The position numbers and the translations under genes are program-made. The notes beneath the pieces were generated by a model. The model was not told the DNA's origin. It ran no database searches and saw only the letters and a list, made by a program, of their open reading frames with translations. A stretch of DNA of 64,000 nt from the NCBI RefSeq assembly GCF_001610835.1, contig NZ_CP011270.1:7210001-7274000 (forward strand). The letters run 5' to 3'. The DNA comes from Planctomyces sp. SH-PL14. GTDB taxonomy: Bacteria > Planctomycetota > Planctomycetia > Planctomycetales > Planctomycetaceae. How positions within the stretch are numbered: position 1 is the stretch's first letter; each line of letters opens with the position of its first letter. Below, piece by piece: positions 1-64,000 of this stretch.

Positions 1-1
1 A

Positions 2-25
2 AGCGGACGAAGTGCGTCGTCCGCT
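2..25. other. 9-bp hairpin upstream of murF
   Basis: AGCGGACGA (2-10) pairs with TCGTCCGCT (17-25) around a 6-nt loop. No T-run follows on either strand, so a standard intrinsic terminator is not supported. It may be the end of an upstream gene's 3' region or an RNA structure in a mur operon leader. The sequence upstream is outside the window. Confidence 0.4.
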
Positions 26-119
26 CGCCGCTCCCCGGTCTCTCACGTCGCGCTCGTCCCCTCCCCTCCAGGCCTTCGACTCCCGTCGTTGTGGACGATG
101 GTGAGTCTTTCGTTTCGTC

Positions 120-1535
120 ATGACTCCCTTCACTCTTCAGCAACTGATCGACGCCGTCGATGGCCGGCCCCTCGGCCCGGTCGACGCCCGCAGTCCAGTC
201 TCGCGGATCGAGACCGATTCGCGGCGCGTCCGCAGCGGCGACCTGTTCTGGTGCCTCAAGGGGGACCGCTTCGACGGCCATGACTTCCTGAACGATGTCG
301 CCGACCGGGGGGCGATGGCGTGTGTCGTCGCCGAACAAGCGCCTGGCCTCCCCTCTCCCCTGCCCCTCCCCGCCGTGCAGGTGGCCGACACTCTGGCGGC
401 CCTGTGGGATCTGGCCCGGTGGGACCGGGGCCGGTTCGATCCGCTCGTGATCGGCGTCACCGGCAGCGTCGGAAAGACCACGACGCGGCACCTGATCTTC
501 ACAGTCCTCTCCCGGCAGTTCGTCGGTCTTCAGAACCCGGGGAATCTCAACAATCACATCGGTCTGCCCCTCTCGGTCCTGGGGTTGGCGGAGGAACATG
601 AGTTCGCGGTCTTCGAACTCGGGGCGTCGCGTGTCGGCGAGATCCGGGACCTGGCCGGGATTGCCCAGCCGGAAGTCGGCGTCGTCACGCGGGTCGCTGC
701 AACTCACCTCGATCATTTCGGCTCGGTGGAGAACATCATCCTGGCCAAGGGGGAACTCCTGGAAAGCCTGCCTCCGTCAGGATTTGCGGTCATCAACGGC
801 GATGACGCCGGCGTGGGCCGGCTGGCCCACCGCTTCGATGGACGGGTCATCCGCGTCGGCGAAGGGCCTCGGAACGACCTCGTCGCGACGGGCGTTCAGC
901 TCGAGGATGGCGCGATCGCGTTTCGCGTCGATGGCTCGGAGTTCCGTCTTCCGGCGATCGGACGTCATCACCTCAACTCGGCTCTCCTGGCCCTGGGGGT
1001 CGCCCGGGAAGTCGGGATGTCCGACGCCGCGATCGCGGAGGGCTTCCTCCGGTTCGAAGCGGTGCCGGGACGCTGCCGGCTCGTGACCGTCGGGGAATGG
1101 CTCGTCATCGACGACACCTACAACGCCAGTCCCGCCTCGATGAAGGCGGCCTGCGACGCGCTGGCGAGCTGGAAGGGGGCGCGGAAGCGGATTCTCGTCC
1201 TCGGGGACATGCTCTGTCTCGGCGAGCAGTCCGACGCGTTCCATCGGGAACTCGGGGCCGTCGTCGCCGCGGCAGCGATCGATCAGCTCCTCGCGTTCGG
1301 CATCCAGGCGTCGACCCTGGCGGCGGCAGCCCGCTCGGCGGGAATGGATTCGGGACGGATTGCCGCCACCCAGGATCTGGCGACGCTCACGATGCTCCTC
1401 GACTGCTGGCTCGAACCGGGGGATGTCGTCCTGGTCAAAGGGTCGCGAGGGATGCAGATGGAGCGGGTGCTGGAGATTCTCTCCGCGCTTGCGACGCAGA
1501 AGGCCGGGGCCGGAGTGCGGCGGATCGCCGCCTGA
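120..1535 (+). CDS. murF: UDP-N-acetylmuramoyl-tripeptide--D-alanyl-D-alanine ligase
   Basis: MurF adds D-Ala-D-Ala to the UDP-MurNAc-tripeptide, the last cytoplasmic step in making the peptidoglycan precursor. The 471-aa length is normal for MurF. The N-terminal substrate-binding domain (about 1-105) is followed by the Mur ligase central domain with P-loop GSVGKTTT (115-122), the GNLNNHIGLPLSVL stretch just after it, and a DDTYNASP motif near residue 330 in the C-terminal domain, where MurF enzymes carry it. The ATG at 120 gives the full N-terminal domain. mraY follows 149 bp downstream on the same strand, the usual mur-cluster order. This is direct evidence of peptidoglycan synthesis in a lineage once thought to lack it. 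Confidence 0.95.
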   Translation: MTPFTLQQLIDAVDGRPLGPVDARSPVSRIETDSRRVRSGDLFWCLKGDRFDGHDFLNDVADRGAMACVVAEQAPGLPSPLPLPAVQVADTLAALWDLARWDRGRFDPLVIGVTGSVGKTTTRHLIFTVLSRQFVGLQNPGNLNNHIGLPLSVLGLAEEHEFAVFELGASRVGEIRDLAGIAQPEVGVVTRVAATHLDHFGSVENIILAKGELLESLPPSGFAVINGDDAGVGRLAHRFDGRVIRVGEGPRNDLVATGVQLEDGAIAFRVDGSEFRLPAIGRHHLNSALLALGVAREVGMSDAAIAEGFLRFEAVPGRCRLVTVGEWLVIDDTYNASPASMKAACDALASWKGARKRILVLGDMLCLGEQSDAFHRELGAVVAAAAIDQLLAFGIQASTLAAAARSAGMDSGRIAATQDLATLTMLLDCWLEPGDVVLVKGSRGMQMERVLEILSALATQKAGAGVRRIAA

Positions 1536-1684
1536 TCCAGCGGCCAGTCGGTTCGATGGCGGTCGGCGGCGATGGGGCTCCGCTTCAGGAAAGTCGCTCG
1601 GGGCGCAGGCTCATCTCGCGGAGCGAGATGGCTACAATGCTCCCGGAATCGACTTTCGTGTGACAAGGATGCCGGGCGCTGACG

Positions 1685-2770
1685 ATGGATTCAGGAGGAA
1701 TTGCGGGAGCTCTGTTTGCGGCGGCACTGGTTCCCGGATCGCTGACAACCCGCATCGCGCTCGCGACGCTGGGAGCCTTCCTGGCGGTCCTGATCGCCGG
1801 GCCCTTTGGCATCCGCTGGCTCCGCAGCCGTTTTGGGGAGCGGATCGACAGTGCCTCGGCGCGGCTCAATGAACTGCACGCCGCGAAGCAGAACACCCCT
1901 TCAATGGGGGGGCTGCTGCTGATCGGCGCCACGTGCCTCGTCACTCCCCTGCTCGCGGATCTCGCCAATCCCTTTGTGCCGCTGCTGCTCTTCGTCCTTC
2001 TGACTTTCGGAGCCCTGGGAGCGGCGGACGACTGGATCAAGATCCGGCGCCTCCGGCGGGGACTCACCCCCCGCCAGAAGTTCGTCGTTCAGGTCGTCCT
2101 GGGACTGATCGCGACGTGGTGGCTGCAATCCGCCGGCCAGTCGCGTTCCGACGCCGGAACTGTCGTTCTCCCATTGGGAAACGTCACCGTAGCGCTCGGA
2201 ACCGGGTTCCTGATCTGGGGGGCGCTCGTCGTCGTCGGGAGCTCCAATGGAGTCAACCTGACCGATGGCCTGGATGGTCTCGCCGCCGGCACCTGGCTGA
2301 TCTCCGGGACCTGTATCGCCGTGCTGACCTACCTGGCGGGGCACGCAGAGTTCGCCCGGCATCTCGGCATTCCGTCGGTTCCGGGAAGCGGCGAGATCAC
2401 GGTCGTCCTGGGGGCGATGCTCGGCGCGGTCCTGGGCTTCCTGTGGTTCAACTGCCATCCCGCGCAGGTCTTCATGGGAGACACCGGAGCGCTCTCCCTG
2501 GGGGCCGTCCTGGGGCTCGCCGCGCTGGCGGTCAAACAGGAACTGCTGCTGATCTTCGTCGGCGGCGTGTTCGTGATCGAGACCCTGAGCGTCTTCTTCC
2601 AGATGGGGACGTATCGGCTCATCGGCCGCAAGCCGCTCCGGTGCAGCCCGCTCCACAACCACTTCGTCTTCCGCGGCGATCCCGAGACACGGATCGTGAC
2701 CCGCTTCTGGATCGCCGCGATCCTCCTGGCGATCGCCGGACTGGCGACGCTCAAGCTCCGCACGCTCTAG
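1685..2770 (+). CDS. mraY: Phospho-N-acetylmuramoyl-pentapeptide-transferase
   Basis: MraY moves phospho-MurNAc-pentapeptide from UDP to undecaprenyl phosphate, giving lipid I at the inner membrane. The 361-aa protein is rich in hydrophobic segments (about ten). It carries the family signatures NLTDGLDGLAAG (about residue 190), HPAQVFMGDTGALSLG (about 260) and the C-terminal PLHNHF histidine motif. An AGGAG-like ribosome site (ggattcaggagg) overlaps the start region. It is probably co-transcribed with murF. Its stop lies 57 bp from the stop of the convergent topoisomerase gene, and I see no clear terminator in that gap. Confidence 0.95.
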   Translation: MDSGGIAGALFAAALVPGSLTTRIALATLGAFLAVLIAGPFGIRWLRSRFGERIDSASARLNELHAAKQNTPSMGGLLLIGATCLVTPLLADLANPFVPLLLFVLLTFGALGAADDWIKIRRLRRGLTPRQKFVVQVVLGLIATWWLQSAGQSRSDAGTVVLPLGNVTVALGTGFLIWGALVVVGSSNGVNLTDGLDGLAAGTWLISGTCIAVLTYLAGHAEFARHLGIPSVPGSGEITVVLGAMLGAVLGFLWFNCHPAQVFMGDTGALSLGAVLGLAALAVKQELLLIFVGGVFVIETLSVFFQMGTYRLIGRKPLRCSPLHNHFVFRGDPETRIVTRFWIAAILLAIAGLATLKLRTL

Positions 2771-2827
2771 ATGGTAGTCCTCGCCCCCGGCTGGCTGAGA
2801 ACTGAAAACTGACGACCGAAAACCCTC

Positions 2828-5182
2828 TCACGACTCAAACTGGTTCCAGTCCACGAGGGGCGGCTCCGGACGGATGATCCGCTTGATCGACGTCCGCTGG
2901 CTCGTCTTGATCCCCTTCCCTCCCCGGCCGGTGACGGCGTACTTCATCTGGCCGAAACTCAGTTCCTTGTCGTTCTCGTTGATCACGCGGAGGGCATCGG
3001 ACGGCCGGGCCAGAATCTGAGCCCCCAGGACCTTATCCCCCTTCTCGCTCAATTTGAGGCCGCGGACTCCTCGTCCGGCGGATCCCAGGACCGGGACTTC
3101 CTGCACGGCGAAATGAATCAGCCGCGCGGCCTGCGAGATCAGGAAGATGGTCTCGGGGTCGTTCACGATCTGAACGTGCACCACCTTGTCCCCTTCGGCG
3201 AGCCGGCAATAGCGGCGGCCGTTCTTCGTGGAGGGGAGCCGGAACAGCGAGAGCGAGAGCCGCATCACCTGCCCGAGCGCCGTCGCGATGAACAGGTAAG
3301 GGGCCGGGCCGGGCTGGTCTTCAACTTCGCTGTCCGCCGGCGTGATCCTGGGATCCGTCCCCAGGGCGGCGACCAGGTCGACGCCGTCTGAGAGTTTGAC
3401 GTGCTTGGCGAGCGGCTCCCCGTAGCCGGTCGACGCGGGGATCTGGTCGGCGGGCAGGGTGTAGGCCGTTCCGTCGTTGGCAAACACAATGAGATTGTCG
3501 AGTGTGCTGCAGGGAACGATCGACAGCACTTCATCGCCGTCCCGCATCCGGAGCTTGTCGATCGACGAGATCTTGCCGATCCGCCGAACCCATCCATCGG
3601 TCGAGATGACGACGTTCGTGTTCTCCCGGACGATGTAGGCCTGCGGGTCGAACTCGGCGATCTCCTCGGAGGATCCGATGGCGGTGCGGCGGCGCTCGGT
3701 GGCTGCCTCTTCGAGGGCCTGCAGCTCCTTCTGGACTTCGCCCCACAGCTTCTTGTCGGAGGCGAGGATCTTGCGGATGCGGTCCGCCTCCGCTTCCTTC
3801 TCCGCCAGCTCCTGCCGGATCCGCCCGATCTCGAGCTGGGAGATGCGGTAGAGCTGGAGCTCCAGGATGGCGTTCGTCTGCTCGGCATCGAGTGGGAAAG
3901 CCTTCATGAGCTTCTCGGCCGCGTCCGCCTTTCCGTCGCTGGAGCGGATGATCTTGATCGCCTTGTCGAGCCCGTCGAAGACGATCGCGAAGCCGCGGAG
4001 GATGTGGATCCGCCGCTCGAGCTGCCGGAGCTGGTACTCGAACCGCCGGCGGACCGTCGCGAACCGGAAGTCGAGGAAGTACCGGAGGATCTCGGTCAGC
4101 GAGCACCGCTTCGGGACGAGCGCCCCGTTCTCCTCCGGAACCAGGCAGGTCGCGTTGTAGGCGAAGTTGTCCTCGAGCTTCGTGTGCTTGTAGCAGTAGG
4201 CCATGACGGCCGCCGGATCGGAGCCCGGCTTGATCTCCAGAATGATCCGCATCCCAAGCTTGTCGTTCGACTCGTCCGCGACGTCGACGAGCTGCGGCAG
4301 CTTGCGGGAATCGCGGATCTCGCCGAGGGCGTTCATGAGCGGCCCGGTTTCGACTCCGTAGGGGATCGTGTGCACGACGATCCGGTTCTTCGACTCCTTC
4401 CCCCGCTCGGTGTCGAGCTTCCACTCCGCGCGGACCTTGATGCTCCCCCGCCCTTCCTCGTACGCCTGCCGCAATTCCGTCCGGTCGGTGACGATCCGTC
4501 CGCCGAGCGGGAAGTCGGGCCCCTTGAGCTTCCCCATCACCTGGGCGACGCTCGCCTCGGGGTTCTCGATCATGAAGATGCAGGCCCGCAGCACTTCCCC
4601 CAGGTTGTGCGGCGGCATGTTGGTCGCCATCCCGACGGCGATCCCCTGCGTCCCGTTGACGAGGAGGTTGGGGAACTGGGCCGGCATGACGACCGGCTCG
4701 TCGCGCGTGCCGTCGTAGTTCGTCCGCGTGTCGACGGTCTCGTACCGCAGCTCCTCCATGAGCTGCTCCGCCCGCCGGGTCAGCTTGGCTTCGGTGTATC
4801 GCTGGGCCGCCGGCGGGAGGCCGATGATCGAGCCGAAGTTCCCCTGGCCGTGGACGAGCGGCTCGCGGAGGGTGAAGTCCTGGGCCATGCGGACCAGGGC
4901 GTCGTAGGCCGCCACGTCGCCGTGCGGGTGAAACTTTCCGATGACGTCTCCGACGATACGGGCGCACTTCACGAACTTGGCGTCGGCGGTCAGCCCCAGC
5001 TCGTGATACATCACGTAGAGGATCCGACGATGGACCGGCTTGAGGCCGTCGCGGACGTCCGGGAGGGCCCGGGACATGATGACCGACATGGCGTAGTTGA
5101 GGTAACGCCGCCGGGTCTCATCGCTGATCGAAACGAACTGGATCTGGTCTTCGTCCCCATTCGCCGCGCTGCGAGAAACCAC
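2828..5182 (-). CDS. gyrA: DNA gyrase / topoisomerase IV subunit A
   Basis: Type IIA topoisomerase breakage-reunion subunit that cuts and rejoins DNA through a tyrosine-DNA link. From the GTG at 5182 it has 784 aa: winged helix and tower (about 15-500), catalytic Tyr129 in AAQRYTEAK, then the C-terminal beta-pinwheel. The frame is open further upstream to 5290, but GGAG (5193-5190) lies 7 nt before the GTG and the extension is low-complexity Arg/Pro, so GTG is preferred. A GyrA-box-like TGRGGKGIK sits near the extreme C-terminus rather than early in the pinwheel, so gyrase versus Topo IV is not settled. The position equivalent to E. coli Ser83 is Val90, and Asp94 (Asp87) is kept. No B subunit is nearby. 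Confidence 0.9.
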
Positions 5183-5644
5183 TGCAAGTCTCCGTCTTCC
5201 CGTGTTCCGTTCCGCGGCTCCCCTCCCTCGTGGAGGTGGAACCGGTCCAATCCCTGATCGGCGATGCCGGCGGGCGGCCTGTCGCTGCAACCTGCTGCCC
5301 GGCAGCCAGTTAAACCGACCGGCGACCGCGGTGTTCCGACGCCGAAGCGCGGAAGTCTAGCAAGCTGGGCAAACCCTGACGATCCTGCTGGTGGTGCGGA
5401 TTGTAGTGCAAGTACGCACGGCGCAACCTTCGACAGGGGTATGCCTTGTGACGCAGTGCCGTTTCAACCGTTCCCATGGGAATCCAGTGAACCGCTTTTG
5501 GGCCAATGCCGAAATTCAACTACGACATCTTGTCCGGCAAGCGATACGGCCAGATGCAGGGGGGCCAGGTCATGACGGACCTGGCGGATTCATCGCGCCC
5601 ACGACTCCAGCGAGCCGTGGAACCTCAGGGAGGGGGAACAGGAC
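5183..5644. other. Intergenic spacer between divergent genes
   Basis: This 462-bp spacer should hold promoters for the topoisomerase gene (minus) and the secreted protein at 5645 (plus). A small hairpin, CCAGGTC (5565-5571) with GACCTGG (5578-5584), lies about 60 bp before the plus-strand gene. I see no convincing coding frame or RNA gene here. Confidence 0.5.
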
Positions 5645-6082
5645 ATGTCAGTACGAATCATGACGGGGGCGGCGGTTCTCTTTGCCGCGTCTTTGCTGAA
5701 CTCGGCCCTGGCCCAGGTGCCGGCCATCGACGCGCCGTATCCGGCGGCTGGAGCTCCTCCGGCGCCGTATTGCCAGGGAGTCAACGTCGGGCAGTATCCG
5801 CAGCTCAACGCTCCGCTCTACCCCTCTCCGGTCCAGTACACGCCTCCGTGGAACGGCGGCGCGATTTACACGAACCAGGCCCTCGCTCCGCACGAGTACC
5901 TGTATCCGCATCAGTACAAGGCCATGTACCCGCCGTTCTACCACAAGGTGCACGGCGGTTGGATCGTGACGCCGTGGGGCGTCCGGCAGCATGAGAAGTG
6001 GAAGCTCGAAGGGACGATGGTCAAGGTGAACTACCTCTCCCACCGCGCCCCGTTCTCCTTCTTCATCCCGCCCCGCCACTGA
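5645..6082 (+). CDS. Secreted Pro/Tyr-rich protein, unknown function
   Basis: Small exported protein of 145 aa that I do not recognise as a named family. A clear signal peptide (about residues 1-24: basic SVRIM start, hydrophobic core, ALA-Q cleavage context) precedes a mature part rich in Pro, Tyr and His (for example PHEYLYPHQYKAMYPP). A good GA-rich ribosome site (gggggaacagg) lies before the ATG. It is the first of three consecutive plus-strand secreted proteins (to 8106), which suggests a shared envelope role. Planctomycete walls are known to hold unusual secreted proteins; a wall or surface role here is inference. Confidence 0.75.
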   Translation: MSVRIMTGAAVLFAASLLNSALAQVPAIDAPYPAAGAPPAPYCQGVNVGQYPQLNAPLYPSPVQYTPPWNGGAIYTNQALAPHEYLYPHQYKAMYPPFYHKVHGGWIVTPWGVRQHEKWKLEGTMVKVNYLSHRAPFSFFIPPRH

Positions 6083-6426
6083 GTTCCCGCCGCCACGTTG
6101 GACGATCCTCCCTCCCGTTTGTGCGAGCGGTCCCCCGCTCGCCCGGCAGGGTGGCGACACCAGCCTGGCCGATGGACTTGGACCGACGATCGGCGAGCTG
6201 AAGCACAACGAAGACAGATTCCGGGGATGCCGCGGCTGATCGGACCGTTCCGGTCGGCATGACATTTCCCGCCGAGGGAGCGCCGCGAGGCGGCTCCACG
6301 GACCGCCCGCTGGCCCCCGCCAGGTTGGCGATCCGGCACGTGCCGGATCGGGGACGGTCCGTAGACGAACGTGACATTCCGAGCTGGTCTGCCGGAATCC
6401 CGGACGGATCGGTCTTTACCCCCAGG
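6083..6426. other. Intergenic spacer with perfect 22-bp palindrome
   Basis: This 344-bp spacer lies between two secreted-protein genes. It holds a perfect palindrome at 6329-6350 (half-site CGATCCGGCAC, centre CAC|GTG) and a CGGCAGGGTGGC motif at about 6145-6156 shared with the small repeats elsewhere in the window. A frame open from 6259 into the next gene is here treated as leader, because the downstream ATG gives a signal peptide. Confidence 0.5.
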
Positions 6427-7263
6427 ATGGAAGCGATGTTGAGACTGCTCCTTTCCCCATGGATGGTCCGGTCCGTTGCGGGACTGGTCGTTTCCGCGAC
6501 CGCCTGCGGCCTCTACGCGGACGACAGCGTGGGCGTCGTCCGGATCCGGGACCGCCAGGCTCCGGTGGTCCGGGCCCAGTCGCCCGAGGCTCCGGCGTCG
6601 GTCACGCCGGTCGCCGGCGAGCAGGTCGCCACCCCGGCGAACTGCGAACAGACGCAGCCCTGTGCTCCGGCCCAGTCCTGCGGTCCGGTTCCCTGCGGCG
6701 GAGCTCCCCAGCCTTACTGCCGGTCGAACGCGACCGAGCACTGTCCGGCTGAGCACTGCCCCAACAACGCGGTGGAGTGCCAGGAACCCGGTCTCTGCTG
6801 GCATATCAAGGCGCACGCCATCATGGCCGCCGAGAAGGCCCGCATCCGTCGGGAAGATGCCCGCCGCGGGATGGCCTATCGTCACGGCGCCCACGACGGC
6901 TCCTGCCCTCCCGGATGCCCGGAGTGCGAGCGGTGCCGCGCCGGCGGATGCCATGACGGCTGGCTGCGGAAGAAGCTCGGCTACTTCCACTGCACCGGCT
7001 CGTGCGGCCAGGGAACGCCGCTCCTCGGCAAGTACCACATGGTTTACCCGGTCAATCCCGGTTACTTCGATCCCCGCGACGGGATGGTCTACAGCTCCCA
7101 GGTGTTCAACACCCCGGTCGGAGTCCCCCTCGCGCCGGTCGTCCACCACCAGTACAACTACGGTTGGGGCGTCCCCTCGAGCCGTCTGACGCCGGTCTCG
7201 CATCCGGTCTCTCCTTACGGCGGAGCCCCGATCGGCCAGGGTCCTTACGGACTCGCCCCCTGA
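6427..7263 (+). CDS. Secreted cysteine-rich protein, unknown function
   Basis: Exported protein of 278 aa from the ATG at 6427 (an ATG at 6436 is equally possible). The frame is open back to 6259, but only the internal start puts a hydrophobic signal segment (LRLLLSPWMVRSVAGLVVS) at the N-terminus. The mature part has 16 cysteines, many in clusters such as CPPGCPECERCRAGGC, and a C-terminal Tyr/Pro/Val part (KYHMVYPVNPGYFDPRDG). Just after the signal region, DDSVGVVRIRDRQ resembles DDCNEGLVRITDCQ of the next gene, so the two may be distant paralogues. Metal binding or disulphide cross-linking in the cell wall are the plausible roles, both inferred. Confidence 0.75.
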   Translation: MEAMLRLLLSPWMVRSVAGLVVSATACGLYADDSVGVVRIRDRQAPVVRAQSPEAPASVTPVAGEQVATPANCEQTQPCAPAQSCGPVPCGGAPQPYCRSNATEHCPAEHCPNNAVECQEPGLCWHIKAHAIMAAEKARIRREDARRGMAYRHGAHDGSCPPGCPECERCRAGGCHDGWLRKKLGYFHCTGSCGQGTPLLGKYHMVYPVNPGYFDPRDGMVYSSQVFNTPVGVPLAPVVHHQYNYGWGVPSSRLTPVSHPVSPYGGAPIGQGPYGLAP

Positions 7264-7392
7264 TCGTCCGGCAGAAACCGAATCGATCCAGCCCGCAGCC
7301 TCCAGTCCTCCGCCGGGACGGCGACGTCCCGGCGGCTCTTCGAAACAGCCTCAGGTCAGAACGAACTCACACTTCTAGGAATGGAAACTCCC

Positions 7393-8106
7393 ATGGTCAG
7401 CAAGACGCTTAAGGCGCTCGCTGTCGGAATGTCCGGAGGGCTTCTGGCTCTGAGCGGATCGATCGCGATGGCGGATGACTGCAACGAAGGGCTGGTCCGG
7501 ATCACGGACTGCCAGGGTCGGGCCGACGCCATCCAGGCGGGGACGGCCGGAGCCCCCTGCCGGACCGACGGCAACTGCCGCGGCGGCCGCTGCGGAAACG
7601 GCACTGGCCACATTCGTGGAGTCGCCAGCATCTTCCTGTGCCCGCACGGTGCGGGGACCCACTCGCCGGATCACGGCTGGGCTCCTCCGGGACGCGTCCA
7701 GCTCCCCTATCCCCGTCCGGTTGCCTACCAGAAGTGGTTCCCGGATCAGTGGACCGGTCAGCCGAGCCCGTACGTCGCCGGTGGGCCGCGGCCTCCGGTG
7801 GTCTACATGCCGACGGACACGACCCAGCTCGGCTACTACTACCAGACCGTTCCCCGCTGGCACGCCTACACCGGCATGATCCCGGGACCGCCGAACCCGG
7901 CCGACTTCCATCATGACCTCTGCCAGCTGCGGGGGATGAACGGCGCCTACTGCCCGGAAGCGACCGGCTCGGCCGTCCAGCCGACTCCGGCCGGTACGAC
8001 CCCGGCTCCGGTGCCGGCCGATGGGCCGACTCCGGCTCCGGCCCCGCAGGCGGGCGCTCTGGAGAAGTCGTCGCAGACGCCGGCCCTGGTGCCCGTCAAC
8101 AAGTAA
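7393..8106 (+). CDS. Secreted Pro-rich protein, unknown function
   Basis: Exported protein of 237 aa from the ATG at 7393. An in-frame ATG at 7381 also exists, but GGAA lies 6 nt before 7393. The signal peptide covers about residues 1-27 (SKTLKALAVG...AMA). The N-terminal mature part contains DDCNEGLVRITDCQ, matching the start of the preceding secreted protein, then a Cys/Gly-rich stretch, a Tyr/Pro-rich centre and a Pro/Ala-rich tail. It probably belongs to the same envelope gene set as its two upstream neighbours. Transcription should end at the hairpin at 8132-8164. Confidence 0.75.
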   Translation: MVSKTLKALAVGMSGGLLALSGSIAMADDCNEGLVRITDCQGRADAIQAGTAGAPCRTDGNCRGGRCGNGTGHIRGVASIFLCPHGAGTHSPDHGWAPPGRVQLPYPRPVAYQKWFPDQWTGQPSPYVAGGPRPPVVYMPTDTTQLGYYYQTVPRWHAYTGMIPGPPNPADFHHDLCQLRGMNGAYCPEATGSAVQPTPAGTTPAPVPADGPTPAPAPQAGALEKSSQTPALVPVNK

Positions 8107-8131
8107 GCCGACGCGATCAGAATCATTCTGC

Positions 8132-8164
8132 GAGAGAGGGCGACTAGTCGCCCTCTCTTTTTTT
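8132..8164. terminator. Bidirectional intrinsic terminator overlapping a coding 3' end
   Basis: A perfect 26-nt palindrome (half AGAGAGGGCGACT) is followed by a T-run on the plus strand. It terminates the secreted-protein gene ending at 8106. The minus-strand gene ends at 8144 inside it: its last codons (KKREGD) and TAG stop are encoded by the run of A's and one arm of the stem. Confidence 0.85.
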
Positions 8165-9463
8165 GTTGGCGGTGGATGCGGGCGGGGTGTTGCCGGAGGC
8201 CGTCTCCTCAACGCGGTAGAGCGCCTGATCGGTGCGGAAGTAGAGCTCCTGTCCCGCGACCGCCGGCGAGGCCATCAGCCGGCCCGGAAACTCGTAGCTC
8301 TCGACGATCCGCGGTTTGGGCTCGGGGTTCACGACCCGCACCCGACCCTCCTCCGAGCAGAAGAGGAGGTGTTCCCCGACGTCGATCGGTGACGCTGCGA
8401 AGTTGCCATTGAGCCGGAAGGTCGCGCGGCGCTTCCCGGTCTTGGGATCGAGTACGGTTCCCAGCCCCTTGTCCGAGACCATCAGCAACTGGTCCTCCCG
8501 CAGGATCGGAGAGGGTGTGTCGGGGACCGCGGTGTCGTACTTCCAGAGGATGTGCGTCTCGGTCACGTCCCCCTTACCGTCCGGACGGACCGCCCACAGC
8601 TGAGGGTTGAAGTACCCCGTGCAGAAGTAGACGGCTTCTCCGTCGAACACGGGACAGGGGACGGTGGAGAAGCCGGTGTAGCGGACGTGCCACAGCTCCG
8701 CGCCGGTGGCCGGGTCATAGGCGTGAAGCTGATCCGCGCCGGGGGAGATGAGCTGGTGCTGCCCTTGGTATTCGATGAGGAGCGGAGTGGCGAACGCGCG
8801 GTGAGTGATCAGGTTGTCGCGGAGGGGGGCGGACCGCAGGCGCCGCCAGACTTCGCGCCCGCTGCGGATGTCGAGAGCCGCCACGTACTGCGCGTCCGCG
8901 CCGTCGCAGGTGACGATCAGGAGGCCCGCCGGGCGGAACAGGACCGGCGAGCTGCCGGGCCCCCCCTGGTGTTCGATGGCCAGGTTCTCGTTTCGCCAGA
9001 GGACCTCACCGGTCGCCGTATCGATCGCGGCGGCTCCGTAGGTCCCGAAGTGGGCGTAGAGCTTTCCGTCGTGGAGGACCGGGGTCGTCGAGGCGTAGGA
9101 GTTCTTGGCGTGGATCTCCTCGACGTGGGACGGCGTCAGCATTGTGACGGTGCGGAGGATCTTTCCCGTCTCGCGGTCGAGCCCGATGGCTCCCAGCGTC
9201 TTGCCGTCGGTGGACGCCGTTGTGAGCCAGATCTGGTTCCCTTCGATGACCGGTGAGGAGTGGCCGAGTCCTTCGATCTCCGTTTTCCAGCGAATGTGGA
9301 GATCCGGTTTCCACTTCAGCGGAACCGTGACGTCTCCCGCTTTTCCTTGTCCGGTCGGGCCCCGGAACTGCGGCCACTGGGCAGTGGCTGGAAGCCCGAC
9401 GAGGCAGGCGGCCAGGGCGATGCCCGTGATGCGCCTGCCTCCTGTGTGTCGTGCTCCCGTCAT
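8144..9463 (-). CDS. PQQ-like beta-propeller repeat protein, exported
   Basis: Beta-propeller of the PQQ-like WD40-type repeat family common in planctomycetes, where enzymatic function is usually unproven. From the ATG at 9463 it has 439 aa; an SD-like GGAG lies 6 nt upstream, so the open frame to 9598 is treated as leader. A signal peptide (ITGIALAACLVGLPATA) precedes WPQFRGPTGQG, a typical start of this family. Propeller blades are marked by repeats such as GKLYAHFGTYGAAAIDTATG and QLHAYDPATGAELW. The C-terminus overlaps the bidirectional terminator. No PQQ-dehydrogenase catalytic domain is evident, so a scaffold or binding role is as likely as catalysis. Confidence 0.85.
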   Translation of the reverse strand: MTGARHTGGRRITGIALAACLVGLPATAQWPQFRGPTGQGKAGDVTVPLKWKPDLHIRWKTEIEGLGHSSPVIEGNQIWLTTASTDGKTLGAIGLDRETGKILRTVTMLTPSHVEEIHAKNSYASTTPVLHDGKLYAHFGTYGAAAIDTATGEVLWRNENLAIEHQGGPGSSPVLFRPAGLLIVTCDGADAQYVAALDIRSGREVWRRLRSAPLRDNLITHRAFATPLLIEYQGQHQLISPGADQLHAYDPATGAELWHVRYTGFSTVPCPVFDGEAVYFCTGYFNPQLWAVRPDGKGDVTETHILWKYDTAVPDTPSPILREDQLLMVSDKGLGTVLDPKTGKRRATFRLNGNFAASPIDVGEHLLFCSEEGRVRVVNPEPKPRIVESYEFPGRLMASPAVAGQELYFRTDQALYRVEETASGNTPPASTANKKREGD

Positions 9464-9556
9464 CCGGAACTCCGATTCCGGGCCCGTCATGGGCCTTGGT
9501 CGGAACCCTAACGAGCCAGGGAGAGGAGGACCAGAGGACTTGTTGTTTGGTTGAAT

Positions 9557-9571
9557 GCTCAAACCCAACGT
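9557..9571. repeat. Inverted copy of family A right-end motif
   Basis: The 15-bp GCTCAAACCCAACGT is the exact reverse complement of 9868-9882 in the adjoining family A element. Other copies lack this left partner, so it is probably the remnant of a second, oppositely oriented element rather than part of the basic unit. Confidence 0.6.
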
Positions 9572-9584
9572 CACTGGCCTCACC

Positions 9585-9917
9585 GGGTCCAGGGGCACCC
9601 CGGTGGGGAGTGCAGAGGGGCCTGTGTTGTTTTTCTGGCCCTTTGCCCGCCGGAGGCCTGGCCGTCGAGAGATGTCTGAAGGAACGCGCGTCCAAACGCG
9701 GACAACGTGCCGGATGCCCCATCACCTCACCCGCCGGGATTCCAGAGCGAGCCGTGAATCCTCAACGCTGGTCCCACAAAGGGGACGTCCGTTGTGTCCC
9801 ACGGTTCCTCACAGGAGTGCCTCCGGCGGCAAGGGGGCGTGGCCCCCTTGACCCCAGCTGCCGTCGCACGTTGGGTTTGAGCTATGGGAGCCGTGCCGGC
9901 GAGAACTGCGTTCGAGA
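9585..9917 (+). repeat. Family A dispersed element, copy 1
   Basis: About 330 bp. The left end is GGGTCCAGGGG, the right end TTGGGTTTGAGCTATGG plus a trailing GCCGGC segment. Both termini carry inverted versions of a hairpin followed by GCCGGAGGC. The right end stops 4 bp from the histidine kinase stop codon. It fills most of the 458-bp spacer between the kinase and the PQQ-like gene; the rest of that spacer shows no gene. Confidence 0.85.
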
Positions 9918-9921
9918 CGTC

Positions 9922-11355
9922 TCAGGCCCGAATCAGCGACGGACTCGTGAGCGGAAGACGCACGGTGAACCGGCTGCCGCGACCCAGCTCACTCTCCACC
10001 GAGACCTCGCCGTGAAACACTTCGGTCAGGTGCTTCACAATCGCGAGCCCCAACCCGGTCCCCCCCGCCCCGCGCGTCCGCGCCTTGTCGACCCGGTAGA
10101 ACCGCTCGAAAATCCGGGCCAGATGCTCGCGGGAAATCCCGACCCCCGTGTCCTGAACGAAGATCTCCGCCACGTCCCCCGTCGGCCGCGCCACAATCTC
10201 GACGCTCCCCCCACGATGCGTGCTGTGGATCGCATTACGGACGAGATTGTTGAGGATCGTGCGAAGGCCATCGGCGTCCGCCAGCACCTGCAGGTCCCCC
10301 TCGACTTCCCGGGCCGAGAGCGTCACCCCGGCCTGGTCCGCGATCGGCCCATGAACCGTCAGGCACTCGCGGACAAGCCCCGCCACGGCGACCGGGACGA
10401 TCTCGAACGCCTCAGGCTCGGACTCGATCCTGGCCAGCCGCAGCATGTCGAGGATGAGGGTCTGGAGGCGTTCGGTCTGCTGGAGAATCTGCTGGAGGAA
10501 GGTGCGGTTGTTGGCCGCGTCCTCTATCGCTCCGTCGAGCAATGTCTCGGTGTAGGCCTGGATCGAGGTGAGCGGCGTCTTGAGCTCGTGGGAGACGTTG
10601 GAGACGAACTCGCGGCGCATCGTCTCGAGCCTCCTCAGCTCCGTGACGTCGTGCGCAACCGCCAGGACTCCTTCGCCCAGCTCGTCCGGAAGCGGCACGG
10701 CGGAAATGGCGACGATCCGGCGGCGGCGCGGGATCTCGATCTCGCGGCGGATCGGGATCTTCTGCTGCCGGACAGTGTCGACGATCTCCTGCAGCGCGGA
10801 GTTGCGGATCGACTCCCAGGCGTAACGGCCCACTGCCTCGCGGCTGGCGACGTCGAACGCCACGCGCCCGGCGACGTTCACGTACCGCAGAAGCTCGCGG
10901 GAGTCGACCACGACGACTCCTTCCTGCATTGTCCCCAGGATCCCCTCGAGGAGCGTGAAGTCCTGCTCGAGCTCCTTCTGGCGGCGCTCCAGATCGTCGA
11001 CCCGTTCGCAGGCCGCCAGCCCAAGCGACTCTACCGCCCGCACCGCCCGGTGGAGCTCGTCGTCCCCCGTCGGGCGCGTGAGTCGGGCCAGCGGGCGGCT
11101 GATCCCCTGGGCACGGGTCTTGGTGTCCGCCTCCGCCGCGAACTCCCGGAATTCATCGACCAGCAGAGAGATCGGTCGGACCCAGAGGGCTGTGGCGGCA
11201 AGGGCGGCGGCGGCGGCGATCGAAGCCAGCGCGATCACGGTCCACAAGCCGGCGTCCGTCAACAGGAAGGCCGCGACGAGCGTCAGCCCAGCCGGAATCG
11301 AAGTCGCGACGAACGCGGTGCGGAAGAGTCGACTTCGAAAGAGAGGAGCGGCCAT
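9922..11355 (-). CDS. PhoR-type sensor histidine kinase
   Basis: Membrane histidine kinase of 477 aa: two transmembrane segments (about 13-32 and 36-59) with almost no periplasmic loop, a HAMP-like linker, a PAS domain (about 133-235), the phospho-acceptor His256 in VSNVSHELKTPL, and an HATPase domain with N box (LNNLVRNAIHS), G1 (VQDTGVGIS) and G2 (GTGLGLAIVK). The layout matches PhoR, so a phosphate-related signal is possible, but with no extracellular sensor the stimulus is unknown. No response regulator gene lies next to it, so it is an orphan kinase here. No strong ribosome site precedes the ATG. Confidence 0.9.
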   Translation of the reverse strand: MAAPLFRSRLFRTAFVATSIPAGLTLVAAFLLTDAGLWTVIALASIAAAAALAATALWVRPISLLVDEFREFAAEADTKTRAQGISRPLARLTRPTGDDELHRAVRAVESLGLAACERVDDLERRQKELEQDFTLLEGILGTMQEGVVVVDSRELLRYVNVAGRVAFDVASREAVGRYAWESIRNSALQEIVDTVRQQKIPIRREIEIPRRRRIVAISAVPLPDELGEGVLAVAHDVTELRRLETMRREFVSNVSHELKTPLTSIQAYTETLLDGAIEDAANNRTFLQQILQQTERLQTLILDMLRLARIESEPEAFEIVPVAVAGLVRECLTVHGPIADQAGVTLSAREVEGDLQVLADADGLRTILNNLVRNAIHSTHRGGSVEIVARPTGDVAEIFVQDTGVGISREHLARIFERFYRVDKARTRGAGGTGLGLAIVKHLTEVFHGEVSVESELGRGSRFTVRLPLTSPSLIRA

Positions 11356-11475
11356 TTATGAGACGGGCGTCATGCGGCGTTTGTTGGCAGTATTGTCAGG
11401 GCGTGTTGGCTTTCGATGAAGACGCGTCGACGCGAGCGGGAAGCGGGGCGCCAGGGACATCGGAAGCGGAGCGCC

Positions 11476-11505
11476 AAAGAAAAAGGGGTTGGCAGAGCCA
11501 ACCCC
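11476..11505 (-). terminator. Intrinsic terminator for the small acidic protein gene
   Basis: The minus strand reads GGGGTTGGC-TCT-GCCAACCCC followed by a T-rich run. It lies about 30 nt past the stop at 11535. Confidence 0.85.
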
Positions 11506-11534
11506 ATCCTGCAACCGATGTGAGAGGACGATCG

Positions 11535-11828
11535 TTAGAAATCGTCTTCTTCCGGAGCCTCTTCACCGAGGCCGGCGAGAACCGACGAATCGACGGGACC
11601 GTGGTCATAACAGTCTTCGTCATGCCACAGCGGCAGACCGGCGGCGTAGCGGGCGGCGAGCATGCGGACCTTGTCTTCCGAACCCGGCTTGGCCGGCGTC
11701 GGAATGAGCGGGTCGACTCCCATCGAGGAGAAGTCCTCGATTTCGTACTCCCCTTCCGCTTCATCCATGCTCAATTCGGTTCCGATGGCCAGATCGAGTT
11801 CCGGATCGACCTCGAAATCAAACTCCAT
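11535..11828 (-). CDS. Small acidic protein, unknown function
   Basis: A 97-aa, strongly acidic protein I do not recognise. AAGGAG lies 6 nt before the ATG at 11828, so this start is preferred over the ATG ten codons upstream. It starts EFDFEVDPELD and ends in GEEAPEEDDF; no signal peptide or membrane segment is visible. A WHDEDCYDHGP stretch holds His/Asp/Cys residues that could bind metal. It stands alone, with its own terminator at 11476-11505. Confidence 0.7.
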   Translation of the reverse strand: MEFDFEVDPELDLAIGTELSMDEAEGEYEIEDFSSMGVDPLIPTPAKPGSEDKVRMLAARYAAGLPLWHDEDCYDHGPVDSSVLAGLGEEAPEEDDF

Positions 11829-12230
11829 AAAGCACTCCTTATCAATGAAAGACAGCAAACGAAGGTGTTAGCACCCAGGATGGAGCCACGTCTTCGAAAC
11901 AGCGTGCTGTCCTTGCAGAATTGCCCCACGAACCGACAGCGAGGTCGGCGCGAATCTTTCGCTGAAACGTGGGCAACTGAAGTCGAAAACAGGGAGGGTC
12001 TGGCTCAGGCAGGTCGTCAACCGGGCGAGGCCGATTTTTCGTCGATTCTGCGGAATTGTCAACAAAATTCTTACCAGTTTATGAGGGACCGGAGAGTTCC
12101 GCTTCTCCCTCGCCACGACAGATTTCCGCTCTTTCGCGAACCGCATCAACGACACAGCCCGGCATCTCTGGGAGTGCCGGGCTGAATCGGTCAGTTGGTC
12201 GCGGAGCGTGAGCGAAAGTGGGGGGCTTTT
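11829..12230. other. Intergenic spacer with a GC-rich hairpin
   Basis: This 402-bp spacer contains an imperfect-context hairpin, AGCCCGGCA (12156-12164) with TGCCGGGCT (12175-12183), which may end transcription of the minus-strand gene at 12231, although no T-run follows. The part nearest 11829 is less GC-rich and probably carries the promoter of the small acidic protein gene. No coding frame is supported. Confidence 0.5.
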
Positions 12231-12713
12231 TCAGGCCTCCAGGTCCGCCGCGGTCTCGCGGTCCTTGTCCTTCGGCTTCTTCTTCCGGGGGGCTTCCTTC
12301 TTCGGGTCGGCCTTCTTGGGCTCCGCCTTCATCTCCTCGGTCTTCTTCTCCTGGAGAGCGCGCTTTTCGGCTTCCTTCTTCTGCGCGGCCGCGGCCTTGT
12401 CGGCCCGCTCCTCCGCGTCGACCGTCATCCGCTCGATGTCGGCGTCGAGCCTCTTGAGCGAGACCTCAACCGGCTCCTGCTGAAACGACGAGCCCGCCGT
12501 CCAGGCCTTGCCGACGCGAACCCCCTCGACATGGAAGCTCTGATCGAGGCTGCGGAACGACCGCGCGAGATCGGTCATCTCGTCACCGACGGACTGGGCG
12601 ATGGCGGAGAGCCCGACAGTGGCTCCCACGACTCCCAGGGTGCCGATCAGCACCATTTCCGCAGAGAGAATGACCCCGTGTTCATCCTGCCAGAGGGCAC
12701 GAAGCAGACGCAT
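12231..12713 (-). CDS. Flp-pilin-like single-TM protein with Lys-rich coiled coil
   Basis: A 160-aa protein. The N-terminus (LLRALWQDEHGVILSAEMVL) resembles the class III (Flp) pilin start, with a Gly before a hydrophobic helix (about 15-37) and an acidic Glu inside it. The remainder is unlike a pilin: about 120 residues rich in Lys, Glu and Ala, predicted as coiled coil, ending in a KKKPKDKDRE-type tail. AAGGGAAAG lies upstream of the ATG. Such Flp-like hypothetical proteins recur in planctomycetes; assembly into a pilus is not shown, and no tad genes are present in the window. Confidence 0.7.
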   Translation of the reverse strand: MRLLRALWQDEHGVILSAEMVLIGTLGVVGATVGLSAIAQSVGDEMTDLARSFRSLDQSFHVEGVRVGKAWTAGSSFQQEPVEVSLKRLDADIERMTVDAEERADKAAAAQKKEAEKRALQEKKTEEMKAEPKKADPKKEAPRKKKPKDKDRETAADLEA

Positions 12714-12868
12714 GACACTTTCCCTTCGAACTCTGCCAGCGGCTGCGAAACGCCGGCGGACCAGTGCGTGTGTGGCGGTCGAGTTCGATCAGTTCCGATT
12801 ATGCGGATTGGGAGGGTTGTGTCAACAGGGTTGTACAGGTTGTTTACGGGGATTGGCGCGCGGCGCGC

Positions 12869-12904
12869 AAAAAAAGCCGCAGGGCGAAACCTGCGGCTTT
12901 TTTT
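12869..12904. terminator. Bidirectional terminator beside tRNA-Ala
   Basis: The stem GCCGCAGG / CCTGCGGC with a GCGAAA loop has A-runs and T-runs on its two sides, so it can act on both strands. It lies just past the 3' end of the minus-strand tRNA. Confidence 0.85.
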
Positions 12905-12908
12905 CAGG

Positions 12909-12981
12909 TGGAGGCGAAGGGAGTCGAACCCTCGACCTCAGCATTGCGAACGCTGCGCTCTCCCAACTGAGCTACGCCCCC
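12909..12981 (-). tRNA. tRNA-Ala, anticodon CGC
   Basis: The 73-nt cloverleaf folds by eye: acceptor GGGGGCG/CGCCTCC, D-arm GCTC/GAGC with AGTTGGGA loop, anticodon arm CAGCG-TTCGCAA-TGCTG (anticodon CGC, reading GCG), 5-nt variable loop, T-arm GAGGG-TTCGACT-CCCTT, discriminator A. The 3' CCA is not fully encoded (CCT follows), so CCA must be added after transcription. Confidence 0.95.
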
Positions 12982-13170
12982 CTGCGGTCTGACGAAATGA
13001 TTTCGGTCAGCCCGTGAAGTGTGCGAGAGTCTATCGCTCTCGAAGAGGATGGAAAAGTGACCGAGTCGAATTCGTCGATTCGACGGGCGGCTCGCAACAG
13101 GACACCCGCCGCGGCGTCGAGTTCACCCACCGGACTGGCGGCGACGGGCCTGGAGCGAATCGGCGGCCAC

Positions 13171-14370
13171 TCAGGGGCCGACCATGCCGCCCGCCCCGGC
13201 ATTCCCCATCGGGCTCACCGCGGGCGCGGCGTCCGCGGGAGCGATGACCGCTTCTCCGGCGAACTTGATCGGCACCTGCCGTCCCTCGATCGTGGCGAGG
13301 AACGTCTCCTTGACCGGCCCCGGCTCATTGGGCGGATCGACCGTGATCTCGACGCGGTGGATCGTCCGGGCCTCAGGAGCCCGGCCGGCCTGGAACCAGC
13401 GGCGGTTCGATTCGCACTCGAACTGCTCGATCTTGAAGGGAGTCTTCCCCTTCACGATGACGGAGACGGTCTTCTTCACTCCTGGCTTGAGAGTACCGAA
13501 CTTGACCACCGGCGGGATCACCTGGAACTCGGGGGTGATGTTGGCGCGGACCAGATACGGGACGTTGGGGCTGTTGAGGTCGTTGGTGACGAGCTGCAGC
13601 TGTTCCCGCAGCGCGCCTTCCGGCGTGTTCGGAGCGACGCGGATCGTGAGCATGTAGTCGACGCGACCGGCGCCGCGATTGAGCTGGACGAGGGTCGGCT
13701 GCACGTTCGGGTTGCCCGACTTCACGTCCAGGATTTTCCACGACTCCGCCCCGGCGTAGGCGATGTTGATCTGCCGCTCTCCCCCGGCCCCGATGTCCAG
13801 GTTCCCGAAGTCCGCCGCCCCCGGCGTCATGACGAGGTCCGGACGGATGTAAACCGTGATCGGGATGTCGACGACCTTTGAGTAGGCGCCCGTGTCGGCG
13901 TAGAACGTGATGTCGACGGAGATCGTTGGCGTCTTGGCGCGGTCATGGCCGATTGTGTCGATCTGGACGACGAGAGCCGCGCTCTCATTGGTCTCCAGCA
14001 TCACCGCCGATGTCTGGACCGCCGGGTTCTTGGGATCCACGAGGGTCGGCTTGCCGCAACCGCAGCTGGAACGGGGGTTTCGGATCTCCACCCGTTCCTT
14101 GTAGATGTTGGTGATCGTGAACTGGCAGCGGACATCCGCCCCCTTGGCGACCGAGCCGAAGTCGTGCTTCAGTGCGGGGGAGAACATCTTCTGCGCCCAG
14201 TTCAGCTCGGGCTGCCCGACTAGCATTCCCTGGGGCGGAATTCCTTGAGGCGGAATTCCCTGGGGTGGGATCCCTTGGACCGGGATTCCCTGGGCGGGCA
14301 TGCTCCGCGGCATCCCCGCCACGAAAACCGCGGCGGTCAGAACGGCGGTGCGGCCAAGGGAAAACGGCAT
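13171..14370 (-). CDS. DUF1573 domain exported protein
   Basis: Exported protein of 399 aa with a DUF1573 domain (an Ig/MSP-like fold), an abundant planctomycete type. The ATG at 14370 follows GAGG with 5-nt spacing and gives a signal peptide (about 1-26); the longer open frame to 14544 has no such logic. A short low-complexity segment of four GIPPQG/GIPVQG units comes next, then the DUF1573 core with HDFGSVAKGADV and SSCGCGKP. Two further Ig-like stretches follow (about 200-370). The CGC motif is typical of the family. Function is unknown; a periplasmic or surface structural role is inferred. Confidence 0.85.
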   Translation of the reverse strand: MPFSLGRTAVLTAAVFVAGMPRSMPAQGIPVQGIPPQGIPPQGIPPQGMLVGQPELNWAQKMFSPALKHDFGSVAKGADVRCQFTITNIYKERVEIRNPRSSCGCGKPTLVDPKNPAVQTSAVMLETNESAALVVQIDTIGHDRAKTPTISVDITFYADTGAYSKVVDIPITVYIRPDLVMTPGAADFGNLDIGAGGERQINIAYAGAESWKILDVKSGNPNVQPTLVQLNRGAGRVDYMLTIRVAPNTPEGALREQLQLVTNDLNSPNVPYLVRANITPEFQVIPPVVKFGTLKPGVKKTVSVIVKGKTPFKIEQFECESNRRWFQAGRAPEARTIHRVEITVDPPNEPGPVKETFLATIEGRQVPIKFAGEAVIAPADAAPAVSPMGNAGAGGMVGP

Positions 14371-14544
14371 CGATGCCTCGACACAACAGGATCCTGATCT
14401 CTGGCGCCACGTCGAGTTGACTGGCGACTGTGGTGGAATTGTAAGGCGTTCCTCGGGAATGCGTCCAGATTTGTGAGCGCCGGCCGCGCATCGACAGCCG
14501 GGATGGGAAGCCTTGGCGAACCGAAATCGTGTGCGCCGGCCCAC

Positions 14545-15006
14545 CTACGAGTCGAATTCCTCGTCGTTCGTCCCAGGCTCGTCCGCGGCTGCGGCCAGAC
14601 CCGCGCCGGCCTGCCGGAGCACGCCTTTCAGGTCGTCGACGCAGGTCCGGATCGAGAGGACGGCCTGAACGAAGTTCGTGTGCGTGGACGCTTCCGGGGC
14701 CTGTCGGGCGAACTCCTCCATGGCGATCTCCAGCTTCCGGATCTTCTTTCCCAGCATCTTGAAATAGGCCGCAGGATCGCCGACCCGGGTTTCCAGGGCC
14801 CGGGCGGTGTCAAAGACGGAGCGGACGATTCCCATCAGTTCGGGAAACTCCTCGACTTCGGTCGAGTGTTTGATGAAGGTCCGGACCATCCAGGCGTGGG
14901 CCATGATGGCCTGGGCCCGTTCGACAAGCCGGCCGGGATCGGAGAGAGAGGGAGAATCGGGTGTCATCGTTGACGGTGTCGCAGGAGCATGGCCCGTCCT
15001 GTCCAA
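14545..15006 (-). CDS. Conserved-looking helical protein, unknown function
   Basis: A helical protein of 153 aa from a TTG at 15006 (AGGA with 5-nt spacing) or 140 aa from the ATG at 14967 (no ribosome site seen). No signal or membrane segment. The centre (AQAIMAHAWMVRTFIKHS, PELMGIVRSVFD) is well-behaved amphipathic helix, and the C-terminus is acidic. It is divergent from rpsT. I do not recognise the family. Confidence 0.65.
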   Translation of the reverse strand: MDRTGHAPATPSTMTPDSPSLSDPGRLVERAQAIMAHAWMVRTFIKHSTEVEEFPELMGIVRSVFDTARALETRVGDPAAYFKMLGKKIRKLEIAMEEFARQAPEASTHTNFVQAVLSIRTCVDDLKGVLRQAGAGLAAAADEPGTNDEEFDS

Positions 15007-15212
15007 ACGAATCCTAAGGAGCCGACGGGCGAACCCGCAGGAGGCTCAATCGCGTTCTGAACGGGCGATCATCGTCATTCTAGCGGAAAGTCGCCGCAGC
15101 GGGGCACTACGGGCTGGAACGACCGTTCTCCAGACGCTATTGTCTGTCCCTTTCCGAATTTCCACGTTCAGGTGACTGTTCAGTTTCGGGCAGTCGACAA
15201 CCTCGCAGAGCC

Positions 15213-15482
15213 ATGCCGAATACCACCAGTGCCGAGAAAGCTCTCCGTCAGAATCTGAAGCGCCGGGCGCATAACCGCTCGATCCGCTCCGCTCTGAAGA
15301 CCGCCGTCAAGAAGGTCCGGGTGGCTGTCGCCGAAGGCAAGGTGGAAGACGCTCAGGCCCTCTACAATCTGGCTGCCAAGAAGCTCGATCAGTCGGCCAG
15401 CAAGAATCTGATCCACAAGAACGCGGCCTCCCGCACGAAGTCGCGGCTGACCAAGCTCATCAAGTCGAAGCAGCCGAAGTAG
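15213..15482 (+). CDS. rpsT: 30S ribosomal protein S20
   Basis: Primary-binding protein of the 16S rRNA 5' and 3' minor domains. At 89 aa it has the normal S20 length and pattern: [19 protein letters not shown] at the N-terminus, a Lys/Arg-rich three-helix bundle and a C-terminal [14 protein letters not shown] segment. It is a single-gene unit with its own intrinsic terminator. Confidence 0.97.
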
Positions 15483-15511
15483 TCTTCGCTCTCGACCGCT
15501 CATAGAGACGC

Positions 15512-15543
15512 AAACGGACTCGGTAACAACGAGTCCGTTTTTT
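15512..15543 (+). terminator. Intrinsic terminator after rpsT
   Basis: The stem AACGGACTCG / CGAGTCCGTT with GTAACAA loop is followed by a T-run. Confidence 0.9.
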
Positions 15544-15594
15544 GCTGCGCGGGCTGGAATGAAGGGGCTTCGCTCGCGGAGCGTGACGCCAGCT

Positions 15595-16248
15595 CTACTG
15601 AGTTATGACGCCGATCGGTTCACTCTGCGGGGCAACGCCGAGCCATAGCATCCTGTTCGCGATCAGGTCGTTCTCAGAACCGGTGGACCGTTCTGCCAGG
15701 CGGAAGTGTCCTTCGGTGCAGTCCTTCCAGGCGGCATGAAGCTCCGGCGGGACCGGCGACTGAGGCACAACCTCGTTGAGTGCCAGGAAGGCTAGGCCGC
15801 GGAGACTCAAGGCGCTCTCCGGCGGAAAAGATCGGTCCAGGCGGGCGGTCTTCAGCAAATACGGGATGGCGACTTCGCCGAATCGAGGGCAGCGCTGGAA
15901 GTATCTCGCAGACATCGCGGCGACATCCACGTTCGGACTGCAACAGTAAGGCCCGAGGTGGTTCGCGATCTCCTGGTAATGCCCCGCGTTGGCCAAGGAG
16001 GCGCGCTCCAGCATCCAAAGGATCGGGCTGAGCACATTGTTCAGACGCTGATCAATCCTGTCGCTTGGCTGAGAATGCGAATGGTCGATTCGCGCCAGAG
16101 CGAACGGGGCGATGGCCTCATAGAGGCCCGGCTCATGGGGCAACAGGAAGAGACTGAACCAGCTCTGCGCCAACTCATCCGCACGAGTCTCCTGCAGGTG
16201 CTCTAGAAAACGCTGGGCGCGCCGTGAGATCGGGTGATGCGACACCAT
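15595..16248 (-). CDS. Hypothetical protein, possibly helical repeat
   Basis: A soluble 217-aa protein with no signal peptide that I do not recognise. The sequence is mostly helix, with regular Leu/Ala spacing in the second half (VAIPYLLKTARL, LRGLAFLALNEV) reminiscent of HEAT-like repeats. Start ATG at 16248 with GGGG 4 nt upstream. It is isolated between rpsT and the Gfo/Idh gene, both on other transcription units or separated by spacers. Confidence 0.6.
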   Translation of the reverse strand: MVSHHPISRRAQRFLEHLQETRADELAQSWFSLFLLPHEPGLYEAIAPFALARIDHSHSQPSDRIDQRLNNVLSPILWMLERASLANAGHYQEIANHLGPYCCSPNVDVAAMSARYFQRCPRFGEVAIPYLLKTARLDRSFPPESALSLRGLAFLALNEVVPQSPVPPELHAAWKDCTEGHFRLAERSTGSENDLIANRMLWLGVAPQSEPIGVITQ

Positions 16249-16365
16249 CTGACCCCGCTGTCAAACAGGGCCGCACCCGAAGTGTTCGAGCACGGCGACG
16301 TTTGCCACTGACCGCCTTGATCATCGGCTGCGGGCACGAGTCGGTCTGGTGGCGCGAAATCCGAC

Positions 16366-17655
16366 CTACAGCTCCCACCCGTTCCGGTACTGTCGCCGAA
16401 TCAGCTCGGCCGCTTCCGGAGCGTTGGTGACGACCAGATTCGAGGCGTCCCACTCGATCTTCCGCCCGACGCGATAGGCCACCGTTCCGAGGAGGACGGT
16501 TTCGGTCAGCGCCCCCGAGTAATCGAAGTTGCAGGTCGTCGGCGTCCCCTCCTTGCAGGCCTTGATCCACTCCGCGTAGTGGCCGATCGAATCGGGAATC
16601 GTCTTCGGCGGCGGTGTGAAGTCCTTGAATTTGTCCTCGGGGAACAGCTTGTACGAGCCGTAGTCCGCGAACATCGAACCCTTCTCGCCGACGAAGTACA
16701 CCCCTGCCCCGCCGAACTTGTGGCCGTCGTACTCCGTCTGGAGCATGTTGCCGTCGGTCCACTGGAGCGTGCAGGCGGGCTGGGTTCCGGCTGCCGGGAA
16801 CTCCCAGGTGACTTTCATGCCGAGCGGCGCCGTCTCCGGGTGGACCGGCGGTCCTTCGGCGGCGATTGTCGTCGGATGCCGGAGGCCGAGGGCCCAGAAG
16901 ACGAGGTCCATGTAGTGGCAGCCCATGTCCCCCAGGGTGCCGTTGCCGAAGTCCCACCATCGCCGCCAGTTGGCTGGCAGGTACATGGAGTGGTACTCCC
17001 GCCACGGGGCCGGACCGAGCCAGACGTCCCAGTCGAGTTCTTTGGGGATCGGCTCGCCAGCGGCCGGCCGCTCTCCCCCGCCCCATCCCTTGCCGACCCA
17101 CACGTACGCCTTGGTCACACTGCCGATCGCCCCGGACTGGATGATCTCGACCACGCGGCGGTAGTTCGACTCGGCGTGGATCTGCGTCCCCATCTGTGTG
17201 GCGACGTGGTACTCCTTGGCGGTCCGGGCGGCGAGCCGGGCTTCCCAGACGGAGTGCGTAAGCGGCTTTTCGCAGTAGCAGTGCAGTCCTTGCCGCATCC
17301 CGGTGATGCTGGCGTGGGCGTGCGTATGGTCCGCCGTGCTGACGACGATGGCGTCGAGTTTTTCCTTCTCCAGCATCCGGCGGTAGTCGCGGTACTTGGT
17401 TGCCTTGGGGCAGAGTTCCCAGCCCTGTTTCGCCTGCCGGTCGTCGACGTCGCAGATCGCGACGACGTTCTGGCCGCTGACCCCCTGGAGGTTGCTGTAT
17501 CCCCGGCCCCCGGGGCCGACGACTCCGATGTTGAGTTTCTCGTTCGGCGACTTCGCCGCCTGGTCCGCCCCGCGGCTGCCGGGGGCGACAAACAACCCTG
17601 CTCCGATGGCGGCCGAGGTTTGCAGGAAGTGGCGGCGGGAGTTGCGAACGGTCAT
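16366..17655 (-). CDS. Tat-exported Gfo/Idh/MocA family oxidoreductase
   Basis: NAD(P)-dependent sugar or polyol oxidoreductase of 429 aa. The twin-arginine signal (SRRHFLQTSAAIGAG) is followed by the Rossmann domain with IGVVGPGGRGYSNL (about 43-56) and the CEKPLTHS motif (Lys of the family EKP signature). The C-terminal alpha/beta domain contains GNGTLGDMGCHYMDLVFWAL, with the family His in the GCHYMD segment. GAGG lies 8 nt before the ATG. Planctomycete genomes hold many such exported paralogues, presumably for degrading complex carbohydrate; the substrate here cannot be read from sequence. Confidence 0.9.
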   Translation of the reverse strand: MTVRNSRRHFLQTSAAIGAGLFVAPGSRGADQAAKSPNEKLNIGVVGPGGRGYSNLQGVSGQNVVAICDVDDRQAKQGWELCPKATKYRDYRRMLEKEKLDAIVVSTADHTHAHASITGMRQGLHCYCEKPLTHSVWEARLAARTAKEYHVATQMGTQIHAESNYRRVVEIIQSGAIGSVTKAYVWVGKGWGGGERPAAGEPIPKELDWDVWLGPAPWREYHSMYLPANWRRWWDFGNGTLGDMGCHYMDLVFWALGLRHPTTIAAEGPPVHPETAPLGMKVTWEFPAAGTQPACTLQWTDGNMLQTEYDGHKFGGAGVYFVGEKGSMFADYGSYKLFPEDKFKDFTPPPKTIPDSIGHYAEWIKACKEGTPTTCNFDYSGALTETVLLGTVAYRVGRKIEWDASNLVVTNAPEAAELIRRQYRNGWEL

Positions 17656-17748
17656 GTGAAAAGCCTCTGCTGGAATGTGACGCGGCGCAGGGTGTCATTT
17701 AAGCGATCGCCGATCGGTCTGGCGAGGGAACCGACCGAGAGCGAGATG

Positions 17749-18083
17749 GCTCAAACCGCGTCCTTGCCGGCACGACTTCCATAGCTCAAACCCAACGTGC
17801 CACGGCAGCCTGGGGTCAAGGGGGCCACGCCCCCTTGCCGCCGGAGGCACTTCCACGAGGAACCGTGGTAAGTAACGGATGTCCCCTTTGTGGTACCAGC
17901 TATGAGGACTCCCTCAATCGACACCGCTCGCTTTGCAGTCCCCGCGGGCTGGTGAGGGGGCATACGACACGTTGTCCGCGCTTGGACACATGCTCCTTCA
18001 GACATCTCTCGACGAGACGGCCTCCGGCGGGCAAAGGAGCGTTGCCCCCTCTGCACTCCCCCACCAGGGTGCCCCTGGACCCG
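17749..18083 (-). repeat. Family A dispersed element, copy 2
   Basis: Minus-oriented full-length copy. The trailing segment (GCTCAAACCGCGTCCTTGCCGG on minus, partly shared with copies 4, 5, 7) starts at 17749 and the GTCCAGGGG end is at about 18083, 28 bp from the SpoIIE-type phosphatase stop. It occupies most of the 455-bp spacer between that gene and the Gfo/Idh gene. I see no other feature in the spacer. Confidence 0.85.
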
Positions 18084-18110
18084 GTGAAAATGCAGCTCTC
18101 GTCCTCGTCT

Positions 18111-19436
18111 CTACCGGACCGTCGCAATGATGACCGTCCGGTCGTCCTCCGGAGGCGCATCCTCCGTAAACGTCTTGAGCCACTCCAGAAGACGCTCAAG
18201 AAGCGCATCCGCCGACTCCGCACCACACGTCTGAGCCACCATGTCGAGGCGTCTCGTCCCGAACAACTCCCCCTGCATGTTGGCCGCTTCGACGATCCCG
18301 TCGGTGTAGATCACGATCCGGTCTCCCGGAGTCAGCTTGATCTTGTGCGATTCGTATGTGATGTCTGGAGACAGCCCCAGCGGCAGATCCGCGGCCTCGC
18401 AGAGAACGGTGACGTGATCGGCGCACTGGCTCGTCAACCGCGGTGGATTGTGCCCCGCGCAGGAATAGGTCAGCGTCCGGTCCCGCTCGTCGTAAACGGC
18501 GTAGAACGCGGTGACGAACGACTCGAACGATGACGTGTACCTCTGTGTGAGGTGTCGGTTCACGAACGTCAGCAGCTTCGAGGGATCGACCTCTTTGGGG
18601 GACAGATGCGCGATGGCGTGCGTGATCGCCATCACCACGGCCGACGGCGTGCCGTGCCCACTGACATCGGCGATCAGGATCCCCCACCGCCCTTCCCCGA
18701 GATCGAAGAAGTCGTAGTAATCCCCGCCGGCATGCGTCGAGGTCCGGTAGTAGGCCGAGAGACCCAGCGTCGGAATCTCCGGCGTCGATCCCGGGAGCAG
18801 GCTCCGCTGGATCTCGGCGATCGTCTTCAGCTCGCGGTCGATCCGGCCGTACGCCTCTTTCAGCCGGGTATTCAGCAGCAGGTTCTGCGTCGCGCGGCCG
18901 AACAGGTTCGACATCCAGACCGTTTCGGGAAACTTCTCGCGGTCGAAGGCCGCCGGCCGCGAACTGGTGCTGATCACCATATTGAGGGCCTGCCCGCCGT
19001 CGAAGTGCGGGATCGCCATCAGCGACCGCTGCCCCTCCAGGTACGGCGCCGCGGGGTCGTCCGCGGCGAACCGCAGATCATCGATCACCTGCGGCTCTTC
19101 CCCGTAGAAGAGGTCGGCGAGAATCCCGCCGTGCAGGACCGGCAGCTTCTCCGGCGATTCCCACGGATTGATCTCGTCCTTCCAGCCGCTGTACCGGGTG
19201 ATTCGATACCACGGTTCGTTGAGCCCCCGCCGACTGAGCGAGATCCGGCGGTCGGCCGGAAAGACGGTCGCCATCCGTCGCCCGAACGTGCGGACCAGTT
19301 CCTGCGGGTCCGTCTGAAGGCTCATCTCCTTCATCGTCTCGCAGACGATCGCCAGTCGCTCCTGCCAATCCGTGATCGGAATCGCGGGGCGACGGTCGGC
19401 AGTGGGGGCGGAATCAGAGACGGTGAAAGGGGGCAT
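18111..19436 (-). CDS. GAF-SpoIIE type PP2C phosphatase (RsbU-like)
   Basis: Serine phosphatase of 441 aa. A GAF-like sensor domain (about 30-185) is followed by a linker helix (NRLKEAYGRIDRELKTIAEIQRSL-type, the usual connection) and the SpoIIE/PP2C domain. That domain has metal-binding Asp motifs AGGDYYDFFDL, LIADVSGHGTPSA and the C-terminal DGIVEA and EDDRTVI. Such proteins dephosphorylate anti-sigma antagonists in partner-switching stress pathways; no antagonist or anti-sigma gene lies nearby, so the target is unknown. No strong ribosome site is visible. Confidence 0.88.
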   Translation of the reverse strand: MPPFTVSDSAPTADRRPAIPITDWQERLAIVCETMKEMSLQTDPQELVRTFGRRMATVFPADRRISLSRRGLNEPWYRITRYSGWKDEINPWESPEKLPVLHGGILADLFYGEEPQVIDDLRFAADDPAAPYLEGQRSLMAIPHFDGGQALNMVISTSSRPAAFDREKFPETVWMSNLFGRATQNLLLNTRLKEAYGRIDRELKTIAEIQRSLLPGSTPEIPTLGLSAYYRTSTHAGGDYYDFFDLGEGRWGILIADVSGHGTPSAVVMAITHAIAHLSPKEVDPSKLLTFVNRHLTQRYTSSFESFVTAFYAVYDERDRTLTYSCAGHNPPRLTSQCADHVTVLCEAADLPLGLSPDITYESHKIKLTPGDRIVIYTDGIVEAANMQGELFGTRRLDMVAQTCGAESADALLERLLEWLKTFTEDAPPEDDRTVIIATVR

Positions 19437-19556
19437 GGAGAGGCGCGGAGGAAGGGAAGCAGCGCGACCCCGATCATAGTGATTTCGAAGGACCGCCGCG
19501 CCGGACCGCTCGAGATTGTGCCCCTTTCCGCCGCCCCGGTTGCCAGCCAGGTGCCG

Positions 19557-19928
19557 TCAGTGGGCCACCATCAGATACGAACGCAGCCGCCAGAGAAGCC
19601 ACCAGGCGGCCTGGTCTGTCAAAGAGGACTCGGCGGTGTCCGTTTCCAGTGCCACCGCGACGGCGAGCTGATTCTTCCGGTCGCTGAGTTCATCCGGCTC
19701 CGCGTCCTGAAACGTCAGCCGCATGCGGAATCGGGGAGCTTGCGTCAGGAGGCTCTGCCACCACCAGCGGGGGCCGAAGTCCATTGCCACATGGTTCTCG
19801 TCGACCGACGCCAGGCGGGCCTGCTGGTCGTCAATGAAGCCGCAGAGCTTCAGGATGAGTGTCGTCCCGGTGTGGTGAACGTGAAACTCTTCGCTGTGCA
19901 GGGTGACAGGCCGGGGCCGCAGGAGCAT
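19557..19928 (-). CDS. Hypothetical protein of unknown function
   Basis: Unrecognised 123-aa protein with no signal or membrane segment. The pattern is alternating beta-like (EEFHVHHTGTTLILKLCGF, ENHVAMDFGPRWWWQSLL), with a Trp-rich stretch and a helical C-terminal WWLLWRLRSYL. It reads as a small beta-barrel-plus-helix fold, somewhat like PilZ in general character, but I see no PilZ RxxxR motif. Upstream ribosome site is weak. Confidence 0.55.
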   Translation of the reverse strand: MLLRPRPVTLHSEEFHVHHTGTTLILKLCGFIDDQQARLASVDENHVAMDFGPRWWWQSLLTQAPRFRMRLTFQDAEPDELSDRKNQLAVAVALETDTAESSLTDQAAWWLLWRLRSYLMVAH

Positions 19929-20230
19929 GGTGGGATCTTCGGGGGAAGGATGTTCCCGCAGTCAAGCACCTCGCACGCCGAATCGCGCGGGCTCGGGGAC
20001 GACACGCCGGCCCCTGGGTTTTCCGCGGTCTCTCGTCGTTCCTGGCGGAGACGCGTTGTTTTTCGGCATCCCGGATGATGCCGAATGGCGACGACCGGAG
20101 CCAGTCGGTCCTAGGAGCCGGCGGGGCCGGATGGGGCTCCCGCGGTCGATCGAACGCGTTTGACAGAGACCCTCGAAGCGAAGTCGAATGCAGAACCGCC
20201 CCGAGTCCCGACCCGCAGTGATCCGTTTTC
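19929..20230. other. Spacer with no clear feature
   Basis: This 302-bp region lies between divergent genes (19557-19928 minus and 20231 plus). GC-rich; several short open frames cross it but none has a ribosome site or family signature. Promoters for both neighbours are expected here. Confidence 0.4.
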
Positions 20231-22480
20231 ATGCCGAGGAACCGCGACCGATCCGAACGCCCCGCGGGACGCCTCGCGCTCGACTCCGCTGCGGGGCATT
20301 CCGAGGCCACCACCGGGGGGCTCGACAGGACCAGGAACCGTGTCCTGTGGCAGAATCTCGGACTGGGGGCTCTGCTCGTCGCGGTGGTCCTGGCGGTCTT
20401 CGGCCAGGCGGCGTGGTTCGGCTATGTGAACTTCGACGACCCCGAGTACATCCGGAACAGCAAACATGTCGAAGGGGGCCCGACCCTCGAGAATCTGAAG
20501 TGGGGGCTGACCACCCTGTACTTCGCGAACTGGCATCCTCTGACGTGGTGGTCCTGGCAGGCCGATGTCGCGCTGTGGGGAGACAATCCCGAAGGGCATC
20601 ACGTCACGAATCTGCTGATCCATGCCGTCAATGCCCTGCTCGTGTGGCGGGTGATGTGGACGCTGACCGGCCTGCGATTCGGCAGCTTTCTGCTCGCGCT
20701 CGTGTTTGCGATCCACCCTCTGCGGTGGGAATCCGTCGCGTGGATCTCGGAGCGGAAAGGGCTGCTGAGTGCACTCTTCGCTCTATTGGCGGTCGACCGT
20801 TATGCGGCTTACGCCCGCTCACCGTCGCTGGTCAGGATGGGGATCGTTGCGGTCTGCCTGGCGCTGAGCCTGATGTCGAAGGCGATGGCCGTGACGCTTC
20901 CCGCCGTGCTCCTCGTTCTTGACTGGCGGCCTTTGGGGCGCTGGAAATCCTGGCGGGATGGCGTGTGGCTCGCGCTGGAAAAGTGGCCGCTGTGGCTGCT
21001 CGTCGCCGGGTCGGTGTTCGTTACGTTTATCGCCCAGCAGCGCGGCGGGGCGGTCCGAACGCTGCATGAGGTGAGCGGCGTTCAACGGGTGCTGGGGGCG
21101 GCCTGGGCGTACACCGTTTATGTCGGACAAACCCTCTGGCCGGCGAACCTCTGTGTCTTCTATCCCCTTCCCGATCACCGTCCCTGGTGGCAGGCTGTCG
21201 TGGCGATCGTCGTCCTGCTGGGCGGGACGATCGGCGCGATCCTGGCCGCGCGGCGCTGGCCGGCGGTCACGGTCGGCTGGCTCTGCTATCTCGGGATGCT
21301 GGTCCCGGTGATCGGCCTGGTCCAGCTGGGGGGGCAGGCCCACGCGGACCGCTACGTTTATCTCCCGAGCATTCCGCTGCTCGCGGCAATCGGGACTGTG
21401 GCCGTTGGCCTCCTCGGGCCTCGCGCGCGGAGTTTCGGCGTTGGGGTGGCGTTCGCCGTCCTTCTCATTCCACTGGCTCTCCAGAGCGTCGCTCAGGGCC
21501 GGGTCTGGCGAAACGGCCGGACCCTGTGGCTCCATGCGGCCCGCGTCGCTCCGTGCGCGGAGAGTTGGTGGAACGTCGGGATTCTCAATCTGGACGCCCG
21601 GCGCTACGACGACGCGGCCCGGGCGTTTCAGGAGGCTGTCCAGCTCGTTCCCGAAGTGCCGGAGTACCACGCGGGGCTCGCGGCGGCTCTTGATGGCCTG
21701 GAACGGTGGGACGAGGCCGAGGCGGCGGCCAGCTCCGCCCTGAAACTGGCGGGCGCTGATCTCCAGGAGACGCGCGCCCGCTGCCACCTCATCCTGGGGA
21801 AAGGGGCAGTCCGCCGTGGCGACCTGCCCGAAGCCCGCCGGTTGTTGGAAGAGGGACTCGGCACCGCCAGGAACGTCGAACTGCGGAGTGAGATCGCGGT
21901 GCGGCTGATGCGCGCCGGGGCTCCCCGCGAAGCCCTTCCGCACCTCACCAGGATCCGCGACGACGATCCGGACAGCTCCGCGGCCCAGGGGAATGTCGGG
22001 AACGCCTATCTGGAACTCGGCGACTGGCAGGCCGCGGCGGACTCGTTCGGCAAGGCGGTCGAACTGCTGCCGCGGGAACCCCGGCTGCGGAGTCGCTGGG
22101 TCACCATGCTCCTGGCCTCCGGTCAAGACGACGCGGCCCGCCGGGAAGTGCAAATCCTCGTGAAGATGGACTCGAACTGGCCGGTCGCCTCCTTGCGGGC
22201 GGCGGCCCGGATGACTTCGAGCGCGGACTCGACGCCTTCGCAGATTGCCGAAGGCTACTGGCTCGCTGCGGCCGTCCGGCTCCTGTTCGATCCTCCCCCG
22301 CCCGAGGCCCTCGACATCATGGGGATGGGAGCCGCCGGCCAGGGCCGCTTCGACGAGGCGGCTCGACTCGGGGAGGAGGCGGCGAAGCTCGCTCGCACGG
22401 CGGGACGGGAGGACCTGGCGAAGGCGATCGACACGCGGGTGGAGCATTACCGGGCCGGTCGGCGTCCTCCCACCCCGTGA
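20231..22480 (+). CDS. TMTC-like polytopic membrane protein with C-terminal TPRs
   Basis: A 749-aa protein. The N-terminal half (about 40-400) has around ten hydrophobic segments with the motif FDDPEYIRNSKHV and the pair HPLTWWSW and FAIHPLRWESVAWISERKGLL, all typical of the TMTC/PMT-like glycosyltransferase C superfamily. The C-terminal half (about 410-740) is a run of TPR-type helical pairs (ARRYDDAARAFQEAVQLVPE, LGDWQAAADSFGKAVELLP). TMTC relatives use lipid-linked sugars for O-mannosylation; a protein glycosyltransferase role is inference. No ribosome site is obvious at the ATG. Confidence 0.85.
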   Translation: MPRNRDRSERPAGRLALDSAAGHSEATTGGLDRTRNRVLWQNLGLGALLVAVVLAVFGQAAWFGYVNFDDPEYIRNSKHVEGGPTLENLKWGLTTLYFANWHPLTWWSWQADVALWGDNPEGHHVTNLLIHAVNALLVWRVMWTLTGLRFGSFLLALVFAIHPLRWESVAWISERKGLLSALFALLAVDRYAAYARSPSLVRMGIVAVCLALSLMSKAMAVTLPAVLLVLDWRPLGRWKSWRDGVWLALEKWPLWLLVAGSVFVTFIAQQRGGAVRTLHEVSGVQRVLGAAWAYTVYVGQTLWPANLCVFYPLPDHRPWWQAVVAIVVLLGGTIGAILAARRWPAVTVGWLCYLGMLVPVIGLVQLGGQAHADRYVYLPSIPLLAAIGTVAVGLLGPRARSFGVGVAFAVLLIPLALQSVAQGRVWRNGRTLWLHAARVAPCAESWWNVGILNLDARRYDDAARAFQEAVQLVPEVPEYHAGLAAALDGLERWDEAEAAASSALKLAGADLQETRARCHLILGKGAVRRGDLPEARRLLEEGLGTARNVELRSEIAVRLMRAGAPREALPHLTRIRDDDPDSSAAQGNVGNAYLELGDWQAAADSFGKAVELLPREPRLRSRWVTMLLASGQDDAARREVQILVKMDSNWPVASLRAAARMTSSADSTPSQIAEGYWLAAAVRLLFDPPPPEALDIMGMGAAGQGRFDEAARLGEEAAKLARTAGREDLAKAIDTRVEHYRAGRRPPTP

Positions 22481-22783
22481 AGAGCTTGTGGTCTTGGTCC
22501 GGAGCCCGGTCGTCGCTCTGCTTCCCCGGGCCGCGAGTCTCTCGGATGAGACCAAAGGGATTGACCAGCCACTGGTTCCGCCGATCACCCAAGACCCATT
22601 CCTTGAAGATTGGCGGCGCGATTGCTACCGTCCCGCCGAAGTCCCGACGGACGTGGTCCGCTGAGGCTCCGCGCAGCGGCTGCCGTGACCACGCGGCGGA
22701 GACGACATCGCGCCGCTTGCGGCGCGAACGATACGGCGCCGTAAGTTCTTTTTCGACAAATGTTTAGCCAGTAGGATCCGAAG
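22481..22783. other. Spacer upstream of ppdK
   Basis: 303 bp between the TMTC-like gene and ppdK. The last ~80 bp are less GC-rich (atacggcgccgtaagttctttttcgac region) and probably contain the ppdK promoter. A palindrome ACGGCGCCGT lies in it (about 22731-22742). No coding sequence supported. Confidence 0.4.
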
Positions 22784-25513
<2,730 letters not shown>

Positions 25514-25539
25514 GCGGATCGATCTGATGTGAGTGACAG

Positions 25540-25576
25540 AGAGGGGCAGGCCGAGAGGTCTGCCCCTCTTTTTTTT
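25540..25576 (+). terminator. Intrinsic terminator after ppdK
   Basis: The stem AGAGGGGCAG / CTGCCCCTCT with a 10-nt loop is followed by eight T's. Confidence 0.92.
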
Positions 25577-25627
25577 GTGACTGAGTCGTGAGCGGTGGCA
25601 GGGCTCAACTCACGTGTCGTCTGGTTC

Positions 25628-25852
25628 GGGTCCAGGGGCCACCCTGGTGGGGGATGCAAGGGGGCGAAGCCCTCTTGCCCGCCGGAGGCCTGGCCGTCGA
25701 GAGATTTCTGAAGGAGCACTTATCCAACTTTGGCGAACGTGTCGGATGCCCCCTACTCAACCCGCGGGGGTTGCAAGGCCAGCGGTGTGGTGTGAAGGAG
25801 TCCTCAACGCTGACTCCGTAAGGCGGACGTCTGTTGCTTGCCACGGTTCCTC
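25628..25852 (+). repeat. Family A dispersed element, copy 3 (right end missing)
   Basis: Starts at GGGTCCAGGGG and follows the family consensus through the central ATGCCCCC and ACGGTTCC segments, then stops near 25852. The right-hand hairpin terminus is absent, so it is a truncated copy. It is about 114 bp past the ppdK stop. Confidence 0.8.
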
Positions 25853-26286
25853 GACCCTGATCCGACGAAGTTCGAGACAAACGACCCGATTCGGAGGGTT
25901 TGAGATGCGAGTGGCAGGGCCATCGCAGCACTTCGAAGAAGAGCCCTTCCGCTCGGGGGCAAAAACGGACGGGCGAGTGATGGCGGGAGTCAAACGCTAG
26001 CAACGTTCGCCGGGGCTTCCCGTTGGTCCAGCCCCGGCCACCCTGCCGCGTCCGTCAGTTGTACCGCCCACTTCCCGATGCTCTTTCCCATGCCGTCCTC
26101 CTTGAACGTCAGTCCTTCCATGTCCGCAGAACAAACTCTCACAAAATGCGACATTTACTGCTAGGTCGACTAGTAGAGCACACTCGGCAATTCTCCGGGG
26201 GCGTCCCGTCAGTCCAGATCCAGCCAAACAGCTGTGGCAAATGGTTTTAGCTCATTTGTCGATGGCACTACGTAATACGCGGCATC
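25853..26286. other. Spacer containing left boundary of the low-GC island
   Basis: Composition changes here: GC-rich up to about 26050, then AT-richer. It contains a 21-bp family B repeat (26028-26048). The short open frame to 25986 that runs through copy 3 and beyond lacks a ribosome site and is not called. No other feature seen. Confidence 0.5.
26028..26048. repeat. Family B repeat, left boundary of low-GC island
   Basis: The reverse complement is exactly the first 21 bases of the family B palindrome at 28518 (begins CGGCAGGGTGGCCGGGGCTG). The low-GC island with the PfkB-fusion gene is therefore framed by perfect 21-bp inverted repeats. Confidence 0.8.
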
Positions 26287-26817
26287 TCATGCACGTTGTT
26301 CGTTGCCTTCGTCAATATCTGGAAAGTTTCGTTTCATGAAGACTTCCAACGCCTCCCAAGGGTTATATTTTCGCTCTTCGGTTGCCACGATCATGTAATG
26401 TGAAAGCTCGAAGTACCATCTTTTTAGTGTTTCAAACAGCGAGTTCTTTAGGATGTCTTGGTCACCGACATGCTTGTCGTAACAGACTACGATGTATTCA
26501 CAGTAGTTTAACAATTCGACGATATGCCCGCGTAATGCCCAGTATTTGCCTGCTTTGTCGGATAGGTAAATCTCCTTGGCTAAGTCTCGGGTTATTCTTC
26601 TCTCTGGTGATTGCCCCGACGCATCAAGCAGGCCTGGAAGAGTCTCTTCAATTCCTCGGCGATAAGTGCCCGTTCGACTGTTCCATTCGGCAAGAACATT
26701 CATTGCAAACTGTTTGCGGCGCCATGCATACTCGATGTTGAGCTGCACTATGGCAAATGTAAAACCGCAAGTTGTGACGGCAATCTGGCATAATTGAAGG
26801 TTCTGCGATAGTTCCAA
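26287..26817 (-). CDS. Small membrane-anchored protein (DUF4760-like), island gene
   Basis: A 176-aa protein from a TTG at 26817 (weak ribosome site, start uncertain). One N-terminal transmembrane helix (about 8-30) is followed by a helical cytoplasmic domain with charged residues (WRRKQFAMNVLAEWNSRT, ILKNSLFETLKRWYFELSHY). The pattern resembles DUF4760-type hypothetical proteins, which are often found in mobile or defence regions; this likeness is by general form only. Base composition is markedly AT-richer than the rest of the window. It is 115 bp downstream of, and co-oriented with, the PfkB-fusion gene, so the two are probably a unit. Confidence 0.65.
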   Translation of the reverse strand: MELSQNLQLCQIAVTTCGFTFAIVQLNIEYAWRRKQFAMNVLAEWNSRTGTYRRGIEETLPGLLDASGQSPERRITRDLAKEIYLSDKAGKYWALRGHIVELLNYCEYIVVCYDKHVGDQDILKNSLFETLKRWYFELSHYMIVATEERKYNPWEALEVFMKRNFPDIDEGNEQRA

Positions 26818-26932
26818 GGTGAGGTTGCCTTCGTTGAAATAGGTTTGCCGCTGAGAAAGTGCTGTCTTTGGTGGTTTTGCGGTGTCGATCGCTGACAGGC
26901 TGCCGCTTTTGTCTTTCTGGTTGCCGCGAGGC

Positions 26933-28309
26933 TCATTCTGGGCGCTCGGCTTTTGAGGGTTCTATTTTCGAGATATCAATCAGTTTTACGCGGCGAAGAA
27001 TCGCATCAGCCGTGAGCCCCCCAATAAAAGCTACGATAAAACAAAATGGTATCAATACTTGCAGGCCAAATGGCACCGGTTCGCTTTGCTTCAGGTCTTG
27101 GAACTCTCTGCTTCCGATTAACTGCGGGAGGAAGAATAAGAAGGCGGATATGACGCCTGCAGCAACGCCGAATGCTTGTTTGACGATGGCGTTTTTTCTG
27201 TCGATTGCTCTAAATGGGTCGGCTTCCTCTTGGGTAATTAAGAGGTCTATCTGGCACCCCGAGAATCCTGATAGTACAGCGACCACGATCAGCAGAATTC
27301 CGAATGTGAAACGGGTGAGGCCGGGGCCGAAAAAGCCGTACACGACTGCCGTAACTGCCCCAAGCAGTGCGCCGATTGCAAGAACCGAGGTCCTGTCAGG
27401 TGATGGCCCTTTGTGAGGACCCTTGACTACCGGCGTAGCATGCTTTGAAGTCAGGACTGGTACCAGAAATCTTCTGGCGTCTTCTTTTGCTTCTTCGATG
27501 CTGAGTTTCCCTTGGGCCGAGAAGTGATGGCACATTGCAGCATACAGAGCGTCGCCAGCACCAAGTGGCGACACGACGTGTTCCACATTGACTTTTAAAT
27601 TCTCGTGTCTCGCTGTGGGTTCGATAACGTCGAATCCAATTTGGCTTTTTGTTAGTATGATATATTCTGTTGAAAATGACTTGCATAGTTCCTCGGTGCT
27701 GATGGCTGTTTTGCCGGCTGTGGCTTTGGCGAGTTCATTTTGGTTCAGTATTACAAACTTGAACGCCGGGCCACTGTCGCTGAACTTGTTGTTGAATATT
27801 CTGGACACTTTGCTCTCGGATACGGCACAAATGCAAAGCGGCTTGCCAGACTTCTTTGCAAGTTTGTGCAGCTGGTGGATCTGCTCCGTTGCAAGGTTGC
27901 AGTCAATTGCGATCAGGGAGCTGTTGTTTATTGCTTTTGCGATGTCGTTGTAGTCTAGGTTGGCATCTTGAATGCCAATGCATGAGACGGCGCTTTGGAC
28001 TTCTCCGTTTTCGGTGTGCGCAATAAACCCACTCTCCGCGGGCAGGCGTTGAAAACGAATATAAGCAGTAGATATGCCGCGTCGCCCCATCTCTGCTGTG
28101 ATAGTCGTCGAGCTGTGGCTCCCCGCCTTGAGTACGGAGTAGAGAGCGACATTCTGGCCGCCGTGTCGCAAGTTGGCGGCGACATTAAATGCGGTGCCTC
28201 CCACGGTGTAAGTCAGAGATCCAATCTTGTCGACATTTTTTTTTGTGCTGCGATCAATGTTCGCAATAATGTCCATGTGGACAGAGCCCAGTGCTAGGAT
28301 TCGTCCCAC
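26933..28309 (-). CDS. PfkB-family kinase fused to a four-helix membrane domain
   Basis: From the GTG at 28309 it has 458 aa; AGAGG lies 5 nt upstream, so the open frame to 28432 is not used. Residues about 1-290 are a PfkB (ribokinase-like) sugar/nucleoside kinase: TVGGTAFNVAANLRHGG (about 36-51) and the catalytic GAGD (250-253). Then, unusually, four transmembrane helices (about 309-327, 332-351, 376-395, 416-437) and a short charged tail. PfkB kinases are normally soluble. The gene is AT-richer than its surroundings, lies in an island bounded by inverted repeats and is followed by another membrane protein, pointing to recent transfer. Substrate unknown. Confidence 0.82.
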   Translation of the reverse strand: MGRILALGSVHMDIIANIDRSTKKNVDKIGSLTYTVGGTAFNVAANLRHGGQNVALYSVLKAGSHSSTTITAEMGRRGISTAYIRFQRLPAESGFIAHTENGEVQSAVSCIGIQDANLDYNDIAKAINNSSLIAIDCNLATEQIHQLHKLAKKSGKPLCICAVSESKVSRIFNNKFSDSGPAFKFVILNQNELAKATAGKTAISTEELCKSFSTEYIILTKSQIGFDVIEPTARHENLKVNVEHVVSPLGAGDALYAAMCHHFSAQGKLSIEEAKEDARRFLVPVLTSKHATPVVKGPHKGPSPDRTSVLAIGALLGAVTAVVYGFFGPGLTRFTFGILLIVVAVLSGFSGCQIDLLITQEEADPFRAIDRKNAIVKQAFGVAAGVISAFLFFLPQLIGSREFQDLKQSEPVPFGLQVLIPFCFIVAFIGGLTADAILRRVKLIDISKIEPSKAERPE

Positions 28310-28517
28310 AAATGCCTCTTTCTTGGTTTTGCAGAGCCGACTTTTTCTGCGATTGTAGGTGAGGCCGCCCGCTTGTATGTGGAGTTGGCCCTCATGTTGC
28401 AGAAGTGTACCGACAGTGTGCACTGTCGTCATCTGATCTCATTGTTGTCGCAGTTGGCTAGCGCCGGGGGGCCAGCGGGCGTCGACAACTGTCTCGGATG
28501 GCTGACGATTGCACAGT
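28310..28517. other. Promoter region of the low-GC island
   Basis: Upstream of the PfkB-fusion gene and still AT-richer than average up to about 28450, then returning to high GC. This should hold the promoter of the two-gene island. No coding sequence called. Confidence 0.4.
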
Positions 28518-28566
28518 CGGCAGGGTGGCCGGGGCTGGACCATGGGCCAGCCCCGACACCCTGCCG
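28518..28566. repeat. Family B palindrome, right boundary of low-GC island
   Basis: A 49-nt near-perfect inverted repeat: arms 28518-28538 and 28547-28566 (CGGCAGGGTGGCCGGGGCTG versus its complement with one mismatch). Its left arm is the same as the single repeat at 26028-26048 in opposite orientation. Confidence 0.8.
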
Positions 28567-28588
28567 CGTTACACTCGTTCGGGCTCTT

Positions 28589-28877
28589 TCAACGCGGTTT
28601 TGGTTTCTCTACGGTAAGATTGCGGCGATAGATCTTCGCGCCGTGGGCGATGTAGAGCGTGCTGTGATCTGGGCCGGCGAGGATGCAGGTGGTGAGCGGC
28701 TGATCTTTGTCGACCTTCGGAAGCACTCCGCAGGGGCGTCCGGTCGGATCGAAGATCTGCACGCCGAGATCGCTCGTCACATAGAAGCGACCGACTTTGT
28801 CGACCGGCATGCCATCCCCTTTGGAGTTCTGGATGTACGGGGGTGGCTCGTTGAATTTGAACTCCCCCTTTGGATCG
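28589..28877 (-). pseudogene. Partial copy of the 3' end of the esterase/SMP-30 gene
   Basis: These 289 bp match 30779-31067 with 12 mismatches and no gaps by my alignment by eye. They encode the last ~95 aa (DPKGEFKFNEPPPY ... YRRNLTVEKPKPR) with five amino-acid changes and the same stop. The copy ends abruptly at the GGGTGGCACGCCC inverted-repeat element, and has no start, so it is a fragment, not a gene. A 3.2-kb esterase/SMP-30 gene lies 1.9 kb away in the same orientation. Confidence 0.88.
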
Positions 28878-28880
28878 GTC

Positions 28881-29001
28881 GGGTGGCACGCCCTGAGTCC
28901 TCGAAGGGCGTGGCCGAGTCCACGCCGGGCGGGACATGGAATCGGAGCATTGGGCTCGACTCCACCACGCCCTTCCGCAGAGCCTTCAGGGCGTGCCACC
29001 C
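28881..29001. repeat. Family D element, 121 bp with 16-bp terminal inverted repeats
   Basis: Perfect 16-bp ends GGGTGGCACGCCCTGA (28881-28896) and TCAGGGCGTGCCACCC (28986-29001). Internal subterminal arms (GGGCGTGG... / ...CCACGCCC) add to the pairing. It directly abuts the truncated esterase/SMP-30 copy, so it may mark the break point. It has the form of a MITE; no ORF inside. Confidence 0.75.
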
Positions 29002-29022
29002 GACCACGTTGACTGGCACTGG

Positions 29023-29044
29023 CCAGTGGCACACAGTCACTCAC
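29023..29044. repeat. 22-bp inverted repeat, left of the Moco gene
   Basis: Pairs in inverted orientation with 30523-30544 with one mismatch (CCAGTGGCACACA core). The two copies flank the complete Moco oxidoreductase gene (29202-30482). Confidence 0.7.
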
Positions 29045-29201
29045 TTTCCGTGAGTGCCACGCAGCCGCTTAACTCATTGGGCATCGTCGTGCAAAGGGCC
29101 GCACCTCGCCGAATGCAGCGGAGTGACCCTTCGACTATGCTCCCAATCGCGAAGTCTCACGGCCGTCTCTCCCTTCGTGATCCCGCGCAGCGAGCGTCGT
29201 C

Positions 29202-30482
29202 ATGAATCGCTCCGACTTCCTCGACGAGCACTTCGAACTCACCCGCCGCCACTTTCTCAAAGCCGGTGTCGTCAGTCTCGCGGCAGCCGAGTTGACCAGC
29301 ATCGGGCAAGCCGAAGAGAAACCGCCGGCCCCCGCCCCGTCCCCACTCAAACGAGCCAAACCGCCCAAAGCCGGGGTCCGTCCCGAGCCCTACTTCACCC
29401 CCACGCAGGATTTTCAAGACGTCTCGCGCGGCAGGCCGCTGCCACACTCCCTCCCCGAAGAGAAGAAGACCGAAGTCGGCCTCACGCGGGAGACCTGGCG
29501 TCTCGAAGTTCTCTCCGATCCCGACCACCCCGCCAAACTCGGACGCCAGTTCACCAAGGCCGATGGAACCGCCTTCGACTTCCCCGCACTGCTGAGGCTG
29601 GCCGAGAAGCACGCCGTCCGCTTCCCCAAGGTCATGACCTGCCTCAACCTCGGCTGCCCGCTCGGCATGGGGCTCTGGGAAGGGGTCCCGCTTCGCGAGC
29701 TGATCTGGCTCACCGCCCCGCGCGAAAACCTCCGCCGCGTCTTCTACTACGGCTACCACAACGACGACCCGGCCCAGATGTTCCGCAGCTCGCTCCCGGT
29801 CGGTCGCGTGCTCGAGGACCCACCCGGACTCCCGCCGGTCATCCTCTGCTACAAGCTCAACGGCGAATGGCTCGACGCGGAACGCGGCGGGCCGGTCCGG
29901 GTCGTCGTCCCCGAGCACTACGGCTTCAAATCGATCAAGTGGCTGACCCACCTCTACCTCACCAACCTTCCCGCCGCCAACGACACCTATGCCGAGCAGA
30001 ACAACGACGTCGACAGCCCCCTGAAAACCTTTGCCGCAACGCTCTCCTTCCCGAGGGAGATCAAGACCGGCGACGAGATCCTGGCCTCCGGCTACGCCCA
30101 GGTCGGGGTCGCGGGCCTCTCTAAAGTCCAGGTCTGGATCGAGTCCGAAGCCCAGCCTCACGCGCAGGACGACCCGTACTTCACCACCGCCCCCTGGACC
30201 GACGCCCAGCTTCTGCCCGCCCCTGACAAATGGACCGGCCTCGAAGGCGGAAGAGTTCCCGCGGGCACCTATGGATTTGACGACCATGGCGTCCCCAAGG
30301 CTTGGCCGCTCAGACTCACCAACGCCCACTGGGCCGGCCGACTCCCCGCGCTTCCGCCCGGCGAGTACACCTTCCGTTGTCGCAGCGTCGACGAACGGGG
30401 GCACGGCCAACCGATGCCCCGCCCATTCCGAAAGTCCGGATACGCCGCGATCGAGGCGATTCGATTCAAAGTGACGGAGTGA
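29202..30482 (+). CDS. Tat-exported molybdopterin oxidoreductase, sulfite oxidase family
   Basis: A 426-aa protein with a twin-arginine signal (TRRHFLKAGVVSL), so it is exported folded with its cofactor. The sulfite oxidase-type Moco fold shows the Cys in KVMTCLNLGCPLGMGLWEGV (about 145-164, the molybdenum-ligand loop), a following WLTAPRENL segment, and a GGPVRVVVPEHYGFKSIKWL stretch typical of the domain. The C-terminal part (about 280-420) looks like the Ig-like dimerisation domain. No haem partner is adjacent. It is framed by 22-bp inverted repeats. Substrate (sulfite or another sulfoxide-type compound) cannot be fixed from sequence. Confidence 0.85.
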   Translation: MNRSDFLDEHFELTRRHFLKAGVVSLAAAELTSIGQAEEKPPAPAPSPLKRAKPPKAGVRPEPYFTPTQDFQDVSRGRPLPHSLPEEKKTEVGLTRETWRLEVLSDPDHPAKLGRQFTKADGTAFDFPALLRLAEKHAVRFPKVMTCLNLGCPLGMGLWEGVPLRELIWLTAPRENLRRVFYYGYHNDDPAQMFRSSLPVGRVLEDPPGLPPVILCYKLNGEWLDAERGGPVRVVVPEHYGFKSIKWLTHLYLTNLPAANDTYAEQNNDVDSPLKTFAATLSFPREIKTGDEILASGYAQVGVAGLSKVQVWIESEAQPHAQDDPYFTTAPWTDAQLLPAPDKWTGLEGGRVPAGTYGFDDHGVPKAWPLRLTNAHWAGRLPALPPGEYTFRCRSVDERGHGQPMPRPFRKSGYAAIEAIRFKVTE

Positions 30483-30778
30483 CTCCCGCCTGACATTCCC
30501 GGCAGGGTGGCATTGTCGAATGGTGAGTGATTGTGTGCCACTGGCTCCGCCAGTGCGGATCGACTCAGCAAGTCAGAAGGCGAGCATTGGGAGACGATAG
30601 GGCTCCCGCAGGTCGCTTCTCCTGCGTCGGCAAGTTCATCTGCTTCGAGTCCTCTCGTGGTCTCTGAGGTCGCTCCATCCCATCTGCTTGCACATCGGCA
30701 CTGGAAGAACCAGTGGCACACTCCGGTACTTCCTCGACAGTACCGACCGTAGTGCCACCCCGTGCCGTCCGCTCTCTC
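30483..30778. repeat. Spacer with repeat fragments
   Basis: Contains a family B-like CGGCAGGGTGGC at 30490-30501, the 22-bp inverted-repeat partner (30523-30544) and several GTGGCAC/CCAGTGGC short inverted repeats (30540-30720). No gene is supported. These match the patches at 28.5-29.05 kb. Confidence 0.6.
30523..30544. repeat. 22-bp inverted repeat, right of the Moco gene
   Basis: Partner of 29023-29044, opposite orientation, one mismatch. Confidence 0.7.
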
Positions 30779-33385
30779 TCAACGCGGTTTTGCTTTCTCC
30801 ACGGTCAGATTGCGGCGATAGATCTTCGTGCCGTGGGCGATGTAGAGCGTGCTGTGATCCGGGCCGGCGAGGATGCAGGTGGTGAGCGGCTGATCCTTGT
30901 CGACCTTCGGAAGCACTCCGCAGGGGCGTCCGGTCGGATCGAAGATCTGCACGCCGAGATCGCTCGTCACATAGAAGCGACCGGCTTTGTCGACCGCCAT
31001 GCCATCCCCTTTGGAGTTCTGGATGTACGGGGGAGGCTCGTTGAACTTGAAATCCCCCTTCGGATCGATGGGGAGCCGCATCGGCATCGTCGGCATCTTG
31101 GCGTCGAGCACTCCGCCGGCGTTCACGCGATACGTCCAGGTGTGAGTCCCGCCGTAGTCGGAGACGGCGAGCGTCCCCCCATCGGGCGAGACCGCGATGC
31201 CGTTGGGCTTGCTGACGCCTTTGTCGGCCGCGGCGACTTCGCCGGTCTGGGGATTGATCCGCGTCACCTGCTGGGTTCCGGTTTCCGTGATGAGGATGAA
31301 GCCGTCGCTCGTCACCGCGAGGTCGTTCGGTTTGACTCCTTCGGCGACGACCTTCACCTCGCCAGTCCCCGGATGGATCGAGATCACGCGGCTCTTCGTT
31401 CCCTGGCAGGCATACAGCAGCGAGCCATCGGGACTGAATTCGAGACCGCTGACGGACTCCTTGCAGATCTCCTTGCGGGTGCCGTCCGCCGCGCTGATGC
31501 GGAACACCGCAGGAGCCTTCATGTCGCAGAAGTACAGATTCCCCTCTTTGTCCGCGCAGAGGGCATCGGCGAAGCCGAGTCCGTCCGCAACAGATTCCCA
31601 CGACTGACCGGGGATCAGCAGGTTGAGCAGCGTCAGGTCGCCGCCGAGATCGCCCCGCGTATCGAGCACCGGGGTGTGAGCTTCCTTGCGCCACAGCCAC
31701 TTCATCGCTTCGGGAAACTTCGCACCGCCGAAGTCGGCGTTGTGGGCGTACCCTTCTGCCCAGTCGAAGCGGACGTCGTAGCCCGCATACTTCAGGGCCG
31801 ACGCCATCTGCTGATTGGCCCACGGCCAGCTTCCGGCCACATTATCGACGTCGCCGCTGGTGTCGGCCATGTAGACCCGGATCGGCTTGGGCTCGGTCTT
31901 GCGAACGAGCGACGGATAGACGTTCCCCCCGCGCAGGTTCGTGAAGCTGCCGACGCTGGAATAGACCTTGCGGAAGGAGTCGGTTCGCTCCCAGGCGGCG
32001 GTGAAGGCACAGATCGCTCCGGAGCTGGACCCGCCGATGGCGTGCATCTCGGGGTCATCCGAGATCGCGTACTTCTTGCGGACCTCGGGAATGATCTCTT
32101 CGAGCAGGAAGCGGACGTACCGATCGCCGAGGCCGTCGTACTCCAGGCTCCGGTTCGAGTGCTTCCCTTTCTCCTGCGGCTTCGACTTCTCGTGGCCGGG
32201 GTTGATGAACACGGCGATCGTCGTCGGCATGTCTCCGCGGGCGATCAGGTTGTCGAACACCGTCGGCACCCGCCAGCGGCCGTTCGTGTTCTTCATCCCC
32301 TCGCCGTCCTGAAACACCATCAGCGCGGCCGGTTGGTCCGCCTTGTACTGAGCCGGCACATAGATCGACCACGCCCGCGTCGTGTCGGCGAAGATCTTCG
32401 ACTCGAAGACCGGCATCTGCTCGAGCGTCCCCTTGGGAACCCCCTCTTTCGCGACCGCATCCGGATGCGGTTCCCACGCCGGCTTCGTCTCGACGATCGG
32501 AATGTTCGTGCTCTCGCTACTCTCGTCCCACAACCACTTGAGGGCCTCCGGCAGCCGCTCCCCGCCCCACTTGCCGCTGTGTCCGCCGTCCGTCATCTCG
32601 AGCTTGTACTTGTAGCCCGCGAACTGCAGAGCCGCCGCGAGATCCTGATTTCCCAGCGGCCAATTGCCGTGCAGGTTGTTGAGGTCGTCGCGCCCGTCCT
32701 GCAGATAGACCTTGATCGCCTTCGGCTTGGTCTTCGACTTGCGAACGAGCCCCGGATAGGCCCAGCCCCCGCGAATGTTGGTGAAGCTTCCGATGTGACT
32801 GAGCACCTTGCCGAACTGCTCCGGCTTCTCCCACGCCACGGTGAAGGCGCAAATGCCGCTGGACGAAATCCCACACACGGCGCGCTTCGCCGGGTCGCCG
32901 GAAACATTCAGCCCCTTCAGGGCGACGGGCAGAAACTCATCGATCAAGAAGTTCGGGTAACGATCGCCCATCGAGTCGTACTCGAACGACCGATTGCTGC
33001 GATCCTTCGCTCCCTTGGCGGTCGCCGCGATCGTGCCCGGATTGACGAACACCGCGATCGTGACCGGCATCTTCTTCTGGTGGATCAGGTTGTCAAACAC
33101 CACGGGGACCCGGAAGTCCCCCTTGGGATTCGAATATCCGCCCCCATCCATGAACACCATCAGCGCGGCCGGCTCGTCCCCCTTGTACTGAGCCGGCACA
33201 TAGACGCTGTAGTCGCGCTTCGTCCCGGGAAAGACCTGGCTGTCGCTGAACTGCCCCGCTGTGAGCTTCCCCTGCGGAACGCCGTCGTGAACGACCCGAT
33301 CCGGCTGCTCTTGCGCCTCAGCTCGAACAGCGAGAGACGTCACCACGAAGCAGAGACAGATCAGTCCTTGCGTGAGTTGCTTCAT
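30779..33385 (-). CDS. Exported tandem esterase fused to SMP-30/gluconolactonase propeller
   Basis: An 868-aa three-part protein from the ATG at 33385 (GGAA about 7 nt upstream; a GTG one codon earlier is possible). Signal peptide about 1-24. Two tandem alpha/beta-hydrolase esterase domains follow (about 30-290 and 310-570), with serine motifs GISSSG and GGSSSG (Ser about 175 and 454) and matching His (about 269 and 548). The third part (about 590-868) is an SMP-30/gluconolactonase-like beta-propeller with repeated VSPDG/TSDG blades. The two esterase domains are similar to each other (SVYVPAQYK / SIYVPAQYK), so they arose by duplication. Role likely in extracellular degradation of esterified sugars. 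Its 3' end is copied at 28589-28877. Confidence 0.85.
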   Translation of the reverse strand: MKQLTQGLICLCFVVTSLAVRAEAQEQPDRVVHDGVPQGKLTAGQFSDSQVFPGTKRDYSVYVPAQYKGDEPAALMVFMDGGGYSNPKGDFRVPVVFDNLIHQKKMPVTIAVFVNPGTIAATAKGAKDRSNRSFEYDSMGDRYPNFLIDEFLPVALKGLNVSGDPAKRAVCGISSSGICAFTVAWEKPEQFGKVLSHIGSFTNIRGGWAYPGLVRKSKTKPKAIKVYLQDGRDDLNNLHGNWPLGNQDLAAALQFAGYKYKLEMTDGGHSGKWGGERLPEALKWLWDESSESTNIPIVETKPAWEPHPDAVAKEGVPKGTLEQMPVFESKIFADTTRAWSIYVPAQYKADQPAALMVFQDGEGMKNTNGRWRVPTVFDNLIARGDMPTTIAVFINPGHEKSKPQEKGKHSNRSLEYDGLGDRYVRFLLEEIIPEVRKKYAISDDPEMHAIGGSSSGAICAFTAAWERTDSFRKVYSSVGSFTNLRGGNVYPSLVRKTEPKPIRVYMADTSGDVDNVAGSWPWANQQMASALKYAGYDVRFDWAEGYAHNADFGGAKFPEAMKWLWRKEAHTPVLDTRGDLGGDLTLLNLLIPGQSWESVADGLGFADALCADKEGNLYFCDMKAPAVFRISAADGTRKEICKESVSGLEFSPDGSLLYACQGTKSRVISIHPGTGEVKVVAEGVKPNDLAVTSDGFILITETGTQQVTRINPQTGEVAAADKGVSKPNGIAVSPDGGTLAVSDYGGTHTWTYRVNAGGVLDAKMPTMPMRLPIDPKGDFKFNEPPPYIQNSKGDGMAVDKAGRFYVTSDLGVQIFDPTGRPCGVLPKVDKDQPLTTCILAGPDHSTLYIAHGTKIYRRNLTVEKAKPR

Positions 33386-33416
33386 CACCTGGTTCCGATT
33401 CGTTGACTGACTTTTG

Positions 33417-33567
33417 CGGCAGGGTGGCTGGGGCGCTGGCCGGCGATGCTCTCGGAGTACGCGTGATAGCCCCAGACGAGGAATTGGTGGCTACTATTGG
33501 ATAGGACTGGGGCCATGAACGCCATTCCTGTGCTTCTCGCGTCTAAAGCGCCCCAGCTACCCTGCCG
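33417..33567. repeat. Family B element, 151 bp with 21-bp terminal inverted repeats
   Basis: Ends CGGCAGGGTGGCTGGGGCGC (33417-) and its inverted copy ending at 33567, one mismatch. It sits between the esterase/SMP-30 gene and the nuclease-translocase gene. Inside, no ORF. Same end motif as the repeats at 26028 and 28518. Confidence 0.75.
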
Positions 33568-33597
33568 ACTGATCTGTGACGCGGACTTGCATCGAAG

Positions 33598-36000
33598 TCA
33601 CGCTGGAGGGGGGGCCGCCTGTTGAAGCTCCTTTTCGATTCGGTCAGCCGTCCACGCTCCTTCGTGAACGGAGAACAGCGTTCTTGTTTCGAAGACGGCG
33701 CCGTCCAGGGAGTCCGGCTGGTCCGGCCAGCGGCCGACGAATGTCCCCTTCTCTGCCCCGGTGCGGGCGCCGATCCAGGGGGGACGGGGGCCCTGATTGG
33801 AGAACCACTCGGAGACTCTCTCTGAGTCCTGTGAGGTTTCGAGTCGGCCGATGAGCTTGGTGCTGCAGTTTCCGAAGATGTTGTAGTCGACCGAACGCGG
33901 GCTTTGCGTGCAGACGAGGCAGCCGACGCCGTACTTCCGCCCCTGCGTGAAGAGCCGCGTCACCGGCCGCTTGGCGGGAGGCTGGGCGGTCCCCGCCGGG
34001 AGGAAGTCGCGGGCTTCGTCGAGATAGAAGAGGAGCTGCGGGTTCTCGGAGCTTCCGCCGCGGCAGGTCATCCAGCGGTAGACTTCGGTCGCGAGGGCCG
34101 CGACGAAGGCGGGTTTCTCCTGGTCGTTGAGCGTGTTGAGATAGATGACGTTCAGCGGGACCCGGCCCGGGGAACTTGGCGCGAGCAGGACGTCGAGGTC
34201 GAGCGGCTGTCCGCCGGTGAAGAGCCGCGACATCGGTCCGGAGGCGAGGGCGTAGAGTTGCCGGCCCAGGGTTTCCCGGTTGGCCTTCGTCATCAGGAGA
34301 TCGGCGTCGTCGACTCCGATCGAGTCCGGGGAGTAGGCCGCCGCGGCGATGTCGGTCAGCTGGATCTCGGTTGCGTTACCTTTTGCCACGAGCCCCCGCA
34401 GGACCTTCGCAAGAAACGCCTGCTGCTGATCGAAGCCCCGCGGCGTCGAGCCGACGAGCGACACGAGGTCCATCGCGACGGCATGGATCATCCCGTCGTA
34501 CTCTTCCTGGCGGCGGTCGGGACGCTCATGTTCGAGGTCCTGCAGGCTCGGCAGGCGGATCGGGCTGAGGCAGAGCCGCGTGGCATGCGACGTTCCGGGC
34601 GTGAAGATCCGTGGTTCGACGCGCCGGACGTACTCGCGGTATCGCTCCCGCTGCTCCGCCGGGACGGATTCGATCGGCCGCTGTTTTAGGAACTGAACGA
34701 GGTCCCCTTGGGGATCGATCGCCAGGACGGGGACACCGCTGAGAATCGCCTCTTCGGCGAGGATCTTGGCGAACCAGGTCTTTCCGCTTCCGGCCGCTCC
34801 GACGACCGCCGTGTGCGTCGAGAGATTGCGGACGGGGAGTTCGACCGCGCCGCCCGCCCCTTTGACTCTGCCGAGATGCAAGCTTCGCGAGGCGTCTGGT
34901 GGTCGTGATGAGGTTTTGTCTTTCCCTGGTCGGGACGTCCGCTGCGCCGCCTCCTCAAGTTCGGCTGCGACATCGACCTCATCCGGTTCCTCAAGCGAGG
35001 GGGGCTCCGGCTCATCGAGGCTGACAGACGGGCCCTTATCCACTGCGAGCTCATCGCTTTGAAGAGCCGTCTTGCTCCACGTGACGAAGCTTCCCTCCTC
35101 CTTCGGCCCGAGCGTCTTCTCACAGTAGCCGTGCCTGTTCCACTTGCAGCCCTGGCAGACGGACGGCTCGCCGCGAGGTTTGAGGCCGGTGTCCGGGTTC
35201 TCCCCGTACCGCCGCCACTCCGCCATCGAGGCGAGCAGGTCGTAGACCTTGTGCCGCTGTTCGTAAACCTGGTCCCAGGAGAGCTCGTGGAGGACCCGCT
35301 TGGGATGCAGATACAGCACTCCCGCGCCGCAGCGGGTGCTGTGCTGGTGGTGATGCATCAGCGAGTAGGTGACGACCTGAAACAGGTCGTGATTGGGATG
35401 CGTGTCCGGCATCAGTTTGTAGTCGAGGATCCGCAGCGCGTCGGACCGCCAGTCGAAGAAGATGTAGTCGAGGCGGCCGGTGACATGGACGGGGGACTGC
35501 CGAGGCCCCACATGGAACGTGACGTCGAGCCGCTTGGAGAGATCGGCGAACAGTTGCTGGACGGTCTCCTGCGGGGTGCGGCCGACGCTGCGGCCGTAAT
35601 GCACGATGTCGACGAACTCCTGGAAGTAGAGCCGGACGCAGCGCGTGAAGTTCTGGATGACTTCGGCGGATTTGCTGTGAAGCTGTGTCCGGTTGAGCGC
35701 CTCGTGGTGGAAGAGCCGCATCACCTCCTGCAGCAGACCGTCCCTGCTGTCATAGCGCTCGATGAGCTCCAGCAGCTCCGGCTTCCGGCGGCCCAGCCAG
35801 TTGAAGCGTTCGATCGAGTTGTGGAACAGCCCCCCCGCCGCGGTCGACTCGTCCCCGCCGACGGTCCAGGTCCGGGTGACTCGCGGCGATTGCGGCCGGT
35901 GCAGCCGGTTGTACTCGGAGTCGAAATAAAAGATTCGCGGGCAGGTCGCCGCGCTGCGGATCTGCGAGACCGAGAAGTGAAACGGCGGAACGAACGGCAC
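33598..36000 (-). CDS. Cas4-like [4Fe-4S] nuclease fused to HerA-type ATPase
   Basis: An 800-aa protein, GTG start at 36000 with GAGG 6 nt upstream. N-terminal RecB-type PD-(D/E)XK nuclease (about 1-295): His60, Asp178 (GRLDYIFFD), Asp193 and Lys195 (LRILDYK), QxxxY (Gln208, Tyr212). Four cysteines, Cys20 (ATCPRIFYF) and CxxCx7C at 282, 285, 293, fit the iron-sulphur cluster pattern of Cas4/AddB. After an acidic linker (about 310-370), a HerA/FtsK-like translocase: Walker A GAAGSGKT (401-408), DPQGDL (429-434), Walker B LLFYLDEARDF, and a QGRKYGVGCLVCTQSP stretch. Nuclease and translocase in one chain parallels HerA-NurA. It is the last gene of a three-gene minus-strand unit. No CRISPR array or cas genes are in the window. 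Confidence 0.85.
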   Translation of the reverse strand: MPFVPPFHFSVSQIRSAATCPRIFYFDSEYNRLHRPQSPRVTRTWTVGGDESTAAGGLFHNSIERFNWLGRRKPELLELIERYDSRDGLLQEVMRLFHHEALNRTQLHSKSAEVIQNFTRCVRLYFQEFVDIVHYGRSVGRTPQETVQQLFADLSKRLDVTFHVGPRQSPVHVTGRLDYIFFDWRSDALRILDYKLMPDTHPNHDLFQVVTYSLMHHHQHSTRCGAGVLYLHPKRVLHELSWDQVYEQRHKVYDLLASMAEWRRYGENPDTGLKPRGEPSVCQGCKWNRHGYCEKTLGPKEEGSFVTWSKTALQSDELAVDKGPSVSLDEPEPPSLEEPDEVDVAAELEEAAQRTSRPGKDKTSSRPPDASRSLHLGRVKGAGGAVELPVRNLSTHTAVVGAAGSGKTWFAKILAEEAILSGVPVLAIDPQGDLVQFLKQRPIESVPAEQRERYREYVRRVEPRIFTPGTSHATRLCLSPIRLPSLQDLEHERPDRRQEEYDGMIHAVAMDLVSLVGSTPRGFDQQQAFLAKVLRGLVAKGNATEIQLTDIAAAAYSPDSIGVDDADLLMTKANRETLGRQLYALASGPMSRLFTGGQPLDLDVLLAPSSPGRVPLNVIYLNTLNDQEKPAFVAALATEVYRWMTCRGGSSENPQLLFYLDEARDFLPAGTAQPPAKRPVTRLFTQGRKYGVGCLVCTQSPRSVDYNIFGNCSTKLIGRLETSQDSERVSEWFSNQGPRPPWIGARTGAEKGTFVGRWPDQPDSLDGAVFETRTLFSVHEGAWTADRIEKELQQAAPPPA

Positions 36001-36072
36001 AACACGCCTCTGTCGGTGAGATCAGGACCGTCCCAGGCTCTGTTTGACAACGGATTTGCGAGTCGTTCAGTC

Positions 36073-36140
36073 CACACTAGCCCGAAGCGCCAGCGAGGGG
36101 ATTTCCGCGTCGTCCCTCGCTCGCGCGTCGGGCTGGTGTG
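36073..36140. repeat. Family C palindromic repeat inside the nuclease cassette
   Basis: Long hairpin: CACACTAGCCCGA (36073-36085) with TCGGGCTGGTGTG (36128-36140), internally CAGCGAGGG/CCCTCGCT. The AGCCCGAAGCGCCAGCGAGGG-type core is common as an intergenic repeat in planctomycete genomes as I recall them. It splits the second and third genes of the cassette. Confidence 0.7.
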
Positions 36141-36156
36141 AGTTTCCAATCAGAGC

Positions 36157-38346
36157 CTAAGGCTGCAGGAGCAGCAGGCCGTTCTGATGGTCCTTCGTCG
36201 CGAGCAGGTTTTCTCCAACCATTTTTCTGGCGACCGTCACCACGAGCTCATGCACTGCCTCAAACGGGGCCCGGACCTCCTTCGTGTTCTGCAAGGCGGC
36301 CTGGGTCACCTCGTTCGTAGTGATCGAGATCATCCATCCCAGGTTTCCGAGGATGATCGTTCGGACCTCCTCTTCCGTCGGAGGGGGCGGGGTTTCGGGA
36401 CCGATGGGGGTGGTCGGCTCCGTCAGCAGTTCCTGCAGAACCGGATGCTGAACCAGGCGGTTCTGGCGATGGAGCGATTCGGCGACTTCCTCTGGAGTCA
36501 GCGAGTTGAAGCTGCCGCGGGGATGTTCGATGAGGATATCCGCGGCCTGAACAATGACGGACCGAAGCGAATCGAGTTCGACGTACTGTTGAAAGGTCAG
36601 CTTGATGTGCAGGAACCGCGAGGACTTCAACCGGACAAGGTCGCTGTAGAGGTCTTTGGATGTCGGTGTTTGCGGAAGCGGAGCTCGCTCTTCATCGGTG
36701 ATCAGAATGCGGTGGTCCAGCGCCTTCGGGCATTGCAGCAGCCTGCGGAGGGCCGGGACGGAAGAACGGCCGTCGTTCGTGGCGATAAACGCGACGCCGC
36801 TGGTCACTTTCCTTCCGGACTTCGACTCCTTTTCTTCGGCCTCGAGATGGTAGGGAGGAAGCCGGCCCTCGATCCGCACGATGGATTGAATCGTGTACGC
36901 CGGACGGCCGATGCAGTGGCGGGCGAGCTGTTGGACGACCGTCGCGAGGTTGTCGGCATCGGGAGGGAGCGCGCCCGGATGGTCGAGGCGTCCGGCGATC
37001 GCCTCGTTGAGCGCCTCGTTCACGGCCGCGTCGATGATCTCGTCCCGCGTTCGCTTGTCATCGACCGGCGGATCGGAAGTACCGAGATCCCACAGTTTGA
37101 GCCATTGGTCAGGGCCGAGACTTTGAAGTCGATCGCGTTCCGTTTCCCAGGCGTCACTGGCCCACTTGAGGACCTGCCGTGGGCGGACGTCCGGATAACT
37201 TCCGAACTGTTCCTCGTACTCCTTCTCCGAGAGGGGGAAGTAGGCGTGTGCGTCGAAGTGCAGCCGAAGTTCGGCAACCTGCTGAAACCGCTGTCGAACG
37301 CGGCGTAGTCTTGCCGCCAGCAGCTTACGAATCTGCTGTTGAGGAACGAGCGGCAACTCCAGGTGCTGCTCGGCGATGCGATCTCGTTGAGCCTCCGTGA
37401 TCACGTTCTTGTCGAGGAACGAGATCAAGGTTTCTCTCACTCCCGACGTCACGACGATCAGATGCTTCGACGAGTCGAGGAGCGCATGCAGGAACCGCAT
37501 CAGCGAGCGGATCTGCGCTTCGGTCAGGTTGTCCGCCTGATCCAGGCAGATCAGCAGGGCCCGGCCGGCGATGCCCGAGAGGGAGCCCAGAACCAGCAGC
37601 ACCTGTTCGATGTGGTGCTCGTCCTTCAGGCGGATCAGTTTTTCTTCGTCGAGATCGTCGCTCTGCGGCTGGAGTCCGATCTCCTGGGCTGCCTCTTCGC
37701 TGATCGAATTGCCCGAGAGCCAGTCGACGACGTTGTTCACGAACGCTTTCGCCGGCCCTTTGACCTCCGGCGAGGCGTTGATCTTCTCAAAGAACGCGAA
37801 CAGGACCGTGATGATCTGCGCGTTGATCCGGTCCGGACGCAGGCCGGCGTCCTGCATCGCGGTGACGAACGCCTTCCGGGCGACCTCGCGGTTCAAGGTT
37901 CGGGGGAGGTTCTGGCGGGCGATGATCGTCTTCAGGGCCTGATGGACGAGGTGGTAGAGCATGCAGTCGTCGAAGGAGTCGCGTCCTTCGACGAGGGCGC
38001 TCATCACCGACCGCAGAAGGTGCCGCGACATCCATTCCGGCGACGCCATGACGTTGTGCAGGTAGACGTAGAAGGCGGTCTTTTCCTTCTTCGCCCAGCG
38101 GCAGTAGCGGGCGAGAAGGTGGCTCTTCCCTGTTCCGGGATTGCCGGTGAGCAGGACGCCGAGGGACCGATCCGCCCCGCGGATATCATTCGTCCAACCC
38201 TTGAGCCGCTCCAGGTAGGTGGCGTGGATCTCCTCGACGTCGACAAAGTGACTGTCGTTCTCGTCGGGGAGCGACGTCACGCGCTTGGAATCGAAGGGGT
38301 TCGATCCGCGGATGACCTGGAAGAAGGTTTCCTTCGTCGCGTCCAT
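36157..38346 (-). CDS. AAA-type ATPase, middle gene of nuclease cassette
   Basis: A 729-aa protein from the ATG at 38346, preceded by AGGGG with 6-nt spacing; an upstream ATG at 38403 (748 aa) is the alternative. N-terminal NPFDSKRV is typical of ORC/Cdc6-like and defence-type AAA ATPases. Walker A GNPGTGKSH (about 68-76), Walker B ALLICLDQADNL (about residue 265), then an arginine-rich helical lid (ARLRRVRQRFQQV). The C-terminal 350 residues are unassigned, with a winged-helix-like part. No nuclease motif is seen. It is co-oriented with its neighbours (81 bp and 156 bp gaps), so a loader or sensor for the HerA-nuclease partner is plausible. Confidence 0.78.
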   Translation of the reverse strand: MDATKETFFQVIRGSNPFDSKRVTSLPDENDSHFVDVEEIHATYLERLKGWTNDIRGADRSLGVLLTGNPGTGKSHLLARYCRWAKKEKTAFYVYLHNVMASPEWMSRHLLRSVMSALVEGRDSFDDCMLYHLVHQALKTIIARQNLPRTLNREVARKAFVTAMQDAGLRPDRINAQIITVLFAFFEKINASPEVKGPAKAFVNNVVDWLSGNSISEEAAQEIGLQPQSDDLDEEKLIRLKDEHHIEQVLLVLGSLSGIAGRALLICLDQADNLTEAQIRSLMRFLHALLDSSKHLIVVTSGVRETLISFLDKNVITEAQRDRIAEQHLELPLVPQQQIRKLLAARLRRVRQRFQQVAELRLHFDAHAYFPLSEKEYEEQFGSYPDVRPRQVLKWASDAWETERDRLQSLGPDQWLKLWDLGTSDPPVDDKRTRDEIIDAAVNEALNEAIAGRLDHPGALPPDADNLATVVQQLARHCIGRPAYTIQSIVRIEGRLPPYHLEAEEKESKSGRKVTSGVAFIATNDGRSSVPALRRLLQCPKALDHRILITDEERAPLPQTPTSKDLYSDLVRLKSSRFLHIKLTFQQYVELDSLRSVIVQAADILIEHPRGSFNSLTPEEVAESLHRQNRLVQHPVLQELLTEPTTPIGPETPPPPTEEEVRTIILGNLGWMISITTNEVTQAALQNTKEVRAPFEAVHELVVTVARKMVGENLLATKDHQNGLLLLQP

Positions 38347-38484
38347 CTCGTGCCCCTGAGACGTCTGGCCCGCTCGGCACACCGCATCGGTCGTGAGTTC
38401 CATCGGCCCGTTCCCGCAGTGTCAGTTCGTGATTTGACTCCGGTCCGCCCTGCCCAGGCCCGCTCCCACTTGTCTCTCGAATTC

Positions 38485-40266
38485 CTAACGAATCCGGCTG
38501 CAGTACAGATATCGCGATCCCGCTTCCACGATGGCCGCCTGCCGCTCTTCGTCTGACGCGGCCCCGTGCAGCCCTTCGGATGTCTCCAGCGTGAACTTGC
38601 GCTCGACCCGCAGCCGCCGGACCCCTTCATCGAATTCGGAACGACCATACTGCGACAAAGCGGTTCGCAGGTCCAGCAGCTTAACGAAATTCCGTCGTCC
38701 GGTTTCGTTGTCGATCTCGCCGAAAGCCCGTTCGAAGTCTCCGGCGAAGGAGCCGCCGGCGGACGAGGACGGCGAACTGCCGAGAGACTCGCGTGGCGTC
38801 GCCGATGCGGGCGGTGATGGCTCGGATGAGGCCGGTGTCTTCGAGTCGAGTACCGCCGGCGCCTCCTCGCGACGCACATCGGACAGCCGAAACAGCATCC
38901 ATTTCTTCGCGATCTGGAGTGTTCCCAGTCCGGTGGGCAACGTCCCGGTTTCGACCGCCTTGTGGAGCGCGGCGACGAATGCCTCGCGGAGTGCGGAGGG
39001 GATAGCCTTGGCTCTCGACAGTTTGTCGAGCGGAATCGCTTGATCCTGCGCGGTGACGAGTCCAGCGAGAGTCGGTGCGATCAGCCGCGGAGCGACTTGC
39101 GCGGTGTCTTCGATCAGGAAGGCGGATCGGTCCGATCCTGCTCCGATTTCCTGGACAGCTTTCCGGTAGAGGTCGGACTCCGCGGCCTGTTTGCGAAGCG
39201 AAGCGGGGGCGTCCGGGAGAGCCTCATTGAGCAACTCGTCGATCGAGATCGGATATCCATTCTCCTGCTGTCGCCGGCGACGCAGGCCGTCCAGGAGCGC
39301 CTGAGCGGCCGTTTCCGAGGGAAGGGGGTAACGCGTGAAGTGGAGCTCCCGGAGCTCGGGCTTTGCCGCGATCTTTCCCGGTTTGAGGCGGAGAAACGGC
39401 GGAAGCTCGGCTTTCGCCAGCCGCTCGCCCCAGAGTTCGAGGAACAGCGTCTGGTCGTTCTTGGCCAGACGTCCGGAGAGCTTCTTGAGCGTGATGGTCG
39501 GCACGGCCGGAGATGTCGACTCCTGGAGCAACTGTTCGAACAGGAGGTCGCCTCCCAGCAGGCGAGCCCGGTCTTCGGTCAGGCACACGAGGTCATCCGG
39601 GCCGGCGCGAAGGACGGTCAACTGGCTGCGGCACGGCTCGGAGTCGCGGGCCTGCTTGACCAGATCGGCCGGGTTGTCGGGAGAGTTCGTCTGCTCCTGG
39701 ACTTTGCTGAAGAGAACGGGATAGCTCCCCTGCTCTCGAAGGCGGCGGAGTGCCTGCACGAGATCGCGGGAGAGGGTCTCCCACGGAGCGTGGAAGCGAA
39801 CGTCGAGGAGAGCGGCCGTCTTTTTCGGTCCCGTGCTGACCTTCCTCACGAAGCCCGGCAAGCGATCGGCCTTCATCCGTTCGGTCCAGGCCTTTCCGAA
39901 GGCTGTCTGGAGGGACTTCGGCAGCAGGGCCCGGCACTGTTCGATCGTGACGAGGGGAAAGTTTTGCGAGCAGAGGCGTTGAAGCAGCACTTGCAGCAGC
40001 CGGTCATCCCCGGCCAGTCGTGCGGCGTCCTCTTTCAACACTGCGAGGGAGTCGAGGTCCTGATCGAACGCCAGGATGAGCTGATTCTTGAGGGGCGCGA
40101 GTTGAATGGCTTCTCGCAGCTCCGACTCGCTGACTCCGGGCCGAGCGGCCTCGGCCATCTGCCGGAACGGTGCCGGATTGCTTCCGGACTCTTTGTTCTG
40201 CCGCAACGCCGCCAGGAGTTCCGTTGCCAGAATTTTCCCGGGACTCGCCGGCTGTTTCTTGCCCAT
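38485..40266 (-). CDS. Triple-repeat winged-helix-like protein, first gene of nuclease cassette
   Basis: A 593-aa protein from the ATG at 40266 (GAGGAAACC upstream; the longer frame to 40359 lacks support). I do not know a family for it. Three tandem ~145-residue repeats (about 17-160, 168-313, 323-463) each start with an ALRR-like helix and GxYP (SNPAPF, GSYPVLF, NGYPISI) and end with an ELxxLPxF segment (DRLPGF, AELPPF, GTLPTG). An A/S/P-rich linker (about 470-505) leads to a C-terminal domain (507-593), LLDLRTALSQYGRSEFDEGV, that looks like a winged helix. DNA or protein recognition is the likely job; no catalytic residues are seen. Confidence 0.72.
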   Translation of the reverse strand: MGKKQPASPGKILATELLAALRQNKESGSNPAPFRQMAEAARPGVSESELREAIQLAPLKNQLILAFDQDLDSLAVLKEDAARLAGDDRLLQVLLQRLCSQNFPLVTIEQCRALLPKSLQTAFGKAWTERMKADRLPGFVRKVSTGPKKTAALLDVRFHAPWETLSRDLVQALRRLREQGSYPVLFSKVQEQTNSPDNPADLVKQARDSEPCRSQLTVLRAGPDDLVCLTEDRARLLGGDLLFEQLLQESTSPAVPTITLKKLSGRLAKNDQTLFLELWGERLAKAELPPFLRLKPGKIAAKPELRELHFTRYPLPSETAAQALLDGLRRRRQQENGYPISIDELLNEALPDAPASLRKQAAESDLYRKAVQEIGAGSDRSAFLIEDTAQVAPRLIAPTLAGLVTAQDQAIPLDKLSRAKAIPSALREAFVAALHKAVETGTLPTGLGTLQIAKKWMLFRLSDVRREEAPAVLDSKTPASSEPSPPASATPRESLGSSPSSSAGGSFAGDFERAFGEIDNETGRRNFVKLLDLRTALSQYGRSEFDEGVRRLRVERKFTLETSEGLHGAASDEERQAAIVEAGSRYLYCSRIR

Positions 40267-40693
40267 GGTTTCCTCGACGTGGAGCCGCCCTGGCGGCGCG
40301 TGCCGCTTGACCCGAAAGACGCCCAAGCACGTTCCATCGCGATCCGGACGGCACGCCAACCTACCAGAATCGACGAGGACTTTCAGTCTGGCTCAACGGT
40401 CGGATCGCCATCGGACATGCGCGTCTGCCGACGCGGCATAACCCGGTCAGTTGCTGCTCCCACGAATCGACAAAGCTGTCTCGCGTCCAATGAATCGTTG
40501 ATTGTTGATGTGTTTTCTTACGCGTCCGCTGTCGTGATGGTTCAGTAATGCATTTGATCGTAACAGGTTATGGATGTGCGTCGGCGGTGCCGGGCGAGAC
40601 TGTTGAAAATAGTTCGCTCGCTACAAAAAAGTTCTGGATCAACTCACATATTATCGATAATATGTGATCGAGAGCTGTTCGTTCGAGGACGTT
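40267..40693. other. Divergent promoter region between nuclease cassette and GntR gene
   Basis: This 427-bp spacer becomes AT-rich towards the GntR gene (about 40490-40670). It contains the 24-bp operator palindrome. Promoters for the minus-strand cassette and for the plus-strand GntR gene are expected. No ORF supported. Confidence 0.5.
40644..40667. promoter_or_regulatory. 24-bp perfect palindromic operator
   Basis: Half-site TCACATATTATC, perfect dyad centred between 40655 and 40656. It lies 27 bp before the GntR ATG, where an autoregulatory operator for a FCD-type GntR protein would be expected; such proteins bind short dyads. Binding is inferred, not shown. Confidence 0.75.
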
Positions 40694-41410
40694 ATGAGCA
40701 ACACCCGCCACTGCATGAGTGATCGCATCCGCGACCAGCTTGCGCAGCGGATCTACGACGGGCGGCTCAAGGCGGGGGATCGGTTGCTGGAACTCGAGAT
40801 CGCTCGCGAGTTCGATACGAGCCAGACGCCCGTCCGCGAGGCACTCCGGGAACTGGAGTCGCTGAAGCTCGTTGAGTCGATTCCGTATCGCGGGACCCGC
40901 GTTCGCGGGATCAGTGATCGGGAGATGACCGAGGCTTACACGGTTCGCGGTGTACTCGAACAGCTGGCTGGCGAACTCGCTGCCGTGCATCTCAAGAACA
41001 ACGTCGCGGCGCTCGCGCCGATTCGGGTCTCGCTGGAAGGAATTCATGCTTCCGCGCGAACCGGAGACCTCGATGGATACTCTCGTCACAACGTCGACTT
41101 CCATCGTCAGATCGTTGTGGCGTCGGACAACCAGTTGCTGATTCAGGCGTGGGAAGCGCTCGGGTTTGAAGCCCGGGTCCGCGTCCACCTGAAGCAGCAC
41201 GGGGAGCCCCGCATCGTCGAACGGGCGGCTGAGCACGACCCGATCGTCGATGCCCTGGAGGCGGGAGATGGACCGACTGCCGGCCGCCTCCTTCGAGATC
41301 ATGCCGAGCTGTGCAAGCAGCGGTGGCTGGAACGGCCTCGAGTTCCGGACGGCGAGCCGGTCGAGGGGAACCAGGGAGTGGAGACGGCGCTCGCCAGTTA
41401 TCTGTCCTGA
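40694..41410 (+). CDS. GntR family transcriptional regulator, FCD type
   Basis: Transcription factor of 238 aa from the ATG at 40694 (GAGG 5 nt upstream; GTG at 40664 lies inside the operator). N-terminal GntR winged helix (about 8-75) with REFDTSQTPVREALRELESL and a C-terminal FCD ligand-binding domain (about 85-220) holding histidines (DFHRQIV, EHDPIVDALEAGD) typical of a metal-dependent ligand pocket. It probably binds the palindrome just upstream. It is 93 bp before the RND pump gene on the same strand, so the pump is a likely target; the ligand is unknown. Confidence 0.9.
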   Translation: MSNTRHCMSDRIRDQLAQRIYDGRLKAGDRLLELEIAREFDTSQTPVREALRELESLKLVESIPYRGTRVRGISDREMTEAYTVRGVLEQLAGELAAVHLKNNVAALAPIRVSLEGIHASARTGDLDGYSRHNVDFHRQIVVASDNQLLIQAWEALGFEARVRVHLKQHGEPRIVERAAEHDPIVDALEAGDGPTAGRLLRDHAELCKQRWLERPRVPDGEPVEGNQGVETALASYLS

Positions 41411-41503
41411 CAGGCTGTTCCTTCGCGCTGTCGGAACCAGCCCTCGTGTCCCACGGACGCCCGCCTTTATCGGCTGGGGCGTTCGGGTTCGGATGCTGCA
41501 TCC

Positions 41504-44500
41504 ATGTGGATTGTCCGCCTCGCACTCCGTCGTCCCTATACGTTCGTCGTCATGGCGATGCTGATCGCCATACTGGGGACGGTGACGATCCTCCGGATGC
41601 CGACCGACATCTTCCCGGAGATCGATATCCCGGTCGTGGCGGTCATCTGGACCTACACCGGGATCTCTCCGGACGAGATGGAGACCCGCGTCGTCGGGAA
41701 CTACGAGCGCGTGCTGGTCTCGACCGTGAGCGGCATCGAGCACATCGAGAGCCAGTCGCTGACCGGCATCGCGGTGGTGAAAATCTTTCTCCAGGAGGGG
41801 GCCAATATCGACAGCGCGATCTCGCAGGTCGTCGCCACGTCGCAGCAGGTCCTCCGCTCCATGCCGCCGGGGATTTTTCCGCCCCTGGTCATGCGCTACA
41901 ACGCGGCCAACGTGCCGATCGTGCAGGTCTCATTGGGGAGCGACACGCTCTCCGAGCAGCAGCTGTTCGACTACGCCACGACCGGTCTGCGGCCCGGGAT
42001 GGCGACCGTTCCGGGGGCCCAGATCCCCTACCCTTATGGGGGCAAAGTCCGTCAGATCATGGTCGATATCGACCCGGAAAAACTCTTCGCCTGGAAGCTT
42101 TCCGCCGCGGATATCTCCAACGCCGTCAACGCCCAGAACCTGATCGCTCCCACCGGCTCCGCCAAGATCGGCCCGCAGGAATACAACGTCCGGCTCAACA
42201 GCAGTCCCGAGGTCGTGGCGGCCATCGCCGACCTGCCGATCAAGTCGGTCGGGACGCGGACGGTCTATATCCGCGACGTGGCGAACGTCCGCGACGGCTT
42301 CGCCCCGCAGACGAACATTGTCCGCGTTGACGGCAAGCGGGGAGTGCTACAGCCGATCCTGAAGTCGGGGGCCTCGACGCTCGACATCGTGAACGGGGTC
42401 AAGGCGCGGATGCCCGCCGTTATGGCGACCTTGCCCGACACGCTGCAGTCGACGCTCCTCTCCGACCAGTCGATCTTCGTCAAAGGCTCGATCCACGGGG
42501 TCGTCGTCGAGGCCGCGATCGCCGCCGGTTTGACGGGGCTCATGATCCTGCTGTTCCTGGGATCGTGGCGGAGCACGCTGATCGTCGTCATCTCGATCCC
42601 GCTGTCGATCCTGGTCTCGATCATCATCCTGAACTTCCTCGGCGAGACGCTGAACGTCATGACCCTGGGGGGGATGGCGCTGGCGGTCGGGATCCTGGTC
42701 GACGACGCGACCGTCGAGATCGAGAACATCCACCGCAACCTTCACATGGGGAAGCGTCTGGTTCCGGCGATTCTCGACGGCGCTCAGCAGATCGCGACCC
42801 CTGCCTTCGTGGCGACACTCTGTATCTGCATCGTGTTCGTCCCCGTTGTCTTCATCACCGGGGCGGCCCGCTCGCTGTTTACGCCGATGGCGATGGCGGT
42901 CGTGTTCGCGATGCTGACGAGTTACATGCTGAGCCGGACGCTCGTCCCGACGATGGTCCACTACCTGCTCGCCAGCGAAGTCGCGATGTACGGCGGCCAT
43001 CCCGAGGAGGGGCAGTCCGCCACCCCGGTCAAGCGGGGCCTGATCTGGCGCGTCCACGACCGGTTCAATCACCACTTCGACAAGCTCAAGGACTTTTACG
43101 GGCATTGCCTCGCCTGGGCGCTCGGGAACCGGGCCCTGGTGGCGATGGCGTTTGCCGGGTTCGTCGTGATGTCGCTGGGGCTCGCTCCCCTGATCGGTCG
43201 GGACTTTTTCCCGAGCGTCGACTCGGGCCAGATCCGGCTGCACGTGCGGGCTCCGGCGGGGACCCGGATCGAGGAGACCGAGCGGTACTTCGCCCGGATC
43301 AGCGACGTCATCCACGAAGTCATCCCGGACGATGAGATCTCGAAGGTCATCGACAACATCGGGATCCCGAACAGCGGGATCAACCTGGCGTTGAGCGACG
43401 GCTCGCTCATGTCGTCGGCCGATGGAGAAGTCCTGGTGTCGCTGTCGGAGCATCACGCACCGACGGCCGACTACATCCGCGATCTGCGGGTCAAGCTGAA
43501 CGATCGCTTCCCGGACCTGACGTTCTACTTCCAGCCGCCCGACATCGTGACGCAGGTCTTGAACTTCGGCCTGGCGGCCCCGATCGATGTGCAGCTCGTC
43601 GGCCCGCGGGGGAACTACGACAAGAACTTTGCCATCGCCCGGACGCTTCGCGACCGGATCGCCGAGATTCCCGGTGCGGTCGACGCGCACCTGCAGCAGG
43701 TCCCCCTCACCCCGGAGCTGTCGGTTGAGACGGACCGGACGCTCCTCAGCCAGCTCGGGATGTCGCAGCGCGATGTCTCCAGCGACCTCCTTGTCTCGCT
43801 CAGCTCGAGCGGACAGGCCGCGCCGAACTACTGGCTCGACCCGAAGTCGGGCGTGCAGTACCCGCTGGCGGTCCAGACGCCGCAGTACAAGGTCGACTCG
43901 GTGGCGGCGATCACGCAGACGCCGGTCATCCAGGAGAACGGTAAGAACGGGAACGCTCCGACCTCGATGGCCAACTCCCAGTTGATGGGGAACCTCGTCA
44001 AGGTGGGACACCGTTTCGGCCCCACGAACGTCACGCACTACAACATCGCCCAGAGCTTCGACATCCTGGCGAGCGTCCAGGGGACCGACCTGGGGCGGGT
44101 CTCGGCAGCGATCGACAAGCTGCTGGCGGAAGTCCGCCCCACCCTCCCCCGCGGGACGACGGTGGCGGTCCGCGGGCAGGTGCAGAGCATGAACACCTCG
44201 TTCCGGGGGCTCGGCTTCGGCCTCGTCTTCTCGGTCGTGCTCGTCTACCTGCTGATGGTGGTCAACTTCCAGTCGTGGCTCGACCCGCTGATCATCCTGA
44301 TGGCCCTTCCCGGGGCGCTCTCGGGGATTCTGTGGATGCTCTTCCTGACGCAGACCACGATCAGCGTCCCGGCGCTGATGGGGGCGATCATGTGCATCGG
44401 GGTGGCGACCGCCAACTCGATCCTGCTGATCACCTTTGCGAACGATCAGCGCAAGGAAGGAAAGAACGCCCACGACGCGGCCTGGGCCGCGGGGGTGACG

Positions 44501-44740
44501 CGGCTCCGGCCGGTCATCATGACCGCCCTCGCCATGATCCTGGGGATGCTCCCGATGTCGCTGGGCCTGGGAGAAGGGGGCGAGCAGAACGCCCCGCTCG
44601 GCCGGGCGGTCATCGGCGGTCTGAGCTTTGCCACCTTCGCCACCCTGTTCTTTGTCCCGATCGTCTACAGCGCCCTCCGTCAGACGATGCCCGTCCGCAT
44701 TCAGGAACCCGAACTTCTCGAAAGCGCGGTGACCGCATGA
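41504..44740 (+). CDS. RND efflux transporter permease (HAE1/AcrB type)
   Basis: Inner-membrane proton-driven pump of 1078 aa: N-terminal RRPYTFVVMAMLIAILGTVT, twelve hydrophobic segments and two large periplasmic loops. The proton-relay pair Asp400-Asp401 lies in ILVDDATVEIENIHR, matching the AcrB DD motif. Substrate cannot be told from sequence; drugs, dyes or metabolites are all possible. The stop overlaps the start of the adaptor gene by ATGA (44737-44740), so the two are translated together. Probably controlled by the GntR gene just upstream. Confidence 0.92.
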   Translation: MWIVRLALRRPYTFVVMAMLIAILGTVTILRMPTDIFPEIDIPVVAVIWTYTGISPDEMETRVVGNYERVLVSTVSGIEHIESQSLTGIAVVKIFLQEGANIDSAISQVVATSQQVLRSMPPGIFPPLVMRYNAANVPIVQVSLGSDTLSEQQLFDYATTGLRPGMATVPGAQIPYPYGGKVRQIMVDIDPEKLFAWKLSAADISNAVNAQNLIAPTGSAKIGPQEYNVRLNSSPEVVAAIADLPIKSVGTRTVYIRDVANVRDGFAPQTNIVRVDGKRGVLQPILKSGASTLDIVNGVKARMPAVMATLPDTLQSTLLSDQSIFVKGSIHGVVVEAAIAAGLTGLMILLFLGSWRSTLIVVISIPLSILVSIIILNFLGETLNVMTLGGMALAVGILVDDATVEIENIHRNLHMGKRLVPAILDGAQQIATPAFVATLCICIVFVPVVFITGAARSLFTPMAMAVVFAMLTSYMLSRTLVPTMVHYLLASEVAMYGGHPEEGQSATPVKRGLIWRVHDRFNHHFDKLKDFYGHCLAWALGNRALVAMAFAGFVVMSLGLAPLIGRDFFPSVDSGQIRLHVRAPAGTRIEETERYFARISDVIHEVIPDDEISKVIDNIGIPNSGINLALSDGSLMSSADGEVLVSLSEHHAPTADYIRDLRVKLNDRFPDLTFYFQPPDIVTQVLNFGLAAPIDVQLVGPRGNYDKNFAIARTLRDRIAEIPGAVDAHLQQVPLTPELSVETDRTLLSQLGMSQRDVSSDLLVSLSSSGQAAPNYWLDPKSGVQYPLAVQTPQYKVDSVAAITQTPVIQENGKNGNAPTSMANSQLMGNLVKVGHRFGPTNVTHYNIAQSFDILASVQGTDLGRVSAAIDKLLAEVRPTLPRGTTVAVRGQVQSMNTSFRGLGFGLVFSVVLVYLLMVVNFQSWLDPLIILMALPGALSGILWMLFLTQTTISVPALMGAIMCIGVATANSILLITFANDQRKEGKNAHDAAWAAGVTRLRPVIMTALAMILGMLPMSLGLGEGGEQNAPLGRAVIGGLSFATFATLFFVPIVYSALRQTMPVRIQEPELLESAVTA

Positions 44741-46089
44741 CGCCCGACCAGACTCCGAATCTCGATTACAAGATGTCCTCCACGACGATGGCGATTCCTT
44801 CGACTGTTCCCGCAGACGCGGCCGACGTTCCAGCCGTGCATCACGATCCCGAAGCGGTCGGCGATCCGCCGCCGGTGCCGAATGTTCCCCGGTCCCGGGT
44901 GGCCCTGGCGGGGATTGTCGGAATGACCCTGGTGGCGGGGATGTTCTTTGCCGGCTGGACTCCGAAGACGCGGCAGGACAAGGTCCTCCACGCGGACGCG
45001 GAGAAGATCCGGACCGCTCTCCCGCGCGTCCAGACGACACTCCCGAAGCAGTCGCCGGCCGAAACGACCGCGCTGCTCCCGGGGGACGTCCAGGCGATCG
45101 AAGAGACGACGATCTATCCCCGGACGACCGGATACGTGAAGCGGTGGCTCGTCGACCTGGGTGATCGTGTCCAGGAAGGACAGCTGCTGGCCGAGATCAG
45201 CACGCCGGAGATCGACGCGCAGCTCCAGCAGGCGCGGGCGACGCTGACGGAGTCCGAGGCGATGCTCGAGCGGGCGATTGCTTCGGCCAAGCTGGCTGAG
45301 ATCAACCTCCGCCGGATTCGTTCGTTGCGGGAGCAGAATGCGTCGCCGCAGCAGCAGCTCGACGAAGCGGAAGGGACGGCTGCCGTTGCGACGGCCAACG
45401 TCCGCGTGGCCGAGGCGACGATCAATGCCAACAAGGCGGACCTCCTGCGGATTGAGGAGCTACAGTCGTTCTCGAAGATCGTCGCCCCGTTCCGCGGCCG
45501 GATCACGGCCCGGCACATCGACGTCGGGCAGCTCGTGACTCCCGGCAATGCGGCGTCGCAGGCGCTGTTTCAGATTGCCCGGACGAACGTGGTTCGCGTG
45601 TTCCTGAACGTGCCGCAGATGTACGCGTTCAGCGTGAAGCAGGGGCTGCCCGCCGAGATCATCGTTCGAGAAAAGCCGGAGTCCGAGTTTGTCGGCAAGG
45701 TGGTCCACACCGCTTCGGCCATCGATCCGACGACCCGAACCTTGCTGACGGAGGTCCAGATCTCGAATGAGGACAACGCCCTGCTGATCGGGTCGTACGT
45801 CCAGGTGCAGCTCCATGTGCACCGGGACAATCCGCCGCTCCTGATTCCGGCGTCGGCTCTGATGTTCAATGCCGATGGGACGAAGGTGGCCGTTGTGGGG
45901 GCGAAGAACAAGGTGGCGATTCGGGACGTGACCGTTGAAGGGGACTTTGGCGCTCAGGTCGGGATCGCGAAGGGGATTGGGGCGGGAGATCAGGTCGTCG
46001 TCAATCCGGGGGACCGGATGGCGGATGGGCTGGCGGTGAGTGTGGATGTGCCGCAAGTGGCGATGTCCCAGATGGCAGCAGGCCGATAA
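44737..46089 (+). CDS. RND efflux periplasmic adaptor (HlyD/MFP family)
   Basis: A 450-aa membrane fusion protein that bridges the RND pump to an outer-membrane channel. Start ATG at 44737 overlaps the pump stop; the longer open frame upstream is the pump's shadow. N-terminal cytoplasmic tail (~50 aa), one transmembrane helix (SRVALAGIVGMTLVAGMFFA), then the biotinyl-lipoyl half-motif GDRVQEGQLLAEI, an alpha-helical hairpin (about 165-240), the second lipoyl half with VAPFRGRITARHIDVGQLV, and a beta-barrel domain. No TolC-type outer-membrane gene follows; a family A element is next. Confidence 0.92.
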   Translation: MTPDQTPNLDYKMSSTTMAIPSTVPADAADVPAVHHDPEAVGDPPPVPNVPRSRVALAGIVGMTLVAGMFFAGWTPKTRQDKVLHADAEKIRTALPRVQTTLPKQSPAETTALLPGDVQAIEETTIYPRTTGYVKRWLVDLGDRVQEGQLLAEISTPEIDAQLQQARATLTESEAMLERAIASAKLAEINLRRIRSLREQNASPQQQLDEAEGTAAVATANVRVAEATINANKADLLRIEELQSFSKIVAPFRGRITARHIDVGQLVTPGNAASQALFQIARTNVVRVFLNVPQMYAFSVKQGLPAEIIVREKPESEFVGKVVHTASAIDPTTRTLLTEVQISNEDNALLIGSYVQVQLHVHRDNPPLLIPASALMFNADGTKVAVVGAKNKVAIRDVTVEGDFGAQVGIAKGIGAGDQVVVNPGDRMADGLAVSVDVPQVAMSQMAAGR

Positions 46090-46100
46090 TCCAGCCTACT

Positions 46101-46432
46101 GGGTCCAGGGGCACCCTGGTCAGGGGGTGCAGGGGGGCGAAGCCCTCTTGCCCGCCGGAGGCCGTCTCGTCGAGAGATATCTGAAGGAGTGCGTGTCCAA
46201 GCGCGGACAACGCGCCGTATGTCCCCCTCACCAACCCGCGGGATCGCAAAGCCATCGCTGTGAGGTGAGGGAGTCCTCAACACCGGTCCCACAAAGGGGA
46301 CGTCGGTTATTTACCACGGTTCCTCATGGAAGTGCCTCCGGCGGCAAGGGGGCGTGGCCCCCTTGACCCCAGCCTGCCGTCGCACGTTGGGATCGAGCTA
46401 TGAGAGCTATCCCGGCAAGGACGGGGTTTGAG
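46101..46432 (+). repeat. Family A dispersed element, copy 4
   Basis: Full-length, plus orientation. It begins 11 bp after the adaptor stop and ends about 15 bp before the convergent DUF1501 gene's stop at 46447, so it fills the 357-bp spacer. No other feature seen there. Confidence 0.88.
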
Positions 46433-46446
46433 CGAACGATCAGTCG

Positions 46447-47811
46447 CTAGACGAGCTCGCGCATCGGTGCATTGCCCTGCTCCACGAGATACTGCGGCAC
46501 TCCCGCCTGATCGAAGATCCGGATGTTCTCCACATCGATCCCCGCGTTGCGATACAGCGTCGCGAAGACTTCCTGAAACTTGACCGGACGGTCCTCCGGA
46601 AACTCCCCGTTCCGGTTCGTGCGGCCCACCACCTGCCCCGTCCGCATCCCGCCACCAAACATCAGGCACCCGTTCGCCTGCGGCCAATGATCGCGGCTGT
46701 TCTTGGAATTGATCTTCGGAGTCCGGCCGAACTCTCCCCAGACGACGACCGAAACATCCCGGTCGAGTCCCCGCTCGTGCAGGTCCGTGATCAGCGCGGC
46801 GAGCGCCTGGTCGAGCATCGGAAACTCTTCGCGGGACTTCGGGAAATTCATCCCATCGTTCCCATGCCAGTCCCAGCGGCTGTAGTTCATCGAGACGAAC
46901 CTCGCCCCCGCCTCGACCAGTCGCCGGGCGATGCAGAAGTTCTCCACCATCTGCGGCGCGCCGTCCCGCTGGAACTGCGTATTGCTCTTGCCGTAACGGG
47001 CGACGATCTTCGGATCTTCCTTCGAGAGATCGAGAGCGTCCGCCAGCCGCGAGCTCGTCAGGATCCCCATCGCTTGCCCGACCGAGACGTCGAGGCTGTC
47101 CATGATCCCGCGGTTGTCGACCGCCTCCTTCATCGAGTCGATCGCGCGGCGGAGCTGAACCCGGTCCTGCAGACGCTCCAGCGTGACCCCCTGCAGCACC
47201 ATGTTGTCCGAAGTGCTGCGAGCCTCACGCCCCAGGGTATTGAAAGGCGCATGAGCGACACCGAGGAAGCCGCCGGTCCCCGGTTCCCCCCACGGCCGGT
47301 TGCCGGTCTGGTACATCAGGGCGATGTTCGGCGGGACCGATTCCTGTGCGGGCCCTTGCATCTTGGAAACCCACGCTCCGCCGGACGGCCACCCGCCCGG
47401 CGGCGAGCGTTCCCCTTTCTTGCGTCCCGTCATGCACTGATAGCCGTCGTGCAAACCGGCGGAGTCCGAGAGAGACCGGACAACGACCACTTTGTCCATC
47501 ACCGCTGCCAGCTGTGGGAACAGCTCGCAGATCTGGATGCCGGGGACGTTTGTCGAGATCGGATTGAACTCGCCGCGGACCTCCCGCGGGGCGTCCGGCT
47601 TCGGATCCCACATGTCGATGTGGGACGGGCCCCCGGGCAGATAGATGTTGATGATCGCCTTGTGCGAGCGGCTCCGCGGTTCCGCCGCCAGCACGTCCGA
47701 CAGACCCAGTCCCCCCAGCGCCATCCCGCCGATGGTCAGGAACCCGCGGCGCGACAGCCGGTCGCAAAAGGACGACGTCTTCCCCGCCTGAGCGCTCAGG
47801 ATGGTGATCAT
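46447..47811 (-). CDS. Tat-exported DUF1501 protein
   Basis: A 454-aa member of the DUF1501 family, the most characteristic planctomycete exported protein; related in fold to sulfatases/alkaline phosphatases but of unproven activity. Tat-like signal LSRRGFLTIGGMALGGLG, then IINIYLPGGPSHIDMWDPKP, GEFGRTPK and GRDVSVVVWGEFG segments that are family landmarks. GGGA lies about 8 nt before the ATG. No DUF1549 partner, often found next to DUF1501, is present here. Confidence 0.9.
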   Translation of the reverse strand: MITILSAQAGKTSSFCDRLSRRGFLTIGGMALGGLGLSDVLAAEPRSRSHKAIINIYLPGGPSHIDMWDPKPDAPREVRGEFNPISTNVPGIQICELFPQLAAVMDKVVVVRSLSDSAGLHDGYQCMTGRKKGERSPPGGWPSGGAWVSKMQGPAQESVPPNIALMYQTGNRPWGEPGTGGFLGVAHAPFNTLGREARSTSDNMVLQGVTLERLQDRVQLRRAIDSMKEAVDNRGIMDSLDVSVGQAMGILTSSRLADALDLSKEDPKIVARYGKSNTQFQRDGAPQMVENFCIARRLVEAGARFVSMNYSRWDWHGNDGMNFPKSREEFPMLDQALAALITDLHERGLDRDVSVVVWGEFGRTPKINSKNSRDHWPQANGCLMFGGGMRTGQVVGRTNRNGEFPEDRPVKFQEVFATLYRNAGIDVENIRIFDQAGVPQYLVEQGNAPMRELV

Positions 47812-48113
47812 GGTGTGTGTCCCGCAGAAGATGGATCAACGGGAGTTTATCGGTCGTGGCGTCTCGTGAGAAGGAGGAATTCGTCGCGCCGCCGGCCCGG
47901 TTTCCTCCGCCGAGGAGGCTGGAACAGGCGAGCCGATGCCGACGGCAGGAGCCAGCGTCCGCCGGCCCCGCGACGGAGAGCGGTATTCTCCCCCTATTCT
48001 TCCCTGACTAAGATTGCAGGCGACTTCCTGGTAACGTCGGACGCAGTCCTCCCGGGAATCATCAGCATCCCTCGAGGATGGACTCACAGTCCTCCCGTTT
48101 CACAGGAGTCATC
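47812..48113. other. Divergent spacer, no gene seen
   Basis: A 302-bp region between the divergent DUF1501 and TlpA-like genes. It has no clear ORF or RNA; promoters for both neighbours are expected. Confidence 0.4.
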
Positions 48114-49313
48114 ATGGTCAGGAGATCTTGGAAGCAGTGGCTGGCGGGCGGCGCCGTCTTTGCGGCGGTCGTCATTCCCGCGATGTTCGCGCCGGCCCAG
48201 GAAACCAAGGACGCTCCCCCGGCTGCTCCCGCCGACAAGAAGGCGGACCCGCTGACTCCGCCCGAGGGGAACGATCCCAAGGCTCTCTCGTTGTACCTGA
48301 AGACCGCCGTCCAGCGGCGTCCGCGTCAGCAGACCCAGGCCGCCCTCGCGCAGTACCTGGAGGGGATCCGCAAGGCGGGCGAAGAAGTTCTGAAGCGGGA
48401 GTTCGACGACGAGGAGCTTCAGTCGCAGGCGGCGTCGCTGCAGATTCAGGCGCTCACGCTGATGGGGCAGATCGGCCAGGACGATGCCGAAGTCCGCCTT
48501 GAGAAGCTCTTGGCGAGCCTCGAGAAAGACCCCCGTCCGGGCGTGGCGAAGGTCGTGACCGTCTCCCGCTTCCAGGCCCGCCTGGGAGAGTTCGAGGAGG
48601 CCGAGCCGGCCGAGCAGAAGAAGCTCGTGACGGAACTGGCGGACAAGCTCTCCGAGCCGGACCTGGTCGGAGACTACCTGGGCATGGCTCAGGAACTGAC
48701 CCAGATGCTGGAGTACTCGGACAAGACCGATCAGGCCAAGGAGATCCTGACTCTCCTGGCGACCCGTCTCGAAGCCCGCAAGGACACCGATCCGCAGATT
48801 GCGGAGGGCTGCAAGCAGATGGCCAGTTCCTTCCGCGGAACGGCCCGCCGGCTGGACCTCGTCGGGCGTCCGATCGAGATCTCCGGGACGACGCTCGACG
48901 GTCATCCCTTCAACATCGCGGACTGGAAGGGGAAGGTCGTCCTCGTCGATTTCTGGGCGACGTGGTGCGGCCCCTGCATCCAGGAGATGCCGAACGTCAT
49001 TGCCCACTACAAGGCGTACCACGAGAAGGGATTTGAAGTCATCGGCATCAGCCTCGACGAGTCGGCCGACGATCTGAAGGAGTTCATCAAGGAGCGCGAG
49101 CTTCCCTGGCCGAACCTGTTCGAGAAGAACGCCGACACCCAGGGCTTCAATCATCCCCTGGCCAAGAAGTACGGCATCTCGGGGATTCCGTCCTGCATCC
49201 TCGTGGACCAGGAAGGGAAGGTGGTCTCGCTCACCGCCCGCGGCCCCAAGCTCGGAGCGCTGCTGACGAAGCTGCTCGGCCCCGCGGAAGTGAAGGAAGC
49301 CGCCAGCGAGTAA
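48114..49313 (+). CDS. TlpA-like exported thioredoxin-fold protein
   Basis: Redox protein of 399 aa. The ATG at 48114 is chosen because AGGAG lies 5 nt upstream and gives a signal peptide (about 1-27); the open frame starts 12 codons earlier. Residues about 40-255 are a helical N-terminal region (TPR-like, unassigned), followed by an AhpC-TSA/TlpA thioredoxin domain (about 260-399) with WCGPC at 284-288 (active Cys285, Cys288) and cis-Pro in GIPSCILVD. Such proteins reduce periplasmic disulphides or support cytochrome maturation; the partner is not nearby. Ends at a strong terminator. Confidence 0.9.
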   Translation: MVRRSWKQWLAGGAVFAAVVIPAMFAPAQETKDAPPAAPADKKADPLTPPEGNDPKALSLYLKTAVQRRPRQQTQAALAQYLEGIRKAGEEVLKREFDDEELQSQAASLQIQALTLMGQIGQDDAEVRLEKLLASLEKDPRPGVAKVVTVSRFQARLGEFEEAEPAEQKKLVTELADKLSEPDLVGDYLGMAQELTQMLEYSDKTDQAKEILTLLATRLEARKDTDPQIAEGCKQMASSFRGTARRLDLVGRPIEISGTTLDGHPFNIADWKGKVVLVDFWATWCGPCIQEMPNVIAHYKAYHEKGFEVIGISLDESADDLKEFIKERELPWPNLFEKNADTQGFNHPLAKKYGISGIPSCILVDQEGKVVSLTARGPKLGALLTKLLGPAEVKEAASE

Positions 49314-49340
49314 TTCGCCACGCGAACACGCGAACGACCA

Positions 49341-49373
49341 GGACGCCGGTGGGAATCACCGGCGTCCTTTTTT
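49341..49373 (+). terminator. Intrinsic terminator after TlpA-like gene
   Basis: Stem GGACGCCGGTG / CACCGGCGTCC, 5-nt loop, followed by six T's. Confidence 0.93.
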
Positions 49374-49412
49374 CGTGTTTGGATCGGTGGCGTTCAGCGA
49401 CGGAGCGCGTGG

Positions 49413-50225
49413 TCAGCGCACGGAGAACTGCCAGACGATCACCCCGATGCCCACGATGAGGCAGTACCAGGCGAACCAGTGGAGCCGGCCGCGGGCGACG
49501 ATCCGCAGGAGCCACTCCAGGGCGGCCAGACCGACGAGAAAGGAGACGACCACCCCCGTCGCCAGGACGGGGAGCGGCGTTCCCAGGTCCCCTTTGAGAA
49601 TCGAGCGGAGGTGAAGCGTCACCGCTCCGCCGATCGCCGGGACCGCGATCAGGAACGAGAACCGGGCCGCGTCGACCCGTGTGTAGCCCCGGGTCATCGC
49701 GGCGAAGATCGTGCTTCCCGACCGGCTGACTCCGGGCAAGGGGGCGATGCACTGCAGAAGGCCGACGATCAGGGCGTCGATCCAGCCCCGGGGCCGGACG
49801 CCGAAGTCTTCAACCGTCTTCTGGCCGCCGTCGAAGTATCGCGAGAGAAACATCAGCAGGGCCGTGAAGCAGAGTCCCGCCCCGGCGAGCATCGGGAACC
49901 AGCTGGCGTGTTCGATCGATTCGAGAGCGTCGCTCAGAGGCTTGCCGATCACGACCAGCGGGAGAGTCGCGACGACGACCGGGGCCAGCAGCCGCGGCCG
50001 GCGGACGAGGTCGATCAGCTCCCGCCGGAAGACCACGACGATCGAAAGCAGCGTCCCGATGTGCAGGGCCACGATCACCGGGATCGAGGCGAGCTGTTCC
50101 TCGCTCAGTCCCCGCCAGCGGCGGAGGATTTCCGAGACGATCACGAGGTGACCGTCGGAGCTGATCGGCAGAAATTCCGTGATCCCCTGGACGATTCCAA
50201 GGATGATGATGCTCAGGTAGTCCAT
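49413..50225 (-). CDS. uppP: Undecaprenyl-diphosphatase
   Basis: UppP (BacA) recycles the lipid carrier by taking one phosphate off undecaprenyl diphosphate, needed for peptidoglycan and other polymers; overproduction gives bacitracin resistance. The 270-aa length is normal. It has about eight hydrophobic segments and the two family motifs EFLPISSDGHL (usually EFLPISSTGH) and PGVSRSGSTI, whose Glu, Ser, His and Arg form the active site. With murF and mraY in the same window it supports a full lipid II cycle. Confidence 0.93.
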   Translation of the reverse strand: MDYLSIIILGIVQGITEFLPISSDGHLVIVSEILRRWRGLSEEQLASIPVIVALHIGTLLSIVVVFRRELIDLVRRPRLLAPVVVATLPLVVIGKPLSDALESIEHASWFPMLAGAGLCFTALLMFLSRYFDGGQKTVEDFGVRPRGWIDALIVGLLQCIAPLPGVSRSGSTIFAAMTRGYTRVDAARFSFLIAVPAIGGAVTLHLRSILKGDLGTPLPVLATGVVVSFLVGLAALEWLLRIVARGRLHWFAWYCLIVGIGVIVWQFSVR

Positions 50226-50300
50226 GGCGGTCGCACGGGCTGCGAGGGCGGCAAGACCGGCGTGGTGACGCGGCGCCCGGTCGCTGATCAGATCGGATGC

Positions 50301-50969
50301 TCAGGAGTGGGCCAGCAGTTCATCGCGCCAGCTCAGGGAAAGTTCGGGGAGATGAGCGAGTTCCGACCGCGCGGCCCGATCGAGCGGACGGTCGAAGTAG
50401 GTCCGGAACGCCCGCAGGACCGGCCAGTCGGGTTGCGGACGCTCAATGAGCCGCGGCGTCTCGCCCGCTTCGAGAGCGCCGTTCTCGACGACGCGAAAGT
50501 ACCAGCCCCCCTGCCCGTTCCGGACAACCTCCTTCGGAAGCTGCGGCCGGGCCCATCGCCGGCCGAGCGTGGCGCACGGCTGCCGGGGCTGCGAGATCTG
50601 GAGCCGGGCGGTCCCGAACTGCCAGACGTCGCCGATGCAGACGTCCGCTTCCGTCTGGCCCGAGATCGTCAGGTTCTCACCGAACGCGCCGTAAGGAATT
50701 CCGTCCGGAGCGAGGAGCGGCGTCCAATCCGCGTAGTGGTCGAGCGAGTACGCCAGGACCGCCTTGTCGACGCCGCCGTGGTGCTTGCGGTTCGCCTGTC
50801 CGTCCCCCTCGAGGCCGAGCTGTCCGACTGCCACGGGGCCCGAGACGGGACGTTTGAAGATCGCCGTGCGGAACCGGGCCTCGGCGTCCTCTTCTTCGCC
50901 CGGAATCGGATGCCACTCGGGCTTTCCGACCTGCACGGAGACGATCTTGGCGGCGGCAGACTGCGACAT
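50301..50969 (-). CDS. MOSC domain protein (YiiM-like)
   Basis: A 222-aa MOSC protein. The reading frame is open far upstream through the iaaA gene, but the ATG at 50969 follows a GGAGAG-type site and gives a complete MOSC fold. Signatures: RKHHGGVDKAVLAYS, PYGAFGENL and the conserved Cys in SQPRQPCATLGRR. MOSC proteins move sulphur or act in molybdopterin-linked reductive detoxification of N-hydroxylated compounds (YiiM). It follows iaaA by 20 bp, so the two are co-transcribed. Confidence 0.88.
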   Translation of the reverse strand: MSQSAAAKIVSVQVGKPEWHPIPGEEEDAEARFRTAIFKRPVSGPVAVGQLGLEGDGQANRKHHGGVDKAVLAYSLDHYADWTPLLAPDGIPYGAFGENLTISGQTEADVCIGDVWQFGTARLQISQPRQPCATLGRRWARPQLPKEVVRNGQGGWYFRVVENGALEAGETPRLIERPQPDWPVLRAFRTYFDRPLDRAARSELAHLPELSLSWRDELLAHS

Positions 50970-50989
50970 CCGTTCTCTCCCTCTCCCCT

Positions 50990-51955
50990 TCACTCCGGAT
51001 AGATCGCGACGTGGAAGCGGCCGTCGGCCGTGACATACCCGCGGAACATGCCGCGGGTGTTGAAGGGCATCGCGAACTGTCCTTCGCGGTCGATGGCGAT
51101 CAGTCCCCCGACGCCATCCGTTTCCGTTGGGAGCGAGGCGAGCGTCGTCTCGGCCGCGTGCGCGAGCGGTTCCTTCGCATACTGGATGCGAGCCGCGATG
51201 TCGTGAGCCACGCAGTATCGCTGGAAGATCTCTCCCCGTCCGGTGCACGAGACCGCGCAGGTCGCGTTGTCCGCGTAGGTCCCCGCACCGATGATCGGGG
51301 TGTCGCCGACGCGGCCGGAGCGCTTGTACGTCAGTCCGCCGGTGGAGGTGGCGGCGGCGAGATGCTTCCGGCGGTCCACCGCCACGGCGCCGACGGTGCC
51401 GTGGGACATGTGAGGCGTCTTCCCCATGATCTGGTCGGCCTTGGCCTCGACCTGCCGATGCACCTCCTGCATCTCGTCCCAGGCGTCCTGCGTCCAGAAG
51501 TAAAGGGGGGCGACCTCCTCGCAACCGGCGTCGATGGCGAATCGTTCCGCACCGTCGCCGATCATCAGGACGTGGGGCGAGCGGTCGAGGATCGCCCGGG
51601 CGGCGCGGATCGGATTGCGAAGGCGGGTGACCCCGGCGACGGCCCCGGCCTTTCGCGTCGTTCCATCAGCGATCGCAGCGTCGAGCTCGTTCCGCCCTTC
51701 CCGCGTGAAGACCGATCCCCGGCCGGCGTTGAAGAGGGGAGAGTTTTCGAGCCACTCCACGGTCGCCTGCGTGGCGTCGAGCGCCGTGCCGTCGGGGCTC
51801 TGGAGGATCTCGTAGCCGACGCGGAGGGCGGCAATCAGGGTGTCGCGGTGTTCGCGTTCACTGGCGGGGGTGAGCTTGTCCCGTTTGGGAGCTCCGGCTC
51901 CGCCGTGAAGGACGAGAATAGCGTGCGTGTCGCGCGGCATGGGCTTGGAGGACAT
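50990..51955 (-). CDS. iaaA: Isoaspartyl peptidase / L-asparaginase
   Basis: Ntn-hydrolase of 321 aa that removes isoAsp dipeptides or hydrolyses asparagine. The precursor is cleaved before Thr187 in the HGTVGAVAVD motif, which becomes the nucleophile. Other family landmarks: VLHGGAG (15-21), FNAGRGSVF (75-83) and the substrate loop GDTPIIGAGTYAD. GAGGAA lies 9 nt before the ATG. No signal peptide, so it acts in the cytoplasm. Upstream partner of the MOSC gene. Confidence 0.92.
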   Translation of the reverse strand: MSSKPMPRDTHAILVLHGGAGAPKRDKLTPASEREHRDTLIAALRVGYEILQSPDGTALDATQATVEWLENSPLFNAGRGSVFTREGRNELDAAIADGTTRKAGAVAGVTRLRNPIRAARAILDRSPHVLMIGDGAERFAIDAGCEEVAPLYFWTQDAWDEMQEVHRQVEAKADQIMGKTPHMSHGTVGAVAVDRRKHLAAATSTGGLTYKRSGRVGDTPIIGAGTYADNATCAVSCTGRGEIFQRYCVAHDIAARIQYAKEPLAHAAETTLASLPTETDGVGGLIAIDREGQFAMPFNTRGMFRGYVTADGRFHVAIYPE

Positions 51956-52604
51956 CCGGTGTCGTTCCTCAGTTCGCGGGAATCCGGAGCGGTGGCGAGA
52001 TGGTAGCCGGAAGGCCGTGTCGAGGTGAATCCGGGCCGTGGCGAGGAGCTGTGTTTACCTTGACATCGGAGCTGTCGGCTGGCGAGCGGCGGACGTTACT
52101 GAGCCGCGCGCAATCGTTTGTGAACCATGGAGACGGGCGCATCTGTGTCCCCCAGCGAGACCAACCCAAGAATCGGGGTCCAGGGGGTACCCCTGGTGGG
52201 GGATGCAAGGGGGCGACGCCCTCTTGCCCGCCGGAGGCTGTCTCGCCGGAAACCGTCGGAAGGAGTACGTATCCAAGCGCGGACACCGTGTCGTATGCCC
52301 CCTCACCAACCCGCGGGAATCACGAAGCCAGTGGTGTGGTGTGAAGGAGTGCTCATAGCGGGTACCACAAAGGGGATGCCCGTTGTTTACCACAGTTCCG
52401 CGACGAAAATGCCTCCGGCGGCAAGGGGGCGTGGCCCCCTTGACCCCAGGCTGCCGGGGCACGTTGGGTTTGAGCTATGGACGCTGCGCCGGCAAGGACG
52501 CGATTTGAGTCAGTGGTACGAGCCCATCCGCCCCCTGAGCCACACCGCGCCTCCCGCGCAAAACTCACCCTCTGCCTCAGTAGCCCGCTGATGACAAGAA
52601 GTCC
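51956..52604. other. 649-bp spacer with family A element
   Basis: Contains copy 5 of family A (52175-52509), about 220 bp of unassigned sequence before it, and about 95 bp after it up to the LptF/G stop. An open frame crossing the element is not called (no ribosome site; several frames are open). Confidence 0.5.
52175..52509 (+). repeat. Family A dispersed element, copy 5
   Basis: Full-length copy. Left end GGGGTCCAGGGGG; right hairpin CAAGGGGGCGTGGCCCCCTT at about 52422; trailing GCCGGCAAGGACGCGATTTGAG. 96 bp from the LptF/G stop. Confidence 0.88.
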
Positions 52605-53723
52605 TTACGTCCGCATCACGCCGGAGAGCCAGGCGGAAAGCGAGCCGCCAAAAATCAGCGGGGACCAGGCGGCGAGCTCCGCGGGCATCACGGCGCTCTG
52701 CCCGAGGAACTGCCCACCCTGCCAGAGTCCGAAGACGCAGCCGAGGGTCGCCATCGTGACCGAAATGTTGCCGATCAGGCTGTCCCGCTCGCGGCGGATG
52801 ATCAGCGGAAAGACGAGAAACAGCCCCAGGACCATCAGGACCGGACGGGTCAGGCGGGAATGAACCTGGACGATCTGCCCGCGGATCGAGGCGGTCTGTC
52901 CGGAGGGACGCTGGACGCGCCGCAGGAGGTCGATCGTTGAGAGGTATTTGAAGGCGGTGTTCTGCTTGTAGAGCTGTTCGACCGTCATGTCGCAGACGAG
53001 GAACAGGTCCGTTCCGTTCTTTCGCGGGATGACGATCTCCCGCCCTTCCTCGGTCAGGTCGATCTCGTTCGGTTTGGGGCTGACGTCCCGCAGCAGCCAG
53101 CAGGCGGGGCGGTCGCCTGACGCGGGAAGGTTGACCGCTTCTTTGGCGCGAAGCGGGCGCTGCATGGTCGTGAGCGTGCTCGGGAGCCGGAATTCCGCCT
53201 CCTTGATCGTCCGCTCGCCAAGAAAGAGCTGCCGTCCGGAGAAGAAGATCCAGGTCTGCGTGTCGTACTGCGGTTCCACCGCCCGCCCGGCGCTCTGGAC
53301 TTCGCCGCGCGGCCCCTGGAGCCGGTCGGCGATCCGCGGAATGAGGTACTCCTGGTTCCCGATCAGGAGGAGGTTGACCAGCATGATCCCGACGAAGAAA
53401 GGCCACATCAGCCGGTAGGTCGGGACGCCGGCCGCCAGGACCGGGTGGACTTCACCCTGCCGGAGCATGAGGGCCAGAACGATCATGATCGACATGACGC
53501 CGATCGTGGGACCGACGAGGTCGAAGATCATCGTCGACTGGTAGAGGTAGTACATCCCGAGCTGGGTGAGCAGCCCGAGAGGCCCCGCGCGCTCGGAGGC
53601 GCCCCGCATGTCGATGTTGGTAAACCCGTCGACGATGACATACAGTCCCCATGCCGCAAGGAACATCCCCACAACGACATAGAGATACCGGAACAACAGG
53701 TAACGGTCGAACGTCGTCAGCAC
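52605..53723 (-). CDS. LptF/LptG family permease
   Basis: Permease of the LPS-transport ABC complex, 372 aa, GTG start at 53723. Six transmembrane helices (two near the N-terminus around FRYLYVVVGMFLAAWGLYVI and QSTMIFDLVGPTIG..., one near 100-115, three at the C-terminal end from about residue 295) surround a large periplasmic beta domain (about 120-290). The N-terminal LTTFDRYLLFRYL is typical of LptF/G. The partner permease and LptB are not in the window. The ribosome site is weak. Supports an outer membrane with LPS-like lipid. Confidence 0.88.
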   Translation of the reverse strand: MLTTFDRYLLFRYLYVVVGMFLAAWGLYVIVDGFTNIDMRGASERAGPLGLLTQLGMYYLYQSTMIFDLVGPTIGVMSIMIVLALMLRQGEVHPVLAAGVPTYRLMWPFFVGIMLVNLLLIGNQEYLIPRIADRLQGPRGEVQSAGRAVEPQYDTQTWIFFSGRQLFLGERTIKEAEFRLPSTLTTMQRPLRAKEAVNLPASGDRPACWLLRDVSPKPNEIDLTEEGREIVIPRKNGTDLFLVCDMTVEQLYKQNTAFKYLSTIDLLRRVQRPSGQTASIRGQIVQVHSRLTRPVLMVLGLFLVFPLIIRRERDSLIGNISVTMATLGCVFGLWQGGQFLGQSAVMPAELAAWSPLIFGGSLSAWLSGVMRT

Positions 53724-53852
53724 GGGTGATCGCGGGAAGGAACGGGATCGGTCGGCGGATTTGACGCCGTTTCGTCCGACCGGGTCAAGAGGGGTTCGCC
53801 GCCGCGGTCCGCTGCCCGGGGATCCGGGGCCGCTTGGGGATTCGAAGGCGAA

Positions 53853-54428
53853 ATGGTTTACCTCAGCAGGATTTACACTAAATCAGGGGACCAGGGGGAA
53901 ACCTCGCTGGGTGATGGGACGCGCGTTCCGAAGGGGCACGTCCGGATTGCGGCGTATGGCGGGGTCGACGAGCTGAATTCCGTGCTTGGCGTGGCTGTAT
54001 CGCTTGGGAACCTTCCGGAGAAGGTGTCCGGGTGGATCCGGGTGATTCAGAACGACCTGTTCGATGTGGGGGCGGATCTTTGCATTCCAGAGTCGGCGCC
54101 GGCTCAGGGGTATACGCCGCTGCGGGTTCAGCAGCCGCAGGTGGATCGGCTGGAGCGGTGGATTGATGAGCTCAATCTGGATCTGGCTCCGCTGAACAGC
54201 TTTATTCTGCCTGGCGGGAGTCCGGCGGCGTCGCTGCTGCATCAGGCGCGGACGGTCTGTCGGCGGTGTGAGATTGGCGTGTCCCAGTTGATGCAGGCGG
54301 AGTCGTTGACGACGCCGGTGTTGCCGTATTTGAACCGGCTTTCGGATTTGCTGTTTGTGGCCGCGCGGTGGTGTAATGGAAAAGGGGCGGACGACATTCT
54401 TTGGAAGCCGGGTGCGGGAGCGCAGTGA
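53853..54428 (+). CDS. ATP:cob(I)alamin adenosyltransferase, PduO type
   Basis: Makes adenosylcobalamin from cob(I)alamin and ATP. At 191 aa it has the normal PduO/MMAB length. The family motif TKSGDQGETSLGDG (about 8-21) and AAYGGVDELNSVLG are near the N-terminus; RTVCRRCEI and YLNRLSDLLFVAARW are the C-terminal ATP/cobalamin signature. AAGG lies 4-5 nt before the ATG. No cobalamin riboswitch or B12-dependent enzyme gene is adjacent; it stands alone between an LptF/G gene and a family A element. Confidence 0.93.
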   Translation: MVYLSRIYTKSGDQGETSLGDGTRVPKGHVRIAAYGGVDELNSVLGVAVSLGNLPEKVSGWIRVIQNDLFDVGADLCIPESAPAQGYTPLRVQQPQVDRLERWIDELNLDLAPLNSFILPGGSPAASLLHQARTVCRRCEIGVSQLMQAESLTTPVLPYLNRLSDLLFVAARWCNGKGADDILWKPGAGAQ

Positions 54429-54444
54429 CGTTCCCGTTTGAACC

Positions 54445-54766
54445 GGGTCCAGGGGGACCCTGGTGGCGTGCAGGGGCCACCCCCTGCCCGCCGGAGGCTT
54501 GGCCGTCGAGAGATGTCTGAAGGAGAGCGTGTCCAAACGCGGACACCGTGTCGTATGCCCCCTCATCAATCCGCGGGGATTCCAAAGCCAGCGGTGTCGA
54601 TTGAGGGAGTCCTCATAGCCGGTTCCACAAAGCGGACGTCCGTTGTGTCCCACGGTTCCGCGACGAAAATGCCTCCGGCGGCAAGGGGGCGTGGCCCCCT
54701 TGACCCCAGGCTGCCGTCGCACGTGGGGTTTGAGCTAACGAGCCGTGCCGGCAAGGACGTGGTCTA
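54445..54766 (+). repeat. Family A dispersed element, copy 6
   Basis: Full-length or nearly so; the right trailing part ends GGACGTGG near 54766. It starts 16 bp after the adenosyltransferase stop. It fills most of the 443-bp spacer before the GNAT gene. Confidence 0.87.
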
Positions 54767-54871
54767 CGCACTCGCGGAGAGCACGTCTGCCAGATTCACT
54801 GGCGTCATTGAACATCAGAGACGACTCATCAGAATGAAGGCTCCGATCCCCTGCCCCGACGAGTTGCGAAT

Positions 54872-55882
54872 TTGCCGGAGATTCGACCTTTCCGCAACGG
54901 CGACGTCCCCGACCTCGTTCGGCTCTGGAACGAGTCGGACCTGGGACGCGGGGCGGCACACCTGAATTCCGTCGAAGTCCTCGAAAGCGCCACGTTCAAC
55001 CGCTCCTACTTCGACCACCGCGGCTGCCTGATGGCTCTCGACGAGGGAAAACTCGTCGGGTTCGGCCTCGCCGGACCGGCCATCAGCCCCGACCGCTCCT
55101 CCCTCGACCTGCAGCGCGGAGTGATCTGCTTCGTCGTCGTCCACCCCTCCGCCCGGCGGCGGGGGATCGGACGGGCCCTCGTCCACCGCCTCGAGCAGTA
55201 CCTGCGGACCCGAGGCGTCCAGACCATCTACGCCGGCCCGCATCGCGGCGCCGACCCGTTCGGCTTCGGACTCTACGGCGGCTGCCGTCCCTCCGGATTC
55301 CTCCGCTCCGACCCGGCCGCGGAACCGTTCTTCCTCTCGCTCGGCTACTGCCCGGACGCCCGGTACGAGATCAAGATCCGCGACCTGACAACCGCCCGCG
55401 ATCCCACCTCGGCCCGCCTGATGACGATCCGCCGGCAGGTCATGCTGGCGATCGACGAGCGACCCGATCAGCCGACCTGGTGGTGGTACGAGCAGTACGG
55501 CCGGGCGGAGGCGTTCCGCTTCCACCTGCGGATGCGCCGCGGCGGGGAAATGATCGCCAGCATCAACGCCGTCCGCCTCGACCAGTACGCGGACAAGTGG
55601 CAGGCCAACGCCGTCGGCCTCGTCGATCTCGACGTCTCGCCCGACTACCGCGGCAAGGGCTTCGGCCAGACGCTGCTCGTCGAGGCGTGCCGGGAGCTGC
55701 GGCAGCAGAACGTCGGCCTGGTCGAACTCAGCCTGCCGATGGACAACCCGATCGGCCTGCGGGCGGCGACGAACGCGGGGTTCGTCTTCGCCGACTCCGG
55801 CATGGCCTATCGGCTCAACTCCTCGTCTCCCCACGATCCCGGTGCGGCGCTATGGGCCCCGGAGCGCTTCGGGCATCGCTGA
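54872..55882 (+). CDS. Double-domain GNAT acetyltransferase
   Basis: A 336-aa protein with two GNAT domains: the first (about 3-155) has the acetyl-CoA P-loop VHPSARRRGIGRALV, the second (about 165-310) VSPDYRGKGFGQTLLV, both with the Q/RxxGxG/A pattern. The start is a TTG at 54872 (no ATG in frame nearby; weak ribosome site). The middle (FGFGLYGGCRPSGFL) is similar to mycothiol/MshD-like tandem GNATs, though this is only by general pattern. The acceptor substrate is unknown. Confidence 0.85.
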   Translation: MPEIRPFRNGDVPDLVRLWNESDLGRGAAHLNSVEVLESATFNRSYFDHRGCLMALDEGKLVGFGLAGPAISPDRSSLDLQRGVICFVVVHPSARRRGIGRALVHRLEQYLRTRGVQTIYAGPHRGADPFGFGLYGGCRPSGFLRSDPAAEPFFLSLGYCPDARYEIKIRDLTTARDPTSARLMTIRRQVMLAIDERPDQPTWWWYEQYGRAEAFRFHLRMRRGGEMIASINAVRLDQYADKWQANAVGLVDLDVSPDYRGKGFGQTLLVEACRELRQQNVGLVELSLPMDNPIGLRAATNAGFVFADSGMAYRLNSSSPHDPGAALWAPERFGHR

Positions 55883-55906
55883 CGCCGCATGCGGCAACCG
55901 AAGGGG

Positions 55907-56932
55907 TCAGCCTGGGTCGTTCGACGGATTCTTGCGCCGCGGCGGGTCGAGATAGCGATAGCCCGTATTCGGGTTCTTCTCATCGAAGGCGTAGGCGTCG
56001 CGGTTCCGCAGGAAGTGCTTCACGTAGCTGATCGGGATCGCGAAACCGAGCCCCTCTCCGCCGATGAGCTTCATGTTCGTCACCCCGACCACTTCGCCGC
56101 GAGTGTTGAACAGCGGGCCGCCGCTGTTGCCGGGATTGATCTCGGTCGTCGTCTGGATGTAGAGAATCCCGTCGAAATTCCGGCTGCGGGTGCTGACGAT
56201 CCCCTGCGAGACCGACCGCTCGAGGCCCAGCGGAGAGCCGATGGCGAACACGCTCTCCCCTTCTTTGGGAACGGCGTCCCCGGCGAGGTAGACGGTCCGG
56301 AACTTGTAGTCCTTGTCTTTGTTGGGGATCTGCAACAGGGCGAGGTCGAAGTATTGGTTCAGGGCCAGGATCTTGACGTCGTCAATCCGCTTGCGGACGA
56401 GGTCCCCGGTCTGCTGGCGATCGAAGATCGTGACGGAGATCCGGGTTTCCGCTTCGACGACGTGGTAGTTCGTGACGCAGTAGCCGCGGTCGTTGATGAT
56501 GAACCCGCTGCCGAGGCCGCTGGGGGTCTCGATCAGGACCACCCCTTCGCCATATTCCTCGGCCAGATCCTTGACGGACTTGGGGGGCAGGCTCGCCATC
56601 AGGAAAACGCCGTCCTCGTCGCCGGAGACGTTCGAGATCTTGGCGGGGGTCTCGGAGTCCTTCTCGTCGATCGACTCGATCCGCTCGAGCGGAATCCGGA
56701 CGACGTCGACGCCGATGTCGACATACAGCTCCCGGTCGGTCTTCTTCAGGACGCTCCCCTGCAGGCGGTGGCCGGACTTGAGCATCACGGTGTCGGCCGG
56801 GGCCGGCATCGCGAAAGCCACGAGCGCCGCGAGGGCGAGCAGGACTGTCCCGGAAAAACCGGCTCGGGAGAAGGATGCGGAATGCGACGCCGAAGGTGCG
56901 GATGAGATGCTCAACTCAAGCCTTTCGTCCAT
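55907..56932 (-). CDS. S1C trypsin-like serine protease without PDZ
   Basis: A DegP/HtrA-like protease of 341 aa from the ATG at 56932 (weak ribosome site; the frame is open to 57004). A signal peptide (about 28-47) is followed by a small beta domain (about 48-100: DTVMLKSGHRLQGSVLKK) typical of planctomycete proteins of this kind, then the protease with His157 (TNYHVVE), Asp196 (YFDLALL) and Ser270 (NPGNSGGPLF). No PDZ follows, unlike DegP. It is 41 bp after a lipoprotein gene on the same strand, so the two are likely co-expressed, with the lipoprotein a candidate partner. Confidence 0.87.
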   Translation of the reverse strand: MDERLELSISSAPSASHSASFSRAGFSGTVLLALAALVAFAMPAPADTVMLKSGHRLQGSVLKKTDRELYVDIGVDVVRIPLERIESIDEKDSETPAKISNVSGDEDGVFLMASLPPKSVKDLAEEYGEGVVLIETPSGLGSGFIINDRGYCVTNYHVVEAETRISVTIFDRQQTGDLVRKRIDDVKILALNQYFDLALLQIPNKDKDYKFRTVYLAGDAVPKEGESVFAIGSPLGLERSVSQGIVSTRSRNFDGILYIQTTTEINPGNSGGPLFNTRGEVVGVTNMKLIGGEGLGFAIPISYVKHFLRNRDAYAFDEKNPNTGYRYLDPPRRKNPSNDPG

Positions 56933-56973
56933 TGGGGTGACTTGGGAACCGGAACGGCTCGTGGCGCCGCGCT

Positions 56974-58167
56974 TCAGCCGCCGGTGCGGTACTTGGGGTG
57001 GCACTCCGCCATCGCCTGATCAATTCCGTTGAGCGACATGCGGAACTTCTGAAAATCGTCGGCCTTCACCGCCTCGACGCTCTGCATCGTGCCGTCGATG
57101 AGCCGCTTGTGGAAGGCCATGTACTCGTCGTCGTCGAGGTACTCGTATCCCTCGGAGGCCATGATCCCGGCCAAGAGGTTGAAGACCATCGCTTCCCGCT
57201 CGACCGAAGCCTTGTCTTCCTTGAACCGCTTTTCGTCGGTGATGTTGAGCTTCAGGTAGTCGAAGGTCTTCTGGAACTTCCACATGATGTCCGACAGCGT
57301 CGTGACGTCGCTGTAGGGGACGACGTCGGCCGCGTCCTTGGCGGGGGGCTTGCCGCCGTCCAGCATGTCGCAGATCTTGTCGAACGACTCCTTGGCGATC
57401 TTGAACCGCTCGCTCCCCTTGTCGCTCGCCTGGCTGCTGATCGTCTTGGCCTCGTCCCGGATGAACTTGGCCTTGGCCTTCCAGTTCGGCTGATCGGCCC
57501 CCGGGTAATCGCCGACCGCCTTCGCGATGCTCGCCAGGACCGCCGCCTCGGCGGAGACTTCCGCAAAGTTGCGATTGAAGTCGCCGAGCTTCTGCAGACC
57601 GGTCGTCAGCTTGGTGCGGCTCTGCTTCGACTCTTCGATGAGGGATTCGATCGACGCGAGCTTCGTCAGGTCGAAGGCTCCGGATCCACCGCCCGCGGCA
57701 CCCGTGGCCGGCGCGGCAGGCATGGGCATCGGCGAGGCCGAAGGCGACATCGGCATCGGAGTCGTCGCCGCCATGGCGGGTGCGCCGGAGACCACCGTCT
57801 GGTCCGTGGCGACCGTCAACGGACGGTCGAAGAAGACGTCGTACGGAATCTTCCCCAGCCAGCGGGTTTCCTTCCGCTTGGGATCGACCGGCTCCGGTGG
57901 CGACTGCGGAAACGCCGTGGCGGCCGGACCGCCGGACGCGGGGGCCGCAGCCGGTGTTCCGGCGACCGGAGCGGCTGCGGGAGCACCGGGGGCCGGCGAA
58001 CCGGCAGCCGGAGCGGCCTGCGGCGCGGGGGCCGGCGTTCCTCCGCCGCAGCCGGTCAACAGCAGAAGCCCGAATGATCCAGCCACGAGTGATCCGGCGG
58101 CCAGCGAGCCCGTCATCACTGTCCCGAAACTCCGGAGCGTGGGTCCGAACGAAAGCGGTCGCGGCAT
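56974..58167 (-). CDS. Lipoprotein with Pro/Ala linker and helical C-terminal domain
   Basis: A 397-aa exported lipoprotein: lipobox LTGC with Cys40, then ~110 residues rich in Ala, Pro and Gly (flexible linker), then a helical domain (about 160-395) with regular Lys/Glu repeats. The ATG at 58167 is preferred; the frame is open upstream far into the divergent aspartokinase gene, which is a shadow. No family known to me. It lies just upstream of the S1C protease gene, suggesting an envelope complex. A C-terminal KYRTGG end. Confidence 0.78.
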   Translation of the reverse strand: MPRPLSFGPTLRSFGTVMTGSLAAGSLVAGSFGLLLLTGCGGGTPAPAPQAAPAAGSPAPGAPAAAPVAGTPAAAPASGGPAATAFPQSPPEPVDPKRKETRWLGKIPYDVFFDRPLTVATDQTVVSGAPAMAATTPMPMSPSASPMPMPAAPATGAAGGGSGAFDLTKLASIESLIEESKQSRTKLTTGLQKLGDFNRNFAEVSAEAAVLASIAKAVGDYPGADQPNWKAKAKFIRDEAKTISSQASDKGSERFKIAKESFDKICDMLDGGKPPAKDAADVVPYSDVTTLSDIMWKFQKTFDYLKLNITDEKRFKEDKASVEREAMVFNLLAGIMASEGYEYLDDDEYMAFHKRLIDGTMQSVEAVKADDFQKFRMSLNGIDQAMAECHPKYRTGG

Positions 58168-58401
58168 TCCCGTACCTGAACTGGCCAATCTGATGGGAGT
58201 TGCGATTATCCTGCCCGGAAACGCAACGTGCAATGCGCTATCTCCTCTGATAAACTCCCCCGCCCAAAATCGGGCGCCGGCCGCGCCGGGACATGGGGTT
58301 CCGTCGCGACCCCGGTCCATCGGAGCCTGCGCCCAATTACATCCGCCCGGAGTCGAGGCGGACGGGGTCAGGTCAGTCGTGCCACGGGAGTCGGTCCAGT
58401 C

Positions 58402-60180
58402 GTGTCGATCATCGTTCAGAAGTTCGGGGGAACCAGCGTCGCCACTGCCGAGAAGATCCTCTCGGCCGCCAAGCGGGCGATCGATCTGACGAAACGCGGG
58501 CACCAGGTCGTGATGGTCGTCAGCGCCCGGGGCAAGAAGACCGACGAGCTCATTACGCTGGCCGAAGAGATCACCAAGACGCCCGCTCCCCGCGAGATGG
58601 ACATGCTCCTCTCGATCGGCGAGCAGGAGACGGTCGCCCTGATGGCGATGGCGATCCACACGCTCGGGGAGAAGGCGGTCAGCCTCACCGGCGGCCAGAT
58701 CGGGATCGTGACGGACTCGACCCACACCAAGTCGCGGATCCGCAAGATCAGCACCGACCGCCTGCGAAAGCACCTCGACGAAGGGGCGATCGTCGTTGCC
58801 TGCGGGTTTCAGGGGGTCGACGAGGACGGAAACATCACGACCCTCGGCCGCGGCGGCAGCGACACGACCGCGTCCGCGCTTGCCGCCGTCCTCCAGGCCG
58901 AGGAATGCGAGATCTACACCGACGTCAACGGCGTCTATACGACTGATCCGCGGGTCGTCCCGGAAGCCCGCCGGATCGGGACGATTTCCTACGACGACAT
59001 GCTGGAGATGGCGAGCCTGGGAGCGGGCGTCATGCACTCCCGGTCGATCGAGTTCGCCAAGAAGTTCAACGTGAAGCTCCGCGTGAAGCCGGCCTACTCG
59101 ACGGAGGATGGGACGCTCATCGCTCCGGTCGGGGATGACATCGACCGGCCTGTCACAGGGCTGGCGATCGTCAAGAACGAGGCCCGCGTCACGCTCAAGG
59201 GAATTCCCGACCGCCCGGGGGTTATGGGGACGGTCTTTTCCAAGCTCGCCGCCCGGAAGATCCCGATCGACATGGTCGTGCAGAACGTCGTTTCCGACGG
59301 CAAGGCGGAGGTGACTTTCACGGTTCCCGAGGGAGACCTCGCCGGGACCCTGACCGCGGCCCAGGAGGCGGTGAACGAAGTCGGCTCCGGAACGGTCGTC
59401 AGCGGGACGAATGTCTCGAAGGTCTCCGCCGTCGGGACCGGGATGAGGACCAACACCGGCGTCGCGGCCCAGATGTTCCGCCGGCTGGCGGAAGCGGGGG
59501 TCAACATCCAGATGATCACGACCAGCGACATCAAGATTTCGGTCCTGGTCGACCGGAACCTGAGCCAGGCGGCCCTGCGGGCGGTCCATCAGGGCTTCGA
59601 ACTCGACAAGGCGGCGGTGGCGGCGACGCAGCCCAAGGCTCCGAAGCTGGCGGCCCGCGACGAGAAGGCGCTGCAGACGGCGGTTGCGGACCGGCTATCG
59701 AATATGGAAGACATCGTCGTGAGCGACATCCTCCATGACGACAGCCAGTCGCGGGTGACGCTGCACAACGTTCCGGACCGGCCGGGGCTTTGCGCCGAGA
59801 TCTTCGAGACGGTCGCCCGGGAGAACCTCCTGGTCGACATGATCGTCCAGAACATCGGCGAGAACGGGACGACCGAGGTGTCCTTCACCGTGCCCCGCGC
59901 GGATCTCGAGAAGTGCCTGACAACCGTGGGCAAGCTGCTGGAGCGGCTGCACGGTGCGTATGTCTCTCACGACAGGGACATTTCGACCCTGTCGGTGATG
60001 GGGATCGGCCTGCGGACCCACACCGGGGTGGGCGAGAAGATGTTCCGCTGCCTGGCGGAGGCGGGGATCAACATCAAGCTCATCAACACGAGCGAGATCC
60101 GGATCAGTGCCGTGATCGATCGGAAGCAGGGTGCATTGGGGCTGGAGCGGCTCGTTGCGGCGTTCGGCGTCGCCCCCTGA
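58402..60180 (+). CDS. lysC: Aspartate kinase with four ACT domains
   Basis: First enzyme of the Lys/Thr/Met/DAP pathway, phosphorylating aspartate. The start is a GTG at 58402 (592 aa); GGGAG lies upstream at a somewhat long distance, and the frame open to 58228 lacks support. The N-terminal kinase (about 1-245) starts IIVQKFGGTSVA and holds GRGGSDTTASALA. The regulatory part has two ACT pairs (about 265-420 and 440-590), each with a KGIPDRPGVMG- or HNVPDRPGLCA-type core. Usual enzymes have two ACTs; four are known in cyanobacteria. More allosteric sites than usual are therefore likely. Lys here also feeds peptidoglycan DAP. Confidence 0.93.
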   Translation: MSIIVQKFGGTSVATAEKILSAAKRAIDLTKRGHQVVMVVSARGKKTDELITLAEEITKTPAPREMDMLLSIGEQETVALMAMAIHTLGEKAVSLTGGQIGIVTDSTHTKSRIRKISTDRLRKHLDEGAIVVACGFQGVDEDGNITTLGRGGSDTTASALAAVLQAEECEIYTDVNGVYTTDPRVVPEARRIGTISYDDMLEMASLGAGVMHSRSIEFAKKFNVKLRVKPAYSTEDGTLIAPVGDDIDRPVTGLAIVKNEARVTLKGIPDRPGVMGTVFSKLAARKIPIDMVVQNVVSDGKAEVTFTVPEGDLAGTLTAAQEAVNEVGSGTVVSGTNVSKVSAVGTGMRTNTGVAAQMFRRLAEAGVNIQMITTSDIKISVLVDRNLSQAALRAVHQGFELDKAAVAATQPKAPKLAARDEKALQTAVADRLSNMEDIVVSDILHDDSQSRVTLHNVPDRPGLCAEIFETVARENLLVDMIVQNIGENGTTEVSFTVPRADLEKCLTTVGKLLERLHGAYVSHDRDISTLSVMGIGLRTHTGVGEKMFRCLAEAGINIKLINTSEIRISAVIDRKQGALGLERLVAAFGVAP

Positions 60181-60224
60181 AGCCTTGGGGGCGGTCAACG
60201 AGGGACGGAGTGGATGTCCCCTTG

Positions 60225-60560
60225 GCTCGAACCGCGCCGTTGCCGGCGAAGCTCCCATAGCTCAAACCCAATGTGCGACGGCAGCCTGGGGTCAAGGGGG
60301 CCACGCCCCCTTGCCGCCGGAGGCATTTTCGTCGCGGAACCGTGGGACACAACGGATGACCCCTTTGTGGCACCAGCGGTGAGGACTCCTTCACATCACA
60401 CCGCTGGCTTTGCAATCCCCGCGGGTTGGTGAGGGGGCATACGGCACGGCGTCCGCGTCTGGATACTCACTCCTTCAGACATCCCTCGACGGCCAGGCCT
60501 CCGGCGGGCAAAGGGGCGTTGCCCCTCTGCACTCCCCACCAGGGGTACCCCCTGGACCCC
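60225..60560 (-). repeat. Family A dispersed element, copy 7
   Basis: Full-length, minus orientation: GCTCGAACCGCG...ATAGCTCAAACCC at the left, GGTACCCCCTGGACCCC at the right. It starts about 45 bp after the aspartokinase stop. Confidence 0.88.
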
Positions 60561-60590
60561 GGTTTTTGGCGGCAATGTTGGTGGCGCAGC

Positions 60591-60652
60591 AAAAAACGCC
60601 ACACCCGATGGAGTCTCGCGAGCGCCGCTGAGCTTCCACCGGGTGGGCGTTG
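60591..60652 (-). terminator. Terminator for rpmB
   Basis: On minus: AACGCCCACCCGGTGG pairs with CCATCGGGTGTGGCGTT (a few mismatches), followed by six T's. It lies between family A copy 7 and rpmB. Confidence 0.75.
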
Positions 60653-60719
60653 TTCTGTCTGCCGACTGGAGGCGGGGCAAACCTTCTGATCGAGAAGGAA
60701 CGCTCCGCCCGGCCGCAGT

Positions 60720-61019
60720 TTACTTGGCTTCTTCGATCGTGAACGGCTCGCGAACGACCGGCTTCTGAATCAGGCCGCTGCGAAGCATCTTGACCGGAAC
60801 CCGACGGCGGACCGTCTTGCCGTCTTCGACGACACGGACTTCCTGGAGGTTCTGCTTGAACTGGCGGCGGGCGATGCCAGTCGTCTTGCGACCGTTACCG
60901 CCGAGGTACTTGGCCTTACCGCGCTGGGTCAGCGAGTTTCCGAGCACCGGCTTGAGGTCGCCGTAAATCGCCGCCTTCTTGGCTCGCTTGATCCGTTTGT
61001 TCTTCTTGAGCGTGCTCAT
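60720..61019 (-). CDS. rpmB: 50S ribosomal protein L28
   Basis: Ribosomal protein bL28, 99 aa from the ATG at 61019 (the frame is open 31 codons further, but those lack ribosome-site support). It has the family pattern [33 protein letters not shown] and [15 protein letters not shown]. Longer than the ~78-aa E. coli form because of a basic N-terminal tail ([17 protein letters not shown]), as in other deep lineages. Single gene with its own terminator. Confidence 0.88.
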
Positions 61020-61287
61020 GACTCTCAAAACCGGCTGGGCCCCGCCGAGGTGGCGGAGCAAATCGCAAAGGGGAAAGCGAAGAAATTTAACGGGTCCCCC
61101 GGGGGAACGCAATCGGATTGACGGGGCAGTCCCCCTCCCGTCCCGAACCGGCTTCCGGGGAGTTCGGACGGTTCCGCCGGCTCCGGAAAACGGTGCTTGA
61201 AGTTCCGGACTTTCGACGGTAGTTCTCAGAATCGTAAGCCAAGACTCGGTTTACGCGCGTATCCACTCTGAGTGCTCATGAGGACGA

Positions 61288-63831
61288 ATGATGCGCAGGA
61301 TTTCGACGCTGGGCCTGGTGGTGCTTCTGGGGCTGTTCTCGATGGGGGTCTTCGGCATCTCACCCCCGCCCGTTTCCGCCACTCTGGCGGCCTCCCCCGG
61401 CGAGTTCCGCTACTTCTCCTTCCTCACCGATCCTTCATTTTCCTCCGTGGAGCGAGCCCTGCTGTTCGGTGTCCTCGGAATCGCCTTCGCCGGTCTCGCA
61501 TATGCGTGGATGTTGATGGGTCAGGTCCGCTCGGCCGACCCCGGCACGCCGCGGATGCAGGAGATCGCAGCTGCGATTCGCGAGGGGGCCGACGCCTACC
61601 TCCGCCGGCAGCTCAGTACCGTCTCGATCCTGATCGTGGTCCTGGTCGTGGTCCTCTTTTTCACGAAGGCGATGACCTCCCCTCTCGGGATCCACGACCC
61701 CTTTGCCCTTGGGCGGGCGCTCGCGTTCCTGATGGGAGCGGTCTTCTCGGCCACAGTCGGATTCGTCGGGATGCGGCTGGCGACCACCGGCAACCTGCGG
61801 GTCGCGGCGGGGGCCCAGGTCGGTTTCGGCCGGGCGCTGATGCTCGGCTACCGCACTGGAACGATCACCGGGATGCTGACCGACGGCCTCGGGCTGCTCG
61901 GCGGGACTCTGATCTTCATGGCCTATGGGGAGCACGCCTATGAGGCGCTCCTGGGTTTCGGCTTCGGCGGGACGCTGCTGGCGCTCTTTATGCGGGTTGG
62001 CGGCGGGATCTACACGAAAGCGGCGGACGTCGGCGCGGACCTCGTCGGAAAGATTGAGAAGGACATCCCTGAGGACGATCCGCGGAACGCCGCCACGATC
62101 GCGGACAACGTGGGGGACAATGTCGGTGACTGTGCGGGGATGGCGGCTGACATCTTCGAGTCCTACGAGGTGACGATTGTTGCCGCCATGATCCTGGGGT
62201 GGGCCAGCTTCGGGCACCTGGGGGTCCTGTTCCCGGTTCTGGTCCGGGCGATCGGGGTCATCGCCTCGATCATCAGCACGTATCTCGTAAAGGCGGGGGA
62301 CAAGGGGAACGTCGGCGAGGCGATGAAGTCGATCAACTTCGGGTTCCTCGTCGGTTCGGCCCTGTCGGTTCTCGGGTTCCTGGTTCTGGGCTTCTTCTTC
62401 CTGCGGTTCACCGAGCAGCACATTTCGCCCGAGAAACTGGCGGACATCCGGCAACTCCCGGCCTGGGCGAACTGGGGCGTCGTGGGCCTCGACATGCGCC
62501 CCGCCTACACCTGCCTGATCGGCGTGATTCTGTGCATCGGGCTCAACAAGGTGACGGAGTATTTCACCGGGACCGAGTACAAGCCGGTCCACGGCCTCGT
62601 CCGCAACTGCACCACCGGGCACGCGACCAACATTATCGAGGGCTTTGCGGTCGGCTACGAATCCGCGGTCTGGACGGCGGTGACGCTGTGTCTCGCCATC
62701 TTCGCCAGCGCCATGGTGTACTCGGGCGAGAACGCGATCTTCGTCGCGTACGGCGTGGCGATGTGCGGGATCGGGATGCTGACCCTGACGGGGAACACGA
62801 TCTCGATGGACGTCTTCGGTCCCGTGGCGGACAACGCCAATGGGATCGGCGAGATGGGCTACGACCGGGCGGAGATGGGTGAGGAGAAGTACCGCGAGGC
62901 GCGGCAGATCCTGGCGGACCTCGACGCGGTCGGGAATACGACCAAGGCGGTGACAAAGGGGGTCGCGATCGGTTCGGCGGTCATTGCCGCCGTGTCGCTC
63001 TTTGCGAGCTACATCACCGTCATCGGGTCGGGGGGGGCGGGAGAGAGCGAGGCGATCCCGGCGGGGTTGTTCGACTACGTGGCCGGGCTGTTGACGGTGT
63101 CGAACCCGATCATGTTCATCGGGATGCTGCTGGGGGGATCGGTTCCCCTGCTCTTCTCCTCGATGACGATCCGGGCGGTGGGGCGGGCGGCGTTCTTGAT
63201 CGTGAACGAGTGCCGCGAGCAGTTCCGCGACAAGGCGATCTGGGAGGGGACCAAGAAGCCGGATTACGGCCGGGTGGTCAACATCTGCACGACGTCGGCG
63301 CAGCAGGAACTGATCGGTCCTGCGTTTCTGGCGGTCTTCACGCCGGTGCTGGTTGGTTTCCTGCTGGGGCCGATTGCGCTGGCTGGGTTCCTGGCGGGGT
63401 CGATTGTGGTCGGGCAGCTCATGGCGTCGTTCATGTGCAACTCGGGTGGGGCGTGGGACAACGCGAAGAAGATGGTGGAGGATGAGCCGCGGGATGCGGA
63501 GGCGAATACCGGCAAGGGGAGTGAGAAGCACAAGGCGAGCGTCACCGGCGACACCGTGGGTGATCCGCTAAAGGACACGGCGGGGCCGGCGGTGAATCCG
63601 CTGCTGAAGGTGATGAACATGGTTGCGATTCTGGCGGTGCCGTTGGCGCTTCCGTACGACCGGCAGACGGTGGAGCGGGTGCGCGAAGGGGCGGAGCGGT
63701 TCCACTTCACGTTGCCGGCGGACTTTCAGGTGATTGGGGTCAATACGTTCTGGATGGTGGTGGTTGCGGTGTGTGTGGCGTTGTTGTTCTGGGCGATTCT
63801 GCAGTCGAAGAAAGAGGGAGTGCACCGGTAA
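61288..63831 (+). CDS. hppA: Membrane H+-translocating pyrophosphatase
   Basis: Couples PPi hydrolysis to ion pumping. 847 aa with about 16 hydrophobic segments. Active-site motifs: GGIYTKAADVGADLVGK (about 233-250) and the Asp-rich DNVGDNVGDCAGMAADIFES, both diagnostic. The GNTTKA segment has Lys at the position (A/K) that separates K+-independent (Lys) from K+-dependent (Ala) enzymes, so it should be K+-independent. N-terminal signal-like segment. Start: ATG at 61288 with GAGGA 3-4 nt upstream; a second ATG at 61291 has better spacing. Together with ppdK (makes PPi) this suggests PPi-based energy use. Confidence 0.95.
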   Translation: MMRRISTLGLVVLLGLFSMGVFGISPPPVSATLAASPGEFRYFSFLTDPSFSSVERALLFGVLGIAFAGLAYAWMLMGQVRSADPGTPRMQEIAAAIREGADAYLRRQLSTVSILIVVLVVVLFFTKAMTSPLGIHDPFALGRALAFLMGAVFSATVGFVGMRLATTGNLRVAAGAQVGFGRALMLGYRTGTITGMLTDGLGLLGGTLIFMAYGEHAYEALLGFGFGGTLLALFMRVGGGIYTKAADVGADLVGKIEKDIPEDDPRNAATIADNVGDNVGDCAGMAADIFESYEVTIVAAMILGWASFGHLGVLFPVLVRAIGVIASIISTYLVKAGDKGNVGEAMKSINFGFLVGSALSVLGFLVLGFFFLRFTEQHISPEKLADIRQLPAWANWGVVGLDMRPAYTCLIGVILCIGLNKVTEYFTGTEYKPVHGLVRNCTTGHATNIIEGFAVGYESAVWTAVTLCLAIFASAMVYSGENAIFVAYGVAMCGIGMLTLTGNTISMDVFGPVADNANGIGEMGYDRAEMGEEKYREARQILADLDAVGNTTKAVTKGVAIGSAVIAAVSLFASYITVIGSGGAGESEAIPAGLFDYVAGLLTVSNPIMFIGMLLGGSVPLLFSSMTIRAVGRAAFLIVNECREQFRDKAIWEGTKKPDYGRVVNICTTSAQQELIGPAFLAVFTPVLVGFLLGPIALAGFLAGSIVVGQLMASFMCNSGGAWDNAKKMVEDEPRDAEANTGKGSEKHKASVTGDTVGDPLKDTAGPAVNPLLKVMNMVAILAVPLALPYDRQTVERVREGAERFHFTLPADFQVIGVNTFWMVVVAVCVALLFWAILQSKKEGVHR

Positions 63832-63857
63832 CCCTCGATTCCCGGCCAAGCCGAACC

Positions 63858-64000
63858 GGGGTCCAGGGGGTAACCCCTGGTGGGGGATGCAAGGGGGCCA
63901 CGCCCCCTTGCCCGCCGGAGGCCTGGCCGTCGAGAGATGTCTGAAGGAGAGCGTCTCCAAGCGCGGACGACGTGCCGTATGCCCCCTCACCAACACGGGA
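63858..64000 (+). repeat. Family A dispersed element, copy 8 (cut by window end)
   Basis: Begins 26 bp after the hppA stop with GGGGTCCAGGGGGTAACCCC; the left hairpin (CAAGGGGGCCACGCCCCCTT from 63890) is the cleanest example. It is cut off by the end of the window within the central ATGCCCCC part. Confidence 0.87.

Follow-up and report, generated by a model that had tools for sequence, protein, structure and literature searches.

What do three neighbouring genes, whose products are a multi-winged-helix protein, an AAA ATPase and a fusion of a nuclease with a DNA pump, do together in Planctomyces sp. SH-PL14, and do they make up a system that has been described before? The genes lie within positions 7210001-7274000 of the 8.44-Mb single-contig genome. 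This stretch of 64,000 bp is called the window here, and the coordinates below refer to it unless another locus is named (Table 1). A sequence-only reading had put the cassette forward as a candidate for an undescribed system. The gene set it gave, with its coordinates and co-orientation (all three genes on the - strand of the window), is correct, as is the joining of a Cas4-type nuclease to HerA in a single chain of 800 aa. The closest named loci in the ATPase profile scan described below belong to the Planctomycetaceae.

Table 1. Coordinates of the cassette genes and of their predicted domains in the window.
Feature	Coordinates	Strand	Description or basis
wh3, 593-aa multi-winged-helix protein	38485..40266	-	Predicted three double-wHTH repeats and C-terminal wHTH
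wh3 repeat 1, residues 1-160, two predicted wHTH	39787..40266	-	AlphaFold2 and repeat scores
wh3 repeat 2, residues 161-312, two predicted wHTH	39331..39786	-	AlphaFold2 and repeat scores
wh3 repeat 3, residues 313-465, two predicted wHTH	38872..39330	-	AlphaFold2 and repeat scores
wh3 C-terminal wHTH, residues 507-593	38488..38748	-	AlphaFold2; best conserved part of the family
AAA, predicted Orc/Cdc6-type ATPase, ~729 aa	36157..38346	-	Profile matches and predicted structure
ATPase alpha-beta domain, residues 463-606 of P0002, candidate iREase	36526..36957	-	AlphaFold2
ATPase C-terminal wHTH, residues 657-726 of P0002	36166..36375	-	AlphaFold2
REP-like palindrome between gene 2 and gene 3	36079..36134	.	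Genome-wide repeat
Nuclease-HerA fusion, 800 aa, GTG start	33598..36000	-	Profile matches, conserved residues
Cas4-type PD-(D/E)XK nuclease domain, four Fe-S cysteines, residues 8-300	35101..35979	-	Profiles, alignment
HerA-type translocase domain, residues 375-800	33598..34878	-	Profiles, alignment, tree

Gene organization and genome setting

The sequence GAGGA sits a few bases ahead of the ATG of wh3. The ATPase gene is read from an ATG at 38346, with a longer alternative start possible at 38403. In this genome the cassette is loosely packed: between the ATPase gene and the nuclease-HerA gene lies a gap of 156 bp, which contains a REP-like palindrome with the half-site CCCTCGCTNGCGCTTCGGGCT, in pairs about 35 bp apart. 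There are 67 such half-sites genome-wide and 0 occurrences of the reversed control pattern, and the palindrome is probably a later insertion into the operon. No codon or GC trace of transfer was seen in the cassette, the GC content of which is 0.637, against 0.643 for the window.

Two further features of the window lie beyond the cassette. Positions 26000-28500 form a low-GC patch (0.50 vs 0.64), possibly foreign DNA, with a 499-aa ORF that resembles a fusion of a PfkB-type sugar kinase with a membrane segment. A 300-bp stretch is present at both 28576-28875 and 30766-31065 (95% identity, 2.2 kb apart); it corresponds to the 3′ part of a large esterase-like gene (30779-33388), and the distant copy is an apparent gene fragment.

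The nuclease-HerA fusion

Residues 8-288 of the fusion match PDDEXK_1 (PF12705, 1.9e-14), and the nuclease part also matches Cas4 (TIGR00372, 8.7e-7). The motor part matches DUF87 (8.3e-12), HerA_C (7.1e-11) and the HerA model of PADLOC (4.8e-18), as well as solved HerA proteins. Residue conservation was assessed in an alignment of ten sequences, namely the window protein and nine homologues (43-57% identity) from Planctomycetota, a deltaproteobacterium and a gammaproteobacterium. The residues picked out by the sequence-only reading are conserved in this set: Cys20, Cys282, Cys285, Cys293, Asp178, Asp193, Lys195 and Gln208 are invariant in 10/10 fusions, and Tyr212 is nearly so. The glycine-lysine-threonine core of the Walker A motif (G401, G404-T408) and His60 are likewise invariant across all ten. 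Because the catalytic, Fe-S and Walker A residues do not vary, the fusion fits an active [4Fe-4S] PD-(D/E)XK nuclease joined to a working motor.

The possibility that this is a universal planctomycete housekeeping gene, raised in the sequence-only reading, was rejected. Some HerA match is found in 115/150 genomes of the order, where it is a HerA encoded on its own that is common, and the fused HerA domains form a distinct group of their own in the tree (support 98/99). One standalone HerA-like protein of ~830 aa is encoded at 9701-12181 of locus L029, and most genomes of the order encode relatives of it.

The ATPase and the winged-helix protein

The product of the second gene matches AAA_22 (5.5e-10). 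The NPFxxxRV N-terminus noticed earlier is present, and its NPF is conserved in homologues. The Walker A motif is GNPGTGKS and the Walker B motif is DQxD, with Gln, residue 269 of P0002, where Glu is normal. This D-Q-x-(D/E) form is found in 10/10 trios checked, in the Schlesneria gene pair and in the FtsK-type ATPases, both described below. Exchange of Glu for Gln in Walker B is a laboratory change that traps AAA proteins with ATP bound, and since the natural Gln mimics this change, the ATPase may act as a slow switch. The AlphaFold2 model (pLDDT 87.1; the models of this protein and of wh3 were built with 24-25 sequences) has its best Foldseek matches in ORC/Cdc6 (E 8.6e-5 and 1.2e-4). VIA-align gives Z 13-15.5 for Orc/Cdc6, level with RdrA and near TnsC, which is itself counted to the Orc/CDC6 family in the part of the work of Rakesh et al. 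(2024; PMC10853773) considered here. The core is accordingly predicted to be of Orc/Cdc6 type. Between the AAA core and a C-terminal helix-helix-helix-strand-strand unit, a wHTH in the predicted structure, lies an alpha-beta-beta-beta-alpha-beta domain. Its strand order is REase-like, conserved catalytic residues are absent from the middle strands, and it is a candidate inactive REase (iREase). A profile comparison with the Cas4-like domain found no similarity, as expected if the two are very diverged.

The 593-aa protein, wh3, has no match in Pfam or PADLOC and no credible one in NCBIfam. The earlier description of three repeats followed by a winged-helix end is borne out by both scores and predicted structure. 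The three units of ~150 aa are true repeats, with pairwise local scores 24.8, 6.5 and 14.7 s.d. above shuffles, and wHTH folds are present in the AlphaFold2 model (mean pLDDT 90.7). By a reading of its predicted secondary structure, wh3 would carry seven winged helices, two in each of the three units and one at the C-terminus. Structure searches pointed to proteins with tandem wHTH domains, among them SelB, and gave a weak match to SspB (6juf, E 0.037); VIA-align returned weak matches (best Z 8.4), with DndG and FokI absent among the matches listed. Homologues adjoin the ATPase gene in nearly every related locus having enough sequence. Beside HerA-type ATPases they range from 270 to 609 aa, and within the trios from 270 to 593 aa; the number of repeat units probably varies among them. 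With a mean identity of 0.29, against 0.53 for HerA, wh3 is the least conserved part of the cassette and a probable DNA-recognition subunit.

Linkage and distribution of the three genes

When 84,980 species genomes were scanned with a profile of the ATPase, 28 loci were found, and in these the co-occurrence that the sequence-only reading had proposed to count could be followed. The nuclease-HerA gene comes directly after the ATPase gene in 11 of them (L075-L082, L085, L090 and L092), two of these (L078 and L081) being on contigs that end inside the nuclease-HerA gene. L075 and G113, the latter from the 150-genome sample of the order, are one contig, identical in length and proteins. Ten loci lack nuclease-HerA (L083, L084, L086, L088, L091 and L093-L097), one archaeal locus (L100) has the ATPase and a Cas4-like nuclease as far as the contig end, and the remaining six are cut by contig ends. 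The gene order of the trio is kept in Planctomycetota, a deltaproteobacterium, Sorangium (on a contig that ends within the nuclease) and Chromatiales. In four related loci there is a 4-bp overlap of genes 2 and 3, and in Rhodopirellula sp. JC639 (L090) the ATPase and nuclease-HerA form a single ORF of 1573 aa. The fusion adjoined the ATPase in every case found, and no other full-length fusion was present in the 150 genomes of the order. Evolutionary distances of the four parts are correlated (r 0.69-0.83, Mantel p 0.0005), to which shared ancestry contributes, a mirror-tree correlation being unable to separate co-function from shared descent. Gene order and linkage together indicate that the three genes are a conserved module, and none of the three refuting conditions named in the sequence-only reading speaks against it.

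The trio is an accessory gene set of sporadic distribution. The full-length fusion, and with it the HerA-type trio, is found in 2/150 genomes of the order, and the flanks of the trio loci share no common family beyond generic planctomycete paralogues. Next to the window cassette is a GntR-RND-MFP cluster, which occurs without the cassette in three relatives. A clean empty site was not found in these, as the left-hand flank does not lie beside the cassette-free GntR-RND-MFP cluster.

Parallel FtsK-type trios and two-gene forms

Distant homologues of the ATPase from the same taxonomic order belong to a second family of trios (L039-L045), made up of a wHTH protein, an ATPase of NPFR type and an FtsK-type motor that carries a fused PD-(D/E)XK nuclease. 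By profile comparison, the ATPases of the two families are homologous (probability 99.8%), and the C-terminal wHTH domains of their wHTH proteins show weak homology (E 1.9e-4, probability 48%). The FtsK-type set is found as separate genes in three further members of the phylum (L121, L122 and L125), and in L123 and L126 the ATPase and FtsK are in one chain, each with a gene upstream that in L123 is a wHTH gene by similarity. Just upstream of the FtsK-type trio of L125, at 2493-6005, is a large ORF resembling a CHAT protease and P-loop NTPase, which could be another conflict gene. A conjugative plasmid of the cyanobacterium Pseudanabaena sp. PCC 7367 also carries an FtsK-type trio in the same order, adjoining a ZorD/DpdE-like helicase gene. 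All four cysteines are present in this plasmid nuclease and in the archaeal nuclease, and are missing from the planctomycete FtsK-type nucleases examined; for this reason the iron-sulphur form may be the older one.

Schlesneria, Fuerstiella and relatives (L031-L037, L091, L093-L095 and L097) have the wHTH protein and ATPase only. The Schlesneria two-gene form lies beside purH in four genomes, in a conserved place with an adjacent sulfatase gene, and looks vertical rather than mobile.

Comparison with known systems

Operons of this architecture have been predicted, without experiments, as Orc/CDC6-coupled HerA/FtsK capture systems (Rakesh et al., 2024; PMC10853773). As described in the sections of that paper considered here, their neighbourhoods contain HerA/FtsK, an Orc/CDC6 ATPase in which an inactive REase follows the AAA core and precedes a C-terminal wHTH, and an active REase that belongs to one of two families, the AbiJ type being one of them. 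A subset also has a fast-evolving protein with 2-4 wHTH domains, related to DndG/SspB/FokI. The ATPase was proposed to localise the machine to DNA sites, where the pump delivers invader DNA to the nuclease. The window operon closely matches this plan. It shares an Orc/Cdc6 AAA+ ATPase whose C-terminal wHTH is preceded by an additional alpha-beta domain, a nuclease, here a PD-(D/E)XK domain with a complete active site, the HerA or FtsK motor and the multi-wHTH gene, and in both sets the domains are split or fused in various ways. The claim of an undescribed system therefore holds for the existence of a conserved module, but not for its novelty, such operons having already been predicted. Relative to those sections of the text, the new elements are the Cas4-like nuclease-motor fusion (Cas4, RecB and Fe-S nucleases are not mentioned there), the seven predicted winged helices as against 2-4, and the Walker B Gln, which is invariant here and was not found there. 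The neighbourhoods are also called mobile in that text, whereas the window copy has no adjacent mobile-element genes.

Other systems share parts of the plan. DndFGH, proposed as a stand-alone counter-invader system, likewise combines a wHTH recognition protein (the triple wHTH of DndG), a HerA/FtsK pump (DndH) and REase activity. The window trio has, however, no DndF kinase-type protein, and its third protein is an 800-aa chain with a Cas4-type nuclease. Membership of DndFGH was rejected, the sole Dnd match being a weak one to a stretch of DndH around the P-loop (7.4e-4). BREX-Related Capture (BRC) systems also have an Orc/Cdc6-type ATPase and a HerA/FtsK translocase at their core, and carry PglZ, DUF6079, DUF4007 and a STAND NTPase (PMC12839542). 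All four are absent from the operon, and PglZ is absent among the window proteins scanned with PADLOC, so BREX and BRC were rejected. HerA-NurA and HerA-SIR2/DUF4297 pairs resemble the window set in joining a HerA pump to a nuclease or other effector, but the window set has a PD-(D/E)XK Cas4-like domain of the same chain as its effector, and an ATPase and a wHTH array in addition. HerA-NurA was rejected since the nuclease is PF12705/Cas4-like, with no NurA match in profile searches. Cas4 and Cas4-like pfam12705 proteins have the PF12705/TIGR00372 domain, the four Fe-S cysteines and the D-DxK and QxxxY motifs in common with the fusion, and a survey of them described fusions to Cas1 and UvrD, with HerA and FtsK unmentioned (PMC5704561). 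A part in CRISPR adaptation was rejected, as no Cas protein and no cas1/cas2 were found by PADLOC among the 27 non-cassette window proteins scanned. MADS was rejected as well: mad8 matches both P-loop proteins only partly, which is taken as shared P-loop similarity.

Defence genes and mobile elements around the cassette

Linkage to known defence genes, which the sequence-only reading had proposed as a check, was not found. PADLOC detected none near the window cassette among 27 neighbouring window proteins; its sole match was one protein hit by RT-Protease_XI (2.7e-18), probably through the protease domain only. Around the other chromosomal loci, PADLOC models gave no defence genes beyond generic kinases, the neighbours matching mainly Ser/Thr-kinase models (PD-T4-6, mad6 and PglW) that are common in planctomycetes. 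No relative was found in ATPase and nuclease-HerA profile scans of viral contigs, phage records held no nuclease-HerA relative, and among plasmid records none covered most of the window fusion and none matched the window ATPase. Neither an integrase nor a relaxase was seen beside the window copy, and the operon contains no modification or self/non-self marking enzyme.

Proposed function and alternative explanations

The cassette is, in our assessment, reasonably likely to be a HerA/FtsK-type capture system directed against invaders, a role in defence being suggested by its architecture, its patchy distribution, its fast-evolving recognition subunit and its conserved catalytic sites. Parallel FtsK-type trios that follow the same logic, one of them on a conjugative plasmid, point the same way, as does the prediction of counter-invader activity for this architecture by comparative genomics (PMC10853773). 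On this model, the multi-winged-helix protein and the Orc/Cdc6-type ATPase would bind a target on foreign DNA, with the ATPase, given its Walker B Gln, probably serving as a slow ATP-switched loader or clamp and not as a motor. The two proteins would recruit a hexamer of nuclease-HerA, the ring of which would thread duplex DNA and pump it into its own Cas4-type [4Fe-4S] nuclease to be cut or degraded. We infer the mechanistic steps beyond the domain assignments, among them complex formation, DNA targeting and the direction of pumping, and also defence itself. Against the capture model stand the lack of a defence island, the vertical-looking Schlesneria two-gene form and the lack of a self/non-self marking enzyme. 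A narrower version, offered tentatively, would accommodate modification-free restriction: the wHTH array and the slow-hydrolysis ATPase would pick invader DNA, the Cas4-type nuclease-HerA ring would capture, transport and destroy it, and the Schlesneria pair would have been repurposed.

The main rival to the capture model is a DNA-repair or end-processing module, in which the ATPase and wHTH protein load nuclease-HerA on broken chromosomal DNA for end resection of the HerA-NurA kind. HerA and a nuclease do make up the archaeal resection pair HerA-NurA, the cassette stands outside any defence island and the synteny of the Schlesneria pair is conserved. Cas4/RecB-type nucleases often act in recombination, and UvrD fusions are discussed in that sense in PMC5704561. 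We nevertheless regard repair as unlikely, since core repair genes would not usually be confined to 2/150 genomes of the order and yet spread over distant phyla, the wHTH subunit is fast-evolving and varies in its number of repeats, and the persistence of the Schlesneria pair without the nuclease implies that the nuclease can be dispensed with in some cases. Plasmids and conjugative elements often carry Orc/Cdc6-like ATPases and HerA/FtsK pumps, and the FtsK-type trio of the cyanobacterial plasmid could likewise speak for a module that serves mobile elements in housekeeping or transfer (replication, exclusion or DNA transfer) and became stranded in chromosomes. This is improbable in view of the empty searches of viral contigs, phage records and plasmid records and of the missing integrase and relaxase genes reported above. 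It is highly improbable that chance brought together two unrelated units, a wHTH-ATPase pair with a regulatory or structural role and an independently useful nuclease-HerA gene. Schlesneria and Fuerstiella do have the pair but not the third gene, and in the window the repeat-bearing 156-bp gap sets gene 3 apart; the constant adjacency of the fusion to the ATPase, the lack of any other full-length fusion in the 150 genomes, the 4-bp overlaps, the in-frame joining and the co-divergence all argue against it.

Although HerA/FtsK capture systems with an Orc/Cdc6 ATPase have been predicted, no experimental study of any member was found in the literature searched. This small three-gene operon is a convenient test case, as its nuclease and motor share a single chain and its catalytic residues are clear targets for mutation. 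If the capture model is true, a Cas4-type nuclease would work with a DNA pump outside CRISPR adaptation, and an ATPase of the origin-recognition type would select DNA for destruction.
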